Positions 1 to 64,000 of a stretch of 64,000 bases of DNA are shown here, in pieces. Source of the DNA: Ectothiorhodospiraceae bacterium BW-2 (GTDB lineage: Bacteria; Pseudomonadota; Gammaproteobacteria; Thiohalomonadales; Thiohalomonadaceae); NCBI GenBank assembly GCA_008375315.1, contig CP032507.1, forward strand, positions 868,001-932,000. The letters run 5' to 3'. A program made the position numbers and the translations under genes. Below the pieces are notes generated by a model that saw only the letters and a list, made by a program, of their open reading frames with translations, was not told the origin of the DNA and searched no databases. The number at the start of each line of letters is the position of its first letter. The stretch's first letter is position 1.

Positions 1-661
1 CAACATAACGCCCATAAGCGGGAGCTTTAAGTTGCTGTTTAACAGCATGATCAAACTCGTTCAGGTAGAGGTTGGCAAAAAACTGACTGGTTAGATTGCC
101 GATAGGAATACCACATCCGACAGGCGAGCGTGCATCCTCCGGGCTGTTGTCGATGATTAAATCCAGCAGCCATAACAGTTTGGAGTCTTTAATATAGCGG
201 CGCAGCTTCTCTTTTAGGCACTCACGGGGGATTGAGGGGAAATAGCGTTGAATATCCATCTGTAACACAAACGGGTAGATTTGTGCCCAGCGCTGATACT
301 GCGCCACACCGACATGAGTGCCTTTACCCTTGCGGCAGGCGTAGCTGTGGTCAATAAAGGTACCATCAATCGCTGGTTCAATCAGACTCATCACAGCATG
401 ATGAACAACCCGATCACGAAAGGGGGCGGCGGCAATTTGGCGCGGCTTGCGCTCGTAGAGGGTAAAGAGATGGTAGCGACCGGGCTGGTAGCGCTGCTCC
501 CGCAGTTCGTGGTGTAGTTGCGACAGCTCCCGTTCCAGATTAAGGGTAAAGCGTAACACTGCCGGTTTGCGACGCTTGCCTTTTCGTGCCAGCAGATAGG
601 CGCGATAGAGGTGCGCCGGGCTCGTCATCTCCTCCCAGAGATTACTTAGCCGTTTTCGCAC
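1..661 (-). CDS. Diversity-generating retroelement reverse transcriptase (partial, 3' end outside window)
   Basis: This is the N-terminal part of a group II-intron-like reverse transcriptase of the DGR type. It would copy the template-repeat RNA into adenine-mutagenised cDNA. The minus strand reads, in order, an ARKGKRRKPAV stretch, ERKPRQIAAAPFRDRVVHHA, HSYACRKGKGTH, a QMDIQRYFPSI catalytic-strand region with the first Asp, and GIPIGNLTSQFFANLYLNEFDH; all are typical of DGR reverse transcriptases. The YxDD active-site strand lies just beyond position 1. I prefer the GTG at 661, which starts VRKRLSNLWEEM and overlaps the avd stop by 20 nt, giving coupled translation; an ATG at 628 is the alternative. 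There is no room for a template repeat between avd and this gene, so the template probably lies beyond the window. Confidence 0.9.
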   Translation of the reverse strand, partial: MRKRLSNLWEEMTSPAHLYRAYLLARKGKRRKPAVLRFTLNLERELSQLHHELREQRYQPGRYHLFTLYERKPRQIAAAPFRDRVVHHAVMSLIEPAIDGTFIDHSYACRKGKGTHVGVAQYQRWAQIYPFVLQMDIQRYFPSIPRECLKEKLRRYIKDSKLLWLLDLIIDNSPEDARSPVGCGIPIGNLTSQFFANLYLNEFDHAVKQQLKAPAYGRYV

Positions 662-1004
662 TGCTTTGGTACCATCCGCCAATTTGTCGCCCCAACTGCT
701 CCATCAGTTCGGCAGCATAGGCATATTGCTGTTGGCCGGTGATGTTTAACTCAACACTTAAACGCCACAGGTGCTTTACCCGTTGCAAACGCAAGTTGGC
801 TTTGCCCAACGGCGTTGCCGGGCGGTTGCTGTAGGCAGCCTCAACCAGATGCTCCAGCACATCGAGCAGACCCGATTCGATGCGCTCAGCCAAGGTAAAA
901 CGCTGGTTGCGGGGGAATTTGCCCAAATGTGGAATAATCCACTTTAACAGGTCGTGGCACAGTTCAACCGCTGCAGGGGTGCTGACGGCCATTTTCTGTC
1001 TCAT
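642..1004 (-). CDS. avd: Avd-like accessory variability determinant
   Basis: 120 residues, all predicted helical, of the four-helix-bundle family that includes Avd, the pentameric partner needed by DGR reverse transcriptases. Visible family features are the HDLLKWIIPHLGKFPRNQRFTL segment, ANLRLQRVKHLWRLS, and a C-terminal YAYAAELMEQLGRQIGGW. Length fits the family. It lies 119 bp downstream of the lectin-fold target gene and overlaps the reverse transcriptase start, so target, avd and reverse transcriptase form one transcription unit. Start is ATG 1004; an internal ATG at 992 is possible. The assignment rests on sequence pattern plus context and is strong. Confidence 0.88.
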   Translation of the reverse strand: MRQKMAVSTPAAVELCHDLLKWIIPHLGKFPRNQRFTLAERIESGLLDVLEHLVEAAYSNRPATPLGKANLRLQRVKHLWRLSVELNITGQQQYAYAAELMEQLGRQIGGWYQSSAKTAK

Positions 1005-1020
1005 GCATTCAACCTGAAAA

Positions 1021-1140
1021 AATCGCGATCAGGGGCTGCCGCCCCTGAACCCCGGGCTAGCGCCCCCGCAAGCGGGCCCCCCCATAAAGGTAAGAGCATA
1101 GAGCATAGAGCATAAAGGAAACACTACCTGGGGGGGAGGA
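1021..1140 (-). repeat. Conserved 3' flank of variable repeat 1 (putative homing/hairpin region)
   Basis: About 115 bp immediately 3' of variable repeat 1, repeated nearly verbatim after variable repeats 2 (14196-14308) and 3 (24894-25006). It contains the last codons of the target gene and two GC-rich dyads: arms CAGGGGC/GCCCCTG at 1030-1047, and CCCGC/GCGGG at 1065-1076. DGR targets need an initiation-of-mutagenic-homing site and a downstream hairpin, and this block has the right position and form (inference). An extra GAGCATA unit distinguishes this copy. Confidence 0.7.
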
Positions 1141-2374
1141 CAAGCCGAAAGCCGTGGCTGTCGCCACGGAGGCCGGGATCGCTCCAGCCACGACTGGCGG
1201 CGCGCACCCCGGCAGGAACGTAGCCCCACGAACCGCCACGGAAAGCGCGGTTGCCGGAATCGGCACGATTCTTGCATGATGTTTCCGTGTTGTTTTTGTA
1301 GTTGCTATCATAACCTGAACAGGTCCACTCCCAGACATTACCAGCCGTGTCGTAGAGGCCGTAGGGGTTGGGTTTGAAACTAACTACGGGTGCGGTTGAT
1401 TTGTTGTCCCATTGGCTGCCACAGCCATCGCAATTGGCATTGTTGCGACCTACGCCATCTCCCCACCAGTAGGCGGTCGTTGTCCCCCCTCGTGCCGCAT
1501 ACTCCCACTCCGCTTCGGTCGGTAGGCGGTAGCTCTTGCCGCTCTTTTGGCTTAACCATGCCGCATAATCAGTCGCCTCTTCCCAGCTAACATAGACCAC
1601 CGGCTGCTTGTCACCATTGAGGCTATGGCCTTCATACTCTTGGCTATCGTGGTCGCGTTTGAAGAGGCGGTACTGCTGATTGGTCACTTCGGTTGTCGCT
1701 ATCCAGAAATCCCCAACCGTGACCCAGTGTTGGCTCTCGTCACCGTCGCGACCCGTTTCATCGGTCGGACTGCCCATCCGATAGCGGCCACCTTTGATAT
1801 AAACAAATGTCATGCCAGTGGTCGGGTCGGTGAAGGGCTCATTCCCCCCGCTAAGCGCAACCTCCTTTACCGTTGTCTGCCCGCCATGCTTGACCCACTC
1901 CAGCCACTTGTCGCGGCCTTCGGCACTCACCTCAACATAGTAGTCGCCATCGGGTAGCTCCATGCCCGGGCGATAGGGTTCGGTGATATTCATAATGCGT
2001 ACCCGAGCATTGGCCGGTTCGGTTTGAATGGTGAAGGGGTAGTGGTGGCTCTGCTCCCAGTCGCTCTGTAGCGTAAAGGTAAAACGCCCCGATAGCCCCT
2101 GCGGGTAGTCCTGGGTGACGCTCCAGACCAGAATTTGCGGTTCGCCCACTAATATGTTTTGGGTGTTGCCAATCAGGCTGCGCGGGTTAAGTGGTTGGCC
2201 ATTCAGAGCCGCGCCAAAGCGCAGGGTGTGGCGCTCGCCGGCGTCGCCGCTTAGGGTGTAGTGGAAGACAATCTGCCCGCCCCGTTGGTCGTAGCTGAGG
2301 CTCTTTTGGTCAACGCGGGCGCCGGCGTGGAGGGTGAACGGCAGCAGCAGTAGCAGAAGGGTTAGGTGGTTCAT
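1124..2374 (-). CDS. Secreted sulfatase-modifying-factor-like (C-type lectin fold) DGR target protein
   Basis: 416 residues. A signal peptide (LLLLLLPFTLHAGA), a beta-rich N-terminal half with a PEGA-like segment near residues 115-175 (ARVRIMNITEPYRPG), and a C-terminal FGE-sulfatase/C-type lectin domain from about residue 185 (GGRYRMGSP, RLPTEAEWEYAARGG, GLYDTAGNVWEWTCSGYD). The domain ends in the diversified tail GGSWGYVPAGVRAASRG. The paired cysteines of true formylglycine-generating enzymes are absent from this tail, so it is a binding scaffold rather than an oxidase. It is the last gene before avd and the reverse transcriptase and follows two caspase-like genes, 11 bp after the nearest one. 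It probably displays a hypervariable ligand-binding face outside the inner membrane. Confidence 0.88.
   Translation of the reverse strand: MNHLTLLLLLLPFTLHAGARVDQKSLSYDQRGGQIVFHYTLSGDAGERHTLRFGAALNGQPLNPRSLIGNTQNILVGEPQILVWSVTQDYPQGLSGRFTFTLQSDWEQSHHYPFTIQTEPANARVRIMNITEPYRPGMELPDGDYYVEVSAEGRDKWLEWVKHGGQTTVKEVALSGGNEPFTDPTTGMTFVYIKGGRYRMGSPTDETGRDGDESQHWVTVGDFWIATTEVTNQQYRLFKRDHDSQEYEGHSLNGDKQPVVYVSWEEATDYAAWLSQKSGKSYRLPTEAEWEYAARGGTTTAYWWGDGVGRNNANCDGCGSQWDNKSTAPVVSFKPNPYGLYDTAGNVWEWTCSGYDSNYKNNTETSCKNRADSGNRAFRGGSWGYVPAGVRAASRGWSDPGLRGDSHGFRLVLPPR
1141..1264 (-). repeat. DGR variable repeat 1
   Basis: 124-bp 3' end of the target gene, aligned without gaps to the repeats at 14309-14432 and 25007-25130. 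Across the three copies 18 codons vary and 17 of them keep the same third base. Alternatives such as TTC/GAC/GGC, AGC/AAC/TCC and GGC/TTC/GAC are what substitution at both adenines of AAC codons gives. The invariant end GGCTTTCGGCTTG is shared by all copies and would anchor homing. Confidence 0.9.
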
Positions 2375-2385
2375 ACTGGCTCCGC

Positions 2386-3318
2386 TTAGTTGTTGAGTTT
2401 GGCGAGTACCGTATCGGCGCGCCCTTCGTGTTTGGGCTGTTGCGTGCCACCGAGGCGTTTCGACCAGTAGCCGACCTCTTCGCTCAGATAGCTCTGCATC
2501 TCGCCTGCCGTGATGGTGCGGTCGCGGTTTTGATCGGCTTCACCCTGTAGCCCCTTGAGGAAGTAGTAGGTGTAGAGGCTGTGCTGCTTTTCAGGGTACC
2601 AGTTGCTTAACTGGTCGCCGCTGGCGCTGGTCATGACGCTGGCATTTTTGAGCGGGCTGGGGGTTTCGTTGATTGTAAGCTGTCCCGGACTTTTGTTTTG
2701 CAGTATCAGGCCATCCTTCACCCGCCCCGAAAAGCAGGAGTCGAGCACCACGATCATCTCTTTCACCGGCAGGCGTTTAAGGTTGGCGTAGAAGCGGTTG
2801 AGCGAGTAGCCGGCTTGGTCGATGTAGTCGGGGTCGGCATCAACCGGCACAAAGTAGCCATCACCGGTCTTCGGGTCGGGTGAGCCGTGACCAACATAGT
2901 AGATAAACAGGCGGCTCTGATTGTTGCGAATATAGCCGCTCACTTTGCCATCAGGGTTAAACAGGGTGCTAAATACGCCCGAGGTGGCATCTTTTTCGAT
3001 GATGAGGTTCTCTTCACGAAACCCCATGGTTTGGGTGAGGTAGGCGCGCATCGCTGCTAAATCGCGATGGGCATAGTCAACATTGGGGACGCCGGGGCGG
3101 GTGTAGTGCTGGTTGGCGACCAGTACGGCGATGTCGTAGCGCCCGGCCTGTTCACCACGCGGAATCTGGCTGAGTAGGTCATCGGCAGAGGGGGTGGGTG
3201 GCGATGCGGTAGTGCCCTTTTGGGCAGGGGTTAAGTTGAGGTCGGCTTGGAGGGTGGCGGCTTCGGTGAGACCGGCAAGCAGCAGCTATGCGGTGAGTAG
3301 TGCGAATCGTAATGGCAT
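2386..3318 (-). pseudogene. Caspase-like (peptidase C14) secreted protein with a nonsense codon in the signal peptide
   Basis: The frame reads MPLRFALLTA, then TAG (3286-3288), then LLLAGLTEAATLQADLNLTP and a full caspase-like domain: YDIAVLVANQHY, the catalytic His in YYVGHGSPDP and the catalytic Cys in VVLDSCFSGR. It is a close paralogue of 3805-4734. The amber codon is codon 11, inside the signal peptide. Without suppression only internal starts remain, the first clear ATG being at 3051, which would cut off the export signal and first strands. The rest of the frame is intact, so the mutation is recent, or readthrough occurs, or there is a sequencing error. It sits between the LPP20-like gene (13 bp) and the DGR target (11 bp). 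Confidence 0.8.
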
Positions 3319-3331
3319 GGGATACCCCTTA

Positions 3332-3772
3332 TTACAGATTGAGGTTGGTTGGCAGGGTGTTGAGCGCCTGATAGCGGTTTTGCTCTATCACCACCCAGAC
3401 ACACACCTGCTGATTGCGGCTGTCGTACCACTTTTCGGCAATGCGACTGCCGCGCAGTACCCCCTGAGTCTGGATGTGGATATGGTCTTTTACTGCCCGC
3501 TTAACTTCGGCGCTGGCCACTTTGCCGGTGGCGGTGACCATCTGTTCAAAGGAGGCGTTCAGGGTTGTCTCTAGCGATTGCATCAGTTCGCGGCGGGCGT
3601 AGGTGGCGGCCATCTGTTCGGCCAGCGCCGGTGTGGGCGCCTGTGTTTGGCTGATGCAGCTTGAGGCGCCATTAAGTGCGCTGTTGTAGTTGGGTTCGCT
3701 GACCCAGAGGGGTTCGGCGAGTAGTGGTGCGGTAAGGAGCAAGCAGAGCAGGGCAAGGGGGTATCGTGGCAT
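3332..3772 (-). CDS. LPP20-like secreted protein in caspase operon
   Basis: About 146 residues from ATG 3772, chosen because GGAG lies 9 nt upstream and a signal peptide follows directly (MPRYPLALLCLLLTAPLLA, then EPLW). The mature part (ARRELMQSLETTL, VKDHIHIQTQGVLRGSRIAEKWYD, VCVWVVIE) resembles the LPP20 family of small envelope proteins of unknown role. No lipobox Cys follows the signal, so it is probably periplasmic. It lies between two caspase-like genes. A larger LPP20-like protein also accompanies the caspase gene at 15274, so the pairing recurs in this window. Confidence 0.65.
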   Translation of the reverse strand: MPRYPLALLCLLLTAPLLAEPLWVSEPNYNSALNGASSCISQTQAPTPALAEQMAATYARRELMQSLETTLNASFEQMVTATGKVASAEVKRAVKDHIHIQTQGVLRGSRIAEKWYDSRNQQVCVWVVIEQNRYQALNTLPTNLNL

Positions 3773-3804
3773 GGCGGTATTCTCCGGTGGTGTGAATAGG
3801 TTCA

Positions 3805-4734
3805 TTACTTCAGGCGGGCCAACACGGTGTTGCGGTTGCCCTCCTGTTTGGGTTGTTGACTGCGGCCACTAAGTCGTCCGGCCCAGTAGCTCACTTCGGT
3901 GGCGAGATAGCTCTGCATCTCGCCGGCGGTGATGGTGCGGTCGTGGTTTTGATCGGCCTCGCCCTGTAGCCCTTTGAGAAAGTAGTAGGTATAGAGGCTG
4001 TGCTGCTTTTCGGGATACCAGCTACTGAGCTGATTGCCTGTGGCGCTGGTGAGTACCACCCCCTGTTGCAAGGTGCTGGCAGTTTCGCGAATGTTGAGCA
4101 TGCCCGGACTGACATTTTTCACCAGCAGACCCGATGCTGTGGTGCCGGAGAAGCAGGTGTCGAGAACCACGATCATCTCTTTGGCGGGCATCTGGCGCAG
4201 ATTGGCGTAGAACTGTTGCAGCGAGTAGCCCGATTTGTCAATAAAGTCGGGGTCGGCATCGCTGGGAACAAAGTAGCCATCGCCCTGTTCCGGATGGGGT
4301 GCGCCGTGACCCACATAGTAGATGAAGACCCGACTCTCGCCGGGGCGGATGAAGCGCTTCAGTTTACCGTTACTGTCAAACAGGGTTTTGAAAACGCCGA
4401 GCGTGGCATCCTTTTCGATAAGGATATTCTCAGCGGCATAGCCCATGGTGGTGGTGAGGTAGGCGCGCATCGCTGCTAAATCGCGATGGGCATAGGCGAC
4501 AGACGGAACGCCGTCACGGTAGTGCTGATTGGCGATCAGCACGGCGATGTCGTAGCGCCCCGCTGGCTGACCTTTGGGGATTTGGCCAAGTAGCTCATCG
4601 CTACCGGGAGGAGGGGGCGGCGCTGCGGGTTGCAGATTAATGGCCGTGGTGGTGGTGGCGGCCTGTAGCGAGCTAATGGTGCCGCTTAGAGCCATTAGCA
4701 GCAGTAAGATAACGCGGGTTCGTGGGTGTGGCAT
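3805..4734 (-). CDS. Secreted caspase-like peptidase (C14 family)
   Basis: About 309 residues from ATG 4734 (GAGGTAGCT just upstream). Signal peptide with ILLLLMALSGTISSLQA, a Pro-rich linker, then a caspase-like domain: RYDIAVLIANQHY, His in YYVGHGAPHPEQGDGYF, Cys in VVLDTCFSGTTASG, and a C-terminal YTYYFLKGLQGEADQNHDRT stretch. First gene of the operon that runs through the LPP20-like protein and second caspase to the DGR-diversified lectin, avd and reverse transcriptase. Substrate unknown. Bacterial caspase-like enzymes often act in regulated proteolysis or cell death, but nothing here shows which. Confidence 0.85.
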   Translation of the reverse strand: MPHPRTRVILLLLMALSGTISSLQAATTTTAINLQPAAPPPPPGSDELLGQIPKGQPAGRYDIAVLIANQHYRDGVPSVAYAHRDLAAMRAYLTTTMGYAAENILIEKDATLGVFKTLFDSNGKLKRFIRPGESRVFIYYVGHGAPHPEQGDGYFVPSDADPDFIDKSGYSLQQFYANLRQMPAKEMIVVLDTCFSGTTASGLLVKNVSPGMLNIRETASTLQQGVVLTSATGNQLSSWYPEKQHSLYTYYFLKGLQGEADQNHDRTITAGEMQSYLATEVSYWAGRLSGRSQQPKQEGNRNTVLARLK

Positions 4735-4845
4735 AGCTACCTCGTTAGAGCGGAAGTGAATCGATAGGTGAATCATATCACCATAATAAATGGTGCTGTC
4801 ATTTTTGTGTGCGCAAGCCTCAGTAGCAGGTTCGCTCTTATCTGC

Positions 4846-6609
4846 TCATACGCTGCGCTCTTCCGGGGTGTCTATCTCTTCGGTCTGTACCAGCTCCCAA
4901 CCGCTCCAGATGAGTACCAGTGCGTGAATTTGGGCGTGGCCGGCGCGTTCTAAGACGCGGGTGTCGTTGCGATAGCGATTGAGTTGGGTCGTTGCTTCGC
5001 TAATCAGTTTAGCTCGGGCGGCGGGGTTGTCGTTGTCGCGCTTGAGATATTTGAGTTCAATAAGCCAAGCGTGCGCCATCTCGGGGTATTTGGCATAAAA
5101 GGGCGAAAGGTATAAATCGACAAAGCCGCCACCTAGCTCTTGCTCGCTGAGGGCATAGAACCACGGATTGAGGTTGAGCCAAGCGAGCAGAAAGCCCTGA
5201 ATCATCTTTTCGCCATGCAGATAGTCGCGCATACCGCTATATTTCTGTAGCTGTTCGGTCAGATGGCTAAAGAAGGGCTGCCACTCGCCATCCCAGGCAA
5301 AGGCTTTGAGCTTTTCGCCGATGGTGAAGATATCGGGACGAAATAGGCCAACATCATCGACCGCCTCACGAATATAGCTGTAGATGAGCTGTTTGACGGT
5401 CTGGTTGGGGATAACCAGCTTTGGTTCACCGCGCTCGGTTTCGGTCGAGAAGGTGAGCAGGCCAAAGTAGTAGAGCAGTGAGATGAAGTTGTCGGTATTG
5501 GCCAGCAGTTCAGCCGGAAAGCTGCTCTTGACGCTGCTGGCGATGCCGCCCTGGTTGATAATTTGGTGTAATCGCTCAAAGCTGCCGTTGAGTTTGCGGT
5601 CGAGCTGGATTAAATGGCGCAGTTTGCCGTAGTCGGTGCGAATGTTTTGATCGATAAGTTCGTCCGGCGGCTGATTCAGTCGATGCAGCGATTTAAGGTA
5701 GTAGAGCGCCATGTCGCTATTGGTAATCGTCTCTTCAACCTGACGGCTAAAACGGTAGTGGTTGTACCACAGATTCATCACCTCACGGTGAGCCGAATAG
5801 CTTTGTCCAAACACGCTAAAAAGCTGTTCGAGTTCGCGCTCATTAAAGCCAAGCATAGCGTTAAAATCATGGTCGAGCGAGATGTTGGCACCGATATTAA
5901 AACCACTGGTGACATCATCGAGGGTAACCGGTGAGACACCGGTAATAAAGAGCCGCGACAGCGCCCCGCCGGTCGCCCCGCTCGCCCCTTTCAGTTCGGC
6001 AAAGAAGTCGCGCAGAAAGCCGCGACCGTGGGTGAGCTGCTGATAGGCCTCGCGCCCTTCGCTGGCGAGCAGGGTATTGGCGAAGTTGTCGTACTCGTCG
6101 ATGAAAATATAGATGGAGGGGAGTTGCTGCTGTTTGGCTTCAATGATGAGCTGCCGTATTGCTGCCGACATGGAGCTATGGCGCAAAATCTGCTCACGGC
6201 TGTGAGCAGGGATAATCTCTTGATACCACTGCAAAAAGCCATCTAACTCAGTGCGGCAGTAGTTTTCAAACGACTCTTGCAGTGCCTGCACCGTTCTACC
6301 GTGTACTAACGAAAAGTCGAGCCGCAGCACCATATAGCGGTGCTTCTCGTCAGTGGGATTGGCATAAATCCAGGTATCACTAAACAGCGCCTCCCACTGC
6401 TCGGCGCGGTTGAGGTCGTAGTAGCACTCCATCATCGACTGCAGCAGGCTTTTACCCATGCGGCGCGGGCGGATGAGAAAGAGAAATCGCCCCGCCTCTT
6501 CGAGTTTGGGTAGATAGTGAGTTTTATCGAGGTAAAATTCGCCCCCTTGGCGCAGCTTGATGTAGTCGGCCACGCCATAGGGGATGCGGTAGTGGGATTT
6601 AGTGGTCAT
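4846..6609 (-). CDS. NTPase (AAA-ATPase-like) fused to PD-(D/E)XK nuclease, copy A
   Basis: 587 residues from ATG 6609. N-terminal NTPase with RPRRMGKS as Walker A and FIDEYDNF as Walker B, a winged/helical middle, and a C-terminal PD-(D/E)XK nuclease-like domain (GGGFVDLYLSP, then WLIELKYLKRD). This is the AAA-ATPase_like plus DUF1703 architecture, often multicopy and considered mobile or conflict-related; its biological role is not established. It is nearly identical to 12295-14046: the C-terminal two-thirds is identical at protein level and the N-terminus about 90% identical in DNA. The roughly 65 residues between LRLDFS and FIDEYDNF are strongly diverged. Confidence 0.85.
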   Translation of the reverse strand: MTTKSHYRIPYGVADYIKLRQGGEFYLDKTHYLPKLEEAGRFLFLIRPRRMGKSLLQSMMECYYDLNRAEQWEALFSDTWIYANPTDEKHRYMVLRLDFSLVHGRTVQALQESFENYCRTELDGFLQWYQEIIPAHSREQILRHSSMSAAIRQLIIEAKQQQLPSIYIFIDEYDNFANTLLASEGREAYQQLTHGRGFLRDFFAELKGASGATGGALSRLFITGVSPVTLDDVTSGFNIGANISLDHDFNAMLGFNERELEQLFSVFGQSYSAHREVMNLWYNHYRFSRQVEETITNSDMALYYLKSLHRLNQPPDELIDQNIRTDYGKLRHLIQLDRKLNGSFERLHQIINQGGIASSVKSSFPAELLANTDNFISLLYYFGLLTFSTETERGEPKLVIPNQTVKQLIYSYIREAVDDVGLFRPDIFTIGEKLKAFAWDGEWQPFFSHLTEQLQKYSGMRDYLHGEKMIQGFLLAWLNLNPWFYALSEQELGGGFVDLYLSPFYAKYPEMAHAWLIELKYLKRDNDNPAARAKLISEATTQLNRYRNDTRVLERAGHAQIHALVLIWSGWELVQTEEIDTPEERSV

Positions 6610-6675
6610 CAATGCGCTCCGTGTAACGCCCATCTGCCGCAGTGGGCTTGAGGGAAGGAATCAAAAAAATCAAAA

Positions 6676-6819
6676 TCACTGTCCGGCGCGAACCAACCGC
6701 ACACTGTTCGCAAAGTCACGACTGCCAACACCGGCGTAACCATAGTTGAAGACCACGATCCACGAATTGTAACTATCGTTGGCGCTCGGCGAAGAAGACC
6801 AAAAATGGGTGGCAAGCGT
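6676..6819 (-). repeat. DGR-type variable repeat A (DUF1566 family)
   Basis: Last 144 bp of the DUF1566 domain. Aligned without gaps to 10916-11059 it differs in 20 codons. In 17 of these the third base is unchanged while the first and/or second base differs (TAC/GGC, GGT/AAT, GGC/TAC, AGT/TAT, TTT/CAT). The flanks FWSSSP and SVRLVRAGQ are identical. This is the pattern left by adenine mutagenesis of AAC/AAT codons. No template for this family is visible in the window. Confidence 0.85.
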
Positions 6820-7430
6820 ATCAGGAAAGGCCTGCGGATGGATGGTCTGGCGCTGGTAATCTTTGCCCGATTCACCATCACAGCCATCTTGTTCATCTTT
6901 CACCCCCACAAAGGGATAGTAACCGGGTTGACCGTTGGAGCAGTAAACCAGGCTGTTTAACTCCTGAATAGTCGGGGTACGCCAGTCATTGTGGCCGGCA
7001 AAACGGTCGGTGAGGGCTTTCGCCTTCTCCCACTTAAACTTTTTCGCCTTACCGCTACAACCGCTGCCGCTCCAGGTTTGGCCGACACTACAGCGCTGCC
7101 ACATCAGCTTGGTCTTCACATCGGTGACGGTGCCATCGCCGTTGTCGCGGTAGCGGTTGTCGATGAGTGCAGAGGGCACCGGTTGGGTTGGCGGTTGTGG
7201 TGTGAGTTGCGCTAATCGTTCCTGCTCCGCTCTCTGGCGGGCAAGTCGAGCCGCCTCTGCACGGTTATCCTGTTGCAGTTCAACACGCTGGTAGGTGGCT
7301 CTGCCCCGGTGGGTAATCGTCTGCCGCCAGTTGTTGTAGCCATCGGCCTGTATCAGCACATCGTAGTCGCCATCGGGGAGCTCCATGCCGGTCTGATAGC
7401 GCGGGGTGATGTTCAGGATTTTGACGGTGG
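6676..7430 (-). pseudogene. 3' half of caspase-PEGA-DUF1566 DGR target, separated by insertion sequence
   Basis: The frame encodes ATVKILNITPRYQTGMELPD (PEGA-like), a charged linker, then a DUF1566-type C-type lectin domain (DNGDGTVTDVKTKLMWQRC, WRTPTIQELNSLV, FWSSSP, SVRLVRAGQ). It is not an independent gene. Its 5' part is 9143-10275, and the intervening insertion sequence 7439-9134 has an 8-bp target duplication. Removing the element and one duplication joins the frames exactly (PTPANA/TVKILNI). A short open frame reaches into the element end and could start at 7461, but the product would lack an export signal. Confidence 0.85.
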
Positions 7431-7438
7431 CGTTGGCA

Positions 7439-9134
7439 CAGCAATTCAGGGGCAGCTCCATAACCGACTAACTTCATAAACTTACATTGGCAAAAAAATT
7501 ATTTTTTCCAGCAAAAATAGCCCATATATCTCCAATTTTGAGAGGTAACCGCATGTCAACTGCACGAAAATCAGCTTCGAACCAATCCGTCCGGTCTAAA
7601 AAAAGAATCGGAATAAACGTAAATTACAGCGCAAAGATGTCGTCTATCAACTCCACCTGACCATCACACACTTCTTTCCTGCTCTCTTTGAGCAGATGAG
7701 AGAGCTGGATGAGTGCCGGACATCTACTAATTATGATTTGGCGGCTCTTATTACGGCCTGCATTGCCATGTTTCTCTTTAAAGCCGGTTCTCGTAATGAA
7801 ATGAATAATCTGCGCGAAGAGAAACGCTTTCGCAAAAACTACCAGCGGTTGTTCAAAATGCCGCTACCTCATATGGATACCGTCGATAATGTCATGCGAC
7901 AACTCACGGAGGATCAACTGCAAAAACTGACTCAATCCATGGTTAGGGCGCTGTTGAAAAAGAAGATATTCCACAATCAACGGCTGTTTGGTGAATGGTT
8001 TGTCATTGCGGTGGATGCGAGCGGGATTCATAGTTTTACAGAGTGTCCCCATGAACAGGCGCTGCACAAAGACTACAGCAGCGGTAAAAGTAGCTGGCAT
8101 AACATGGTTTTAGAGGCCAAACTGATTACCGCTAACGGCTTCGCCATCTCCATTGCCACAGAGTGGCTGGAAAACCCCGAAGAGGGCAACTATGACAAAC
8201 AGGATTGTGAGCGTAAGGCATTCAAACGCCTAGCAAAAAAGTTGAAATCGGCGTTTCCGCGTCTACCCATCTGTCTGGTTGCCGATGGACTCTATCCTTA
8301 TCAGGGATTCTTCGAAATTTGCTCAGAGTATGGTTGGGGCTGGATAGTCACCTTCAAGGATGGCAATCTGCCATCTGTTTGGGAAGAGGTTAAATCCTTG
8401 TGCCAGTTAACATCCGGCAATCAACGAAAAATCATTCTACGGCAACAGGATAATGTCATTGAGCAAAACTATACATGGATTAACGATATTGACTATCATG
8501 GCGTGAAACTACACTGGCTGGAATGCATAGAGACAACCACCGACAAAGAGGGGCAGATAATTGAAAATCGGTTCGTTCACATTAGCTCCTATCCCATCAA
8601 CTGGAATACGGCACCGGAATTGAGCCGTACCGGACGCTTACGCTGGAAAATAGAGAACGAAGGCTTTAATACCCAAAAAAATCATGGATATGCATTAGAG
8701 CACAAATTTTCACGGGTGAGTTATCTGGCGACCAAGAATTACTACCAGTGCTTGCAAATAGCTCACATCATCAATCAGTTACTGGTATTTAGCAAGACAT
8801 TTCAAAGTGTTATGCAGGGGAAGATGACCTTAAAGCGCATCTGGGGAAAGATGATTGCCGTTATGACTGAACGAAAACTGTCGGTAACGAAATTAGCCCA
8901 ACTCACCGGGCGCCCCTGCCAGATTCGACTCATCAATTAAAAGACGATGGAGATCCCCGCTCCGAAATTCGGGATAACCCTCATTACACACTGGAGACAA
9001 GCTCACTCAACACCGCTGTACAATTTGAAATAGTTGACTTTTCAACAAGGAAATGTTGAGAAGAGGGGGGGTATTGTCGCCAAGAAAGCAAGGCTATGTA
9101 GTGATGCTGGTTTGGCGGTGACTCTGAATTGCTG
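7439..9134 (+). mobile_element. Intact insertion sequence, about 1.70 kb, with 8-bp target duplication
   Basis: Bounded by inverted ends beginning CAGCAATTCAG (7439 onward, and its complement CTGAATTGCTG ending at 9134) and flanked by a perfect direct repeat CGTTGGCA at 7431-7438 and 9135-9142. It carries one DDE transposase on the plus strand. Perfect duplication and an intact transposase frame suggest recent insertion. It disrupts the caspase-PEGA-DUF1566 gene that runs from 10275 to 6676. The family is probably IS4-like, but I cannot settle the subgroup. Confidence 0.92.
7696..8940 (+). CDS. DDE transposase of the insertion sequence
   Basis: 414 residues from ATG 7696. DDE-fold segments are visible: AVDASGIH (first Asp), CLVADGLYPYQGFF (second Asp), and RWKIENEGFNTQKNHGYAL (Glu), the spacing expected of IS4-like enzymes. 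The same frame is open further upstream (KRKLQRKDVYQLHLTITHFFPALFEQ) back to a stop just before an A7 tract near 7600. A short frame beginning ATG 7553 with good basic N-terminal sequence ends up in the -1 register relative to the transposase at that A tract. Full-length enzyme may therefore need slippage at the A tract, or the element has suffered a one-base indel. Confidence 0.85.
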   Translation: MRELDECRTSTNYDLAALITACIAMFLFKAGSRNEMNNLREEKRFRKNYQRLFKMPLPHMDTVDNVMRQLTEDQLQKLTQSMVRALLKKKIFHNQRLFGEWFVIAVDASGIHSFTECPHEQALHKDYSSGKSSWHNMVLEAKLITANGFAISIATEWLENPEEGNYDKQDCERKAFKRLAKKLKSAFPRLPICLVADGLYPYQGFFEICSEYGWGWIVTFKDGNLPSVWEEVKSLCQLTSGNQRKIILRQQDNVIEQNYTWINDIDYHGVKLHWLECIETTTDKEGQIIENRFVHISSYPINWNTAPELSRTGRLRWKIENEGFNTQKNHGYALEHKFSRVSYLATKNYYQCLQIAHIINQLLVFSKTFQSVMQGKMTLKRIWGKMIAVMTERKLSVTKLAQLTGRPCQIRLIN

Positions 9135-10275
9135 CGTTGGCAGGGGTCGGTTGAATGGTGAAGGGGTGGGTGGCAGGGGGCTGGTTGAGTGCATCTAGGG
9201 CGAAGTTGACCACTCTGGGCTGGTTGCTGGCGGTGAGGAAGATGCGCTCCTCTTCGGTTTTGTAACCTGATTTTTCAGCACTGAGCTGGTAGGCTTTGTT
9301 GGCTGGCAGGTTAGGCAGGGTGACGGGGGTCGCGCCGACTGAGGCACCATCAAGACGGATGGTGGCGCCATTAGGGGAGCTGGTGATGACCAGCGTGCCG
9401 GTCAGGGCAGTCGGTTGTGGCGGCGGAATGATTTGGCTGGTGCCGCCAGCGACCTGTATGGGTGCATCAGTAAAATAGAATGTGCCGGTAATTAACCCCT
9501 CCTCCCACGGCACCTGCTGCTCTTTGGTCTCGGCCATCACTGCGGTTGCGGTCTGTTGAAACACCTCATTCTGGTTCAGTCCCGGCGTGGTGAGTGCCTT
9601 CATCAGATGGCTGGTGAAGATGCCATTCGCCCCTTTGCCATCATGGGCGACCTCGCCCGGTTTGGTGGCGTAGTAGATTTTGGTGCCGGTCGGTGCCGAG
9701 ACTCGCGCCAAGCCCCGACTGCTGGAGCGAAAGGAGCGCGCAAAGGGGTTGTCGCGGCAGGCGTCCAGATAGACCATGTTGAGCTTGTTGCCGGCACTGT
9801 TGAGTTTGTTCAGCACCGATTGCAGCGGTAGCGCCTGTATCTCGATTTCGTCTTCGGCATTGATGTTGGCATTGACCGGTATCAGGTAGTTCTCGCCATT
9901 CACCTGCATACCGTGTCCGGCATAGAAGACCACGCCCACCCCTTTGCGCTGCCTTAATTCGTTACCGAAATCGCGGATTTTGTTAAACATCTCGGTGCGG
10001 CTGCCATTCTCCTGGTAGATCACCTTAAAGCCGCTCTGTTGTAGCGCCTTCTTAATCGCCCGCGCATCATTGACCGGATTCTTCAGCGGCGAGGATTGAT
10101 AGGCGCTGTTGCCCATTACCAGTGCGGTGCGGTTCTCGGTCTGCGCCGAAACCAGACGATTAAAAGTTGTTGTTTCGGAATGGTTAGCAGAAACTGGCAG
10201 CTCAATCCGCGATCCAAGGCAGCCATTTAGCAAAACCAAAATAATCAATCCCGGCAGGGCAAATAGTCGTTTCAT
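9094..10275 (-). pseudogene. 5' part of caspase-PEGA-DUF1566 gene, cut by insertion sequence
   Basis: From ATG 10275 (alternative GTG/ATG region at 10293; no strong ribosome site). A lipoprotein-like leader with lipobox LLNGC, a caspase-like domain (TALVMGNSAYQSSPLKNP, His in VVFYAGHGMQ, Cys in VYLDACRDNPF), a PEGA domain (VITSSPNGATIRLDGASVG, PVTLPNLPANKAYQLS), then a second PEGA start (HPFTIQPTPANA) where the insertion begins at 9134. The last 15 or so codons are read from the element. The intact ancestor was a surface lipoprotein combining caspase, two PEGA repeats and a hypervariable DUF1566 lectin. The caspase region is nearly identical to that of 10916-12025. Confidence 0.88.
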
Positions 10276-10299
10276 ATTGGCAACATTATTCAAAATCGG

Positions 10300-10662
10300 T
10301 TAAGTCAACTTGGCCAGCAATCGATCTACCGCCGCTCGATAGACGATCATTCCTTCGCGTTTATCGACAGCCAGCACCAACACAACCAAAATACCATCAT
10401 CCACGGTATAGACCAGCCGATAACCCTGCTTTTTCAATTTGATTTTGTAGCAACCGCGTAAATCGCCGTGTAGTTCGGCACCGGGCAGTTTAGGTTGCTG
10501 CAAGCGCTTTTTCAGAAGTTTTCGCAGAGGCTCTTTCACACTGCCATCCAGTTTTTGCCACTCAACCAAAGCTTCTGGTACAAACAGCAATCGGTACGGT
10601 ACTTTGGCAGAACTATCTGCCGTATCAGACGGTATCAATATCGACCTCCACCGCCTGATCAC
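10300..10662 (-). CDS. RelE/ParE-family toxin
   Basis: Up to 120 residues; the conserved part begins at KVPYRLLFVPEALVEWQKLD. It continues with LHGDLRGCYKIKLKKQGYRLVYTVDDGILVVLVLAVDKRE, the RelE-type fold of ribosome-dependent mRNA interferases with basic residues and a terminal Tyr region (MIVYRAA). The frame overlaps the antitoxin gene by up to 38 nt. A TTG just inside the antitoxin end may be the true start, because the first dozen residues from ATG 10662 do not look RelE-like. With 10625-10888 it forms a type II toxin-antitoxin pair between two near-identical caspase genes. Confidence 0.85.
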   Translation of the reverse strand: MIRRWRSILIPSDTADSSAKVPYRLLFVPEALVEWQKLDGSVKEPLRKLLKKRLQQPKLPGAELHGDLRGCYKIKLKKQGYRLVYTVDDGILVVLVLAVDKREGMIVYRAAVDRLLAKLT

Positions 10663-10888
10663 GGCTTTGCAGGCGTTGCAAAAGCGTATCCCGCAGCTCT
10701 GCTTCCACCACCGTTTCCACCAACTCCTCTACTAACGCCTCGTAAAATCGTGGCGAGATGAGATAAAAAGCCGGATGATCGTGATCGAAAACCACCACAG
10801 GGCGCTCTCCCGCCTCTTGCAGAATCGATACCGGACTTTGCTGAAATTCACTCAGGCTAATCGCCTGTTCACTATAGAGTTGATTCAC
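10625..10888 (-). CDS. Phd/YefM-type antitoxin
   Basis: 87 residues: YSEQAISLSEFQQSPVSIL with the N-terminal DNA-binding pattern of Phd/YefM antitoxins (start beta-strand, then sLSEFq.sP), GERPVVVFDHDHPAFYLISP, and an acidic helical C-terminus (VVEAELRDTLLQRLQSRDQ) that would wrap the toxin. It precedes and overlaps the RelE-like toxin gene, the usual order. It is likely an autorepressor of the pair. The start lies about 30 bp from the stop of the DGR target gene at 10916. Confidence 0.85.
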   Translation of the reverse strand: MNQLYSEQAISLSEFQQSPVSILQEAGERPVVVFDHDHPAFYLISPRFYEALVEELVETVVEAELRDTLLQRLQSRDQAVEVDIDTV

Positions 10889-10915
10889 AAATTTGCTCCT
10901 GTTGAAAAATCAAAA

Positions 10916-11059
10916 TCACTGTCCGGCGCGAACCAACCGCACACTGCCTGCATGGTCACGATAGTAAACATTGGCGCCACCATCGTCGAAGCCCACGACC
11001 CACGAAAAGTCACTATAGTAGGCGTTCGGCGAAGAAGACCAAAACCAATCGTCAGGCGT
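10916..11059 (-). repeat. DGR-type variable repeat B (DUF1566 family)
   Basis: Partner of repeat A at 6676-6819, same length. Variable codons here are TAC, TAT, GAC, TTT, GTC, GGC, GAC, GAT, GGC, AAT, TAC, TAT, CAT and GGC. Opposite them in A are codons sharing the third base. The conserved end GTGCGGTTGGTTCGCGCC is shared. Confidence 0.83.
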
Positions 11060-12025
11060 ATCAGGAAAGGCCTGCGGATGGATGGTCGGGCGCTGGTAAT
11101 CTTTGCCCGATTCACCCTTGTTGGCTGGCAGGTTAGGCAGGGTGACGGGGGTCGCACCGACTGAAGCCCCATCAAGACGGATGGTGGCGCCGCCATTAGG
11201 GGAGCTGGTAACGGCCAGCGTGCCGGTCAGGGCAGCCGGTTGTGGCGGCGGAATGATTTGGCTGGTGCCGCCAGCGACCTGTATGGGTGCATCAATAAAA
11301 TAGAATGTGCCGGTAATTAACCCCTCCTCCCACGGCACCTGCTGCTCTTTGGTCTCGGCCATCACTGCGGCTGCGGTCTGCTGAAACACCTCATTCTGGT
11401 TTAGTCCCGGCGTGGTGAGTGCCTTCATCAGATGGCTGGTGAAGATGCCATTCGCCCCTTTGCCATCATGGGCGACCTCGCCCGGTTTGGTGGCGTAGTA
11501 GATTTTGGTGCCGGTCGGTGCCGAGACTCGCGCCAAGCCCCGACTGCTGGAGCGAAAGGAGCGCGCAAAGGGGTTGTCGCGGCAGGCGTCCAGATAGACC
11601 ATGTTGAGCTTGTTGCCGGCACTGTTGAGTTTGTTCAGCACCGATTGCAGCGGTAGCGCCTGTATCTCGATTTCGTCTTCGGCATTGATGTTGGCATTGA
11701 CCGGTATCAGGTAGTTCTCGCCATTCACCTGCATACCGTGTCCGGCATAGAAGACCACGCCCACCCCTTTGCGCTGCCTTAATTCGTTACCGAAATCGCG
11801 GATTTTGTTAAACATCTCGGTGCGGCTGCCATTCTCCTGGTAGATCACCTTAAAGCCGCTCTGCTGTAGCGCCTTCTTAATCGCCCGCGCATCATTGACC
11901 GGATTCTTCAGCGGCGAGGATTGATAGGCGCTGTTGCCCAGCACCAGTGCGGTGCGGTTCTCGGTCTGCGCCGACAGCGAGAGGGTGGTCAACAAGAGGC
12001 AGAGAAGGGTTAGCAAGGTTTTCAT
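10916..12025 (-). CDS. Secreted caspase-like protein fused by deletion to a DUF1566 variable tail
   Basis: 369 residues from ATG 12025, followed directly by a signal peptide (MKTLLTLLCLLLTTLSLSA). Caspase-like domain with His in FYAGHGMQ and Cys in YLDACRDNPF, then a PEGA domain that stops after NLPANK and joins directly to GESGKDYQR, the last third of a DUF1566 lectin domain, ending SVRLVRAGQ. Compared with the paralogue split at 10275/6676, an in-frame deletion removed the rest of the PEGA region, the linker and most of the lectin fold but kept the variable repeat. Whether the remaining tail folds is doubtful. The leader also differs from the paralogue (signal peptide instead of lipobox). 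Confidence 0.85.
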   Translation of the reverse strand: MKTLLTLLCLLLTTLSLSAQTENRTALVLGNSAYQSSPLKNPVNDARAIKKALQQSGFKVIYQENGSRTEMFNKIRDFGNELRQRKGVGVVFYAGHGMQVNGENYLIPVNANINAEDEIEIQALPLQSVLNKLNSAGNKLNMVYLDACRDNPFARSFRSSSRGLARVSAPTGTKIYYATKPGEVAHDGKGANGIFTSHLMKALTTPGLNQNEVFQQTAAAVMAETKEQQVPWEEGLITGTFYFIDAPIQVAGGTSQIIPPPQPAALTGTLAVTSSPNGGATIRLDGASVGATPVTLPNLPANKGESGKDYQRPTIHPQAFPDTPDDWFWSSSPNAYYSDFSWVVGFDDGGANVYYRDHAGSVRLVRAGQ

Positions 12026-12155
12026 GGGCTGGGCTCTCAGGTTCGGGTAGGGGTTATCCGCCAACTTTACCCGATTGATTCAGCAACCGCAAAATCTATT
12101 CGCTTGTTAATGCGAGGCTGTTGTATTTTGTAAGTCAGGATTCTATAGATTCAGA

Positions 12156-12290
12156 CTACGCCACTTCGCGCAGTAGCGCTCTGGCGGCGTGGGTCAGTTG
12201 CGCCAGCTCATGGCGAAACCGGAGGGCGTTCTGGGTATAGTCGCCATGTTTGAGTGGTCGACGGGGATTCTTTGCTGTTAATTGCTCCAT
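12156..12290 (-). CDS. Possible small protein of 44 residues
   Basis: Begins ATG 12290, four bases after the stop codon region of nothing upstream on this strand except the NTPase gene ending at 12295. Reads MEQLTAKNPRRPLKHGDY, then a helical part (FRHELAQLTHAARALLREVA). Its start lies 4 bp beyond the stop of the 12295-14046 gene, so it could be translated with it. No family recognised. It could equally be a fragment. Confidence 0.35.
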   Translation of the reverse strand: MEQLTAKNPRRPLKHGDYTQNALRFRHELAQLTHAARALLREVA

Positions 12291-12294
12291 CGGG

Positions 12295-14046
12295 TTACAC
12301 GCCAATCTCTTCGGTCTGTACCAGCTCCCAACCGCTCCAGATGAGTACCAGTGCGTGTATCCGGGCGTGGCCGGCGCGTTCTAAGACGCGGCTGTCGTTG
12401 CGATAGCGGTTGAGTTGGGTGGTGGCTTCGGTAATCAGTTTGGCTCTCGCGTCTGCTGTGTCGTTGTCTCGTTTAAGGTATTTCAGCTCGATAAGCCAGG
12501 CGTGCGCCATCTCGGGGTATTTGGCGTAGAAGGGCGAAAGGTAGAGGTCAACAAAGCCGCCACCTAGCTCTTGCTCGCTGAGGGCATAGAACCACGGATT
12601 GAGGTTGAGCCAAGCGAGCAGAAAGCCCTGAATCATCTTTTCGCCATGCAGATAGTCGCGCATACCGCTATATTTCTGTAGCTGTTCGGTCAGATGGCTA
12701 AAGAAGGGCTGCCACTCGCCATCCCAGGCAAAGGCTTTGAGCTTTTCGCCGATGGTGAAGATATCGGGACGAAATAGGCCAACATCATCGACCGCCTCAC
12801 GAATATAGCTGTAGATGAGCTGTTTGACGGTCTGGTTGGGGATAACCAGCTTTGGTTCACCGCGCTCGGTTTCGGTCGAGAAGGTGAGCAGGCCAAAGTA
12901 GTAGAGCAGTGAGATGAAGTTGTCGGTATTGGCCAGCAGTTCAGCCGGAAAGCTGCTCTTGACGCTGCTGGCGATGCCGCCCTGGTTGATAATTTGGTGT
13001 AATCGCTCAAAGCTGCCGTTGAGTTTGCGGTCGAGCTGGATTAAATGGCGCAGTTTGCCGTAGTCGGTGCGAATGTTTTGATCGATAAGTTCGTCCGGCG
13101 GCTGATTCAGTCGATGCAGCGATTTAAGGTAGTAGAGCGCCATGTCGCTATTGGTAATCGTCTCTTCAACCTGACGGCTAAAACGGTAGTGGTTGTACCA
13201 CAGATTCATCACCTCACGGTGAGCCGAATAGCTTTGTCCAAACACGCTAAAAAGCTGTTCGAGTTCGCGCTCATTAAAGCCAAGCATAGCGTTAAAATCA
13301 TGGTCGAGCGAGATGTTGGCACCGATATTAAAACCACTGGTGACATCATCGAGGGTAACCGGTGAGACACCGGTAATAAAGAGCCGCGACAGCGCCCCGC
13401 CGGTCGCCCCGCTCGCCCCTTTCAGTTCGGCAAAGAAGTCGCGCAGAAAGCCGCGACCGTGGGTGAGCTGCTGATAGGCCTCGCGCCCTTCGCTGGCGAG
13501 CAGGGTGTTGGCGAAGTTGTCGTATTCGTCGATAAAGAGGTAGAGTGGTGGTAGTCCCTGCTCAGCAATCACATCCATCAGACGACCTATCACCGCCTGA
13601 ATGGAGGGCTGATTTAGCAGATCGTCGCTAATCGAGTCGGGAAGCTGCGCTTGGTAGTGTGCTATAAATACCTGAATCTGACGGCGACAGTAGTTATCAA
13701 AAGCCGCCTCTAATGCCGCTACCGAACGGCCTGAAACTCGGGAGAAGTCAAAGCGCAGCACCATATAGCGGTGCTTCTCATCGGTTGGATTGGCATAAAT
13801 CCAGGTGTCGCTAAATAGCGCCTCCCACTGCTCGGCACGCTTTAGGTCGTAGTAGCACTCCATCATCGACTGCAGCAGGCTTTTACCCATGCGCCGGGGG
13901 CGGATGAGAAAGAGAAACCGCCCCGCCTCTTCGAGTTTGGGTAGATAGTGGGTTTTATCGAGGTAAAATTCGCCCCCTTGGCGTAGTTTGATATAGTCGG
14001 CTACGCCGTAGGGGATGCGATAGTGGGGTTTAGCTTGGGTGGTCAT
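12295..14046 (-). CDS. NTPase (AAA-ATPase-like) fused to PD-(D/E)XK nuclease, copy B
   Basis: 583 residues from ATG 14046. Same architecture as 4846-6609: Walker A RPRRMGKS, Walker B FIDEYDNF, C-terminal nuclease motif FVDLYLSP/WLIELKYLKRD. From FIDEYDNF to the nuclease motif the two proteins are identical, and long DNA runs (about 12.5-13.5 kb versus 5.1-6.1 kb) match base for base. The segment from FSRVSGRSVAALEAAF to GLPPLYLF is strongly diverged. Such a mosaic implies recent gene conversion on both sides of a retained divergent block. Confidence 0.85.
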   Translation of the reverse strand: MTTQAKPHYRIPYGVADYIKLRQGGEFYLDKTHYLPKLEEAGRFLFLIRPRRMGKSLLQSMMECYYDLKRAEQWEALFSDTWIYANPTDEKHRYMVLRFDFSRVSGRSVAALEAAFDNYCRRQIQVFIAHYQAQLPDSISDDLLNQPSIQAVIGRLMDVIAEQGLPPLYLFIDEYDNFANTLLASEGREAYQQLTHGRGFLRDFFAELKGASGATGGALSRLFITGVSPVTLDDVTSGFNIGANISLDHDFNAMLGFNERELEQLFSVFGQSYSAHREVMNLWYNHYRFSRQVEETITNSDMALYYLKSLHRLNQPPDELIDQNIRTDYGKLRHLIQLDRKLNGSFERLHQIINQGGIASSVKSSFPAELLANTDNFISLLYYFGLLTFSTETERGEPKLVIPNQTVKQLIYSYIREAVDDVGLFRPDIFTIGEKLKAFAWDGEWQPFFSHLTEQLQKYSGMRDYLHGEKMIQGFLLAWLNLNPWFYALSEQELGGGFVDLYLSPFYAKYPEMAHAWLIELKYLKRDNDTADARAKLITEATTQLNRYRNDSRVLERAGHARIHALVLIWSGWELVQTEEIGV

Positions 14047-14149
14047 GGCGACTCCTTGGTTGTTAACGCTGGGGTTGTGGTGGGCTGCCGTGGTTCATGG
14101 AAGTTATTTGCACCGGTTGACGCCGGCCTGCAGCGCCGGAGCGTGGTAA

Positions 14150-14195
14150 CGAGAACTCCCCCCTTTGAAAAAGGGGGACTGGGGGGATTTCTGAA
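14150..14195. repeat. Short dispersed palindromic repeat (CCCCTTTGAAAAAGGGGG type)
   Basis: The sequence CCCCCCTTTGAAAAAGGGGG around 14158-14178 is an imperfect palindrome. A related unit (CCCCCTTTTCCAAAGGGGG) occurs at 22798-22826 beside the kinase fragment. It is a small dispersed intergenic repeat here, lying just outside the homing flank of the second DGR target. Confidence 0.6.
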
Positions 14196-14308
14196 AATCG
14201 CGATCAGGGGCTGCCGCCCCTGAACCCCGGGCTAGCGCCCCCGCAAGCGGGCCCCCCCATAAAGGTAAGAGCATAGAGCATAAAGGAAATGCTACCTGGG
14301 GGGGAGGA
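14196..14308 (-). repeat. Conserved 3' flank of variable repeat 2
   Basis: Second copy of the block described at 1021-1140, with the same GC-rich dyads and the same junction to the target stop codon (14292). It is present although no avd or reverse transcriptase gene follows this target, so the block belongs to the target cassette and not to the retroelement operon. Confidence 0.72.
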
Positions 14309-15191
14309 CAAGCCGAAAGCCGAGGCTGCCGCTACGGTAGTCGCGATTGTTCCCGAAACGATTGGCGGCGCGCACCCAGGCAGGTTCGTTGCCCCACGAA
14401 CCGCCACGGTCAGCGCGGAGGCCGGTATCGGCACGATTTTTGCATGATGTTTCTGTGTTGTTTTTGTAGTGGCTATCATAACCTGAACAGGTCCACTCCC
14501 AGACATTGCCAGCCGTATCGTAAAGGCCATAGGGGTTTGGCTTGAAACTGCCGACCGGTGCCGTGTTAACCCATTGGTCTCTTCCCTCTGCCTTACCTGA
14601 GCAGCACTCGTCACTACCGTAATTCGCGTTCTCGTGACTAATGGTGTTTCCCCACCAATAGGCGGTTTTCCTCCCCCCCCGTGCCGCATACTCCCACTCC
14701 GCTTCGGTCGGCAGGCGATAGTTTTTGCCGCTTTGGCGATTGAGCTTGTCGATAAAATCGAGCGCCTCATTCCAGCTCACACTCTCAACCGGATAGTTGT
14801 CGCCCTTTTGAAAGCGGGATGGGTTGCTGCCCATCACCCTCTGCCACTGCCCCTGCGTCACTTCGTACTGCCCCATCCAGAAATCCTCCACACAGACGCG
14901 ATGCTGGGTTTCATTACTTTGACGACCCGATTCGTTGCTAGGGCTGCCCATGTCATAGCAACCGCCTTTAATCAATACCATCTCGCCAACTAGCTCCCGC
15001 TCCCGCTCCAGCTCCCGCTCCCGCTCCTGCTCCGCCAAAAACGCCTTGAGCTGGCTGACATTGCGTTGCAACAGCGCATCTGCCGCACCCTCATCTGCCC
15101 ACGCCACCACACTAAATAGCCACGCAATTCCCACACTCATCCCTATCCATCGTCTCTCTCTCACCACACCGCTCCTCGACTTACTGATCAT
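14292..15191 (-). CDS. Secreted sulfatase-modifying-factor-like DGR target protein 2
   Basis: 299 residues from ATG 15191, or 283 from ATG 15143. Signal/anchor segment MSVGIAWLFSVVAWA, a short Arg/Glu coiled coil (QERERELERERE), then a compact FGE-sulfatase domain: MVLIKGGCYDMGSPSNESGR, VTQGQWQRVMGSNPS, RLPTEAEWEYAARGG, GLYDTAGNVWEWTCSGYD. It ends in the variable tail GGSWGNEPAWVRAANR. The catalytic cysteines of true formylglycine-generating enzymes are missing from the tail. It is monocistronic here and 13 kb from the reverse transcriptase, hence probably diversified in trans. Divergent from the caspase gene starting at 15274. Confidence 0.87.
   Translation of the reverse strand: MISKSRSGVVRERRWIGMSVGIAWLFSVVAWADEGAADALLQRNVSQLKAFLAEQERERELERERELVGEMVLIKGGCYDMGSPSNESGRQSNETQHRVCVEDFWMGQYEVTQGQWQRVMGSNPSRFQKGDNYPVESVSWNEALDFIDKLNRQSGKNYRLPTEAEWEYAARGGRKTAYWWGNTISHENANYGSDECCSGKAEGRDQWVNTAPVGSFKPNPYGLYDTAGNVWEWTCSGYDSHYKNNTETSCKNRADTGLRADRGGSWGNEPAWVRAANRFGNNRDYRSGSLGFRLVLPPR
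14309..14432 (-). repeat. DGR variable repeat 2
   Basis: 124 bp, gap-free partner of repeats 1 and 3. Unique variable codons include GAC, TGG, AAT, TTC, AAC, TAC and AGC. It keeps several AAC/AAT codons (NEP, NN), so it may have been mutated less than repeat 1. Confidence 0.88.
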
Positions 15192-15273
15192 CCGCCGATT
15201 ATACCTACTCTGACCTGCTTATGGCATAATTGAACCTCAATGAACCATCGCAACCGAGATGAGGAGCGCTATC

Positions 15274-17478
15274 ATGCGTCAAATCAGAACGCTAGCAGTT
15301 GTTGCCGCCGCTATATTGCTTAGTAGCTGCGGCGGAGAGGGGGTTAAGTCGGTTAAACCGGTCATTCAAAACGCCCCAACATCACTGAGTGATGCCCTGC
15401 TCAACGGCAGCGACGAGGCGACTCTTGCCCGTCTGCTGCCGCAGTTTCGTGCCGATCTCAACCGCCCCGATGCCAGCGGCTTTACCCCGTTGATGCAGCT
15501 TGCCGCTACCGCCTCCCCTGCGCTGCTCAAGCAGGCGCTGCAGTTAGGGGGCGATCCGTCACAGAAGGTAACCGTAAACGACCGCAGCTTCGATACAGTC
15601 GATATGGTGCAGGCGGTATTTGCCCTACAGCGACCAGCCTCAATACAGCAACAGCAGCAGGGGGCGCTCACCCTTAGCGGTACGGCAAACGCCGCCCCCT
15701 CGACCACGCCGCTCAGCCCCGAACAGGCGCAGCAGCTTGTGGTCAAACTAGCACTGCTGCAGAGCTATCAGGCCGAGCAGCAGCTACGCGCTGCCGATCC
15801 ACAGCACACTAAGCTGCAACGCGAGTTTCAGCAGTGGAGCGATACAACCCGCCAGCAACTAGCGGCACTCAGCCAGCCGATTGCTACCATTGCCGAACCG
15901 ACACTGCCGCCGGTTGAGACCTTTGCTAAGAGCCCATTTGAGAGTGTCGCGATGTTTCAGCAGCGCATGGAGCAGGCGCGGCAGCGACGCGAGCAGCAGA
16001 CCGCCAAACTACTCGCCGACTACCGCCAGCGCGTCGAGCAGCGTAACCGTCAGGTCGAGAAAACGAGCCGCGAACTCGCGCAACTGCAGCAGCAGATTAC
16101 CCAACGCAATGACGATTATCAGCAGCGCCTCGCCGCCATTAGCGCCGACATTGAGCAGCGCATCGCCAAACAGCAGCCGCACTTTATCGCCAAGGCGGTC
16201 GCCACCGTCTATGGCGCACCGTGGCTGCAGGCGTTAGAGGTCGATGGCCAACCCAAATATGATGCCGAAAAGGGGCTAATGTTCGCCTCGCTCGGTTTTA
16301 GCCACCTTGAAGAGCGTCAGGAGGTGATCTTTCCGATCGCCGCCGGTAGGGGTGCCGAGCAGTTCTATCGCCAACTCCAAGCCGGCAGCCTGATACCACA
16401 AGTGGCGTTTGAGCGCGATGCGGCACAGCGCCTAACCCTCGCCGCCGTCACCGTTGCCCAAGCGCAGCACACCCTGAGCGCCCGCCTCGGCAGCAGCGAG
16501 CTATTTACCACCGCCAAACCGCTAGAGGTGGTGTTGCAAAACCGCTCCACCCCCGAACAGTTAGCACAGGCAGAGCAGCCGCTAGTGCGCTTCGATGAGC
16601 AGGCGTTAGCGCAGCTACAACTGCAAAACCCCAATATCAAAGATGTACAGTTTGAGGCCTATCTACAGCAGGAGCAGCAGGCCTTTAACGACGATATTCC
16701 ACAGCGGTTAGCGCAGATTAGCGCCGCGCCGATCGATAAGCGGCAGTGGCTATTTGTCATCGGCATTGAGCGGTATCAAAATACCGATAACATCCTCTAC
16801 TCGCGCCGCTCGGCGGAGCTGTTTGCGCAGGTAGCCGCGAAGAGCCTCGGCATCCACCCATCGCGGCAGGTGGTGCTGCTCGATGATCGGGCGAGCAGCG
16901 GTCAGATTCAAGATCAACTCAAGCTGATGTTAAGCAAAGTCGAAGCGGGCGATCGCATCCTCTTCTACTACTCCGGCCACGGCCTGCCGGTCGCTGAGGA
17001 GGGCAATACCCCCTATCTGCTCCCCGCCGATAAGATCCCCGACTTTGTCGCCGATGATCCCTTCTATCGTGCCGATAACCTCTATCAGCGGCTACAAAGC
17101 TCCGCCGCCGCACAGGTGGTGGTCTTTATGGACTCCTGTTTTACCGGCACCACCGATGGTAAAAGCATCTTTGGCGGCACCAGAGCCGCCACCCGTCTGC
17201 AACCGCGCCGCCTCACGCTCGGTGAGGGCGCTAAGATGGCGGTGTTAACCGCCGGCACCGATAAACAGTTCTCCAACGCGCTACCGGAGAGCGGCCACCG
17301 CCTCTTTAGCTACTATCTGATGAAGGAGTTGATGAATCGACCCGCCTCGGTCGGCGATCTGGCGCTTCAGGTCACCGCCGCCGTTGATCGCAAAAGCCGC
17401 GATTTAGGCGGCCTAAACCGACAGACCCCGGTGCTAACCGGTAACCGGCAGCTATCGCTGCAATCATCGAATCGCTAA
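15274..17478 (+). CDS. Lipoprotein with ankyrin-like repeats, coiled coil and C-terminal caspase domain
   Basis: 734 residues from ATG 15274, preferred over 15259 because GAGGAG lies 7 nt upstream. Lipoprotein signal ending LLSSC (lipidated Cys), an ankyrin-like region (DASGFTPLMQLAATASPALLKQAL), a Gln/Arg-rich coiled coil (about residues 185-290), a beta-rich middle, and a caspase-like domain at about 490-720: WLFVIGIERYQNTDNILYS, His in LFYYSGHGLPV, Cys in VVFMDSCFTGTTDG. Membrane-attached, probably periplasmic side. The next gene, 20 bp downstream, is an LPP20-like lipoprotein, repeating the caspase-LPP20 pairing at 3.3-4.7 kb. Divergently transcribed from DGR target 2. Confidence 0.85.
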   Translation: MRQIRTLAVVAAAILLSSCGGEGVKSVKPVIQNAPTSLSDALLNGSDEATLARLLPQFRADLNRPDASGFTPLMQLAATASPALLKQALQLGGDPSQKVTVNDRSFDTVDMVQAVFALQRPASIQQQQQGALTLSGTANAAPSTTPLSPEQAQQLVVKLALLQSYQAEQQLRAADPQHTKLQREFQQWSDTTRQQLAALSQPIATIAEPTLPPVETFAKSPFESVAMFQQRMEQARQRREQQTAKLLADYRQRVEQRNRQVEKTSRELAQLQQQITQRNDDYQQRLAAISADIEQRIAKQQPHFIAKAVATVYGAPWLQALEVDGQPKYDAEKGLMFASLGFSHLEERQEVIFPIAAGRGAEQFYRQLQAGSLIPQVAFERDAAQRLTLAAVTVAQAQHTLSARLGSSELFTTAKPLEVVLQNRSTPEQLAQAEQPLVRFDEQALAQLQLQNPNIKDVQFEAYLQQEQQAFNDDIPQRLAQISAAPIDKRQWLFVIGIERYQNTDNILYSRRSAELFAQVAAKSLGIHPSRQVVLLDDRASSGQIQDQLKLMLSKVEAGDRILFYYSGHGLPVAEEGNTPYLLPADKIPDFVADDPFYRADNLYQRLQSSAAAQVVVFMDSCFTGTTDGKSIFGGTRAATRLQPRRLTLGEGAKMAVLTAGTDKQFSNALPESGHRLFSYYLMKELMNRPASVGDLALQVTAAVDRKSRDLGGLNRQTPVLTGNRQLSLQSSNR

Positions 17479-17498
17479 TCGCTAAACAGGCCACCCCC

Positions 17499-18617
17499 AT
17501 GAAACGACGCTATAGCCGAGTGACCGCGCACGCGCTTTTTCACGCAGCGCTGATCACACTGCTACTAGGCGGCTGTCAAACAGTCTCTGAGCGCCCTGTC
17601 ACAGCGGCCACATCGACCAGCCCCCTCACACCACCGCCCTCAGCCCCCCGCCTCCCCGCTCCGCTCTGGTATAGCGGCCAGCAGCTTGTGCAGGTGGGGG
17701 CGTGGATCGGTTATGGCGAGGGCGACACATTGGCCGAGGCGAAACAGGCGGCGCGAGCCGATCTTAGCCGCACCATTCAGAGTCAAGTGACCAGCCAGAT
17801 CACCATCGAGCGCCAGCAGCACCAAGGCGAAGTGGTTGTTACTGCCCGCTCAGCGGTTGAAGAGCTCAGTCGCGCCCAATTTAGCGAACTACAGACGCTG
17901 CGCAGCGAGGCGATTAACCAGCGCTTCTATGTCGCTCTTGCCTACGACAATCGCCCGCTATGGCAGCGATTAGAGCCGCTGCTAACCGCCGCCGCCGCCC
18001 CACCCGAGCACAGCGTTCAAGAGCTATTCAGCGCCTCCCCGCTACAACAGCAACTACAGCGCCACTATGGTTATGGTTCATATCGCCCAAACGCCCCCCT
18101 CACACTGAGCCACGACGGCAACGGCTACCGCCTCCACGCAGCCGATCAGCATGTCGGGGTGCGGCAGCGGGAGGTCGCCCTGCTGCTGCCGCCAACACAG
18201 CTCTCGCCGCAGCTAGGGTTACGCTTAGAGCCGCAGTTAACCAACTACCCGCCAGAGCAGCTATTTCAGGTAGTGCTTCAGCCGGCTATTAGCGGCTATC
18301 TGAGCCTGATCCAGATCTTCGGCAGCGGTGCGACGGTGCTTAATCTCGCCAATCAGCCGGTGACCACCGCCGCCCTCTCGCTGCGCTACCCCGATCCAAA
18401 ACGGTATGAGGGGTTGATAACCGAACTCCCCGCAGGTCAGAGCGAAACCCGCGTCGTTCACCTAGCGCTGATCTGCCACCAACCGCGTGATTTGAGCCGT
18501 TTTAGTGCGCTCTCTAGTGAGGTCGGGCAGCAGCCGCAGAGCTTTCTGCTCGGCGAACTACCGGCGCTGCTACAGGGGTGCCACTGGAGCGCCCTATCGC
18601 AGCGGATCGGCCGTTAA
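17499..18617 (+). CDS. LPP20/DUF4384-like lipoprotein
   Basis: 372 residues. Lipobox LLGGCQTV, Pro-rich linker, an LPP20-like domain (VGAWIGYGEGDTLAEAKQAARADLSR, then VVVTARSAVEELSRAQ and FYVALAYDNRPLWQRL), and a C-terminal DUF4384-like part (YPPEQLFQVVLQPAISGYLSLIQIFGSG). Second gene of the operon with the caspase lipoprotein. The combination suggests a membrane complex around the caspase. The precise function is unknown. Confidence 0.75.
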   Translation: MKRRYSRVTAHALFHAALITLLLGGCQTVSERPVTAATSTSPLTPPPSAPRLPAPLWYSGQQLVQVGAWIGYGEGDTLAEAKQAARADLSRTIQSQVTSQITIERQQHQGEVVVTARSAVEELSRAQFSELQTLRSEAINQRFYVALAYDNRPLWQRLEPLLTAAAAPPEHSVQELFSASPLQQQLQRHYGYGSYRPNAPLTLSHDGNGYRLHAADQHVGVRQREVALLLPPTQLSPQLGLRLEPQLTNYPPEQLFQVVLQPAISGYLSLIQIFGSGATVLNLANQPVTTAALSLRYPDPKRYEGLITELPAGQSETRVVHLALICHQPRDLSRFSALSSEVGQQPQSFLLGELPALLQGCHWSALSQRIGR

Positions 18618-18631
18618 CCCTAAATGAGTCG

Positions 18632-18739
18632 ATGGGGTTAATCGATTTTAAGCGCCTGCCGACGGCGCTACAGTTAGCCCTGGTGCAGCAGACCCCAGAT
18701 GTTCGTCTGGATATTCACGCACCGGCAGATGTGGCGTAG
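18632..18739 (+). pseudogene. Short fragment (35 codons) of unknown gene
   Basis: Open frame MGLIDFKRLPTALQLALVQQ followed by TPDVRLDIHAPADVA and a stop. Located 14 bp after the LPP20-like lipoprotein. No family recognised. It resembles the edge of a longer protein, so I treat it as a remnant. Confidence 0.25.
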
Positions 18740-18764
18740 CCATTTCCCTATTGAGATAACTGAC

Positions 18765-19277
18765 CTATTTGTTCATTACCGCCTTTAGCTGCGGGTTATT
18801 TTCAATATCCTGCTTTGATGAGGGGTCGATGTCGATGGCTTTCGATAGGTATTTTTTAACCAAATGGATGCGCTTTTCTGCCAGATGGAGGCTGGCCAGA
18901 TCGAAATAGCCCTCTTTGTCTTGTGGTTGATGGGTGATTGCCTCATGGAACGCATCTTCCGCTGCGGCCATGTCGCCCTTTTCGAGATAGGCATAACCCA
19001 ATGCGTTATAGCCATTAAATGAGGCCGGGGCGATTTCGACTGCGCTTAATAGCAAAGCTATTTTGGCATCGATGTCGGTTAACTGATAGCTGGCTATGAT
19101 GCGCTGCTGTGCCTTTTGCGACAGATGGTTGTCGCGTCTGATTTGTGCTTTTATCTGCTCAAATTCGGCACGGGTTGAGCGAAGCGACCACCACTCCCAG
19201 ACCGCCAGCGCAGCAAAGCCGACGCCGATAAACGCGATAAGGATATTCAAAACGGTCAGGTAGTCGCTGTTGCTCAT
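18765..19277 (-). CDS. Membrane-anchored TPR protein
   Basis: 170 residues. One N-terminal membrane helix (LIAFIGVGFAALAVWEWW), a short coiled segment, then about three tetratricopeptide repeats: APASFNGYNALGYAYLEKGD, AEDAFHEAITHQPQDKEGYF, VKKYLSKAIDIDPSSKQ. A scaffold or adaptor at the inner membrane, with no catalytic motif. Its start overlaps the stop of the 41-residue gene upstream (ATGA), so the three small genes 19592-18765 are co-translated. Confidence 0.8.
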   Translation of the reverse strand: MSNSDYLTVLNILIAFIGVGFAALAVWEWWSLRSTRAEFEQIKAQIRRDNHLSQKAQQRIIASYQLTDIDAKIALLLSAVEIAPASFNGYNALGYAYLEKGDMAAAEDAFHEAITHQPQDKEGYFDLASLHLAEKRIHLVKKYLSKAIDIDPSSKQDIENNPQLKAVMNK

Positions 19278-19399
19278 GTTTCAATCCGCGCCCCCCCGTT
19301 TTTCCCCTCAACCGCCGCATCAATTGAGTTCTCTTCATTCGGGTAAAAATTTTCGATAGTGTGACAATAACCGGTCACTTTCTGCTCTAATGTTGTCAT
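19274..19399 (-). CDS. Small protein of 41 residues
   Basis: ATG 19399 to TGA 19274: MTTLEQKVTGYCHTIENFYP, then NEENSIDAAVEGKNGGARIET. It begins 1 bp after the stop of the 73-residue gene and ends in an ATGA overlap with the TPR gene. The packing on both sides supports a real small gene. No family recognised. Confidence 0.5.
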   Translation of the reverse strand: MTTLEQKVTGYCHTIENFYPNEENSIDAAVEGKNGGARIET

Positions 19400-19400
19400 C

Positions 19401-19622
19401 TCATTCCACCTCACTTACCGTCCACTTTAACCGCAAATATCGCTTTGTAACATACTCAATTCCATCCTCTTTCTGGTAAAAAGTCACCAACTTTCCACTG
19501 TAAGTATAGACCAATACCCACCCTCCTGCATCGAGCGCGATCATGGGCTCATGCCCGCCCTTAGCCACCCGATAGAGTTTAACGCTCTCCATCGCAACCC
19601 AGTGCTCACCGTTTATACACAA
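19401..19622 (-). CDS. Small hypothetical protein (73 residues)
   Basis: From codon 19622, or 63 residues from ATG 19592 (MESVKLYRVAKGGHEPMIAL). Alternating beta pattern with WVLVYTYSGKLVTFYQKEDG, probably a small beta-barrel or sheet protein. First of three tightly packed minus-strand genes ending with the TPR protein. No family recognised. Confidence 0.5.
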   Translation of the reverse strand: MCINGEHWVAMESVKLYRVAKGGHEPMIALDAGGWVLVYTYSGKLVTFYQKEDGIEYVTKRYLRLKWTVSEVE

Positions 19623-19672
19623 CTCATCCAGAGACTATACTTTAGGATAACGAACAACTTTGGAGAATAGCG

Positions 19673-19740
19673 ATGAACAGTTGGGCGTATGACGAAGTCG
19701 CAACAGCAGACTTAGGTGAGCGCTCCGGCGTGGGAATCCA
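19673..19740 (+). pseudogene. N-terminal remnant of IS4/Tn5-type transposase
   Basis: ATG 19673 reads MNSWAYDEVATADLGERSGV, resembling the N-terminal DNA-binding start of Tn5/IS50-like transposases (WA..E...ADLGD.R). The frame then passes into a dispersed repeat (CAACCCGACCTACGCCG) and stops. Only the first twenty or so codons remain. Confidence 0.5.
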
Positions 19741-19768
19741 TATCAACCCGACCTACGCCGCCAACCGC

Positions 19769-20349
19769 CTACAGAGTCAGGCGATAGACCACAAACATTG
19801 CCGCCATCATCAGCCCTAGCGACCAAAACATAAAGCGATCAATGCGTCGTGTCAGCTCTAAAAAGCGCTTATCAACCGTATCAAAGCGTTTATCCATACT
19901 CTTTTGCACCTCTTCAAAGCGTTTATCCATCTCGGTAAAACGGCGGTTACTCTCCTCTGCCATCAGCTCCAGTCGCTTATCGACCTGCTCAAAGCGCTTC
20001 TCCATCTCGGTAAAACGGCGATTACTCTCCTCTGCCATCAGCTCCAGTCGCTTATCGACCTGTTCAAAGCGCTTCTCCACCTCAGCAGAGCGGCGATGAC
20101 TCTCTTCGACCATCTGCCCAAAGCGCTTATCCATCTGCTTTTGGTTTTCGTCAAAACGCCGCTCCATCATCGCAAAGCCGTGTTGCATCAGCTCGCGTTG
20201 ATGGCGTAGCTCCTCCTCAACGCGCACCACCCGCTCGCGAATCTCTAACTCATAGCGAACATTGCTCAACACCGGCTCACCAAGCCGCTGTTGCAGCGCC
20301 TGTTCAATCAGTTGACTAATCTGGCTAAATCACCAGCCTCCAGTGCCAT
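19769..20349 (-). pseudogene. Coiled-coil membrane protein with internal tandem repeats, 5' frameshift
   Basis: The main open frame (GTG 20272 to 19769, 167 residues) is a long coiled coil with repeats of the form EESNRRFTEMEKRFEQVDKR and a C-terminal membrane helix (FMFWSLGLMMAAMFVVY). The natural start appears to be ATG 20349 (MALEAGD, then FSQISQLIEQALQQRLGEPV), but one T is missing in GGTGATTTAGCC, so this start and the body are in different frames. A one-base deletion, a sequencing error, or use of the downstream GTG are all possible. The coding repeat is visible as a 75-bp tandem DNA repeat near 19925-20075. Confidence 0.65.
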
Positions 20350-20449
20350 AGCGTCTCACTCCTCTGGTTAACCATGTTCCACCTGTTTTTGTCGGGTTTC
20401 GTTGCGCTAATCCGACCTACACAACGCTGGTGCGTATTCGGCTATCGTA

Positions 20450-21110
20450 TTCGATTAGAGGCGTGATGTCATGCGCCGTGCGCAACATCATACGGGTTTG
20501 ACCATTTTGACCCGATCCACTCCGACACATTACCCAGCATATCGTAAAGGCCAGTCAGTGCGGCATCAATACACTGCTCCGGTTCGCGCTCTTGTGCTTC
20601 ACATTTTAGGCCAAGCCTTGCCCATTATCGCGCGCAAGTCTTTGCGTCGCTGTTCTAATTGGCGCTGTAGAAGCGTGATTTCAGACTACAGTAGAGCCAG
20701 TTGGTTCTGATGGTTAATGGAGGTCTGCTGACGACGACGCTCTTCGCTAGCGTTACTCTGGGTGATAGCCCTCAAATCCGGTACGAGACTCTTTTGCAGT
20801 GAAGTTAGCGTCTGCTCATCTATACCGCGTTGTTTCAGGCGTTTGGCCCCAATCGGGGCGGCTTAAATCGACCACCAACTCCTGCTGTGTTGCGACCGGC
20901 GCAGAGGAGGTTTGTGTTGGACTCTGCTGCAAAGGCCGAACGGTGACCGCCATAGCGTACAGAAAACGCCCTTGGTCAAATTCACTCTTCTCCAGGCTAC
21001 AGCTCTTGCAGAAGCGAGGCAGTATGGCATGGAAGGGTTACTGCCCTACGCGCCGAGTGTCGGTTAACGAAGTAGCCCAGCGTAATATGGGGTTCAAACG
21101 CTAGCCAACC
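20450..21110 (-). pseudogene. Decayed gene(s): lectin-domain remnant with coiled-coil and FEPHITLGYF segment
   Basis: Read on the minus strand from 21110: FEPHITLGYFVNRHSARRAV, a stop, EKSEFDQGRFLYAMAVTVRP, VVDLSRPDWGQTPET, a frameshift, a coiled-coil stretch (ERRRQQTSINHQNQLALL, stop, SEITLLQRQLEQRRKDLR), and finally GLYDMLGNVSEWIGS, a piece of a sulfatase-modifying-factor domain without variable tail. Several stops and frameshifts show decay. The first 110 bp (21000-21110) recur at 26545-26655. Confidence 0.6.
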
Positions 21111-21154
21111 ACTAAGGCCGATTAGGTTAAGTATCGACAGCCGGCGTAGCGGCA

Positions 21155-22756
21155 TTAACACCCCCACACATGGGGCTGGCTCTCCCGTGCGGGGCAGTAC
21201 CAGAGCTTCTCCTCCCAGCTCACTTTCGGGTCGCGGTTGAAGATAAGCAGATGCGACTCCTCGGCACCACAGCCGTCGGCATAGTCGAGGGTCTGGGTGA
21301 TACCTTTGGCAATGAGCTCTTCTAAATCGCCCCGTTGCAGTTTTAGCTCGACCACTATCCGCTGCACCGGCCCAAAGAAGCCCTGCGCCTCATCCAGCGA
21401 CCACTCGATAGTGAGGTCGGTGCGCTTACGGCCTAAGGCATATTCGCGCTGAATCCGCCCGCCGCCGTTAATAATCCGCTGCAAAAAGGCCTGCATTAGC
21501 AGTTGCGGCCCCGCCTCTTTGTAGTCAAAGCGCTCTATCCAGCTTTCGGCGTTCTCGCGGAAGAAGTGTTGGAAGGCTTTGAGGAGTTTGACCATGTCGA
21601 GCCGCCGCTCGGCGGTGAGGTACCACTGCTGCTGTTGGTGGGTGATGTTCTGCTGCATCACAATCGACAGCTCGCGTGGAATCACCTCTTGGTAGATGCG
21701 GTTGCTGATATGGACCATCGGGTGGCGCCGAATCAGCCCTAAATCTTCGCAATATTGCAGGTCATCGGCGGCTTGCTGGATGCTATCCCCTTCGCCCGCC
21801 ACAATCGGTGCTATCACCCCATGCACGCGCGGTTCACACAGTTTGTCTGACAACTGGTCGAGGTGGGTGGCGCGGGATTGAATCAGCCGCTCACGGGCGG
21901 CCTGATAGTGTTGCAAGGTAATGGTTTGGCTGCGGTCGCGGAGTGCGCTCTCCTTCCAAGTCAGTTCGTGGCCGAGCGCATTGACAAGCCACGGCTGTCC
22001 GGCGGTATCGAGCCACAACTCGGCAAAAATGCCCTCTTCAAAGGGCTGGCCGGTCGCCTCAGTGTGCTGCTGATAGAGCTGACGGCATTCGACTTCGTTA
22101 AAGTTGCCCATCGTTAGGGATTCGGCTTTGATATTAAAGACGCTGCCGCCGGTGATGATGTCGCCACTGCTCTGGTGGATGCGGTAATCTTTTAAGTCGC
22201 GCACGCCGCAGAGCAACACCGAGTGGGGAAAGGCGTGCGGGCGTTGGGTATAACCGGTGCGCAGTTGGCGCAGCAGGGAGACTAGCGTATCGCCAATGAG
22301 GGCATCGACCTCATCGAGCAGTAGCACTATCGGTTTATCACTATGCCGGCTCCAGTGGTTCAGGAGTGCCTGCAGTTGTCCATGCGGCGAGTGAGTGCGA
22401 TTTTCCGCTTTGTGCCATGCCGCTAGCCAGTCGTGGTGCAGAGTGTCACTCGCTTGCTGAATCATCAGCTCACAGAGCGTTGCCATGCCCACATCCACCT
22501 CGTTGCGTGCCGTCTGCACCGCTTCGATGTTGACATAGAGCGAGGTGTATTTCCCTTCCGCATTGAGCGCCTCGACCATCGCCAGCAGGGTGGTGGTCTT
22601 GCCGGTTTGGCGGGGCGCATGGAGCAGAAAGTAGCGTTTGTGGTCAATCAGCGTCTGCAACTCGCCCCAATCAATGCGCTGCATCGGGTCAAGCGTGTAG
22701 TGGTCGGCCAAAATCTGCGGCCCGGCGGTGTTAAAAAATTTTTCAGTTAAGCTCAT
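21155..22756 (-). CDS. AAA-type ATPase with C-terminal PD-(D/E)XK nuclease, copy 1
   Basis: 533 residues. Walker A HAPRQTGKTT (about residue 50), Walker B VLLLDEVDALIGD, a sensor-like stretch SVLLCGVRDLKDYR, a winged-helix-like middle, and a C-terminal nuclease-like domain (GRKRTDLTIEWSLDEAQGFF, VVELKLQRGDLEELI). Role unknown; the architecture resembles multicopy mobile NTPase-nuclease genes. Its last 150 codons or so are almost identical to those of 26693-28297, while its N-terminal half is only similar. Confidence 0.83.
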   Translation of the reverse strand: MSLTEKFFNTAGPQILADHYTLDPMQRIDWGELQTLIDHKRYFLLHAPRQTGKTTTLLAMVEALNAEGKYTSLYVNIEAVQTARNEVDVGMATLCELMIQQASDTLHHDWLAAWHKAENRTHSPHGQLQALLNHWSRHSDKPIVLLLDEVDALIGDTLVSLLRQLRTGYTQRPHAFPHSVLLCGVRDLKDYRIHQSSGDIITGGSVFNIKAESLTMGNFNEVECRQLYQQHTEATGQPFEEGIFAELWLDTAGQPWLVNALGHELTWKESALRDRSQTITLQHYQAARERLIQSRATHLDQLSDKLCEPRVHGVIAPIVAGEGDSIQQAADDLQYCEDLGLIRRHPMVHISNRIYQEVIPRELSIVMQQNITHQQQQWYLTAERRLDMVKLLKAFQHFFRENAESWIERFDYKEAGPQLLMQAFLQRIINGGGRIQREYALGRKRTDLTIEWSLDEAQGFFGPVQRIVVELKLQRGDLEELIAKGITQTLDYADGCGAEESHLLIFNRDPKVSWEEKLWYCPARESQPHVWGC

Positions 22757-22786
22757 AGAAATTCTCTGTCGGGTTAAGCGGGGAAA

Positions 22787-23011
22787 TCATGAAATCCCCC
22801 TCAATCCCCCTTTTCCAAAGGGGGAAGATGGAATCACCTTTAACGCCGAACTCACTGCCTTCACCCCCTCAAGCTGTTTCTCTATCCGAAACACGCAGCC
22901 CGATGCCCCACTGCCCAGATACTCTTTCAGATACCAGCCACCCAGTATTCCCTCGCGGCGTTGTTGCAAACGATGCCAGACTATCTGACTGCACTCATTT
23001 TTGCTCGGCAT
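22787..23011 (-). pseudogene. N-terminal fragment of a Hanks-type Ser/Thr protein kinase
   Basis: The frame includes GGWYLKEYLGSGASGCVFRI, with the glycine-rich ATP loop GSGASG, and ends ALKVI where the invariant Lys of strand 3 would lie. It then runs into a short dispersed palindromic repeat (CCCCCTTTTCCAAAGGGGG) and stops. The catalytic core is missing. Kinase-membrane helix-FGE fusions are known in multicellular-type bacteria, and the FGE gene at 24990 has lost its N-terminus, so this may be part of the same ancestor (speculative). Confidence 0.65.
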
Positions 23012-23084
23012 GGATTAGGCTCATTTTAGGGTCAGTAGTTTGTGGTTAATTCTGGGAAATATAGCAGAATGGTCTCCGGTCGTC

Positions 23085-24689
23085 TCAACACCCCCACAGA
23101 TGGGGCAATCCCTCCGCCGCCTGACGATACCAGAGTTTCTTCTCCCAGCTCGTATTGGGGTCACGGTTAAAGATGACCAGATGCGACTCCTCGGCGCCAC
23201 AGCCGTCAGCATAGTCGAGGGTCTGGGTGATACCGTTGGTAATGAGCTCTTCTAACTCGCCCCGTTGCAGTTTTAGCTCGACCACTATTCGCTGCACCGG
23301 CCCAAAGAAGCCCTGTGCCTCATCCAGCGGCCACTCGATAGTGAGGTCGGTGCGCTTACGGCCTAAGGCATATTCGCGCTGAATCCGCCCGCCGCCGTTA
23401 ATAATTCGCTGCAAAAAGGCCTGCATCAGCAGTTGCGGCCCCGCCTCTTTGTAGTCAAAGCGCTCAATCCAGCCCTCGGCGTTCTCACGGAAGAAGTGTT
23501 GGAAGGCTTTGAGGAGTTTGACCATATTCAGTCGCCGGTCGGGGTGGAGGTACCACACCTGCTCCTGATTGGCGATGGTGGTCTGGGTGATCCAGGTCAG
23601 CTCACGCGGAATCACTTCGCGATAGATGCGATTGCTAATGCGCAGCGAGGGGCGCGACACCACTAAACCCAAATCTTCGCAATATTGGCGGTCATCCAGT
23701 GGAACCGGCTGCTCTAACTCATCCACCCCTGCCAGTAAGGGGGCAATCACTCGCCGCACCCGCTCCTCTTGCAGCTTGTGGGCTAACTGGTCGAGGTGGG
23801 TGGCGCGAGATTGAATCAGCCGTTCACGGGCGGCCTGATAGTGCGCCAGCGTAATCGGCTGCGTGCGGTCGCGCAGGCATTTCTCCTCCCAAGTCAGTTC
23901 ATGACCCAGCGCATTCACCAGCCACGGCTGCCCCGCCGTATCAAGCCACAGTTCGGGGTAGATGGCTTCATCAAAGGGCTGATCGGTGGCATCAGTATGC
24001 TGCTGATAGAGTTGGCGGCACTCGGCTTCGGTAAAGTTGCCCATCGTCAGCGATTTGGCTTTGATATTAAAGGCGCTGCCGCCGGTGATGATGTCGCCGC
24101 TACTCTGGTGGATGCGGTAATCTTTGAGGTCGCGCACGCCGCAGAGCAGCAGCGAGTGGGGAAAGGCGTGCGGGCGCTGAGTATAACCGGTGCGCAGTTG
24201 CCGCAGCAGGGAGACCAGCGTATCGCCAATGAGGGCATCGACCTCATCGAGTAGCAGCACAATCGGCTTCGGGTGGTGCAGACTCCACTGCTCCAGTAGA
24301 TTCAGAATCAGCCCATGGTTCTCCTCGTGATGGGTTTGCGCCTCCAGCCAGTGCAGCAGTGAATCGTCGCGCAGTGTGAGGCGTACCGTTCGGGCAATGG
24401 CATGAGCGATGGTGTAATGGCCAATCGCCACCTGGTTTCGTGCCGTCTGCGCCGCTTCGATGTTGACATAGAGCGCGGTATAACGCCCCTCGGCGTTCAA
24501 CTGTTCGACGATGGCCAGCAGGGTGGTGGTCTTCCCCGTCTGGCGCGGGGCGTGGAGCAGAAAGTAGCGTTGGCTGTCGATGAGATAGCACAACTCCGGC
24601 CAATTGATCCGAGCTAACGGCGACAGGGTGTAGTTCATCTCCGCCTTCTGTGGCCCTGCGGTGTTAAAAAACTTCTCCATTCCTCTCAT
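23085..24689 (-). CDS. AAA-type ATPase with C-terminal PD-(D/E)XK nuclease, copy 2
   Basis: 534 residues from ATG 24689 (or 24680, MEKFFNTAGPQ), matching the start of the other copies. The frame upstream to 24791 is unlikely to be coding. Walker A HAPRQTGKTT, Walker B LLLDEVDALIGD, nuclease motif RTDLTIEWPLDE and VVELKLQRGELEELI. Compared with copy 3 (26693-28297) it is nearly identical except for a diverged block between TARNQVAIG and EQWSLHHPKP and scattered changes near the C-terminus. Confidence 0.83.
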   Translation of the reverse strand: MRGMEKFFNTAGPQKAEMNYTLSPLARINWPELCYLIDSQRYFLLHAPRQTGKTTTLLAIVEQLNAEGRYTALYVNIEAAQTARNQVAIGHYTIAHAIARTVRLTLRDDSLLHWLEAQTHHEENHGLILNLLEQWSLHHPKPIVLLLDEVDALIGDTLVSLLRQLRTGYTQRPHAFPHSLLLCGVRDLKDYRIHQSSGDIITGGSAFNIKAKSLTMGNFTEAECRQLYQQHTDATDQPFDEAIYPELWLDTAGQPWLVNALGHELTWEEKCLRDRTQPITLAHYQAARERLIQSRATHLDQLAHKLQEERVRRVIAPLLAGVDELEQPVPLDDRQYCEDLGLVVSRPSLRISNRIYREVIPRELTWITQTTIANQEQVWYLHPDRRLNMVKLLKAFQHFFRENAEGWIERFDYKEAGPQLLMQAFLQRIINGGGRIQREYALGRKRTDLTIEWPLDEAQGFFGPVQRIVVELKLQRGELEELITNGITQTLDYADGCGAEESHLVIFNRDPNTSWEKKLWYRQAAEGLPHLWGC

Positions 24690-24893
24690 CCTCTCGGTTT
24701 TGCGCCTAAAATCGGCGGTTCGGAACCCATTATGCGTTCGCTTAGGAGCCCCCGTTAGGCGATGAGGTCGGGCGGTGGTGCTTTGCCTCAATCAAAACAG
24801 CCCTCTCCCCCATCCCCTCTCCCGCAAACGGGCGAGGGGCGATGGAAGCCTCTGCGTCACATCCGTTCAGTTCTCCAAAAAAGCTCAAAAAAT

Positions 24894-25006
24894 ATCGCGA
24901 TCAGGGGCTGCCGCCCCTGAACCCCGGGCTAGCGCCCCCGCAAGCGGGCCCCCCCCATAAAGGTAAAAGCATAAAGGGTAAAGGAAACACTACCTGGGGG
25001 GGAGGA
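24894..25006 (-). repeat. Conserved 3' flank of variable repeat 3
   Basis: Third copy of the GC-rich dyad block (see 1021-1140), with CAGGGGC/GCCCCTG and CCCGC/GCGGG arms intact. Small differences lie only in the ATAAAGG repeat part. Confidence 0.72.
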
Positions 25007-26111
25007 CAAGCCGAAAGCCGAGGCTGTCGCCACGGGTGTCGGGATTGGACCCGTCACGAGAGGCGGCGCGCACCCTGGCAGGAATGTTGTCCCACGAACC
25101 GCCACGGCCAGCGCGGAGGCCGGAATCGGCACGGTTCTTGCATGATATTTCCAGGTTGTTTTGGTATTTGTCATCATAGCCAGAGCAGGTCCACTCCCAC
25201 ACATTACCCAGCATATCGTAAAGGCCAAACGGATTGGGGGCAAAGTGACCGACCGGAGAGGTGCCAAGGTTAAACCCTGTGTCACAGTTGTGGTATGTCT
25301 GCCACCTAACGCCATCTTGGCGATTTTGGCACGCCACATTGGCGTAATCACACGCCTCATCGGGGTTATCGCCCCAAAATCGCGCCGTGGTGGTATTGCC
25401 CCGACAAGCATACTCCCACTCCGCCTCAGTCGGTAACCGATACGACTTGCCTTCTGCTTGTTGATTTAGCCACTCCAGATAGGCCATCACATCTAAGTAA
25501 CTTACACAGGTCACCGGATGGTTCTCTTGCTGCCGGTAACCCGGGTTCTGCCAGCAGCGACCTTCCACATACGCCCACGCACCTCCGCCCTCAGAACGGC
25601 TAAAACACCCCTTCTTCCCGCCCGCATTCTCCTCAGCACTGCTGCCATAGCCGGTCGATTCTACAAATCGACGAAATTGGCCCACCGTTACCGCTGTCGT
25701 GGCTATCCAGAAGGGGGTAATCGCCACCCGATGCGGTCCCTCTTTGCCCTCATTTTCATTCCGACCCGCCTCGTTTAGCGGGCTGCCCATCTTAAAATCG
25801 CTATTACCCGGTAACTGGATGAAGGTGCTGCCCGTCAAGGCGTCCACTTGGCGCGGAAAGTGACCGCTCACCTCTTGCGCCTTCTGCTCTGCTGCCAACC
25901 TTACACGGGCTTTACGCTCGGGTTCGCTCTCGGTCGCTTTCTCTGCGGCCTCCTTGCGCTGCTGCGCTTTGTCAGGTCTCCACCCCCACCAGAGCCCTAA
26001 ACCAATAAGAGTGCCCACGCCCCATAGCCAATAGGGTTGAGCCCATGCCCACCCCCGCTGCCACCACGCCTCCGGTTCGGGCAGTATTGCTGTTCCTAAA
26101 AACCTAAGCAA
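24990..26111 (-). CDS. Membrane-anchored sulfatase-modifying-factor-like DGR target protein 3
   Basis: 373 codons if the TTG at 26111 is used. That start and the first eight codons lie in an inserted repeat, so the natural N-terminus is probably lost. Then a membrane helix (YWLWGVGTLIGLGLWWGW), a charged coil (RKEAAEKATESEPERKARVR), and an FGE-sulfatase domain (FIQLPGNSDFKMGSPLNEAG, RLPTEAEWEYACRGN, GLYDMLGNVWEWTCSGYDDK). The tail is variable: GGSWDNIPARVRAASRDGSN. No formylglycine-enzyme cysteines in the tail. About 24 kb from the reverse transcriptase. Confidence 0.82.
   Translation of the reverse strand: MLRFLGTAILPEPEAWWQRGWAWAQPYWLWGVGTLIGLGLWWGWRPDKAQQRKEAAEKATESEPERKARVRLAAEQKAQEVSGHFPRQVDALTGSTFIQLPGNSDFKMGSPLNEAGRNENEGKEGPHRVAITPFWIATTAVTVGQFRRFVESTGYGSSAEENAGGKKGCFSRSEGGGAWAYVEGRCWQNPGYRQQENHPVTCVSYLDVMAYLEWLNQQAEGKSYRLPTEAEWEYACRGNTTTARFWGDNPDEACDYANVACQNRQDGVRWQTYHNCDTGFNLGTSPVGHFAPNPFGLYDMLGNVWEWTCSGYDDKYQNNLEISCKNRADSGLRAGRGGSWDNIPARVRAASRDGSNPDTRGDSLGFRLVLPPR
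25007..25130 (-). repeat. DGR variable repeat 3
   Basis: 124 bp, gap-free with repeats 1 and 2. Codons unique here are GAC, ATT, AGG, TCT, GAC, TCC and ACC at positions where the others carry codons with the same third base. Confidence 0.88.
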
Positions 26112-26414
26112 AGTTGCTCATGGCGGTTTTTGGTAATTCGCTCTCCGTTGATAACACCCTTGCGGGCGAGCAACTGGAGTCCTGGTTGAGCAGTCCCAAC
26201 CGGATGGCCGGTCAACACCGGCAACATGGGCAGTTTCAGCCATCGAAACCCAGCTTGCGCCATAAAAATTGCCTCGATGTTCATCCTGAACAGAGAACAA
26301 CCTTGCGATTCGACTTCGACTCTAACCATGGCACGCAAAACTTTCGCGCTTGTAGATAACCTATCTACGGTGGAAAATTCTAATGACAAATAAATAAAAA
26401 ATCAAGAACTGTTT
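26093..26414. repeat. Dispersed repeat R320, copy 1
   Basis: About 320 bp, from CTGTTCCTAAAAACCTAAGC to GAACTGTTTTTTGCTC, almost identical to 55045-55375. It carries open frames on both strands (97 and 81 codons) that match no family I recognise. The AT-rich right end and sharp boundaries suggest a non-autonomous element or a relic of one. This copy abuts and probably truncates DGR target 3. No clear target duplication was found. Confidence 0.75.
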
Positions 26415-26544
26415 TTTGCTCCTTGAGTGCAACGCAGTTAATGTCACTTTAGGAGGGCGATTGTATCAGAATCAGATAGAGAGTCGCTCTTTCTATTAGT
26501 AGAGTGGAGGCCAGCATGGTTAAACAACACTATTTCTGCCGCCG

Positions 26545-26700
26545 GCTCCAGCTCTTGCAGAAGCGAGGCAGTATGGCATGGAAGGGTTACTGCCCTACGC
26601 GCCGAGTGTCGGTTAACGAAGTAGCCCAGCGTAATATGGGGTTCAAACGCTAAGGCCGATTGGTTTAAGTAGCGACAGCCGGCGCAGCGGCATTAACACC
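26545..26700. repeat. Duplicated segment, also at 21000-21170
   Basis: From CAGCTCTTGCAGAAGCGAGG to the stop of the downstream NTPase gene this segment repeats 21000-21170 with few changes. It shows that the 3' ends of NTPase copies 1 and 3 were copied together with about 110 bp of flanking decayed sequence. Confidence 0.8.
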
Positions 26701-28297
26701 CCCATAAATGGGGCTGGTTCTCCCGTGCGGGGCAGTACCAGAGCTTCTCCTCCCAGCTCACTTTCGGGTCGCGGTTGAAGATAAGCAGATGCGACTCCTC
26801 AGCACCACAGCCGTCGGCATAGTCGAGGGTCTGGGTGATACCTTTGGCAATGAGCTCTTCTAAATCACCCCGTTGCAGTTTTAGCTCGACCACTATCCGC
26901 TGCACCGGCCCAAAGAAGCCCTGCGCCTCATCCAGCGACCACTCGATAGTGAGGTCGGTGCGCTTACGGCCTAAGGCATATTCGCGCTGAATCCGCCCGC
27001 CGCCGTTAATAATCCGCTGCAAAAAGGCCTGCATTAGCAGTTGCGGCCCCGCCTCTTTGTAGTCAAAGCGCTCAATCCAGCCCTCGGCGTTCTCACGGAA
27101 GAAGTGTTGGAAGGCTTTGAGGAGTTTGACCATATTCAGTCGCCGGTCGGGGTGGAGGTACCACACCTGCTCCTGATTGGCGATGGTGGTCTGGGTGATC
27201 CATGTCAGCTCACGCGGAATCACTTCGCGATAGATGCGATTGCTAATGCGCAGCGAGGGGCGCGACACCACTAAACCCAAATCTTCGCAATATTGGCGGT
27301 CATCCAGTGGAACCGGCTGCTCTAACTCATCCACCCCTGCCAGTAAGGGGGCAATCACTCGCCGCACCCGCTCCTCTTGCAGCTTGTGGGCTAACTGGTC
27401 GAGGTGGGTGGCGCGAGATTGAATCAGCCGTTCACGGGCGGCCTGATAGTGCGCCAGCGTAATCGGCTGCGTGCGGTCGCGCAGGCATTTCTCCTCCCAA
27501 GTCAGTTCATGACCCAGCGCATTCACCAGCCACGGCTGCCCCGCCGTATCAAGCCACAGTTCGGGGTAGATGGCTTCATCAAAGGGCTGATCGGTGGCAT
27601 CAGTATGCTGCTGATAGAGTTGGCGGCACTCGGCTTCGGTAAAGTTGCCCATCGTCAGCGATTTGGCTTTGATATTAAAGGCGCTGCCGCCGGTGATGAT
27701 GTCGCCGCTACTCTGGTGGATGCGGTAATCTTTGAGGTCGCGCACGCCGCAGAGCAGCAGCGAGTGGGGAAAGGCGTGCGGGCGCTGAGTATAACCGGTG
27801 CGCAGTTGCCGCAGCAGGGAGACCAGCGTATCGCCAATGAGGGCATCGACCTCATCGAGCAGCAGGACTATCGGCTTGGGATGGTGCAGGCTCCACTCGT
27901 TGAGGAGTGACTGTAAACGCTTGTGCGGATTTTTTGCCGCACGATTCTGCTCTAACCACGCCAGCAGCCCTCCATCGCCGTGGCTCATCGCCCACTCTTC
28001 GGCAATCGCTTCACACACCACATCAATACCTACCGCAACCTCATTGTGCGCCGTCTGCGCCGCTTCGATGTTGACATAGAGCGCGGTATAACGCCCCTCG
28101 GCGTTCAACTGTTCGACGATGGCCAGCAGGGTGGTGGTCTTCCCCGTCTGGCGGGGGGCGTGGAGCAGAAAGTAGCGTTGGCTGTCGATGAGATAGCGCA
28201 ACTCCGGCCAACTGATCCGGGCTAACGGCGACAGGGTGTAGTTCATCTCCGCCTTCTGTGGCCCTGCGGTGTTAAAAAACTTCTCCATTCCTCTCAT
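26693..28297 (-). CDS. AAA-type ATPase with C-terminal PD-(D/E)XK nuclease, copy 3 (mosaic)
   Basis: 534 residues. Walker A HAPRQTGKTT, Walker B LLLDEVDALIGD, nuclease motifs RTDLTIEWSLDE and VVELKLQRGDLEEL. Residues up to TAHNEV, and from LHHPKPIV to about 400, match copy 2 almost exactly. The last 130 or so residues match copy 1 (RGDLEELIAKGITQTLDYAD, DPKVSWEEKLWYCPARE). The 60-residue block before Walker B is unique to this copy. The gene is therefore a recombinant of its neighbours. Confidence 0.83.
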   Translation of the reverse strand: MRGMEKFFNTAGPQKAEMNYTLSPLARISWPELRYLIDSQRYFLLHAPRQTGKTTTLLAIVEQLNAEGRYTALYVNIEAAQTAHNEVAVGIDVVCEAIAEEWAMSHGDGGLLAWLEQNRAAKNPHKRLQSLLNEWSLHHPKPIVLLLDEVDALIGDTLVSLLRQLRTGYTQRPHAFPHSLLLCGVRDLKDYRIHQSSGDIITGGSAFNIKAKSLTMGNFTEAECRQLYQQHTDATDQPFDEAIYPELWLDTAGQPWLVNALGHELTWEEKCLRDRTQPITLAHYQAARERLIQSRATHLDQLAHKLQEERVRRVIAPLLAGVDELEQPVPLDDRQYCEDLGLVVSRPSLRISNRIYREVIPRELTWITQTTIANQEQVWYLHPDRRLNMVKLLKAFQHFFRENAEGWIERFDYKEAGPQLLMQAFLQRIINGGGRIQREYALGRKRTDLTIEWSLDEAQGFFGPVQRIVVELKLQRGDLEELIAKGITQTLDYADGCGAEESHLLIFNRDPKVSWEEKLWYCPARENQPHLWGC

Positions 28298-28587
28298 CCT
28301 CTCGGTTTTGCGCCTAAAATCGGCGGTTCGGAACCTGTACCTACGCCCTTCGCCTACTTGGTGGGCGAGTGGTGATGGAAGCCGCTACGCCATATCCGTG
28401 ATTCATGCGCGTGTTATGGAGAAGGTATTTATTAAGTTGGCCACAGGCGCTTCGCTCTCGCTACCACGCCTGTGACCGGCCATCGTGACGCTGCTATTCG
28501 ATCGGCCCATCCTTGCCCGATGCAGGAGGATAACTCATGGACACCCCGAGTCACGCGAACTGAAGCCATAGCCGCAGCTCTACTGTA

Positions 28588-28740
28588 CTAGGGGGCGGAC
28601 TGGAGCAGAAGCCGAAAACCGATGTTGTTGTTTCGGTTATCGGTGTTGTTCCTGTTGCGATTCGCCGAACGGAGGTTGTTCGGGTTGTTGTTCCAGGAGC
28701 CGCCGCAAACCACGCGACGACCGCAGTGATGGTCATCCCC
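28588..28740 (-). repeat. Orphan DGR template repeat (adenine-rich)
   Basis: On the minus strand the segment translates as GGSW, then NNNPNNLRSANRNRNNTDNR, NNNIGFRL: 13 Asn codons (almost all AAC) in 24 residues. Aligned to the variable repeats of the three targets it matches without gaps: every Asn lies opposite a variable residue, and an AGG lies opposite the TGG/GGG/GGG position. It follows a relic reverse transcriptase C-terminus directly. Its 3' end (CTTCTGCTCCAGTCCGCC) differs from the targets here (CTTGTCCTCCCCCCCAGG), so its cognate target is elsewhere or lost. Confidence 0.85.
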
Positions 28741-29065
28741 CTCGACAAAACACAATACTCCAGAGCAGGTGGCGGCGCAACCCTTCGGTTTCACCGTGGC
28801 GGGCGTGGCCAATCCAGCTCTGCACCGAGGCACGCATATTAGCTAACTCCATGCGCCGCGCCCGCTGGCGATGTTTGCGGGCAAAACGGTGGCCGTTATC
28901 GTTTCGGAGCTGAAGTTTTTGTGGCCAGATGCGGTAGCCAAAGAGATCAATCCCTTCGGTCACTTTGGAGAGAATGGGGTTAGGGTGGAGCTGGAGCTGT
29001 TCGTGGTGGTGCAGCGAGTCGGCAATCGCATCACGCCACTGCCATAGGGTCGTTTTGCTGTCTCC
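28733..29065 (-). pseudogene. C-terminal relic of a second DGR reverse transcriptase
   Basis: Minus-strand frame: WRDAIADSLHHHEQLQLHP, EGIDLFGYRIWPQKLQLRN, RRMELANMRASVQSWIGHA, RHGETEGLRRHLL. This is the thumb/C-terminal region typical of DGR reverse transcriptases (GvDFLGYRI and SvQSWiGHA patterns). The polymerase domain is missing; the frame begins in a dispersed repeat (CTCTCCCGCTGGGAG type). The template repeat follows at once. The relic cannot polymerise, but the template RNA could still be used by another reverse transcriptase in the cell. Confidence 0.85.
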
Positions 29066-29298
29066 CAGCGGGAGAGGGTTGGGGTGAGGGGTAAAATTAG
29101 CAGGGAGCGTGAACGGTTACCATGTGAGTAGCCCGATGGGGATGGTGGAGATGCAGTCACGCCCAAACTCGCCTATACTGAGACTACCTATTCATTAACA
29201 GGAGAGCGATTCATGGCGTGGCAAGACTATGAGTCTTAACCCAAAAGCGCAGACACGGTGCAGCGATAACGACTCAATGAGTTGTCACCCGGTTAGCG
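29066..29298. other. Intergenic stretch with short repeat and small remnant
   Basis: Holds a dispersed palindromic repeat (near CTCCCAGCGGGAGAGGG), then a strong ribosome site and ATG near 29214 reading only MAWQDYES before a stop, probably the edge of a lost gene. No promoter for the PepSY/two-component operon could be assigned with confidence. Confidence 0.4.
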
Positions 29299-29625
29299 AT
29301 GCTATCTGTTAACGCTGCACTGTCAGCAATAGCACTTAGCTTCCTGTTGCTGTTTAGTGTCATCACTAGCGCCAGCGAACAGGAGTACTACCCCGATCAC
29401 GAAGAGGCGATACGGCTGCGCCAGGCCGGTACGATTCTGCCACTGCAACAGATTCTGCAGCAGATCCCGCCCCGCTTCGGTGATAATCTGCTGGAGGTCG
29501 AGCTGGAGCGTAAACAGGGGCGCTATCTCTATGAGATCGAAATTCTGACACCCCACGGCGAAGTTTACGAACTCTATTTTGATGCCAGCAACGGCCAACT
29601 ACTACAACAACAGCGGGAGGATTAG
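29299..29625 (+). CDS. PepSY-domain periplasmic protein
   Basis: 108 residues with signal peptide (LSFLLLFSVITSASE) and one PepSY domain: EAIRLRQAGTILPLQQILQQ, then YLYEIEILTPHGEVYELYFD ending ASNGQLL. Directly precedes a response regulator whose ATG follows its stop. PepSY proteins next to two-component genes commonly act as periplasmic modulators or sensors of metals or envelope state (family knowledge). The ligand is unknown here. Confidence 0.85.
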   Translation: MLSVNAALSAIALSFLLLFSVITSASEQEYYPDHEEAIRLRQAGTILPLQQILQQIPPRFGDNLLEVELERKQGRYLYEIEILTPHGEVYELYFDASNGQLLQQQRED

Positions 29626-30297
29626 ATGCGTCTGCTATTAGTAGAGGATGATCAAGCGCTCGCCGCCAGCCTGATAAAACAGCTACAGCAGCGCAGCTAT
29701 GCAGTAGATCATAGCGATAACGGCATTGATGGCCAGTTTATGGGGGAGGAGATCGACTACGATGCGGTGATTCTCGACTTAGGACTACCACAACGCCCAG
29801 GGCTAGAGGTGTTACAGCAGTGGCGCAGTCACGATCGCAACATGCCGGTACTGATCCTAACCGCCCGTGATAGCTGGCAGGAGCGGGTTGAGGGGCTACG
29901 CCAGGGTGCCGACGACTATCTCGGCAAACCGTTCCACCCAGAAGAGCTGCTCGCCCGACTCGAAGCGCTCTGCCGCCGCTTCTACGGTCAAACAACACAA
30001 CAGATCCAAATCGATGATTTAACCCTCGATCTACAGCAACAGCAGCTAATTCGCCATGGTGAAAAACCGATCACACTGACAGCAATTGAGTTTCGTCTGC
30101 TGCGATTTTTAATCCTCAACCCCGATAAAATTTTGGCTAAATCGACCATTAACAGCCACCTCTATGATGAGACACAGGAGCACGACAGCAATGTGATTGA
30201 GGTCTATATCCGCCGACTAAGACAGAAGCTAGGCAGAGAGCGAATTTCTACCCTGCGCGGACAGGGGTACCGCTTTAATAGCCAAACCGACTCTTAA
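29626..30297 (+). CDS. OmpR/PhoB-type response regulator
   Basis: 223 residues. Receiver domain with acidic pair EDD, phospho-acceptor Asp in AVILDLGLPQRPG, Thr in LILTARDS and Lys in YLGKPF. Winged-helix DNA-binding domain from about residue 125 (ITLTAIEFRLLRFLILNPDK, SNVIEVYIRRLRQKLGRE, TLRGQGYRF). QseB/PmrA-like. Part of a PepSY-regulator-kinase operon; the kinase begins 4 bp after its stop. Confidence 0.93.
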   Translation: MRLLLVEDDQALAASLIKQLQQRSYAVDHSDNGIDGQFMGEEIDYDAVILDLGLPQRPGLEVLQQWRSHDRNMPVLILTARDSWQERVEGLRQGADDYLGKPFHPEELLARLEALCRRFYGQTTQQIQIDDLTLDLQQQQLIRHGEKPITLTAIEFRLLRFLILNPDKILAKSTINSHLYDETQEHDSNVIEVYIRRLRQKLGRERISTLRGQGYRFNSQTDS

Positions 30298-30301
30298 GCC
30301 G

Positions 30302-31639
30302 TTGCGCCAATACCCCTACCGCTCACTAAAACGACGACTGCAAGCGGGCCTATTTGGTTCACTACTGCTAGTACTGCTACTGCTCTATCTAGGTTTAAAT
30401 CAGCTACTACTGCACCTCTATCAGCAGGAGATTATCACCCGTCTGCACCACGATACCGAGATGATTCTGCAAGCGGTTGATCCGGTTAACGCCACCGTAA
30501 CCCCTAACCGAATCGCGCCGATCTATCAGCGGCCGCTATCGGGTCACTACTACCAAATTGATATCGCCGAGCACCCTCCCCTACGCTCCCGCTCACTGTG
30601 GGATGAGCAGCTACCACAAGTTGATCTAGCGACAGGCAGCGAGCAGCAGAGCTCACCCCATCTAGCGACACAGCAGCTATTAGCGCTCAGTCAGGGATTT
30701 ACTAAACAGGGCATCGCTTTAACCATTACCGTAGCCGAGGATATCTACCGCAGCCGCGAACTACGCCAGCAGCTACTGTGGCTTCTCGCAGCCGCCGCTT
30801 TAGTGTCACTGCTGCTGCTAACTGCGGTACAGCTATGGGTAGTGCAGGGAGCGCTAGCAACGCTAAAGCAGATCAAGCAGCAGTTACAGGCACTGCAACA
30901 GGGGAAGCAGCAGCAGCTCCGGCTTGAACAGATACCGGCTGAAATCGCACCATTAGCGCAGGAGCTCAATCAGCTACTGCAACAGCAGGCAGAGCGTCTG
31001 CAGCGCTCGCGCCATGCCGTCGGTAATCTAGCTCATGCGCTAAAAACGCCGCTTAACCGCCTGCTACTATTCGGACACGAACCGCTATGGCAGCACTATC
31101 CTGAGCAACGACAGCACTATCATCAGGCACTACAGCAGATCCACCACCATATTGATCGTGAGCTGAAACGGGCCCGACTGGCCGGCCGCGCTCTGCCAGG
31201 GCACTACTTTAAACCGGCACAAGAGCTGCCACTGCTACGCCAGCTACTGCTGCAGATCTACGCCGACCGACAACTCACGCTGGAGCTCAACTTCCCCCCC
31301 GAGCCAGAGCTGGCGCTAGATCGTGACGACATGGTCGAGCTACTGGGTAATCTGCTCGATAACGGCTGCAAATGGGCTCGTTCGCGCATCGTCTGTACAC
31401 TGTCTCAACAGGGTGATAAGGCTATTATTTTCCGGATTGCTGATGATGGCTCTGGCTGTACGACTGAAATGCTAACACAGATCGCACAACGCGGTCTGCG
31501 ACTCGATGAACAGCAGCAGGGCTCAGGACTGGGGTTAGCCATTGTTAGCGATATTGTCAAACTCTATCACGGTGAATTAACCTTTACCCAAGCAGCAGAG
31601 GGGGGGTTGGAGGTTACAGTAAAACTGCCGTTAGACTAG
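30302..31639 (+). CDS. Sensor histidine kinase
   Basis: 445 residues from TTG 30302. Two membrane helices (LFGSLLLVLLLLYLGLNQLL and LLLAAAALVSLLLLTAVQLW) enclose a periplasmic sensor. Then HAMP-like linker, HisKA with phospho-acceptor His in NLAHALKTPLNRL, and HATPase_c with N box NLLDNGCKWA, G1 IADDGSGC and G2 GSGLGLAIV. It pairs with the regulator just upstream. The PepSY protein may modulate it. Confidence 0.92.
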   Translation: MRQYPYRSLKRRLQAGLFGSLLLVLLLLYLGLNQLLLHLYQQEIITRLHHDTEMILQAVDPVNATVTPNRIAPIYQRPLSGHYYQIDIAEHPPLRSRSLWDEQLPQVDLATGSEQQSSPHLATQQLLALSQGFTKQGIALTITVAEDIYRSRELRQQLLWLLAAAALVSLLLLTAVQLWVVQGALATLKQIKQQLQALQQGKQQQLRLEQIPAEIAPLAQELNQLLQQQAERLQRSRHAVGNLAHALKTPLNRLLLFGHEPLWQHYPEQRQHYHQALQQIHHHIDRELKRARLAGRALPGHYFKPAQELPLLRQLLLQIYADRQLTLELNFPPEPELALDRDDMVELLGNLLDNGCKWARSRIVCTLSQQGDKAIIFRIADDGSGCTTEMLTQIAQRGLRLDEQQQGSGLGLAIVSDIVKLYHGELTFTQAAEGGLEVTVKLPLD

Positions 31640-31847
31640 CTGCGCCTAACGACAAGCTCACCTTCCGCAACTTTTGACCGATTTGTGGTTACATAGGGGC
31701 TCCTCCCCCTGTCGGTGCTCTCTGATTTTCAGGGAGGCGCGGGAGGCGGATTGCACTCGTCGTGATGAAGAAGTGATGGCTTTGGCGCACTGGGAGCGAA
31801 GAGTTATTGTCACTTTATGATCGGAATGATGGTGAACGGGTATTTCG

Positions 31848-31963
31848 GGCCTTGTTCACCGTTTCGTCAGGCTTGCGATGTCTATTCTTCCCCCCTCCAA
31901 CCTCCCCGCGCTGGGGGAAGGGTTGGGGTGGGGGCAAAAAATGGCGAAACGATGAACAAGGCC
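31848..31963. mobile_element. MITE-like element with 19-bp terminal inverted repeats
   Basis: 116 bp bounded by GGCCTTGTTCACCGTTTCG and the complement of GGCCTTGTTCATCGTTTCG (one mismatch). A related complete unit lies at 43589-43696. Single ends occur at 33791-33808, 43442-43462 and 53411-53432. It has no coding capacity and sits just before a decayed methyltransferase gene. Confidence 0.75.
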
Positions 31964-32400
31964 TGCCGACTCGACCCGTGCGCTCGATATGGCACCGCTC
32001 TACGACCGATTTTTACCCTATCTACCCGCTACGGGGCATATTCTCGATGTCGGGTGTGGCTCCGGGCGCGATAGCCGTGCCTTTATGCAGCGGGGCTACA
32101 GCATGACCGCCACCGAGCCAGTCGAAACCCTAGCCACCATAGCCGAAGCGTGGCTAGGAGGCAACCGGTACACCGCCAAACGGTGCAAAATCTGACCGAT
32201 TGCGCCCTGTACGATGGCATTTGGCCGTGTGCCTCGCTGCTTGCTGCACCTGCTGCCACAGACGCTGCCGGACGCATTTTTGCGGCTAGGCAGGGCGCTA
32301 AAGCCTGACGGGATGCTTTATGCCTCGTTTAAGCTCGGTAGCGGGGTGAGGCAAGCCCATGGCCGCACCTTTACCGATCTAGATAGCGCCATCCTGACAC
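31951..32400 (+). pseudogene. Decayed SAM-dependent methyltransferase
   Basis: Pieces in different plus frames: APLYDRFLPYLPATGHILDV followed by GCGSGRDS (SAM-binding motif I), then YDGIWPCASLLH, and LRLGRALKPDGMLYASFKLG. These are successive segments of one class I methyltransferase of about 190 residues, with at least two frameshifts. The 5' end is formed by a MITE end (ATGAACAAGGCC), and the 3' end is cut by the Rpn-like gene on the other strand. Confidence 0.8.
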
Positions 32401-33279
32401 TCAGGGTCGCGATTCAGGTTGAAACACCTCTTCCAGTGTTTGGGCATCAACAAAATTATCCCCCCACTGCTCCAGCTCTTCGATTGTGGCGCTTGCCAGC
32501 TTCTGCCGTAGTTCGTTATTGAGCGCATTAAAACCAAAACGGCGGATGATTTGCCGCTCTAATATTTTGCTTTCACCCTGTTGCACTCCCTCCTGCTTCC
32601 ACTCTTGGGTCAACTGGGTCATTCGTTCCGCCAACATCGATTGTACCTCGCTTAACTCATTGATTTCTGGTAGTTTATCCGCCGGTGCTAGGCGTTTAAG
32701 TACCATACGGTTGATCCAGATAGTAAAAGCGCGACGCAGTTCACGATTGTGCTCCCCTTTAAGCTGTTTGGTCAGCCGGGCGACCACGGTCTCTATCTGC
32801 TTTAGATCCGGATTATTCTCCAGCTCCAGAATATCACTAAAGTGGTTATTGGCGATATCGTATGAGGTACGCCCCTCGTCGAGCAGGTGGTAGCGCTGGC
32901 TTGGCATATAGATCTGTAATCCACCGGGAACGGCTTCAATTAACTGATTCACATTGCGTGCCGCACTCCAGGGTGTGTCACCATTATAGATCACGATGGG
33001 AAAAACCGGCGGCAACTTTTTGCCCGGTTTAATCAGCTTCTGTTTAATTAACGATTGGTAGAGCAGCCCTGTATAGACCATCACCCGCAGCGCCATCCAG
33101 CGGTCGATAATGTCATCTTCCCGATCGCGTAGATCATCACTCACATGTTCGCCGCTACAGCGTTCGAGTGTGGTGTAGTCGAGCTGCTCTACCCACGGCT
33201 CGTTAATGTAGCCTCGTAGCAGATCTTCGACCATCTGCCGATGGCTAAACAGATTTTTGTAGGCGTTGTCGTGTTGCAT
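32401..33279 (-). CDS. Rpn/YhgA-family nuclease-like protein lacking its catalytic core
   Basis: 292 residues: HDNAYKNLFSHRQMVEDLLR and a DUF4351-like C-terminus (ILERQIIRRFGFN, LASATIEELEQWGDNFVDA). In the family the motif SDDLRDREDDIIW is followed by strands carrying the PD-(D/E)XK acidic residues and ending before WMALRVLVYTGLLY. Here DDI is joined directly to DRWMALRVMVYTGLLY, so the catalytic strands are deleted in frame. The reading frame is otherwise intact. Probably inactive as a nuclease. Confidence 0.75.
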   Translation of the reverse strand: MQHDNAYKNLFSHRQMVEDLLRGYINEPWVEQLDYTTLERCSGEHVSDDLRDREDDIIDRWMALRVMVYTGLLYQSLIKQKLIKPGKKLPPVFPIVIYNGDTPWSAARNVNQLIEAVPGGLQIYMPSQRYHLLDEGRTSYDIANNHFSDILELENNPDLKQIETVVARLTKQLKGEHNRELRRAFTIWINRMVLKRLAPADKLPEINELSEVQSMLAERMTQLTQEWKQEGVQQGESKILERQIIRRFGFNALNNELRQKLASATIEELEQWGDNFVDAQTLEEVFQPESRP

Positions 33280-33294
33280 GGGTGCCCGGTTTAA

Positions 33295-33687
33295 TCACGG
33301 TTCAGGTTGAAATACCTCTTCCAGTGTTTGGGCATCTAAAATATTATCCCCCCACTGCTCCAGCTCTTCGATTGTGGCGCTTGCCAGCTTCTGCCGTAGT
33401 TCGTTATTGAGCGCATTAAAACCAAAACGGCGGATAATTTGCCGCTCTAATAATTTGCGCTCACCTTTTTTTACGCCTCGTTGTTCCCCTTCCTGCTGCC
33501 ACTCTTGGGTCAACTGGGTCATTCGTTCTGCTAACATCGATTGTACCTCGCTTAACTCATTGATTTCTGGTAGTTTATCCGCCGGTGCCAGGCGTTTAAG
33601 TACCATACGGTTGATCCAGATAGTAAAAGCGCGACGCAGTTCACGATTGTGCTCCCCCTTAAGCTGTTTGGTCAGCCGGGCGACCAC
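33295..33687 (-). pseudogene. Truncated Rpn-like C-terminal duplicate
   Basis: 130 codons nearly identical to the last 130 of the upstream copy (ARLTKQLKGEHNRELRRAFT through EEVFQPEP), with a small indel in the Gln/Glu-rich stretch. The N-terminus is replaced by unrelated DNA near 33690-33720. Tandem duplication followed by truncation. A MITE half-end lies 100 bp away. Confidence 0.8.
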
Positions 33688-33870
33688 GGCCTCTATCTGC
33701 TTATTTGCACACCTGCTTCACCGGGTTGATCTACCTCGGTGCCCCGCACAAAAACAAGTAAAGCCGGACTCTAAGCCTGTGCTAGCGATGGCGGCACACA
33801 CGAAACGATGAACAAGGCCAAAGTGGTGATGTATCTTGCCATGGGTACCGTGGTCAGACCGATATTTACC

Positions 33871-35289
33871 TTACTCATTTTCCCGTTCGACCTTAAGCTG
33901 CGGCACAAATTCATTTGGATTAACTGCCGCTAATTGGGTTTTAACCCGCTCTCTTAAAGAGCAGGCGGGCTGATAGACATAGCTATCGTAGTCGGCATGA
34001 TCCGGATTAAGCATTAGCAGTTTAGAGAGGGCAACACAGAGCCGCTCTACCGCCTTTTTATCCCGAATATCGCCACTCATATCGGGTATTTCGCCATAGG
34101 GGAACTCATAACTACTCACGGTTCGTAGCTGATGCAGATACTCCCCGAACAGATCGGCCTTTAAGCCGACTCCCTGCGCTATATGACGGGTGGTAAAGCG
34201 GGGGATCTCCCAGCCGGGGATAATGGCGTGAAACCGATCTAACAGCGCATCATCATGAAACATCTCCGGCAGATGGCGAATATAGTCGCGTCTTGCCGGC
34301 TTGCCACCGACCAGATCGATATTGGCCAGTACCATTAAACCGCACTCACTGGTGATCGTATCGCTGCCGATAGAGTAGTGTCCCGACTCCAGAAAGAACT
34401 TAAATTTAGCATGAATATCGTCACTGCCCTTAAAGTTAATCGACTGCCCCTCATCGAGAACTAACAGATCGTGCCGCGCTAACAGCCCTAACTCGCGGGT
34501 ACGCAGGTTTTTAAATAGCTGCGCCTGACTTAATGACCCACCACTATTGACCCAAACATAACGACTTAAGTTAGAGAAGATAAACGACTTACCGGTCCCC
34601 TTTGGCGCTAACTCCATCATATTGATATTTTTATGCACCAGCGGCAGCAGACGCATAATCAGGTTATAGCGCTCTTCAGGGTGGTAACTGTCGGGCTCAT
34701 ACCCCATGGTTCGAATCAGCAGATAGATCCACTCTTCGGTGGTAAACTGCTCGCGGGCATGGATCATCTCCTCTAACCGCACCCTGCCCGACTGCATCGG
34801 CTGAAACTCAATCAGCTCAATTAACCTTTTACGGTTTCTTTGACTACTGTTTTCATCGTTTTTAACCGTAATTTTACCCGCACCCCATAACCCACCGGAG
34901 AGCAGTTTATCGTGATTATCCAGTACCTCCCCCGCGACCCTAGCATCGGCAATATCGAGTGACGGAATCTTAACTAGTGAGTAGCCATTGGCAATATCGA
35001 TACGCGCCTCATACTTATCGAGCAGTACAATCTGCTCCCCATCATGCAGCCGCTTTTTAATTAGCTCTTTTTCCGATTTCGCCGGCAGATGGCGACTCAT
35101 AAAGTTAGTAATATCGCTATAGATCTGCTGCTCTGCCACACCGGGCTGCGCAAAGCGCGAGATCAGCCACTCCTCGACAAAACTGGGAATGGTACGCGCT
35201 TCGCGAATTTTAAGTGCCCGCACCGTATCTTTATTTATCACCATTTCACCAAATATATGGAGAATCTTTTGATCCAATGCACTATTCAT
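33871..35289 (-). CDS. brxL: BrxL-like AAA+ protein (short form)
   Basis: 472 residues. N-terminal domain, then an AAA+ core: Walker A ELAPKGTGKSFIFSNL, Walker B DLLVLDEGQSINF, NIDLVGGKPARRDYIRHLPE, and an Arg-finger region DALLDRFHAIIPGW. It matches BrxL, the DNA-binding ATPase of BREX phage defence. The type I protein is about 680 residues with a Lon-protease-like C-terminal domain. This one ends soon after a helical lid, so that domain is absent. Last gene of the long defence operon, 8 bp after pglZ. In BREX, BrxL is needed for restriction, not modification (family knowledge). Confidence 0.85.
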   Translation of the reverse strand: MNSALDQKILHIFGEMVINKDTVRALKIREARTIPSFVEEWLISRFAQPGVAEQQIYSDITNFMSRHLPAKSEKELIKKRLHDGEQIVLLDKYEARIDIANGYSLVKIPSLDIADARVAGEVLDNHDKLLSGGLWGAGKITVKNDENSSQRNRKRLIELIEFQPMQSGRVRLEEMIHAREQFTTEEWIYLLIRTMGYEPDSYHPEERYNLIMRLLPLVHKNINMMELAPKGTGKSFIFSNLSRYVWVNSGGSLSQAQLFKNLRTRELGLLARHDLLVLDEGQSINFKGSDDIHAKFKFFLESGHYSIGSDTITSECGLMVLANIDLVGGKPARRDYIRHLPEMFHDDALLDRFHAIIPGWEIPRFTTRHIAQGVGLKADLFGEYLHQLRTVSSYEFPYGEIPDMSGDIRDKKAVERLCVALSKLLMLNPDHADYDSYVYQPACSLRERVKTQLAAVNPNEFVPQLKVERENE

Positions 35290-35297
35290 AACTGTTT

Positions 35298-37631
35298 TTA
35301 AAACATACCTTCGAATAACTGATTTGACTCATCTCGTTCTACCATGGAGGCAAAAAACTCGACCTCTACCGACTCCTCCAGCACCATCACCTCATGGTTA
35401 GGGCGCTCTGTCTCTAGCGTCAGCGGTAACGAAATAACCCCCCGCTGCGCCTGATTTGCTACCACTAACAGATCCAGATTCAGCGCCTCATCTATCTGGT
35501 TAAAGCGATAGGGACCTGCCTGAACCTGACCGCTAAACGGCGGATGAGCCCTAATCTTAACCCGTTCAACCGTTTCGTGTAGCTGAATGACTAGCTGGAC
35601 AAGCCACTGCTGCTCGGCGACAGATCGCGCCCGATATCGCTTTGGCTGTAGCTGTAGCGGTGGTAACGGCTGCGGTGCGACCCACTCAGCCGAGAGTTCA
35701 AACAGCGGAATTAACAGCTCCTCCGGCGAGAGCCCACCATGAACTAACGGCCCTTTTCCGGCAAAACGAACCCGTTTCAGCGGCAACAGATAGTGTTTTT
35801 TGCCTAGCTGTAGCTGTTTAAAGCCCTCCTCTAGCAGCAGCAGCGGCTTAGTCAGAGTAGCCGTTCGCTCACGCAGCGCCCCCATCTGCTCCTTCACCTT
35901 ACCAGAGAGAGGCTCTAACTGCGAGATAGCCGTATGACCATGATCGGCACTCAATAAAATAACCGGCTGTTTACCGGCGCGATCACTTATCTCACACCAG
36001 CGGTTAACATCGTGGAGCAGATTAGCCAGTACCGGCTCAAGCTCCGACAGAAAGTGGCTGTAGCGCACCGCATCGTGCAACCGCTCATCGATACGGTTCT
36101 CCAGACAGATAACTAAGCGACAGGCGAGGGGAAAGGTGATCTGCTGCGCCGCCTGCCAATTTTTGATAACCACAATCTCGTCACAACTATCGAGAGTAGC
36201 GCCATAGATCCGCCACAGCCACTGCTCCATCTCCGACTCTAATCGATCTGCCTCTTCGCCACTGAGTAGTGCATTTTTACCTACTTCGGTGAGTGTCGGA
36301 TAGGGGGCGATTAAGAGCTGCTGCTGTAGCGTCAGCTCCTCACGCTGAATATGGCGCTTAAACTGCTGCTCTACCTGTTCGCTCTGTAACGCACTTAAGG
36401 CATCGACCATTAACACTATGACACGGTTATCGCGGTTTTGCAGATGGTGTTTTATCCGCTCTGATAGGCGTTGCCAATGAAGCTGCGAGCGACTAATGCG
36501 TGGTTGCTGGTTTAAGACCCAGCGGGCAAAGCTCTCCCCCACGGCAGCATCGGGCTCAATATCGTAAGCGAGCCGCTTTGCAGCATAGCTAAGATACCCA
36601 GCAGCCCAGTCGGTTGCTATTCGAGTGTCGGCCTGCGGCGGTAGTGGCGGGTAGTCGGCCAGACTGAGCTCGATCTCCTCTGCTAGGGCCATCGTTTCTG
36701 CGCTCTGTAGCTGCTGTAGCGCGGCGGCTAACGCCCGGGTGGCAAAACGGGCAATCGTGAGCGGCTCCAGCAGTGAACGCAGCAGCTTTAGCAGCTCAGG
36801 CCAGTCAAAACAGACCAGTTCGGCCAGAACCTCTGCCGCTAACTGCTGCTGCTCAATCTGATTAAGGGTCTGCTGCATCACCGCTAACCACGGTTTAACT
36901 AAATCGCCCGCCTCCGCCTGTGAGAGTGGTAGTGCGGGTAGCTGCTGTAGCAGAGTTAAATCTTCACGGCTTCCGGGGAGTGGATAGCTCATACCGTGGT
37001 GCAGTAAAAAGCTACGCAGCTTCTCCAGATAGCTCTGCTGGCTTAAGTAGTTAAGCTGCGCGATCACGCTCTTTGCTCGTACCAGATGCTGTAGCAGTGT
37101 GGTTGCAGCCGCTTCGTCGAGCCAGCGCTGCAGCTGTTTTATAAGACATTGTCGTAGCGGCGGCAGCTGCCATATTAGCAGCCGCTGTGGCTCTGTCAGC
37201 GCCAGAGCGGTTATCCACTCTGACCACGACAGTGAGTCATCTGACAGCTGCGGTACCAGCAGTGAGAGTAGTGCTTTGGCAGCGCTCGCCTCATCGTTTA
37301 GTTCTGGCAGCGGCTGCGGTTCTAACTGAAACAATCCCAATTCGACCAGCTGCGACTCACTCATCCAGCACGGCGCCGGCTGGCCAAAGCGTAACTTAAA
37401 CTCGCTGTAGGGGCGCACTTCACGCCACTCGACCCCATCAAAGCCGATAAAGTCGGCAAAGCGCTGCCGATAGGCCGGTTTCACCGGAATAGTTAACTCC
37501 TCTGCCACATCGGGCTGCAGCAGATAGTGGCGAATTTTAGACCTAGCACCACTAATCTGGTCCACACTCAGCGCTGAGGCCGCATTCGCACTGATCCCCC
37601 AAGAATCAGCCTCTAAAATGACCCGTTTCAC
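35298..37631 (-). CDS. pglZ: PglZ-domain protein of BREX-like system
   Basis: 777 residues from GTG 37631, overlapping the brxC stop (GTGA). The alkaline-phosphatase-like PglZ core is seen at NRVIVLMVDALSALQ (metal-binding Asp), IAPYPTLTEVGKNALLSGEE, and ILLSADHGHTAIS (Asp-His metal ligands). Long helical N-terminal half. PglZ is the hallmark protein of BREX systems and forms complexes with the other Brx proteins. Its hydrolytic activity has been shown to matter in some types. Translationally coupled to the ATPase gene upstream. Confidence 0.9.
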   Translation of the reverse strand: MKRVILEADSWGISANAASALSVDQISGARSKIRHYLLQPDVAEELTIPVKPAYRQRFADFIGFDGVEWREVRPYSEFKLRFGQPAPCWMSESQLVELGLFQLEPQPLPELNDEASAAKALLSLLVPQLSDDSLSWSEWITALALTEPQRLLIWQLPPLRQCLIKQLQRWLDEAAATTLLQHLVRAKSVIAQLNYLSQQSYLEKLRSFLLHHGMSYPLPGSREDLTLLQQLPALPLSQAEAGDLVKPWLAVMQQTLNQIEQQQLAAEVLAELVCFDWPELLKLLRSLLEPLTIARFATRALAAALQQLQSAETMALAEEIELSLADYPPLPPQADTRIATDWAAGYLSYAAKRLAYDIEPDAAVGESFARWVLNQQPRISRSQLHWQRLSERIKHHLQNRDNRVIVLMVDALSALQSEQVEQQFKRHIQREELTLQQQLLIAPYPTLTEVGKNALLSGEEADRLESEMEQWLWRIYGATLDSCDEIVVIKNWQAAQQITFPLACRLVICLENRIDERLHDAVRYSHFLSELEPVLANLLHDVNRWCEISDRAGKQPVILLSADHGHTAISQLEPLSGKVKEQMGALRERTATLTKPLLLLEEGFKQLQLGKKHYLLPLKRVRFAGKGPLVHGGLSPEELLIPLFELSAEWVAPQPLPPLQLQPKRYRARSVAEQQWLVQLVIQLHETVERVKIRAHPPFSGQVQAGPYRFNQIDEALNLDLLVVANQAQRGVISLPLTLETERPNHEVMVLEESVEVEFFASMVERDESNQLFEGMF

Positions 37632-40600
37632 GATGGCTCCTGCTGCTCTAACTGCTCTAACTGCTGCAATAGCTGACGCAATAGCTTAATGAGTGGCTGT
37701 CGCTCCCCCTGATAGCTGTAAACTAGCTGTTGAATCTGCTGTACCGCCTCCGACTCTGCGACTTTGAGCGGTAGCTGAGGCGTCGGCTGAGTGGGAGTGA
37801 GTTGTCGTGGCATACACCACTGTTCATACCAAAATTCAATTTTATGCACCAATTTATATAGATCAGCACGACTACACTGCGAAAAGGGTTTCTCACTCAC
37901 CTTCTCTAGTAGCTGAATCAGCACATCTTGCTGACTGCTGTTTTTTAACCAAGCAATAAGTAGCTGCTGAGGTGAAGTTTGTTCAAATGAGATAAGCCAC
38001 TTGTAAAATTTATCTCTATTCTCAAGCCGACGCAGCGCATCCTCTATACTCACTCTCGCCATCTCCAGCATCTGCTCTGGTTGCGTCATTAACGGACTTA
38101 ACTTAGAGCTCAGTTGGCCAATTTGAATATCGCTGAACAGAAACTCCTCCCCTAAAGCGATCTGTATCAGTTGCTGCCGTTTGTCATTACGCTCCTCATC
38201 CTCAGCATCTAAATAGTCGGCAAACGCCTTTGCTAGTCTATACCCATTTGTTCTGAGCCGTGTTATGAGTGCAGCACGATCAACCTCCTCTAGGCGACCC
38301 TCTATCATCTGATCCACCTCCTGATACTTTAGCTCTTTCGCCTCTTGGTACTCCGCTAACACGGCAGCAACTGCCCGCTGAGTCTGACGACACTCCTCTG
38401 CCGTCTCACAAGCCGCAAACTCAGCCGTTTCAGGAAACCGACGGCTCAACTCATCAGTAAACTGGTGGGCGCTCACCCCTTTTTGGCGACAGAGCCGCAG
38501 TAACGCCCGCGCCCGTTCGGTTAAATAGCTCGACTGACGAATCGCCTCCGGCTGCTGCCGTAGCTGCTCTTTTAAACGGTTAACCGTCCGTTTCAGCGCA
38601 CTGATATCGCCCGATTTAGCCGGCTCCCCCAGCACAAGTGCCACCACTGCCAACATCTTCTGCTGCTCGGCGCTAAACTCATCGAGCCTGATTTTGTACT
38701 TTGAATCCCGCCCAAACGCTTTAGCAAGCCTGACCTCATCCGACTCGTTAACTTTGCCACCGATCCAGACAAGGCGACTAATATCATCGCGTAGCGCCAC
38801 TGCCGCCAAAATACCGTGTACCACCGGCGGAATACCGTAGGGCTCGGCCACTAATGTATCCCTCAGTTTACTTAGAGGATAGGGATCGGTACGCGAGCAA
38901 GTCACCTCTTTTTTAATCAGCTCTAATATCGCTTTAACCGGCCCGTTACACTCGCTATCTTTTAACAGATCCCACCCTCCGGAGCGTTGACAAAACAGAC
39001 CATTAGCCCCGAGTACGCCATCAATTAGCGCTGCCGGCTCGTTGGTCTCAGTTTCGCCTAACAGATCATTTTGGTAGATTGGATTGTCATCAAAGTCGAG
39101 AATACGACGAATAATATTGGGAATAGTCTGTTTTGAACCCTCAATATAGCTCTCATCCCGTACCGCATTAAGGTTCATTGCTCTGATCTGAATCTCATTC
39201 GGATAGCGCTGTTTGGTCTGCTCGTTTAAGTAGCGCCGAAACGCCTGCCAGCTCTGTAGCGGTAGCGGTTCGGGCTCTCCTGCCTGCCAAATTTGACACG
39301 CATCGCTGTGTAACGCCTCACGGCCAAAGCTTCGCCCTAACTGCTCAATCATTTGGCGGCGGTTACTATCCCACCTCGCCTGTAGTTGTGAGCGCACCCC
39401 ATCATTCAGGCCGCTCTCCTCTAATAGCTGTTGCAGTGCCAGATAGCGCTGTGCCGCAGCACTGAGCTGTGCAATATCGATCCCCTCTTTCGGTAACCAG
39501 AAGTAGATCGGCGCCGTCGCCGCCGCTTTAATCACCTCTTGTGCCGCGATGCTCTGCTCTGACGACTCACTAAAGAGCCAAAACAGCCGGGCGCTCTCTC
39601 CGGTCGCCGGTTTCATGCCCGCTAATCTCTCCGGCAGCGGCAGTTCATGCCCGCTCACCCGGTAAGAGCGGATAATGCCGCACTCTGAGGGTTCTAAATC
39701 GTGCTGTCCGAACAGCGGCAGCAGATCGCTCTGTAGGGATTCATACCGTTTAAGCAGTGTAAACAGCGACAGCTCCTTAAACAGCTCTAACTTCTCTTCC
39801 AGCAGTGCGTCGATATCGACCCCGGCACCATCAATAAATGCCCAGCTACCGCTGACATCGTTTTTCCATAAAAAGCCGCCACTCTTAAGCCAAGCTAACC
39901 GGGTAAAGAGCTGTGGCACTTGTGCCTCATTGGCGGTTTGATCATAGAGCGCGGCCGCCATCACGGTTGCGGTTGCCTGAAACTGCTCTCCGAGTAGTCG
40001 TGCCCCTAAGACCAGCGTTACCACATCGAGCGCCTCCTGCCCCGCTTCGGTCGCCTTTAGCTCACTCGCTAAACGATCGTACAGCGCCATATCACGCCTA
40101 TAGTCATCATGTTTGCGGAACAGTTCAAGATAGAACTCAATCAGCTGCGGCAGACGAATCAGCTCCGCTCCGAACAGCGTGCCATCGGCATCGAGCGGCC
40201 GCTGTAGTAGCTGCGGTTTAATTTCACGGTAAAAGGTAAAAGCGGTACGGTTCGCCTGTGAGAATTGGGCAGAGAGGGTAAACAGCGCCGCAGCGGTGAG
40301 CGGATGGAGCGGGTAGGACTCTAAAATAATATGTTCCATATCGCCAGCGACACTCTGAAACAGCGGTAGCCCGCTACAGAGACTGCTTAACTGCTGCAAC
40401 CGCTGCTGCGACTGTGGCTGCTGTTGTAGTGCTAATCCCGTGTCACGCCAGTGGCGCTGTGATCCGAGCAGATGGTACCCCTCCGATTCTGAAGCCTTTA
40501 AACTAATCGGCAGACGGTGGCCAAAGCGCCCCTCAATGGTGCTGAGGCGATCTTTAACGCTCTGATCGGCTCCGTTACGGGCGGCATACTCTGCAATTGA

Positions 40601-41566
40601 GACATGGGTCATCGGAATAAACAGCGTGTGCCCCTGTTTCGGGGCGCAGCACTGCTCAATAAAGTCTTGTAGTGCGATCACTTCGTTAATCGCATTGCGC
40701 TCGGGCGAGTTGAGCATATCCTCTAAGGCGTGGCCAAACTCATCCCAAATCACGGCAATACCGCCATAGCCCTGTTCGGCTAACGCTTTGCCGGCCTCAA
40801 GAAAGGCGGGAATGGTGCTTTTACCACCGCTCCGTTCTGGGGAAAATACGGTACCCAGTGTGACTTTTTTATGCCATTTCAGAAAGGTCTCCAGCGCTGC
40901 TGGATCGTGCTGCTTGAGCTTTTGTGCCATTTCGGTAGTGGTCAACAGGTTACCGGCTAAATTCCACTGTGCTAAATCGGCATTTTGATAGTCGGGTTGA
41001 TGTTGTAGTATCTCTTCGAGGCGATGCGAGGCGGCATCAAATTCGGTGTCGCCTAAAATCGTGCTGACATCAAGCTGAGAATGCTCGTTTAGTGTATGGT
41101 AGAGCGCTTCTAGCAGTCGGTGTAGCAGAGGCTGACCATTCGATTTATAGAGTGATACTAACAGGTAGGGTCTGGCATCGGCATCGTTGTGACTGTCGAG
41201 AAAGGTCTGTCGTAGCTTTTGTGCCGTCTCTCCATGGCTACTGCTCTCTAAGCGGCGCAGAAAATCACTAAATTCGCTACCATAGACGCCGTCACGCAGC
41301 ATCAGGCCAATCACGACTCCAAGGTGGCTCTTACCGCTACCATAGGCGCCATAGAGGTTAATCGCCCGCATATCGGCAGTTGCAGCCGGGGTGACTGCCT
41401 CACACAATTTGTCAAATACTGCGATTGACGATTTTATCGGTACATAACCATTAATATACCTGTTATCTTTACGGTTAAGTCCCTGTTGCAATACAATCGC
41501 AACCCCTAATGAGGTGTTTTGTTCAATATCTATGACATCGCCAACAGTTTTAATGTCCGGTTGCAT
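37628..41566 (-). CDS. brxC: BrxC/PglY-like P-loop ATPase
   Basis: 1312 residues, ATG 41566 with AGGGGG 7 nt upstream. Walker A NLYGAYGSGKSHLG near residue 72, Walker B GIAVIWDEFGHALEDML near 275, and MTHVSIAEYAARNG afterwards; a long helical remainder ends in a Gln-rich tail. Size, motif order and position next to pglZ and brxL identify a BrxC/PglY-type ATPase. Combined with the PAPS-reductase-family gene and absence of a PglX methylase, this fits the type 4 BREX arrangement (brxP, brxC, pglZ, brxL). Confidence 0.87.
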   Translation of the reverse strand: MQPDIKTVGDVIDIEQNTSLGVAIVLQQGLNRKDNRYINGYVPIKSSIAVFDKLCEAVTPAATADMRAINLYGAYGSGKSHLGVVIGLMLRDGVYGSEFSDFLRRLESSSHGETAQKLRQTFLDSHNDADARPYLLVSLYKSNGQPLLHRLLEALYHTLNEHSQLDVSTILGDTEFDAASHRLEEILQHQPDYQNADLAQWNLAGNLLTTTEMAQKLKQHDPAALETFLKWHKKVTLGTVFSPERSGGKSTIPAFLEAGKALAEQGYGGIAVIWDEFGHALEDMLNSPERNAINEVIALQDFIEQCCAPKQGHTLFIPMTHVSIAEYAARNGADQSVKDRLSTIEGRFGHRLPISLKASESEGYHLLGSQRHWRDTGLALQQQPQSQQRLQQLSSLCSGLPLFQSVAGDMEHIILESYPLHPLTAAALFTLSAQFSQANRTAFTFYREIKPQLLQRPLDADGTLFGAELIRLPQLIEFYLELFRKHDDYRRDMALYDRLASELKATEAGQEALDVVTLVLGARLLGEQFQATATVMAAALYDQTANEAQVPQLFTRLAWLKSGGFLWKNDVSGSWAFIDGAGVDIDALLEEKLELFKELSLFTLLKRYESLQSDLLPLFGQHDLEPSECGIIRSYRVSGHELPLPERLAGMKPATGESARLFWLFSESSEQSIAAQEVIKAAATAPIYFWLPKEGIDIAQLSAAAQRYLALQQLLEESGLNDGVRSQLQARWDSNRRQMIEQLGRSFGREALHSDACQIWQAGEPEPLPLQSWQAFRRYLNEQTKQRYPNEIQIRAMNLNAVRDESYIEGSKQTIPNIIRRILDFDDNPIYQNDLLGETETNEPAALIDGVLGANGLFCQRSGGWDLLKDSECNGPVKAILELIKKEVTCSRTDPYPLSKLRDTLVAEPYGIPPVVHGILAAVALRDDISRLVWIGGKVNESDEVRLAKAFGRDSKYKIRLDEFSAEQQKMLAVVALVLGEPAKSGDISALKRTVNRLKEQLRQQPEAIRQSSYLTERARALLRLCRQKGVSAHQFTDELSRRFPETAEFAACETAEECRQTQRAVAAVLAEYQEAKELKYQEVDQMIEGRLEEVDRAALITRLRTNGYRLAKAFADYLDAEDEERNDKRQQLIQIALGEEFLFSDIQIGQLSSKLSPLMTQPEQMLEMARVSIEDALRRLENRDKFYKWLISFEQTSPQQLLIAWLKNSSQQDVLIQLLEKVSEKPFSQCSRADLYKLVHKIEFWYEQWCMPRQLTPTQPTPQLPLKVAESEAVQQIQQLVYSYQGERQPLIKLLRQLLQQLEQLEQQEPS

Positions 41567-41630
41567 TGTACGCCCCCTGTTTGTCTATAAATTCATATCG
41601 GTTATGTATCGGTTTTAGTTTCGTTTTGCG

Positions 41631-42077
41631 CTATAACTGGTCAAATTCGAAACGGGAGAGCCATAGCCGGACGCCGTCATTAAAGTTATGTTCCATTATA
41701 AAATAGCGTGGCATATTCATGTTTTCGATACTCTGTTTGGTGATAATAATCACCGGGTAGCTGTTATAACTTTCAGCCAAACCGCTCCATAGTTGATTAA
41801 TGCGCGGAGGTGTCCAGTGGTAGAACCACTGTTCGGGTTCACTAATAATCAGTCCGGTGCGTGAGTCTGACTCTAATGCGAGTCTGCAGTAGTGATCCGG
41901 TGAGATATCTTCTGCCGGTGCCGGTTCAGTTTCCGGATTGTTCCAGTGTTCAAAATTATCGAAGTGAGCTGTCATTTCGTTAGAGAGGGAGACAACTCGT
42001 TGCATTGTAGGGGCGGTTAGGATAGCGGATTGGTATCGCATACCCTGAATTCGACTATTCAGTTCTGTCAAATCCAT
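41631..42077 (-). CDS. Small conserved-looking protein in defence operon
   Basis: 148 residues, overlapping the upstream gene's end by 10 nt and lying 64 bp before brxC. No family recognised. Visible: SAILTAPTMQRVVSLSNEMT, an acidic linker with Pro, LIISEPEQWFYHW, and YPVIIITKQSIENMN. An alternating alpha/beta pattern suggests a small folded domain. Its position in a BREX-like operon suggests an adaptor comparable to BrxA/BrxB-like small subunits, but there is no sequence evidence for homology. Confidence 0.7.
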   Translation of the reverse strand: MDLTELNSRIQGMRYQSAILTAPTMQRVVSLSNEMTAHFDNFEHWNNPETEPAPAEDISPDHYCRLALESDSRTGLIISEPEQWFYHWTPPRINQLWSGLAESYNSYPVIIITKQSIENMNMPRYFIMEHNFNDGVRLWLSRFEFDQL

Positions 42078-43450
42078 AGCACATCAACATCCTTCAGCAG
42101 ATTATACAACGCATCTTCCGCAGATATATTTATTGAAGAAAAATCAACTGTTTGCAAATTAGCTACCTCATTAAATCTAATGCCAGAACCCAGATCATTA
42201 TGCCCTATTTTTCTTAACTTTTTTCTGAATTCATCTGAAGACATACACAAACAAGAGTTTAACCCTATATTTATTAATTCGGAAAAGTCCAAACTGCTTC
42301 TTGTGGGAAAAAATCTGCTCTTAAATAGCTGAATAGCATAAATAAAAACACTATCAGAACAATTAACATCACCTATACGATAATTTTGAGTTCCAGATAT
42401 CTGTGATTTTTCTAAAATCCCCATCTCAGCTAATGGTTTATCACCCTCAAACATTTTCAATACACCACCAGATACAGATTCTAGCGTACTCTGCTTATAA
42501 TTTTTCTTTTTATAAACAGAATCATCATAAAATAAAGCGTTAATAATATTTTTTCTATCCAACCAAGAACCATAATTATTCACTAAAACTTTAATTACAT
42601 CAAAATATGGTAAGCTATTACTTGACAAACATAAATGAATGTGTATAGCCCACCATGTTGATGCATTTTCCATTTCAGGATCAATATTTCTTATACATCT
42701 ACCCAAATAACTTAATTCAAATTTATTTGCATTACTCTTTTTCTTCTGTATAATTTCAGCAGCCAAAAGCCAGCTTTTTATAGTTTTAAGCCGATTAGTA
42801 CCAGCAATAAATTCAATTCGAGATTTTCTCAAATTATCCTTAACAAACGCATCCGGAAAGCCATCTATAATATCTAGCCCTTTACGCATCCACCATTTTG
42901 AAGTGGGCTCACCTTCATTTGACATTAATACTGCATCGTCGCTCACGTCAATCACCTTTGTATCATCAAATATGAAATTATCATTATCAAAGAAAAGAGA
43001 ATAGAAAGAATCATATACACTCTTATTAGCAGGTAAAATGTAATTTTTCAAAAACCATAAAGACAAACGGTATGTTTTTTTCCTATCGGCAATTAGCGCA
43101 GAATATACATCCAGACTAAATCCAGCTTTAACCCCTTTTAAAAGAATCTTTCTGCTTACATCACCAGAGCTGTTTTTAAGCAAAGTAAAATCTGAAATAA
43201 TATCCCAAAAGCCATCTGATTCAAGACGCACAAAAGGATAACTTAATATCAAACCATTATTTCCTAATAAATCACTCAAAAATTGCTCATAAACAACATA
43301 CTCATTTAATCTTTCTTTGCCTTTCATAACAAAATACAGCGCCATCAAAATAAGCACAGGCTTATTTATCGATTTCAGTCCTTTACCCTGATAAACCTTA
43401 GTCTGCTTTATTATTTCAAAAACATTATTATTAATATCGGCCTTGTTCAT
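42068..43450 (-). CDS. Sulfur-binding-domain-like (SBD) protein fused to DUF4007-like domain
   Basis: 460 residues from ATG 43450 (MNKADINNN); the frame reaches 43543 but that part is MITE sequence. Residues 20-90 (NKPVLILMALYFVMKGKERL, LLGNNGLILSYPFVRLESDG followed by FW) follow the pattern of the sulfur-binding domain that reads phosphorothioated DNA in ScoMcrA-type enzymes (PILLLyALgr, yPFwRLqnDGlW), with AGFSLDVYSALIADRKKTYR after it. From about 200 a DUF4007-like pattern appears (IAGTNRLKTIKSWLLAAEII, LGRCIRNIDPEMENASTWW) parallel to 48657-49568. No HNH motif. Very AT-rich compared with its neighbours, so probably acquired separately. Likely a reader of sulfur-modified DNA (inference). 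Confidence 0.7.
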   Translation of the reverse strand: MNKADINNNVFEIIKQTKVYQGKGLKSINKPVLILMALYFVMKGKERLNEYVVYEQFLSDLLGNNGLILSYPFVRLESDGFWDIISDFTLLKNSSGDVSRKILLKGVKAGFSLDVYSALIADRKKTYRLSLWFLKNYILPANKSVYDSFYSLFFDNDNFIFDDTKVIDVSDDAVLMSNEGEPTSKWWMRKGLDIIDGFPDAFVKDNLRKSRIEFIAGTNRLKTIKSWLLAAEIIQKKKSNANKFELSYLGRCIRNIDPEMENASTWWAIHIHLCLSSNSLPYFDVIKVLVNNYGSWLDRKNIINALFYDDSVYKKKNYKQSTLESVSGGVLKMFEGDKPLAEMGILEKSQISGTQNYRIGDVNCSDSVFIYAIQLFKSRFFPTRSSLDFSELINIGLNSCLCMSSDEFRKKLRKIGHNDLGSGIRFNEVANLQTVDFSSINISAEDALYNLLKDVDVLWI

Positions 43451-43548
43451 CGTTCCGTCAGGCTTGCGGTTTCTATGATGCCCCTCCAACCAAGTGTGAT
43501 TCAAACCGTGCTTTTTAAACGACCATCTCTTCCGGTAATCCACGGCGT

Positions 43549-43577
43549 GTAGGGGCGGGTTTCAAACCCGCCCCTAC
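43549..43577. repeat. Perfect 29-nt palindrome
   Basis: Arms GTAGGGGCGGGTTT and AAACCCGCCCCTAC around a single C. Such GTAGGGGCGGGTT palindromes are dispersed repeats in many bacterial genomes. It lies between the sulfurtransferase gene and the sulfur-reader gene and could form a strong hairpin that attenuates or stabilises the operon transcript. Confidence 0.85.
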
Positions 43578-43588
43578 GAAACCCGGGT

Positions 43589-43696
43589 CTTGTTCATCGT
43601 CTCGTCACCCTCATGAGGCATGATTCCCTCGCCTTCCCTCTCCGCCTCTCCCAGTGGGAAGGGGGTGGAGGGGAGCTGACGAAGAGATGAACAAGG
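43589..43696. mobile_element. MITE-like element, second complete copy
   Basis: About 108 bp between CTTGTTCATCGTCTCGTCA and the complement of CCTTGTTCATCTCTTCGTCA. Same ends as 31848-31963. Together with the half-end at 43442-43462 and the palindrome, it fills the only sizeable gap in the defence operon (43451-43714). Confidence 0.7.
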
Positions 43697-43714
43697 CCTT
43701 AATATCCATAAAGC

Positions 43715-44497
43715 CTAAAGCGTACAAATCAAACAACCTTCGTTATCATCATCAAGATTATTAATTAACTTTTTCTTTTTAACCAACAACTCCTTCTCTC
43801 TGTTTTTTTTCGCTTTTGCTTCAATTTCATCTCGCCGCTTAATCAAATCCTCTAAATATTCTCCCTGCGACCAAGTGTAACTTCTTCCTTTATCTTTATG
43901 AAACTGCTCATACTCCATTGCTTTTTCAAATAATTTGGGATGATTATCATAAAGCCCCACCCACTCCTCTTTTCTTTGAAAAAAGCAAAAATAGCATCCT
44001 GATCGGCTTCTCCAGTCATAATATTTCGGCAGACCTATACCCGATTTTTTAAGAATATCGACAATATCCTCTTTTTTTAGCCCATCCTCTATAAATGGAT
44101 ATCTGGCTGATATATTCGATTTAGTTGAAATATAGCCCTTTCTGTGTGGTTCATCGGCTCTTATGCCAACATAAGTTATTGCGGTATCATCACCCACATA
44201 CTCTTCAAACGGCTCTATTTTTAGTTTCTGGGTACACCAGCGACTTTTATTAGTAGGCAAAAAGTTTTCGTTTAAATCAAAGTAGTAGTTAAAGTCTCTT
44301 TCAGCATTAATTTTGACTATCGGCTTCCCCAAAAAATCCTCTAACATATCAATAAACTCAAGCGTCTCAGGTAACTCCGCCCCGGTGTCGGCAAAAAAGT
44401 ACTCCATCTCCGGCACCCGATCCCGCATATAGATCGCTAACGCCGAACTATCTTTCCCTCCGGAAAGGCCTAACAGATGCCGAACTTTATCGCTCAT
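43715..44497 (-). CDS. brxP: PAPS-reductase-family sulfurtransferase (BrxP/DndC-like)
   Basis: 260 residues from ATG 44497. PP-loop SGGKDSSALAIY activates the substrate by adenylation. Conserved Cys in SRWCTQKLKIEP and a CxxC in RSGCYFCFFQRKEEW are candidates for Fe-S or persulfide chemistry as in DndC. A lysine-rich tail ends GCLICTL. Much shorter than typical DndC (around 450-550 residues, from memory). In BREX type 4 a PAPS-reductase protein, BrxP, replaces the PglX methylase. With a cysteine desulfurase in the same operon, sulfur transfer to DNA or tRNA-like substrate is likely. Start overlaps the HEPN gene end by 11 nt. Confidence 0.83.
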   Translation of the reverse strand: MSDKVRHLLGLSGGKDSSALAIYMRDRVPEMEYFFADTGAELPETLEFIDMLEDFLGKPIVKINAERDFNYYFDLNENFLPTNKSRWCTQKLKIEPFEEYVGDDTAITYVGIRADEPHRKGYISTKSNISARYPFIEDGLKKEDIVDILKKSGIGLPKYYDWRSRSGCYFCFFQRKEEWVGLYDNHPKLFEKAMEYEQFHKDKGRSYTWSQGEYLEDLIKRRDEIEAKAKKNREKELLVKKKKLINNLDDDNEGCLICTL

Positions 44498-44990
44498 GAC
44501 CACTCTCCCACACTTGATTAATAAACCCTTTCCGCTGTAGATAGTTAGATATCATTTTCAAATAACTTAATATAGTTTTAGACTCATGCAGCACCATATT
44601 GAGTCTTTCAACCTGCCGTGTCACCTGATCAGGATAGTGATGAGAAAATTTATTCCTTAACTGAACCGCAATACTAAAGTCATCAGCAGAATGAATAACC
44701 CCTAACTTCTCCATTAATAGCGCTTTATCCCGATTTGACTTTTGACTTACATCCTCCTGCTCAACAATAGCAATTAAACGAAAAAGATGATCCTGAACCA
44801 TAGCTGTCAACTGCGAATAGCGCAAAATTAGTGCATCAAACGCCTCCTCCTGCTCCGTTGTTAAATCGAGTAATGTAGTCTCATTAAGCGGAAATAGCGG
44901 ATAACATTTATCTAGTGACTCTTTTAATTTTGTTCCCCTTTTAACACAAGCACTATAATATTCGATTAACAATGGTTCTGCTTGACTCAT
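44487..44990 (-). CDS. hepT: HEPN-domain RNase toxin (HepT-like)
   Basis: 167 residues, all helical. Carries RNKFSHHY, an exact RX4HXY motif of HEPN ribonucleases, with preceding VIHSADDFSIAVQL helix. Overlaps the MNT gene by 4 nt (ATGA) and the sulfurtransferase gene on the other side. HEPN-MNT pairs are type VII toxin-antitoxin systems in which the MNT enzyme polyadenylylates the toxin near its motif Tyr. Here the pair is embedded within a BREX-like operon. Confidence 0.87.
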   Translation of the reverse strand: MSQAEPLLIEYYSACVKRGTKLKESLDKCYPLFPLNETTLLDLTTEQEEAFDALILRYSQLTAMVQDHLFRLIAIVEQEDVSQKSNRDKALLMEKLGVIHSADDFSIAVQLRNKFSHHYPDQVTRQVERLNMVLHESKTILSYLKMISNYLQRKGFINQVWESGHER

Positions 44991-45277
44991 ATTAATCTCA
45001 CTCCCGTCTCTAACGCTATCTTCTGTATAGTAGTCATCGGCTCATCAGGATTTTTCACCAACAGATCTACCTTCTCACCACAACTATTATTCAGCCGCGA
45101 CTCCAACCGAATCATATCGGGATAAGAGAGCCGCTGCTTCGGCTCTAAATAGAGATCAATATCACCGCCGCGCTTATTATCATCAACCCGCGAGCCAAAG
45201 AGCCATAGAGACTCTACATCTACTGCATCTGACAGTACCTGTTTTATAGTGACTAGCAGCGGTTCAGGCAGGCGCAT
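44987..45277 (-). CDS. mntA: MNT-type minimal nucleotidyltransferase antitoxin
   Basis: 96 residues. LWLFGSRVDDNKRGGDIDLYL contains the canonical GSR and DID of the pol-beta-type minimal nucleotidyltransferases, and a third acidic residue is likely in KVDLLVK. Upstream of and overlapping the HEPN toxin. Begins 26 bp after the stop of the large ATPase. Predicted to neutralise HepT by AMPylation. Confidence 0.88.
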   Translation of the reverse strand: MRLPEPLLVTIKQVLSDAVDVESLWLFGSRVDDNKRGGDIDLYLEPKQRLSYPDMIRLESRLNNSCGEKVDLLVKNPDEPMTTIQKIALETGVRLI

Positions 45278-45303
45278 TATCTTTCCCTTTTTTATAGGTT
45301 TGA

Positions 45304-48300
45304 TTACCCCTCACCCGTCACCCCCTGCAATAGCGACGCCATCAGCGCCAGCCGTGACGACTCATCGAGATCGGCTAATACCCCCTCTACCTGCTGCTGC
45401 TTCTGCTGTAACGCCTGCTGCTGTGACGGCGTGAGTGTCACCACCCGGCTGCGCTCGCCATGGCGGCTATCGACCCACTTTAGCAGCACCACCTCATCCT
45501 CTGCCTGAGGGTTCTCATCAATCGCCAAGCTCAGTTGATGCAGATTTTTCAACTTTTCGGCCACCGCTTTCAGCGCCACCTCCGCCTCCAGCAGTCGGGC
45601 ATCATTCCACTTTGCCGGCGGCGCTCTGCCGAGCAGCGTGGCAATCGACTCCAGCCACTTTTGATCCTCATGGCCGCGATCAGTTAAACGGCGAATAAAG
45701 GCACCTAACCCCTGTTTATCGGGAGTTAACCGCTCTAACCCCTGATAGCGCTGCTGTAGCTGCTGGCGCAGCGTGACGGTCGGGAGCGGCTCCGGCCCCT
45801 CATGCTCCGGCAGCAGTAGTGTCAGCAGATGGCTCTGCCAGCGCCGCAGTAGCAGATCGTAAGCCCCTTTTAGCTCCCGCAGTGCCTGAATCAGCCGCTC
45901 TATAAACTGCTCCTCAACCGCTCTGTCGTTTAGCGAGGAGAACCCGCACGCCTGCGGTAGCGCTTCAAATAGTAGCTTGCCGGGGCTCTGCGCCTGCTCA
46001 AAAGCGTCACGCACCGCTTCCGCTTGTGGCGAGAGGGAGCGGGTTTGACGACTATACTCCGGTAGCCCGTTAATAAAGCTCACCAGCGGTTTCACGATAT
46101 CGATCAGCCGCGCATCCTCTCTCACCCGTCCGACCACCGAATCAAGGTAGCGGTTAAACAGATCAGCCCGCAGCCCTTCGAGCTGAAACCGCTCTAAGGC
46201 AAAAAATTTAGGCCGGCGGCAGAGCATCTCCATCTGCGCTAAGCTGAGCCGCTCACTAAAGCGACCCTCATAGTAGAGCGCCACATCGCGGTTATTAATC
46301 AGCAGGTAGAGCAGAATAATTAGCGGCAGCACCCCCTCTTTAATCCCGAAGGGGGGCTGTTTCAGTTCGGTATAGAGTGCTTCGAGCTCTACCCCACTGC
46401 CCTCGTTACGCGCTAGTTTGGCATCAATCGCGGCAAATACGGGTAGAAAACCGCACTTATCATCCTGTTTAGTCGGCAGCGCAAACTGATAGCGGCCATC
46501 AAGGCACTGATGCAGACCACTCTCTAACAGCAGTGAGCGGTAGAGACTCTTCTCCGCTGGGTATTTTTGAATCCCTAAATCGGGCTGATCGGCCGCCTCC
46601 AGCATCGCTTTGATTAGCTTTTTTCGCCCAGTATTGGCACTGGTAGAGAGCTTATCCCGATTAATAAGCTCATTATCGATTTTAGGGCTCTGTGGGTAAC
46701 ATGCTGCCATCCATTGACTTAGGTAGTGCTGCAACTGGCGCCGATCGGTGATATCGAGCTGCGCCCGCCCTCGGTAGAACCACTGCTGCACTTTACGATT
46801 ATGTGTGCTCTGTAAAAGCTCATTTAGCTGCTGCCTGAGTCGCATCGCACTGTTTTGCAGCCAACTCTGATACTCTTTTTGCGCCACCGCATCACTACTC
46901 AGTTCGGCATGGCGCTGCGGTAGCTGCAGCAGGGCGTATCTCTCTTTCGCCGCTTCCAGCAGTCGCTCCGCTAACTCACAGACAACTAAAATATCGTGCC
47001 TACTCTTAGGGGTAGGTGGGGGCTCATCGTTAACCCGTCGCAGATAGTACCAAAGGGTCGGCACCTCTGCCGGCTGCTGCAAGGCGGTAACCGTCGTGCT
47101 ATCAATAAACTGGCGTAGATAGTAGCGCAGCGTACCGCGCTCTATGGTTAAACGGCGGGTCACTAACGGGGAGAGCGGCAGCTCCTGATTCAGAACCGCC
47201 GCTATCGATAGCTCCCCCTGCTGCTTCAGCTCACTCTCTAACGCCTGTTGCAGATTAAAATCACTTCCGGCCCAGAGACGATACTCCTGATTAAAGCGGC
47301 GATAGGTGATCACCGACTGCCGTTCCAGAGCCGTCAGCATCTTATTGAATCCCTTGCCAAACAGCGCTTTAAGTAGCGGTTGACTCGCCTTAAAGCCCTG
47401 CTGCGCCTGAATCAGATTGAGCAGGCCGATGGTTTTAATCAGCTCCCGTCCCCTCGGCAGTGACGGCTGATGGCCAAAGCGCTCCAGTGCGGTCTCTATC
47501 TCTAACCAGCGGTGGCGGGTGAGCGGGTCACTCCTCACTCCCGGCTGATTGAGGGTAAAGTAGTCGTAGAGCTGCCACGGCTTAATCCACTCTCCGGCCT
47601 GCCCGCTATCGAGCTGCTGCTGTAGCCCCGCCGGCTCACGACTGCCAAGATAGGTAAACAGGGTACGCTCATTTTGTGCCACCTTCTGACACAACAGCGG
47701 TAGCAGTAACAGCGTCAGCGGATGGAGTGGCTGGCAGCGATGAAACAGCTCAAGCGCGTCACCACGACTTAAATGCCCCGGCAGTGCCTGCTGCGCCATC
47801 AGCAGCTCAACCCACCGCTCAGTCTCGCCCCTCACAGCGCTATCGGGCTCGCTAAAGGCGCTCGCCACCACCTGCAGCACCTGTTCGGCCGGTTCGATAA
47901 AGGCGATACTCTCATAGCGCCCCTGCACTTTGGTCCACTCATCACGCTGTCGCTTAGCCATGCCGTGGCTATAGTACTCAAACGCCTGATGCAGCATGAC
48001 CACGATATAGATCGGCTTGGTCAGCGTCGCTTCAGCCAGAAGCTGTAGCAGATGAATGCCATTCGCGCCACTATGGTGCGCCTGATACTCTAAAAATTTA
48101 CCCAGCTCGTCGATCACTAGCAGCACCCCCTCGCCCTGCTGCTCACACCAGCGCTGCTGTAGCGCCTCTAGCTGTGCCATCAGTTGACTCAGGGTTAGTT
48201 GTTCAGCTAACTGCTGCGCCATATCAGCCTGTAGTTGACTATCGAAAACAGCCGCCTGCTGTAGCGCCTGCTGTAGCCGATACTCCAGCGCTTCGGGAGT

Positions 48301-48657
48301 ACCGTTAATCATCACCGGCAACAACCCTCTAGCGTTAAACTGCTGTTTAAAACGCTGTAGTAGTCTAGCATCGAGCATCTGTAGCGCCGGAGCGGCAAGT
48401 TCGAAGGTGTCACTACCACCGCCACTGCTTAATGCGGCTAGATAGAGGGCAAAGGCCGATTTACCCGAACCATAAGGGCCAATAAGTGCCCAAGCACGGG
48501 GCGACTCGGTGTGCTCAAAACCGGCTGCAATCTGTTTTAGGGTCTGTAGCGCCCGCGAAGTCGGCAGGTAGGCGGTCACGGTTTCGGGGCGAAACTGATC
48601 CCGCTGTATATTAATCGCGCGGGTATAGAGGCTATTAACCCGAGAACATGATGCCAT
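45304..48657 (-). CDS. Large P-loop ATPase of the sulfur-linked defence operon
   Basis: 1117 residues. N-terminal P-loop: Walker A ALIGPYGSGKSAFALYLAAL near residue 62, Walker B GVLLVIDELGKFLEY near 180, followed by IYIVVMLHQAFEYY. The remainder is long and helical with Gln-rich stretches. Similar in plan to BrxC (GxYGSGKS then DELGKF) but distinct in sequence. It starts at TAATG, overlapping the DUF4007 stop by one base. It has no SMC-like hinge, so it is not a DndD-type protein. DUF499/DptH-like relation is possible and untested. Confidence 0.75.
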   Translation of the reverse strand: MASCSRVNSLYTRAINIQRDQFRPETVTAYLPTSRALQTLKQIAAGFEHTESPRAWALIGPYGSGKSAFALYLAALSSGGGSDTFELAAPALQMLDARLLQRFKQQFNARGLLPVMINGTPEALEYRLQQALQQAAVFDSQLQADMAQQLAEQLTLSQLMAQLEALQQRWCEQQGEGVLLVIDELGKFLEYQAHHSGANGIHLLQLLAEATLTKPIYIVVMLHQAFEYYSHGMAKRQRDEWTKVQGRYESIAFIEPAEQVLQVVASAFSEPDSAVRGETERWVELLMAQQALPGHLSRGDALELFHRCQPLHPLTLLLLPLLCQKVAQNERTLFTYLGSREPAGLQQQLDSGQAGEWIKPWQLYDYFTLNQPGVRSDPLTRHRWLEIETALERFGHQPSLPRGRELIKTIGLLNLIQAQQGFKASQPLLKALFGKGFNKMLTALERQSVITYRRFNQEYRLWAGSDFNLQQALESELKQQGELSIAAVLNQELPLSPLVTRRLTIERGTLRYYLRQFIDSTTVTALQQPAEVPTLWYYLRRVNDEPPPTPKSRHDILVVCELAERLLEAAKERYALLQLPQRHAELSSDAVAQKEYQSWLQNSAMRLRQQLNELLQSTHNRKVQQWFYRGRAQLDITDRRQLQHYLSQWMAACYPQSPKIDNELINRDKLSTSANTGRKKLIKAMLEAADQPDLGIQKYPAEKSLYRSLLLESGLHQCLDGRYQFALPTKQDDKCGFLPVFAAIDAKLARNEGSGVELEALYTELKQPPFGIKEGVLPLIILLYLLINNRDVALYYEGRFSERLSLAQMEMLCRRPKFFALERFQLEGLRADLFNRYLDSVVGRVREDARLIDIVKPLVSFINGLPEYSRQTRSLSPQAEAVRDAFEQAQSPGKLLFEALPQACGFSSLNDRAVEEQFIERLIQALRELKGAYDLLLRRWQSHLLTLLLPEHEGPEPLPTVTLRQQLQQRYQGLERLTPDKQGLGAFIRRLTDRGHEDQKWLESIATLLGRAPPAKWNDARLLEAEVALKAVAEKLKNLHQLSLAIDENPQAEDEVVLLKWVDSRHGERSRVVTLTPSQQQALQQKQQQVEGVLADLDESSRLALMASLLQGVTGEG

Positions 48658-49568
48658 TAGTGATAGTGATCCTGCAGTAGTGTAAGACTCTGTTGAGTCT
48701 GCTGTCGGCGGTAGAGCTGATGCAGACCGGCGGTATCGCGCTGCTCAAAATCGGGTAGATAGTGCTGCAACGCCTGTTCGAGGTGGTAGCTAAACCCCTC
48801 CTCATTTAGGCGAAACACGGCCCCCGGTGCGACAGCACTGCCACCCCCACCTCCCCCTCCACCACCGCCGTAGAGTAGCTCCTGCACTGGAACTGCCGGC
48901 TGTTGTGGCTGCTGCTCAAACCGATCTAAAATCGCAAACGCCAGCGCGATCGTCGGTAACTCCTCACGCCAACCACGCTGACTCTGAAAGCGTCTGCCGG
49001 GGAGCGGCTGAATCAGCTCCAGCAGCGACAGAGGCGAGTCGAGTCCATCCTCAGCCTGCGCTGCGTTTAGCTTAGCGCTACGGCTATACATTCGTAGCAG
49101 ACAGGAGAGATCTGATTTAAGGGAACTATCCGATTTAACCTGCGGCTCTAAAAAGCGCTGTAACGACGCCAGCAGCTCCGTTTCGCTAAAATCGGGCACA
49201 GCATAGTGGTTAAAAAACCAATAGAAACCAGTGGCTAAGGTCGCGTTAGAGCCGATTAACCAGTGGAGAATCCATAAAGTTGCCTCATCCTCTAAATAGG
49301 GATCGCCGTACTTACCTAAAATCGCCTCTCCTAAAGCGGTCGGGATAAAAACACCACTGCCCTGCTCACGAACCAGACGAGTCACCCGCAGCCAGTAACG
49401 AATAGCGTTAACCATATTTTTACCGACACCGAGCTTCACCACAGCACTCTCCTGTTTAAATAGCTGAGCATCGTTCTGAAGCTGCAAAAACCCTTTTGGC
49501 AACCAGCCGAAACGGAGCGGAAAGCTCTCGTGGCGACCAAATGTAGTCTGAGGCAAATTATCTTGCAT
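48657..49568 (-). CDS. DUF4007-family protein
   Basis: 303 residues. The start FGRHESFPLRFGWLPKGFLQ, the central AVVKLGVGKNMVNAIRYWLR, and LEDEATLWILHWLIGSNATL are the DUF4007 signature. These proteins occur beside PAPS-reductase and desulfurase genes in DNA sulfur-modification and BREX-like loci. A ten-glycine run (LYGG through GGSA) links to a helical C-terminal part. The gene overlaps the desulfurase by 11 nt. No enzymatic motif seen. Probably DNA- or partner-binding. Confidence 0.82.
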   Translation of the reverse strand: MQDNLPQTTFGRHESFPLRFGWLPKGFLQLQNDAQLFKQESAVVKLGVGKNMVNAIRYWLRVTRLVREQGSGVFIPTALGEAILGKYGDPYLEDEATLWILHWLIGSNATLATGFYWFFNHYAVPDFSETELLASLQRFLEPQVKSDSSLKSDLSCLLRMYSRSAKLNAAQAEDGLDSPLSLLELIQPLPGRRFQSQRGWREELPTIALAFAILDRFEQQPQQPAVPVQELLYGGGGGGGGGGSAVAPGAVFRLNEEGFSYHLEQALQHYLPDFEQRDTAGLHQLYRRQQTQQSLTLLQDHYH

Positions 49569-50733
49569 CGTTAACCTTTTCGATTAATTGCTCTAAATGG
49601 TGAATAAAGTAGTCGATCTCCGCCAGCGTATTGTAGTAACCGAAACTGATCCGTACTGCGCCATAGAGCTCGCGTGCAGTGATACCCATGCCGCGCAGCA
49701 CATGCGACGGCTCAATCGTACCACTGCTGCAAGCCGAACCGCTGGAAAAAGCGGCCACCGCTTCGCACTGGTTTAGCAGCGCATCGCTATCGTACCCTGC
49801 TACCGAAAAGTTAATGATATAGGGCGAACCGCCACTGAGTGGACTATGGATCTGCACGCTCCGCTGAGAGCTAGCCCACGCCATAAAGCGCTGTTGCAGA
49901 GTACGAATGTGGGCTAACTCCGACTCACGCTGCCTCTGGCAGCGCTGTAGCGCCGCGACTAAGGCACTAATTTGGTGGGTCGGTACCGTGCCGGGGCGCA
50001 GCCCAAACTCCTGGCCGCCGCCATAACAGAGCGGTTGTAACCGTAAATGGCGGCGCTGGCGTACAATCAGTGCGCCAACTCCCTTCGGGCCATAAAATTT
50101 ATGCGCTGAGATCGAGAGTAGATCAACCGCTATATCCGCTAGGTTTAGCGCAAATTTACCGACAGACTGCGCCGCATCGACATGGAACAGAACTCCCGCT
50201 CTAGCGGCGATAGCGGCGATTTCGGTTAACGGCTGCATCACCCCGGTTTCGTTATTAACCGCCATCACCGAGATGAGTAGCGTCTCGGGTCGTAGCGCAG
50301 ATTTTAGCTCAGCGATATCGATTAACCCACTGCCGTCCACCTGCAGATAGGTAAGACTAAACCCCTCTGCCTCCAGCGCATCGCAACACGCCAAGACCGC
50401 TTTATGCTCTGTCGTAACGGTGATAAGATGGGTGCCGTGGTGACGATTAGCCCGCATTATCCCAGTTAGCGCCAGATTATTGGCCTCAGTCGCACCCGAA
50501 GTGAAGATAACTTCATCGGCATCACACCCTAACAGCTCAGCAGTTGCCATACGATTCTGCCTAAGCTGCTGTTTTGCTAAATGGCCATAGCGATGCGCAG
50601 AAGCGGGATTGGCAAACTGATTTGAAGCGAGGGTTAAGTGACGACAGAGTGCCTCAGCCACCTCAGGGTGAAGCGGTGTCGTTGCGGCGCTATCAAAATA
50701 GATCGGAAGTTGTATTGATGTCGTGGTTGCCAT
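49558..50733 (-). CDS. dndA: Cysteine desulfurase (DndA/IscS-like)
   Basis: 391 residues, class V aminotransferase fold. PLP-binding Lys in SISAHKFYGPKGVG, substrate His in TVTTEHKAVL, and the persulfide-forming Cys in FSSGSACSSGTIEPSH. It would supply persulfide sulfur to the PAPS-reductase-family protein 5 kb further down the operon. A housekeeping IscS role cannot be excluded by sequence alone, but no isc genes are near and the 3' end overlaps the DUF4007 gene, which points to the defence function. Confidence 0.87.
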   Translation of the reverse strand: MATTTSIQLPIYFDSAATTPLHPEVAEALCRHLTLASNQFANPASAHRYGHLAKQQLRQNRMATAELLGCDADEVIFTSGATEANNLALTGIMRANRHHGTHLITVTTEHKAVLACCDALEAEGFSLTYLQVDGSGLIDIAELKSALRPETLLISVMAVNNETGVMQPLTEIAAIAARAGVLFHVDAAQSVGKFALNLADIAVDLLSISAHKFYGPKGVGALIVRQRRHLRLQPLCYGGGQEFGLRPGTVPTHQISALVAALQRCQRQRESELAHIRTLQQRFMAWASSQRSVQIHSPLSGGSPYIINFSVAGYDSDALLNQCEAVAAFSSGSACSSGTIEPSHVLRGMGITARELYGAVRISFGYYNTLAEIDYFIHHLEQLIEKVNDAR

Positions 50734-50775
50734 GCAAAAAAAATAGCATAGGCAGAACAGATAAGCAATAAAAAC

Positions 50776-50797
50776 ATTATGTCTTACGACATTAAAT
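50776..50797. promoter_or_regulatory. Dyad in AT-rich spacer before desulfurase gene
   Basis: ATTATGTC-TTAC-GACATTAAAT, a near-symmetric site in the 101-bp AT-rich gap between the methyltransferase and desulfurase genes. A plausible operator or internal promoter region; no regulator is visible in the locus. Confidence 0.35.
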
Positions 50798-50834
50798 GTA
50801 GCAAAAACAGATAAAAATTAAGCTAAATGATATT

Positions 50835-53399
50835 TTATAGCGATACCGACTCCACAGTTAGCGCCAAAAACTTCTCACGGCTCATCACCACCGGTACTAA
50901 ACGGCCCTTTCCCGGCCGCATAACCACTATCTGTCGCTTCTGCGCCGGCCCCGCCGAAAGATGGATCGCTCTATCTGCCCCATAGAAATAGAGTCGGTCA
51001 AAGGCGAGCTGCCCGACAATCCACTGCGCAACGGCTAGCATATCCTCATCGGCAACGATAAAGTCACACGCCGCGCCTAGGCGGGGACAGATCGGCCTGT
51101 TGAGCCGGTTAAGTTCGCAGGCAGCGTGCTGATCTAGCTTAGGCGCAATTCGCCCCGGTATCTTTTTGGCTAACTCAGCCGAGCAGAAGCCGTAGGTCAG
51201 TTCAATCATGCCAAAGTAGTCGATGATCGGATCGAGCAGCGTCTGTGCTAAGATGAGTAGTGCTGTGTAACTCTCAGGCTGTTGCGGCCGGTTGTCGATC
51301 TGATACCGCTGCCAGCTCTCGCCGCACTCAATCAGATCGCGATAGCTGAGAAATTGGCCACACGCCTGATCTAGATCGGGCAGGGTGCGGCTGCGAATCA
51401 GCTCAAACCCTTCAATCTCCCAGCGTTGTCGCCTCAGCGTGCGGCGAAAAGTCTCCGGCTTCGGGCCATAGCGGCTCAAATCGAACAGTTCCAGCGCCTG
51501 TAGCTGCTCATCAAAAGCGAGCTGTAGAGCGTAGTTAGGTGACTCCTCGTTCATATAGCGCGATTTAAGGTAGAGATAGGCCGGTTCATACTCGTCGTCA
51601 TACTGGTACCACGCTAACTGCTGCCGCCGTAGATCGATTTTAACCCGCTCTAGCAGGCGGGGTAACGGGCAGTTATCAAAATCGTCGTAGCGCATGAGAC
51701 TTAGTTTAGAGCTAGCGGTATGAATTTTAACCATATCAATCCCATTTAAATCGCCATAGAGCAGCGCACCACAGTGGATATAGAGCTGTAACAGCGCGGC
51801 TAGTCGTCCTATTTCACCCACCGGCACATGGAACGAGCCGTCACTATCTAGGTAGCCTAACCTCTCCTCTGCCGCCTTTTGTGCCGCCGCGCTGATGCGG
51901 TCGCTGTTGCCGAGCTCAAATAGGAGTTGATTAGCTGCCTCTTTCGCCATGGTATAGTGAGCAAAGTGGTACTTAATATCGCGCCGTAGCTGCGGCTCTA
52001 ACTGATGATACGCTTTGCGCTGGCTAAAAATCTGTAGCGCTAGATAGAGCCGAATCTCGTCGCGCCGCGCCCTTTCCGCCTCCAACAGTAGCGGCTCTAC
52101 CCCCTCCTGCTGGCGTAAAAAGTTGAGTGCTTTATTGTAACTGCCAAACTGTTCGGTCAGCTCAATCAGGTTATCTAGTTCACTTTTGTCAGGGGGGCGC
52201 CCTAAATCAAGCCACTCTGTCTGAAGCCTCTGCACTAGCTGTTGCCGCTGCTGTCGTTGTGCGGGCTGCCTCTGCTGCCGCTCTCGATAGGCCAGACGCA
52301 GCCGGTTAGCTCGGGGGCGGTAGCGCTGCTGTAAAAAACGCTGTTCGGTCAGCTCATCCCGAAAGACAAACAGTAGCCCCGGGCCAACCGCTACCGAATC
52401 GACCCCTAAAGTGGTATCGACCCACTGCTTAAACTCACCCTGAGTAAAATATTTTTGAAAAGTATTGCGACTAGTTAAGACACCATCGCTATACTCCACC
52501 CCACGAAAGCTATTCTGGTTATAGAGCATGACAGCGATAACTAAGAGTTTCTCCGTCAACTGCCAAGCGTTTTGCAGCGCCGCCGACCGCTCTTGCGGTG
52601 ATTCGATCACATTCACCACAAAGCCGAGATTAACCAAGTCGGCCGCTTTAAGCGCCTTTTCAGCAGCGTAATAGGGATCCCATCCCGCGGCCTCAATTTG
52701 GTTCGCCTGCAGATGGCGCAGATCGTCCCCTTTGCCGCAACCGTAATCGAACAAGGTATAGTCGCCACTTAAAAAACCGTATCTTGCCAGTGCCTGCATC
52801 GGTGCCGAGAGGTTAGAGCGGCTCAAGGCGGTCCGATGGCGCTCGACACTAAAACTTTGAGTTAAATCTATGCCAACTGTTTTGGCAGCATCAGCATCCG
52901 CCCCCGCATTACCGATAGGTAGAAGTTGATGCCCCTCCAATCGGTAGCCACTTTGCTGTAATCGCGCCGCCCAGGCGAGACGAAAACCGATGGTCGTCGC
53001 CTGTTCAAATAACCCTAATGCTTCGCAGCTTTCGGTTAGCTGTTGGTAGGCGGCGCGGTGTGGATGATCAGCGGCTAATAAGAGCTCTTTGCGGTGCAAA
53101 ATCGGTGGATTCAACGAATGTTGATAACTTCTGCACACTACTGTTTCACGCTCTAAATCGATTTTCCAGCTATGGTTTAATTCGGGAAAGGGGGCGGAAA
53201 AAAAATCGGGGTAGTTCAGCAGCGAGAGCGAATCACCGCGATGGCTATACTTCACGACACTATAGTGTTCGCCCGCACTCACTTTAGCTAAAGCTTCCGC
53301 AATCGCAATGTGCTGCTGCACCCGTTCTGGTTGAGCGGGAGTCAGACTAATGTGCCAGTAAGTATGCTGCTGTAGTTTTTTGCCGTAGAGTTGACTCAT
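50835..53399 (-). CDS. DNA phosphorothioation-associated putative methyltransferase
   Basis: 854 residues. Conserved N-terminus (YWHISLTPAQPERVQQH, HYSVVKYSHRGDSLSLLNYP), then a class I methyltransferase core with FDYGCGKGDDLRHLQ as SAM motif I and GFVVNVIESPQER, then IAVMLYNQNSFRGVEYSDG. Long helical and Gln-rich C-terminal part. This layout is that of the phosphorothioation-associated methyltransferase family found beside dnd genes, although this copy seems longer than most. First gene of the defence operon. A MITE half-end lies at 53411-53432, just upstream of the start. Substrate unproven. Confidence 0.82.
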   Translation of the reverse strand: MSQLYGKKLQQHTYWHISLTPAQPERVQQHIAIAEALAKVSAGEHYSVVKYSHRGDSLSLLNYPDFFSAPFPELNHSWKIDLERETVVCRSYQHSLNPPILHRKELLLAADHPHRAAYQQLTESCEALGLFEQATTIGFRLAWAARLQQSGYRLEGHQLLPIGNAGADADAAKTVGIDLTQSFSVERHRTALSRSNLSAPMQALARYGFLSGDYTLFDYGCGKGDDLRHLQANQIEAAGWDPYYAAEKALKAADLVNLGFVVNVIESPQERSAALQNAWQLTEKLLVIAVMLYNQNSFRGVEYSDGVLTSRNTFQKYFTQGEFKQWVDTTLGVDSVAVGPGLLFVFRDELTEQRFLQQRYRPRANRLRLAYRERQQRQPAQRQQRQQLVQRLQTEWLDLGRPPDKSELDNLIELTEQFGSYNKALNFLRQQEGVEPLLLEAERARRDEIRLYLALQIFSQRKAYHQLEPQLRRDIKYHFAHYTMAKEAANQLLFELGNSDRISAAAQKAAEERLGYLDSDGSFHVPVGEIGRLAALLQLYIHCGALLYGDLNGIDMVKIHTASSKLSLMRYDDFDNCPLPRLLERVKIDLRRQQLAWYQYDDEYEPAYLYLKSRYMNEESPNYALQLAFDEQLQALELFDLSRYGPKPETFRRTLRRQRWEIEGFELIRSRTLPDLDQACGQFLSYRDLIECGESWQRYQIDNRPQQPESYTALLILAQTLLDPIIDYFGMIELTYGFCSAELAKKIPGRIAPKLDQHAACELNRLNRPICPRLGAACDFIVADEDMLAVAQWIVGQLAFDRLYFYGADRAIHLSAGPAQKRQIVVMRPGKGRLVPVVMSREKFLALTVESVSL

Positions 53400-53551
53400 T
53401 TCGCCGGGTTCTTGTTCATCAATTCGTCAGGCTTGCGCTCCATCCTTACCCACTCAAATCTTACCCCGCCAAGTATATCAATCCTGCCTCCCCTGTCTAG
53501 CCTAAATCCACTTCAACTGTTAATTGCTCCGGAGTCAGGAGAGCCATTGAC

Positions 53552-53818
53552 ATGACTCATCTTACCGTCAGTCGTCACGAAATTATGTACGCACTGAATA
53601 AGTCAATTATTCGTTCATCGACGCAACTAGGTCATCAATCCCTTACGCCACTTAGGTTTGATTCAGTCAACCGAGAGGTGCTAACGCTGTTTGAAGTGGT
53701 GATCTATGCCGAACAGGTACGCTATCAATACGGTTTTCGGTTAACAGCCGATCGTATTTACGATGAGTGGCTGTTACCGCAATCGTTCGACTTCGCTCTA
53801 TCCGCTAAGCGATTTTAG
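53552..53818 (+). CDS. Hypothetical protein, probably a fragment
   Basis: 88 residues starting MTHLTVSRHEIMYALNKSII and ending PQSFDFALSAKRF, with a GGAG-type ribosome site upstream. No family recognised. It is divergent from the defence operon and is followed by degenerate sequence, so it may be the remaining piece of a longer gene. Confidence 0.4.
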   Translation: MTHLTVSRHEIMYALNKSIIRSSTQLGHQSLTPLRFDSVNREVLTLFEVVIYAEQVRYQYGFRLTADRIYDEWLLPQSFDFALSAKRF

Positions 53819-53823
53819 TCCGC

Positions 53824-54270
53824 GTGCAGCTATTTCAGATGATTCGGGAGCTGGTACTGTGGGAGAACACCAATAATGAGGCGGTACTGAACAGGGCGAA
53901 GGTGATTGAGGATTATCGACGAAAAACCTCACCCCTAAATCCCCTCTCCATGAATGGAGAGGGGACTTTTTTTTCCTCCCCCTCGCTATTTATGGAGAGG
54001 GGACTTTTTCCACTTCTTCCTCCCCCTCTCCATTTATGGAGAGGGGGTCGGGGGGTGAGGTTAATATCACCGGCCACGCCAATGTATCCGCCGAAAAACC
54101 GAATTTTGCCAAGCAGATTCGGAAGTTTTCCACTGATATGGAAGCGCAGGTTTGGGAATGGGTACGCGGTCGCCTTACTCGATCAACTGCACACCGTTAT
54201 TCAAGAGACTATGGGGTGGATGGACTACCACCTACATCCGATAGCGCTATTGCGACAAAAAGCGTAACAA
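53824..54270 (+). pseudogene. Degenerate DUF1156-like methylase fragment interrupted by palindromic repeats
   Basis: The frame begins with FQMIRELVLWENTNNEAVLN, resembling the region of DUF1156-type DNA methylases after the catalytic core (WENttNeeVL.rA). It then runs through three CCCTCTCCATnAATGGAGAGGG palindromes (53940-54055), and a remnant in another frame follows (ITGHANVSAEKPNFAKQIRK). The open frame is accidental in its repeat part. Remnant of a restriction or anti-phage methylase (tentative). Confidence 0.45.
53930..54062. repeat. Cluster of short palindromic repeats
   Basis: Three units of CCCCTCTCCATnnATGGAGAGGGG type, each an inverted repeat, spaced by T/C-rich stretches. A REP-like intergenic element inserted into a decayed gene. 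Confidence 0.75.
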
Positions 54271-55038
54271 AATATCACCATCATGGGGGGTTAAGTTGTG
54301 ATCCCCTGCGGTAAAGATAACGTCAGAGCGCTGCGCTAGCGCCGGCACAAAGTTCATGTTTTGGCTCACTTTAGAGACCACCCAGTCGCTCTTCGCACGA
54401 ACGATTGAGAGGTAGCGACTCTCAGGGTGGGGCTGGCGATTGAGCCAGAAGAGGATATTGCCACGACTCTCACGCGATAGATCGCGCATGAGCCCCTCGG
54501 AGCGATTGAGCGACTGTGCGCCTAAAAAGGGGAGAATGGGTGACAAAGGGGAGTCGGCGGCAGCTCGCCCCGCTTCGGCTAGCGCGGTTCCTAAATGGGG
54601 AGAGGAGATAGTCGTCAAGCTAGCCACGCTCTGGTTTGGATAGCGCACCATAAACAACCGCGCCACCACTCCGCCTGCCGAGTGGCCGGCGAGATGGAGC
54701 TTCTCTCCCGGATAGCGCTGTTTAATCCAGCCGATTTGAGCCGCCAATACCTGCATCTGTAGCTCTAGTGGTGCCTCAGTCGGCAGTTCAGCGACAAATA
54801 GTAGCGGCTGTTGAGCCGCTGGAGGCTGGGGCGCTGCTAGCTGTTTTACCCCGTCAGCGGTGGCTAGCAGGATGCCGCCATCACTCCAGCCATTGGCTAG
54901 TAGCGCAGCACTCGCGCCGCGATAGTGCCACTCCAACGCCCGCTCATGGTAGCCCGGTAGCAGCAGTAGCACTTCAGCCCGCAGCGGCAGGATGGTAAAG
55001 CAGAGGCTTAAAAAGAGCCCTAAACCCAATTGAGTCAT
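54247..55038 (-). CDS. Secreted lipase/PGAP1-like alpha/beta hydrolase
   Basis: 263 residues from ATG 55038; codons further upstream lie in an inserted repeat. Signal peptide (LGLFLSLCFTILPLRA), then an alpha/beta hydrolase: HLAGHSAGGVVARLF with the nucleophile Ser in GHSAGG, acid in RAKSDWVVSK, and His in AGDHNLTPHDG. A triacylglycerol lipase or acyl-hydrolase like PGAP1; the substrate is not predictable. The R320 repeat inserted just upstream may have removed its promoter. Confidence 0.8.
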   Translation of the reverse strand: MTQLGLGLFLSLCFTILPLRAEVLLLLPGYHERALEWHYRGASAALLANGWSDGGILLATADGVKQLAAPQPPAAQQPLLFVAELPTEAPLELQMQVLAAQIGWIKQRYPGEKLHLAGHSAGGVVARLFMVRYPNQSVASLTTISSPHLGTALAEAGRAAADSPLSPILPFLGAQSLNRSEGLMRDLSRESRGNILFWLNRQPHPESRYLSIVRAKSDWVVSKVSQNMNFVPALAQRSDVIFTAGDHNLTPHDGDILLRFLSQ

Positions 55039-55044
55039 CGTATC

Positions 55045-55375
55045 TGTTCCTAAAAGCCTAAGCAAAGTTGCTCATGGCGGTTTTTGGTAATTCGCTCTCC
55101 GTTGATAACACCCTTGCGGGCGAGCAACTGGAGTCCTGGTTGAGCAGTCCCAACCGGATGGCCGGTCAACACCGGCAACATGGGCAGTTTCAGCCATCGA
55201 AACCCAGCTTGCGCCATAAAAATTGCCTCGATGTTCATCCTGAACAGAGAACAACCTTGCGATTCGACTTCGACTCTAACCATGGCACGCAAAACTTTCG
55301 CGCTTGTAGATAACCTATCTACGGTGGAAAATTCTAATGACAAATAAATAAAAAATCAAGAACTGTTTTTTGCTC
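55045..55375. repeat. Dispersed repeat R320, copy 2
   Basis: Near-identical to 26093-26414, in the same orientation relative to the minus-strand gene that follows. Near-identity over more than 300 bp between sites 29 kb apart implies recent movement. The two copies both end at the 5' edge of a minus-strand gene. Confidence 0.78.
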
Positions 55376-55400
55376 TCCTCATTGACGAAATTGACAGACG

Positions 55401-55430
55401 AAAAAAAAGCGGTGCCCGATGGCACCGCTT
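55401..55430 (-). terminator. Rho-independent terminator of sulfur-globule-type gene
   Basis: Ten-base-pair stem AAGCGGTGCC/GGCACCGCTT with a four-base loop, followed on the minus strand by eight T. Lies 20 bp after the stop of the gene at 55451-55885. Confidence 0.93.
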
Positions 55431-55450
55431 CTACCATTAAAAAATGGTAC

Positions 55451-55885
55451 TTACTGACCGGCAGCCGGAGCCTGCGGAGCAGGAGGTGCGGGTGGAGCAT
55501 AAGGAGCTGGAGCGCCATAGCCATAAGGAGCGCCGTAGCCACCACCATAAGGGGCACCACCATAAGGAGCACCATAGTAACCGTTGTAACCACGGTAGCC
55601 GTTATAACCTTGATAACCGTTATAACCACGACCTGAACCGTAGCCACGACCGGTACCACGACCATTACCGCGACCACTAAAGCTCATGTTGAAGTCGGTA
55701 TCGCCCATCATGTCGCCCATACCGTCGCCCCAACCATCGCCCCAGCCGTTGCCGTAGCCATTACCGTTGTTCCAACCATTACCGTCCCAAGGACCCCATC
55801 CATCGTTCCAAGGACCCCAAGCACTAGCGGTGGCAGAAGCAGCCATAACAGCAGCAGCGGCAGCAAGCGTAAAAATTTTCTTCAT
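55451..55885 (-). CDS. Sulfur-globule-protein-like secreted Gly/Tyr/Pro-rich protein
   Basis: 144 residues from ATG 55885, with GGGAGG 7 nt upstream. Signal peptide ([22 protein letters not shown]), then [16 protein letters not shown], an [20 protein letters not shown] segment, Gly-Tyr-rich repeats ([19 protein letters not shown]) and a Pro-Ala tail ([13 protein letters not shown]). The order GPW-rich start, [10 protein letters not shown] centre, GAPYG repeats is that of the Chromatiaceae sulfur globule envelope proteins. It would coat periplasmic sulfur globules. Own promoter and terminator imply strong independent expression. Confidence 0.87.
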
Positions 55886-55950
55886 AAATGACCTCCCAAG
55901 GTACTGATTAGAGTGACAGCCGAATCGTTGTTTCGGCGCCTTCATTAGTA

Positions 55951-55979
55951 GTTAAACACTTTCTAATATAGTCTGTCAA
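55951..55979 (-). promoter_or_regulatory. Sigma-70-type promoter of sulfur-globule-type gene
   Basis: On the minus strand TTGACA (complement of 55974-55979), a 17-bp spacer, and TTTAAC (complement of 55951-55956). A perfect -35 and a 4/6 -10, about 65 bp upstream of the start codon. Confidence 0.65.
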
Positions 55980-56060
55980 CTCATTAATTGAGTTCACCCC
56001 GTGACTCTACACTTAAATGGTGAACGCCACAACAGTAAATTTTGCCATCTTTGGCACTTT

Positions 56061-57014
56061 TCAACCTAACCCCTCTCCTCGCGCCTGCGCCTCGGCATGG
56101 TAGGAGGAGCGAACTAGCGGCGCACTGGCGACTCGGGTAAAACCGATCTCTCGCGCCAGCGCCGCATAGGCGGCAAACTGCTCTGGCCGAATAAACGCCT
56201 TCACCGGCAGGTGATCTCTGCTCGGAGCTAGATATTGGCCAAGCGTTAGGTGGCGGCAGCCGTGCTGATAGAGATCATGCAACACCTGTTCAATCTCTGA
56301 TGGCAGCTCTCCTAAGCCGACCATTAAGCCCGATTTGGTTGGCACTGTCGGCAGACGCTGACTAAATTGCTTCAGTAGATTGAGCGATCCCTGATAGCTA
56401 GCCCCCGGTCGAGCCTCTTGATAGAGCCGCGGTACTGTCTCTAAATTGTGGTTAAAGATATCGGGGGGGTGTGGTGCCAAATGGTCGAGCGCAACCGCCT
56501 CACGACCACGAAAATCGGGCGTTAAAATCTCAATGGAGGTCGCCGGTGCGTGGTGACGAATCGCGCCAATAACCTTAGCAAAGTGGCCCGCCCCACCATC
56601 ACGCAGATCGTCGCGATCAACCGAAGTAAGAACGACAAAGTTAAGCCCCAGCGTCGCAATACTGGCGGCCAAGCGCTCCGGCTCCCCCTCATCGGGCGGC
56701 GCGGGACGACCGTGAGCCACATCGCAAAAGGGGCAGCGTCGTGTACAGATATCCCCTAAAATCATAAAGGTGGCGGTGCCGTGATTAAAACATTCGCCTA
56801 AATTAGGACAGCTCGCCTCTTCGCAGACAGTATGGAGCCGCTGCTGCCGTAACAGCGCCTTCACTCTAGCCACCTCAGGCCCGGTCGGTGCCCGGGCCCG
56901 AATCCACTCTGGTAGCCGATAGCGCTCTTGGCGCGGGGCAATTTTGACCGGAATCCGAGCCACTTTATCAGCACCTCGCTGGCGCTTTAATTTGTCAGCC
57001 GACTCTGTTGCCAT
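56061..57014 (-). CDS. lipA: Lipoyl synthase
   Basis: 317 residues from ATG 57014, with GGGAG upstream; the frame extends to 57095 without a good start. Radical SAM enzyme inserting two sulfurs into octanoyl groups on lipoyl domains. The radical SAM cluster motif is [14 protein letters not shown]. The auxiliary cluster Cys pattern is [14 protein letters not shown], and the C-terminal Ser in PLVRSSYHA is present. Overlaps lipB by 28 nt, the usual partner. Cytosolic. Confidence 0.97.
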
Positions 57015-57670
57015 CGCTCTCCCTCGTAGTTCACTGTTAATTGCTCTATTTGGCCCCTCTCCCTCTCTAGCGCCGTTAACAGCCGCTGTAGCCACTGCTG
57101 CTGTAGCTGCGGCAGCGGGGTATCGATGCCGAGCTGTTTTAACGAAGTGACCGCCATACCGGCATAGCCGCAGGGGTTGATGCGCTCAAACGGGGAGAGA
57201 TCCATATCGATGTTAAGACTGAGACCGTGGTAGCTAAAGTGGCGCCGAATTCGTAATCCTAGCGCCGCCACCTTCGCGCCTTCGACATAGACTCCCGGTG
57301 CCTGTCGATCCGCTACGGCTGTCACACCATACGCCTGCAATAGCTCGATCACCGTCTGTTCCATGAGTGTCACTAGTTGTCGGACACCTAACCGAAGTCT
57401 GGCGGTATCGAGCAGCAGATAGGCGATGAGCTGCCCCGGCCCGTGATAGGTCACCTCGCCACCCCGATCACTCTGCTCTACGGGAATCTCTCCTGGATTA
57501 AGTAGGTGGTGCGGTTTCGCGTTGCGTCCAAGGGTAAAGATCGGTTGGTGCTGTAGTAACCATATCTCATCCTCCAGTGGCGTCCCCCCCTCTATTCTCA
57601 GGGCGGTAAAGTGCTGCATCGCCCGATAGATCGGCGCATAGGGCTCAATCCCAAAGTAGCGTAGCTGCAT
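56987..57670 (-). CDS. lipB: Octanoyl-ACP:protein octanoyltransferase
   Basis: 227 residues. Moves octanoate from acyl carrier protein to lipoyl domains, the step before LipA. Family motifs are [16 protein letters not shown] with the conserved [25 protein letters not shown] with the catalytic Lys, and [15 protein letters not shown] with the catalytic Cys. Between ybeD and lipA as in other gammaproteobacteria. Confidence 0.97.
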
Positions 57671-57676
57671 CGCTCG

Positions 57677-57973
57677 CTAGAGCAACCACTTCACTTCAGG
57701 GCGGGAGCTTAGCGCTAGATAGAGGGTGTCGAGCTGCGCTTTACTGGTCGCTCTAATCACCGCTGTCACGGCGATATAGGTTCCTTGGCGACTCTCACGC
57801 ACCGTCAGCGTTGAGGGGTCAAAATCGGGCAGATGCTGCTGCAGAATCGAGCCTATTAGCGGCACCAAATCGGCATCGGTGCGACCCATAATTTTGAGCG
57901 GAAAATCGCACGGAAACTGGAATAGCTCGTTAATGTAGGCTCGATATTCGGGGGTATCGGGAGGTTGACTCAT
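57677..57973 (-). CDS. ybeD: YbeD/DUF493 family protein
   Basis: 98 residues from ATG 57973, overlapping the aminotransferase stop (ATGA). FQFPCDFPLKIMGRTDADLV and RQGTYIAVTAVIRATSKAQL are DUF493 features, an ACT-like fold. Nearly always between dacA and lipB in gammaproteobacteria. Role not established. Confidence 0.93.
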   Translation of the reverse strand: MSQPPDTPEYRAYINELFQFPCDFPLKIMGRTDADLVPLIGSILQQHLPDFDPSTLTVRESRQGTYIAVTAVIRATSKAQLDTLYLALSSRPEVKWLL

Positions 57974-58818
57974 AACATACATAGCCCGCACTGTTGCTGT
58001 TTATAGGTTTGAAACTGTTGCTTGAGCTGGTGCCACATTGGGCCGGGCTCGCCCCTCCCTACCGCTGCGCCATCAACTCTCACGACGGGAACAATCTCCT
58101 TGGTAGAGCTGGTCATCCAGATCTCATCGGCAGTGAGTAGCTGCGCGCGGCTTATCTGCCGCTCCTCAACACTAATTCCGGCCTGATGAGCCAAATCGAG
58201 CACCACCTGACGGGTAATACCGGGCAGAATGTGGCAGCTCTTCGGCGGGGTGGCCACTGTCTGATCGGTAACGATAAAGATATTACTCGCCGCCCCCTCA
58301 GTTAGATAGCCCTCACGCAGTAAAATCGCCTCACTCGCGCCGCTCTCAATCGCCTGCTGTCGTAGCAGCACATTGGCCAAGAGGTTAATGGTTTTAATGT
58401 GGCAGTTGTGCCAGCGGCTATCGTCTGCTGTTACCGCTGTGGCTATCGGTGGCGGCTGCGGTAGGGGTGAGCTCATTAGCAGCAGTGTCGCGGCACCCTC
58501 TGGCACTGGAAAGCGGTGATCGCGTGGTGCCACCCCTCGCGTTAGTTGCAGATAGATCGCCTGATTACCACCGCCGTTGCGTTCGATCAGCTCTGCCATT
58601 AACGCCCGAAAGCCCTCTCGATTCAGGGGCGCGGTGATACGAACAGAAGCTAAACTGCTCTCCAAGCGTTGCAGGTGGGCGTCGAGCTCAAACGCTACGC
58701 CAGCATAGACGGCGATCATCTCATAGATACCATCGCCAAAGATAAAGCCTCGGTCGAGTATCGAGACCGTCGCGGTGGCCCCCTCCTGCCACTGGCCATT
58801 GAGATAGATTTGCGCCAT
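57970..58818 (-). CDS. dat: D-amino-acid (D-alanine) aminotransferase
   Basis: 282 residues from ATG 58818. Class IV PLP aminotransferase: ILDRGFIFGDGIYEMIAVY, PLP Lys in HIKTINLLANVLLRQQA, and EGAASNIFIV with the cofactor-phosphate loop. The residue pattern fits D-alanine transaminases. Would interconvert D-alanine and D-glutamate for peptidoglycan, matching its place between the carboxypeptidase dacA and ybeD. A branched-chain transaminase activity is less likely. Confidence 0.88.
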   Translation of the reverse strand: MAQIYLNGQWQEGATATVSILDRGFIFGDGIYEMIAVYAGVAFELDAHLQRLESSLASVRITAPLNREGFRALMAELIERNGGGNQAIYLQLTRGVAPRDHRFPVPEGAATLLLMSSPLPQPPPIATAVTADDSRWHNCHIKTINLLANVLLRQQAIESGASEAILLREGYLTEGAASNIFIVTDQTVATPPKSCHILPGITRQVVLDLAHQAGISVEERQISRAQLLTADEIWMTSSTKEIVPVVRVDGAAVGRGEPGPMWHQLKQQFQTYKQQQCGLCML

Positions 58819-58822
58819 ATCG

Positions 58823-59956
58823 CTACTCAAACATGAGTAAGAGTCGATCTTTTAACTGTTGCCACAGGTTCCCCTCAGCAACACTATGGAGCGTGACTAC
58901 CGCCGGTGAGGCGATCCTCTCGCCACCGAGGGTTAACTCTAGCTGGCCGACCCTCTCCCCTTGGGCTACCGGTGCCATTAATGGCTCGGTAATCGCTAAA
59001 TTGGCCTGTAGATTTTTATACTCACCGCGGGGAATGGTGATAAATAGCTCCTCGTTTAAGCCCAGTGCGACTGTTTCACTGCTCCCTTGCCAGATACGGC
59101 TCTGTTTGAGTGTCTCTGCTGCCCCGTAGAGACGATGCGTCTCATAAAAGCGGAAGCCGAAGTTTAGCAGTTTCATCGTCTCCTCTGCTCGCTCTTGATT
59201 ACTCGACGCCCCCATCATCACTGTTATGAGTCGCATTGAGTCGCGGTTCGCTGAAGCGACCAGGCAGTAACCGGCGGCATTGGTATGGCCCGTTTTAAGG
59301 CCATCGACCGAGTCGTCGCGGTGCAGCAATGGGTTGCGGCTGCGCTGGGTGATCTCGTTGTAGGTGAAGCTCTTTTCGGAGAACCAGCGATAGTAGTCGG
59401 GAAATTGGCGAATAATCGCCGCCGACAACAGCGCCATATCGTAGGCGGTGGTGTAGTGGTTGGCTACCGGTAGGCCGTTGCTGTTATTAAAGTTGGAGTT
59501 CTCCATGCCTAGTCGTTGGGCGTAGTCGTTCATTAGTGATGCGAATGACTCCTCGCTACCGGCGATATACTCTGCTAGCGCGACGCTAGCATCATTGCCC
59601 GATTGGATCACCATTCCCTTAATTAGATCTTCGACTCGAACCCTCTTCCCGACTTCGATAAACATGCGTGAACCGGGGGTCTTCCACGCCTTTTCGCTCA
59701 CCAGTACCTCGTCATTCAGACCGATGTGGCCCTCTTTGAGTTCGTGAAACACCACATAGGCGGTCATCAGTTTGGTCAAACTCGCCGGCTCTAACGGCTC
59801 ATGAATATTTTTGCCTGCAATGACCTCGCTACTATGGTAGTCAAACAGGATATAGCCCGACCCCTTTAGCTGAGGCGGTTCTGGGATCGGAATCGCCGCT
59901 ACCGGTAGCGCAACAGATAGAAAAAACCAGACCCATAATCGTTTAACTACTCGCAT
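58823..59956 (-). CDS. dacA: D-alanyl-D-alanine carboxypeptidase (PBP5/6 type)
   Basis: 377 residues from ATG 59956. Signal peptide (LWVWFFLSVALPVAA), catalytic SxxK in PASLTKLMTAYVV, SxN in QSGNDASVALAEY, KTG in GLKTGHTNAAGYC, a C-terminal beta domain, and an amphipathic end (LWQQLKDRLLLMF) that anchors to the inner membrane face. Trims the terminal D-Ala of peptidoglycan pentapeptides. Confidence 0.96.
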   Translation of the reverse strand: MRVVKRLWVWFFLSVALPVAAIPIPEPPQLKGSGYILFDYHSSEVIAGKNIHEPLEPASLTKLMTAYVVFHELKEGHIGLNDEVLVSEKAWKTPGSRMFIEVGKRVRVEDLIKGMVIQSGNDASVALAEYIAGSEESFASLMNDYAQRLGMENSNFNNSNGLPVANHYTTAYDMALLSAAIIRQFPDYYRWFSEKSFTYNEITQRSRNPLLHRDDSVDGLKTGHTNAAGYCLVASANRDSMRLITVMMGASSNQERAEETMKLLNFGFRFYETHRLYGAAETLKQSRIWQGSSETVALGLNEELFITIPRGEYKNLQANLAITEPLMAPVAQGERVGQLELTLGGERIASPAVVTLHSVAEGNLWQQLKDRLLLMFE

Positions 59957-60016
59957 TTGAACTCTCTCTACACTTTTAACATTAACAGTCACTCATCACT
60001 CTCCGTGACCACGCGC

Positions 60017-60922
60017 TCATGGCCCCGAAATAACTTTAGCGCCACCAAATCCCTGCTGCTGTAGCTGCGGCAATAGTGCAGCGGCTGCGGCTCTATCGCT
60101 ATAGGGGCCTAACCGCACCCGATAGAGCAGGCCGCTCTGCCCCGCTATCGGGATGATCTGCGCTGTCTGATTGACCTTCTGTGCTAGCTGTTGTTGTAGC
60201 ACAGTCGCTCCGGCATTACTGCTAAAGGCACCTAATTGAATGTAGTATGCCGACGGCAACGGTGCTGCTGGTGCTGCTGGTTCTGGTTCTGGTTCTGGTG
60301 CTGGTGCTGGTTCTGGTGCTGGTGCCGGTGCCGGTATCGCTACCACCACAGCGGCCACTGGCTCTTGAGGGGGGGGCTCTGTCACAGCGGGCGGCGTCGG
60401 CGTCGGCGTTGTTGGAGGAGGAACTAAGATCACCTCCACCCGCACAGGGGCGGTTCCACTCTCCACTATCCCCAATTTTAGGGCAGCAGCGTAGGAGAGA
60501 TCGATCACCCTCCCCTCATGAAACGGGCCGCGATCATTAATCCGAACCACTAGCTGCCGCTGGTTATTGAGGTTAGTGACGCGGGCGTAGCTGGGGATAG
60601 GTAGCGTCGGATGGGCGGCGCTAATACGGGTCATGTCGAAAATCTCGCCGTTAGCGGTCGGGTTACCATGAAATTTACGGCCATACCATGAGGCGATCCC
60701 CTCCTCTTGATAGGGGCGCCGCTGCTGCTCTACGAGGTAGGTCTTGCCAAAACGGACATAACTGGCCCGATTCCCCCCAGCGGATATCGGCTCGTAACGG
60801 GGGGTAAGCTCCTCAATGGAGTCCAGATCGAGCGCAATCTCCGGTGGGCCATCTTTAATCACAATCTCTTGGGTACAGCCCCCTAACATCAACCCAACTC
60901 CTAATAACAGCAGCCATCTCAT
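60017..60922 (-). CDS. rlpA: RlpA septal lytic transglycosylase lipoprotein
   Basis: 301 residues from ATG 60922 with GGAG upstream. Lipobox MLGGCTQ, a double-psi beta-barrel catalytic domain (EEGIASWYGRKFHGNPTANG, VRINDRGPFHEGRVIDLSYA), a Pro/Ala/Glu linker from repeated codons (60280-60340), and a C-terminal SPOR domain (YYIQLGAFSSNAGATVLQQQ) that binds septal denuded glycans. Confidence 0.95.
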   Translation of the reverse strand: MRWLLLLGVGLMLGGCTQEIVIKDGPPEIALDLDSIEELTPRYEPISAGGNRASYVRFGKTYLVEQQRRPYQEEGIASWYGRKFHGNPTANGEIFDMTRISAAHPTLPIPSYARVTNLNNQRQLVVRINDRGPFHEGRVIDLSYAAALKLGIVESGTAPVRVEVILVPPPTTPTPTPPAVTEPPPQEPVAAVVVAIPAPAPAPEPAPAPEPEPEPAAPAAPLPSAYYIQLGAFSSNAGATVLQQQLAQKVNQTAQIIPIAGQSGLLYRVRLGPYSDRAAAAALLPQLQQQGFGGAKVISGP

Positions 60923-60945
60923 CGATTCTATCTCCAATGATACGG

Positions 60946-61917
60946 CTACTGTTGGTAGCTGCTGCGAATCGCTTCAGCGAGCTGAAAGACCGCCATCGCA
61001 TAGAGTTCGCTATGGTTATAGCGGGTAATGGCATAAAAGTTATCGTACACCAGCCAATACTCCGGCCCGCTCTGTTGCTTCAATTCAATGAGTGCGGCCC
61101 TCTCGGGGGCAACGGTTGGTGCCTGCTGCGGCTTAACGCCACGATGAGCTGCCTCTGCTAGACTGATATGGGGCTTATACCCCGTTAGTAGCCCCTTATA
61201 GTCGCTACCGCTCACTTCGGCGCGACTGGCAATCGGCTTGCCTCGCTGCCAGCGGTGTCTGGCTAGGTAGTTGGCTACGCTGCCGACAATATCCTCCATT
61301 GAGTTCCAGAGATCACGCTTACCATCGCCATCAAAATCGATAGCGTAGGCGCGATAGCTGCTAGGAATAAACTGCGGCTGCCCCATCGCACCGGCATAGG
61401 AGCCGTAGAGCTTAGGCAGCTCAAACCCCTCCTCTCGGCCAATTAAAAACAGCTCTTTGAGCTGCTGGCGAAAAAATTTAGCTCGTGGCGGATAGGCAAA
61501 TGCGAGCGTTGCGAGCGACTCGGCCACCCGGTGTCTGCCCTGATATTGACCGAAGCGAGTTTCGACCCCAATGATGGCGACAATAATCTCAGCCGGCGTA
61601 CCAAACTGCTCTTCGGCCCGTTGTAACAGCGTCTCATGGGTACGCCAAAACTGTGCGCCATCCCGAATCCGCTCCGGCTTTAGAAAGATAGGGCGATATT
61701 GGTGCCACTCTAGTGTCCGCTCTGCGGGGCGGCTAATCGCGTCTAGCACGCTCTGTTGCAGCTCTAGGGATTCAAAGAGGGTACCTAGCTCAGTGGCATC
61801 AAATGAGTGCTCTTCGACCATCTCCTGAATGAAACGGTTAACCTCCGCTTGCGGCAGCGATGCGGCGTGGAGCGGAGCATGACAAAGTAGAAACAGAAAG
61901 AAAGTAGTGTATCTCAT
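60946..61917 (-). CDS. mltB: Membrane-bound lytic transglycosylase B
   Basis: 323 residues. Signal peptide (FFLFLLCHAPLHA), no lipobox Cys, so probably soluble periplasmic. Catalytic Glu in IVAIIGVETRFGQYQG, then SYAGAMGQPQFIPSSYRAYA and DLWNSMEDIVGSVANYL. Family 103 type. Overlaps the rodA stop by 4 nt (ATGA). Confidence 0.96.
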   Translation of the reverse strand: MRYTTFFLFLLCHAPLHAASLPQAEVNRFIQEMVEEHSFDATELGTLFESLELQQSVLDAISRPAERTLEWHQYRPIFLKPERIRDGAQFWRTHETLLQRAEEQFGTPAEIIVAIIGVETRFGQYQGRHRVAESLATLAFAYPPRAKFFRQQLKELFLIGREEGFELPKLYGSYAGAMGQPQFIPSSYRAYAIDFDGDGKRDLWNSMEDIVGSVANYLARHRWQRGKPIASRAEVSGSDYKGLLTGYKPHISLAEAAHRGVKPQQAPTVAPERAALIELKQQSGPEYWLVYDNFYAITRYNHSELYAMAVFQLAEAIRSSYQQ

Positions 61918-63011
61918 GTGCGTGATAATAGATTCCGGTGAGTGTGAACAGACATTAGGATACCGAAACCGGCGAGTAAGGTCACCATCGAACTGCCTCC
62001 ATAGCTCATTAAAGGTAGCGGTAACCCGACAACCGGCAGCAATCCCATCACCATTCCCATATTGACAAACAGATAGACAAAGAAGGTCATCACCACGCCG
62101 GAGGCGAGCAGCCGACCATAGCTGGTCTGCGCCATCATGGCAATATAGAGCCCGCGTACAATAATTAACAGATAGAGCAGTAGTAGTAGCGCTATCCCCA
62201 TAAAACCAAACTCCTCGCTAAAGACCGCAAAGATAAAGTCGGTGTGGCGCTCGGGCAGAAACTCCAGGTGGGACTGGGTGCCATTGAGCCACCCCTTGCC
62301 AAACAGACCGCCCGAACCGATGGCGATAGTCGATTGAATAATATGGTAACCACTCCCTAACGGATCGCTCTCTGGATTGATTAGCGTCAACACCCGCTGG
62401 CGCTGGTAGTCGAGCATCGCATAGTGCCAGAAGATAATTGCTGTCGGGATCAGCATCACCACGGTGGAGACGATGTAGCGCCAGCCAAGACCGGCAAAAA
62501 AGAGGACGCTAAGCCCTGAGGCCGCTACCAGCAGTGCGGTACCGAGATCGGGCTGTTTGAGAATAAGCGCCGCCGGTAGCGCAATAATCGCCATCGCTAT
62601 CGCTACCTGTTTGGGCCACGGGGGTAGCGGCTTATCGTGCAGCCAGGCGGCCACCATCATCGGTAGCGCCAATTTTAGCAGCTCTGAGGGCTGAAATCTA
62701 AACACCCCCAAATCGAGCCAGCGCTGCGCCCCTTTGCCCATCTCACCCATGATTAACACCCCTAGCAGCAGCACTATCCCTAGATAGTAAATGGGCATAC
62801 TCCAGCGCAGTAGCTTCTCAGGTGAGATTTGCGCCACAGCAACCATCACCCCAAAGGCCACCACCAGTCGCACGACTTGGCGCACTACCATATCGGGCTG
62901 CTGATTTGCGGCGCTATAGAGGGTTATCAACCCCACTGCCGTCACTAACAGTAACCCGAACAGGAGCGGTAAGTCCAGATGAAACTGTAGCGACAATGAG
63001 CGCTGCTGCAT
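61914..63011 (-). CDS. rodA: Rod-shape SEDS glycosyltransferase
   Basis: 365 residues, about ten membrane helices. SEDS signature: LKQPDLGTALLVAASGLSVL, WLNGTQSHLEFLPERHTDFI, and GLPLPLMSYGGSSMVTLLAG. Polymerises glycan with PBP2, whose gene precedes it by 6 bp. Elongasome component. Confidence 0.97.
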   Translation of the reverse strand: MQQRSLSLQFHLDLPLLFGLLLVTAVGLITLYSAANQQPDMVVRQVVRLVVAFGVMVAVAQISPEKLLRWSMPIYYLGIVLLLGVLIMGEMGKGAQRWLDLGVFRFQPSELLKLALPMMVAAWLHDKPLPPWPKQVAIAMAIIALPAALILKQPDLGTALLVAASGLSVLFFAGLGWRYIVSTVVMLIPTAIIFWHYAMLDYQRQRVLTLINPESDPLGSGYHIIQSTIAIGSGGLFGKGWLNGTQSHLEFLPERHTDFIFAVFSEEFGFMGIALLLLLYLLIIVRGLYIAMMAQTSYGRLLASGVVMTFFVYLFVNMGMVMGLLPVVGLPLPLMSYGGSSMVTLLAGFGILMSVHTHRNLLSRT

Positions 63012-63017
63012 CGTCGC

Positions 63018-64000
63018 TTAGCCTCGGTTACCGAGGAAGTAGTCGAATATCTGCCGTGCAATCGGTGCCGCCACTTTGCTACCACTGCCGCCATTTTCGA
63101 CAATCAGCGCCACCACCAATTGCGGATTATCGACCGGCGCAAAGGCGATAAACAGCGCGTGATCGTGTAGCCGTTTACTGAGCTCACTCGCATCATACTC
63201 CTCCCCCTGCGGAATACCGAATACCTGCGCGGTACCGGTTTTACCGGCCATGCGGTAGTTCAAGCCGGTACCGATGGTTCGTGCAGTCCCATGAACCCCG
63301 TGCACTACTTCGGCCATGCTCTCGAAAATAGCCTCCCAGCTCGACTCGGCAATATCGTTCAAACGGCTCTCGATCACACTGTCAGTCACATGGAGTTCGC
63401 CATCTTCGGGGCTGCTCATCGCTCTGACCACCCGAGGTTGGTAGAGTGTCCCCCGATTCGCTAGCGCTGCGGTCGCTCGTGCGAGCTGTAGTGGTGTCGT
63501 CAACATCGCCCCTTGACCAATACCGGTAATCAGAGTCTCACCGCTATACCAGGCCTCGTTGCGTTTACGCCACTTCCACTCCCGTGTCGGCATCAGTCCT
63601 GCTAATTCACCCCCGATATCGATAGTGGTCAGTTGGCCAAAACCGAATCGCTGCATAAACAGCGCTAAACGGTCGATACCTAGCTCTAGTGAGAGATCGT
63701 AAAAATAGACATCACACGACTCGGCAATGGCGCTTTTTAGAGTCACATGGCCATGGCCCCACTTTTTCCAGTCGCGATATTTGCGCTCATTGTCGCCAAT
63801 TTGGTAGAAGCCCGGGCAGAAGAGCGAGCTGTCACTATCGATTAGATGGTGCTCCAGACCAGCCAAGCCCACAAACGGCTTAGTGGTTGAGCCGGGCGGG
63901 TACTGCCCTCTAAGCGCTCGGTTAAAGAGCGGTTTATCGGCCGAGTCGGTCAAACGCCGGTAGTCACTGCCGGAGATACCATTGACAAACAGATTGTTAT
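63018..64000 (-). CDS. mrdA: Penicillin-binding protein 2 (partial, 5' end outside window)
   Basis: The C-terminal 327 codons are present; the frame is open to the window edge (NLFVNGISGSDYRRLTDSAD). Transpeptidase motifs are GQYPPGSTTKPFVGLAGLEH with the acylated Ser in STTK, AESCDVYFYDLS (SxD/SxN region), and MAGKTGTAQVFG. Works with RodA in cell elongation. Confidence 0.96.
   Translation of the reverse strand, partial: NNLFVNGISGSDYRRLTDSADKPLFNRALRGQYPPGSTTKPFVGLAGLEHHLIDSDSSLFCPGFYQIGDNERKYRDWKKWGHGHVTLKSAIAESCDVYFYDLSLELGIDRLALFMQRFGFGQLTTIDIGGELAGLMPTREWKWRKRNEAWYSGETLITGIGQGAMLTTPLQLARATAALANRGTLYQPRVVRAMSSPEDGELHVTDSVIESRLNDIAESSWEAIFESMAEVVHGVHGTARTIGTGLNYRMAGKTGTAQVFGIPQGEEYDASELSKRLHDHALFIAFAPVDNPQLVVALIVENGGSGSKVAAPIARQIFDYFLGNRG

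Follow-up and report, generated by a model that had tools for sequence, protein, structure and literature searches.

A single reading frame in the window, the whole 64,000-nucleotide stretch of the Ectothiorhodospiraceae bacterium BW-2 genome analyzed here, was confirmed to join a sulfur-binding domain (SBD) to a DUF4007 domain. The resulting fusion protein, consisting of 460 amino acids and lacking a nuclease (42068..43450, minus strand), was identified through its matches to NF045808 and PF13182 and a full-length relative in a second genome, G651. It is encoded in an operon in which the genes of an SspABCD phosphorothioate (PT) writer precede a separate DUF4007′/BrxC′/PglZ/BrxL cassette. Our preferred interpretation, held at slightly less than even confidence, is that a PT reader placed on a BrxA-like scanning subunit tells a BrxC/PglZ/BrxL effector that the DNA is self and would hence act as a brake.

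The fusion gene runs from an ATG at 43450 to a stop ending at 42068 and constitutes an intact 460-codon frame, in agreement with the coordinates of the original prediction. The mechanically called ORF extends further, to a GTG at 43543, and this extra stretch lies within a dispersed repeat with inverted terminal repeats that repeat analysis located between sspD and the fusion gene (43439..43698, no strand assigned). The ATG of the fusion gene falls inside one of these terminal repeats, and the repeat may alter the expression of the gene.

The N-terminal part of the protein (residues ~1–155; 42986..43450, minus strand) was assigned to the SBD family by NF045808, profile comparisons and a low-confidence model. 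The NF045808 profile (PT-DNA restriction enzyme) matches residues 44–161 of the GTG-initiated ORF with an E value of 6.6e-10 and 38.6 bits, below the curated cut-off of 180 bits, and the match spans profile positions 6–130 of 284, corresponding to the SBD part and not to the HNH part. When the window SBD was compared through hhalign with a six-row SBD profile built without it, a probability of 95.7 (E 9.9e-9) was obtained, whereas the SspB protein of the window, used as a negative control, scored a probability of 0.1 against the same profile. A home-made SBD HMM from which the window sequence had been left out recovered the fusion both among 42 operon proteins (E 1.7e-8) and among 3785 ORFs (E 1.8e-6). 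The likeness to an SBD originally proposed for the N-terminus is therefore borne out, and so is the absence of a following HNH nuclease, since the Pfam scan detected none and no other nuclease family was matched in the Pfam, PADLOC and NCBIfam profile scans. Neither the whole protein nor the N-terminal 215 residues of the GTG-initiated ORF retrieved an SBD or SspB when searched against the PDB with phmmer, indicating that the resemblance of the fusion to these families needs profiles to be seen. No further NF045808 match was present in the window genome (G000) at E 0.001.

The C-terminal half (residues ~181–455; 42086..42910, minus strand) corresponds to a DUF4007 domain with the SspB fold, predicted to scan DNA, according to PF13182 and the structural model. 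PF13182 matches this half with an E value of 2.4e-16 and 60.1 bits, above the cut-off of 27, and its motifs IAGTNRLKTIKSWL and LGRCIRNIDPEMENASTWW line up with GVGKNMVNAIRYWL and LGEAILGKYGDPYLEDEATLW of SspB, as expected from the parallel with the neighbouring DUF4007 protein that had been drawn from the letters. Two further motifs that we noticed in SspB proteins, and that have no published definition, are both missing from the window fusion. The GVGKNM-type motif was found in 31 of 34 SspB-type rows, some of them near-copies, versus none of five second DUF4007 proteins and neither of two further ones, and the HETF-type motif in 33 of the 34 versus one of the five (that of T. roseum) and neither of the two.

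The two halves of the protein were modelled apart, since MAFFT misaligned SBDs onto DUF4007 sequences when both were mixed; a full-length model built from 18 rows was confident for residues 181–450 (pLDDT block means 68–94), its SBD lacking such confidence. Prediction of the SBD half alone, from ten SBD rows with known SBDs among them, yielded a mean pLDDT of 55.1 and a pTM of 0.56. In Foldseek, 11 of the 21 matches of this model, including ranks 1–9, were entries of the ScoMcrA, SprMcrA or Hga SBDs, with a best E value of 0.047 (probability 0.98) and no match at E ≤0.001. In VIA-align, the model matched 5zmo (Z 8.3, rmsd 5.6, 135 aligned residues) and 7cc9 (Z 8.3, rmsd 3.9, 128 aligned), and the first seven of 11 rows were SBDs (Z 8.3 to 4.8), the eighth reaching Z 3.4. 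Since the input alignment contained known SBDs, this model constitutes support rather than proof, and the SBD half models weakly as an SBD; the fold comparison proposed for refuting the assignment nevertheless did not refute it, SBDs filling the first ranks of both searches. The DUF4007-half model matched SspB (6juf) with Z 22.9 (rmsd 3.7, 275 aligned residues), followed by FokI (Z 9.3), and matched 3bhw with Z 8.0 (rmsd 4.0, 176 aligned). In the portion of text available from PMC9240713, 3bhw is named as BrxA and SspB as its next structural match, with a DALI Z of 8.0, and the available part of PMC12839542 describes DUF4007 modelled with a BrxA-like three-part DNA-binding architecture.

In ScoMcrA, sulfur is contacted by H116, R117, Y164, P165 and A168; P165 and H116 rank with the most conserved residues, and R117 is replaced by lysine in most relatives, as stated in the accessible part of PMC6224610. 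Alignments place N29-K30 of the window SBD (43361..43366, minus strand) at the positions of H116-R117, Y71-P72 (43235..43240, minus strand) at those of Y164-P165, and R75 at that of A168. Among the sulfur-recognizing residues, Lys, Tyr and Pro are kept, and the His116 position is occupied by Asn. An Asn at this first pocket position also occurs in an SBD-HNH-type protein (L053), an Arg at the A168 position occurs in L030, and the pockets of the G651 fusion and of the SBD from another genome, G603, consist of His, Lys, Tyr and Pro.

All genes of the operon lie on the minus strand. It begins upstream with a putative PT-associated methyltransferase gene (50835..53399, TIGR04096 match), followed by the cysteine desulfurase gene sspA (49558..50733; PADLOC SspA 1.9e-136, DndA 2.2e-131), sspB, which encodes the canonical DUF4007 protein (48657..49568; PF13182 9.9e-73, PADLOC SspB 8.9e-81), and sspC (45304..48657; PADLOC SspC E 0, 1130 bits). 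A pair of small genes follows, consisting of a minimal nucleotidyltransferase gene (44987..45277, PF18765 2e-10) and a gene with a weak PADLOC match to PD-T4-2_B (44487..44990, 0.0077), presumably its HEPN partner. Next come sspD, encoding a PAPS-reductase-like PT sulfurtransferase (43715..44503, PADLOC SspD 2.3e-109), and the fusion gene. Downstream of the fusion lie a gene for a 148-aa protein (41631..42077), whose placement suggests the role of brxB and which matched no family in the Pfam scan; the gene of BrxC′, a second SspC/BrxC-like AAA ATPase (37628..41566; PADLOC SspC 5.7e-47, BrxC 7.2e-5), which carries the Walker A motif GAYGSGKS and matched no NCBIfam model; pglZ (35298..37631), assigned by alignment of its DHG and HGG motifs and by a PF08665 score of 25.4 bits, barely above the cut-off of 25; and brxL (33871..35289; TIGR02688 391.2 bits, cut-off 329.3). 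SspA, SspB, SspC and SspD together constitute an SspABCD PT writer according to PADLOC, and PglZ, the BrxC-like ATPase and BrxL are BREX marks of the cassette. PADLOC matched no SspE or SspF-H among the ten window proteins scanned, and its scan of operon proteins gave no PglX-type match. The BREX-like operon of the original prediction thus keeps its BREX-type neighbours BrxC′, PglZ and BrxL, and is refined into an SspABCD writer plus a separate cassette. Elsewhere, the window genome contains a second, partial BrxL match and three DUF262 matches; it has one SspD.

The fusion gene has a GC content of 31%, compared with a window mean of 53.6% (SD 5.2 over 750-base windows), and the corresponding values in G651 are 36.8% versus 43.7%. 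Since sspD is also low in GC in both genomes (38.7% and 36.8%), the sspD-fusion block may have had its own history; base composition suggests such a separate history without proving it.

Relatives of the fusion were sought through PF13182 in genome samples that overlap, so that their counts are not additive. The domain was matched in 11 of 398 genomes of the phylum (12 matches), where only the window gene had a frame longer than 350 aa; in 13 of 350 genomes of the class (16 matches), with two matches each in G000, G603 and G651; and in one of 20 genomes of the order, the window's own. Sequence searches with the window fusion retrieved no full relatives in genome contigs, viral contigs or phages, one partial DUF4007 match in plasmids and, in the 398 phylum genomes, partial matches in three other genomes at their PF13182 genes. 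A long DUF4007 frame in G529 (439 aa) showed no SBD match.

Genome G651 encodes the same fusion in the order sspB-sspC-sspD-fusion-small gene-BrxC′-PglZ-BrxL, so the fusion recurs in a BREX-type context, and a chimaera or assembly artefact is discarded as its origin. The two fusions share 30.3% identity over 446 aa, compared with 38.5% for sspB, 38.6% for sspC, 68% over 215 aa for sspD, 38.9% for BrxC′, 28.6% for PglZ and 63% for BrxL. For the small protein, a home-made small-protein HMM gave no match in G651, where blastp recovered it (20% identity, E 1.6e-8), and the SBD of the G651 fusion matches NF045808 more strongly (E 3.8e-25) than that of the window. In G651, sspC is separated from sspD by a DUF4351 gene, and the stretch taken yielded no sspA-like ORF. 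Its sspD is broken into two pieces flanking an IS66 element, whose transposase gene lies between sspD and the fusion; no other full sspD was found in the genome, and the fusion and effector genes are open frames.

A related SBD occurs on another protein in G603, whose locus contains an sspA-like gene, sspBCD, an SBD-SspF fusion (792 aa), SspG and an SspH/DndH-like HerA protein, together with a lone DUF4007 protein (298 aa) and a BrxC-like ATPase; neither PglZ nor BrxL was found in the 26.3 kb taken. This SBD is 41% identical to that of G651 over 155 aa. In addition, two viral contigs encode free nuclease-less SBDs near sspBCD, one also near a MORC-like ATPase gene (L079) and the other following directly on sspD and preceding a PbeA-like helicase gene (L085). 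The five nuclease-less SBD genes examined (window, G651, G603, L079 and L085) all lie near ssp genes, all having been found by looking in ssp loci, with SBD fragments (L068, plasmids) left out of the count.

Similar cassettes were also observed with no SBD. Plasmids of P. galeata and T. roseum carry sspB-sspC-sspD, a second DUF4007, the small gene, BrxC′, PglZ, BrxL and a cysteine desulfurase, although in P. galeata extra genes separate sspC from sspD and a single one sits ahead of the second DUF4007, after sspD. The Annamia cassette is partial, with BrxC′ in pieces, and an Abditibacteriota plasmid has DUF4007, the small gene, BrxC′, PglZ and BrxL after a DrmMI/type IIG-like methyltransferase, the 32 kb taken showing neither an SspC nor another DUF4007. 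A small gene is similarly placed in G651, P. galeata, T. roseum and Abditibacteriota. No SBD was detected in these four relatives among operon proteins (E up to 10) or all locus ORFs (E up to 0.01), which indicates that the reader is not obligatory.

Trees were used to examine the descent of the second set of proteins. The window BrxC′ pairs with that of G651 (SH-aLRT 100) outside the main SspC group (10 rows, 99), and the window DUF4007′ pairs with its G651 counterpart (100/100) rather than with the SspB of the window, whose group contains the SspBs of G603 and G651 (100/99); the window SspC groups with other SspCs. Earlier trees likewise showed neither protein as a recent local copy. A recent duplication of the local sspB and sspC is consequently ruled out as the source of DUF4007′ and BrxC′. 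IstB-like transposition proteins of G307 and G253, retrieved in the second-ATPase search, were dropped after their ORFs had been judged by eye. The second DUF4007 proteins formed one clade in 3% and 0% of 200 bootstrap trees in two trees, and the BrxC′ rows in 6% in one analysis, a clade absent from the best tree of a later one. The DUF4007s of the cassettes may therefore be parallel rather than homologous, those of the window and G651 and those of the other cassettes having been recruited separately, or long branches may hide a common clade; the case for homology of the cassette in different phyla is built on gene order and profiles.

According to our preferred reading, host DNA would receive PT marks from SspABCD, and a second scanning platform, separate from the writer and composed of the BrxA-like DUF4007 part of the fusion, BrxC′ and the small protein, would travel along DNA and feed PglZ and BrxL. 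The fused SBD would sample the backbone; a PT sulfur entering its pocket would make the complex register self and keep the effector off, and DNA scanned without encountering any mark would be handled as phage. We infer that the fusion binds PT, that it forms a complex with its neighbours in which this binding acts as a brake, and that on the platform of the second BrxC the function of BrxA falls to its DUF4007 part. This reading is favoured by the presence of SBD and DUF4007 in one frame, the synteny in G651, the SspB and BrxA matches of the model and the pocket residues kept; by BrxC′ and DUF4007′ not being recent copies of local SspC and SspB; and by the nuclease-less SBD genes near ssp genes and the SBD-less Abditibacteriota cassette beside a methyltransferase. 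The direction proposed derives from G603, where a related SBD is fused to SspF, since, in the account available from PMC8092258, Vibrio SspFGH causes damage to non-PT DNA and is toxic when PT is missing. Moreover, a host that marks its own DNA would commit suicide if it read the mark as a target. Counting against this reading are the Asn at the position of His116, one of the most conserved residues, the four cassettes with no detected SBD, and the SBD model, with its pLDDT of 55.1 and no Foldseek match below 0.001.

The opposite sign, with the SBD bound to host PT marks activating the cassette in an SspE-like manner so that unmarked phage DNA is then attacked, possibly through stimulation of the ATPase or its loading on DNA, appears possible and on balance unlikely. 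SspE offers a precedent for such a PT-triggered effector, since its PT-reading hydrophobic cavity stimulates first the GTPase and subsequently nicking, and the full-length protein shows no toxicity by itself in the part of PMC9646914 available; as a PT reader activated by PT, SspE also counts against a brake. That the SBD is carried by a scanning subunit, and not by one of the effector, points the same way. In G651, the fusion and effector frames have been kept despite the split sspD, a state tolerable for a PT-triggered effector, whereas an effector freed from a brake should be toxic there unless the insertion silences it. Because of this split, with no other full copy found, we hold the brake to be just short of evenly balanced, slightly less likely than it would otherwise seem, and the trigger to be slightly more likely. 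Against a trigger stand the SBD of G603 on SspF, part of a module for which an attack on non-PT DNA is the default in the relative studied, and the similar cassette that adjoins a methyltransferase with no detected SBD. Weighing both sets of observations, we favour the brake.

It seems improbable that the SBD no longer binds PT and has become a mere structural extension: Asn replaces His116 and the NF045808 signal is weaker in the window than in G651 (6.6e-10 versus 3.8e-25), yet Lys30, Tyr71 and Pro72 are kept, the SspABCD genes lie in the same operon and the G651 fusion keeps His-Lys-Tyr-Pro. About as improbable is a helper of the writer that would direct SspBCD in copying or spacing PT marks once DNA has replicated, BrxC′, PglZ and BrxL acting separately. 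The fusion gene is next to sspD and shares its low GC in both genomes, but its DUF4007 has neither of the motifs, HETF and GVGKNM, that characterize SspB, and in P. galeata, T. roseum and Abditibacteriota the lone DUF4007s at the corresponding position precede the small gene and BrxC′.

Compared with known systems, the SBD-DUF4007 operon is a variant of PT-defence and BREX systems. It resembles type 1 BREX, whose genes are ordered brxA-brxB-brxC, in that its DUF4007 shares the SspB/DUF4007 fold with BrxA and is placed ahead of a small gene and brxC; it differs in belonging to the DUF4007 family by sequence, in bearing a PT reader, and in that the scan of operon proteins revealed no PglX-type gene. 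With the PT-dependent SBD-HNH and SBD-SRA-HNH enzymes (ScoMcrA, SprMcrA and EcoWI) the fusion shares the SBD family and most pocket residues; unlike them, it showed no HNH nuclease, carries its SBD on an SspB-like scanning domain and is encoded in a genome with a PT writer. The SspABCD writer is common to systems with SspFGH or SspE, and the SspBCD-FGH locus of G603 has its SBD on SspF, whereas the writer of the window is accompanied by an effector of BREX type (BrxC′, PglZ and BrxL). The available text of PMC12839542 (section 34) describes type 4 BREX as joining PT writing with BrxC, PglZ and BrxL, with DUF4007 as a core part often fused to PAPS reductase. The window shares with type 4 BREX (brxPCZL), as described there, DUF4007, a BrxC-like ATPase, PglZ and BrxL. 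Its PT writer is likewise of the PAPS-reductase type, but with an SspD separate from DUF4007, where type 4 frequently has the two fused, and it has two DUF4007s, one with an SBD, and two BrxC/SspC-type ATPases; in the type 4 example examined, from Methanosphaera (L073), one DUF4007 and one BrxC were found. The window PglZ scored 23.4 bits with the type-4 PglZ model NF033445, under the cut-off of 140. PbeABCD was dropped as a candidate PT effector, as the available part of its description contains no BREX parts.

Modification-reader domains fused to DUF3780 are mentioned for another BREX-related system in the accessible part of PMC12839542. The excerpt available from PMC10853773 describes the SBD as a winged-helix domain and ascribes a possible role in discriminating modification to triple-wHTH relatives of SspB; the notion of such proteins as readers is thus not new. 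In the literature listings and texts covered by our search, we found no description of an SBD on DUF4007 or SspF.

PT marks occupy only ~10–15% of target sites according to the available portion of PMC11931770, a level that bears on how PT-based defence distinguishes self from non-self. The reader of the fusion is separable from scanning and effector functions, and structures have been solved and the pocket defined for its family; hence, a single pocket mutation could tell a brake from a trigger. We suggest, tentatively and with just under even confidence, that the SBD is a transferable reader cartridge, carried on SspF, on a BrxA-like DUF4007 or free, which would convert an effector cassette, of the sort found elsewhere with a methyltransferase, into a sulfur-mark checker through a second platform parallel to that of the writer. 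The fusion also provides a BREX-type system with a candidate for a reader subunit, the chemistry being understood for its relatives, and points to where other swapped readers may be sought.

The SBD-DUF4007 fusion gene, which joins a predicted phosphorothioate-reading sulfur-binding domain (SBD) to DUF4007, lies with sspD in an AT-rich block (42068-44990), where GC content is 31% for the fusion, 38.7% for sspD and 37.5% for the gene preceding sspD; the remaining operon genes, outside this block, have 45-56% GC. The 5' end of the fusion gene is overlapped by one end of a dispersed repeat (43439-43698), from which its ATG comes. This repeat contains a perfect hairpin in its interior and is bounded by inverted ends of about 23 nt that are 87% complementary; it recurs elsewhere in the genome as near full-length copies, six at 92-98% identity and two at 86%, and as many partial copies.

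In G651, a genome with the same fusion and gene order, sspD and the fusion are likewise low in GC. There, sspD is interrupted by an IS66 element and an intact fusion gene follows immediately downstream (L119:2293-4555 and L118:14210-15592); a search of the G651 genome for a full-length sspD elsewhere found none. Between sspC and sspD, the BW-2 operon carries a toxin-antitoxin-like pair (44487-45277) consisting of a nucleotidyltransferase gene and a partner that we take to be probably HEPN, in place of which G651 has a DUF4351 gene. Downstream of brxL are two neighbouring genes with near-identical ends (32401-33687); the one scanned (32401-33279) encodes a YhgA-like transposase/DUF4351 protein.

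An Abditibacteriota plasmid carries a similar cassette of five genes (DUF4007, small gene, BrxC', PglZ and BrxL; L071:1733-14383), which comes after a DrmMI/type IIG-like methyltransferase. Free SBD genes without a nuclease occur near sspBCD on two viral contigs, one with a MORC-like ATPase nearby (L079:8519-9028), the other followed by a PbeA-like helicase (L085:15155-15685). In genome G603, an SBD and an SspF-like STAND ATPase share one gene (L120:9305-11680) within an SspBCD-FGH locus.
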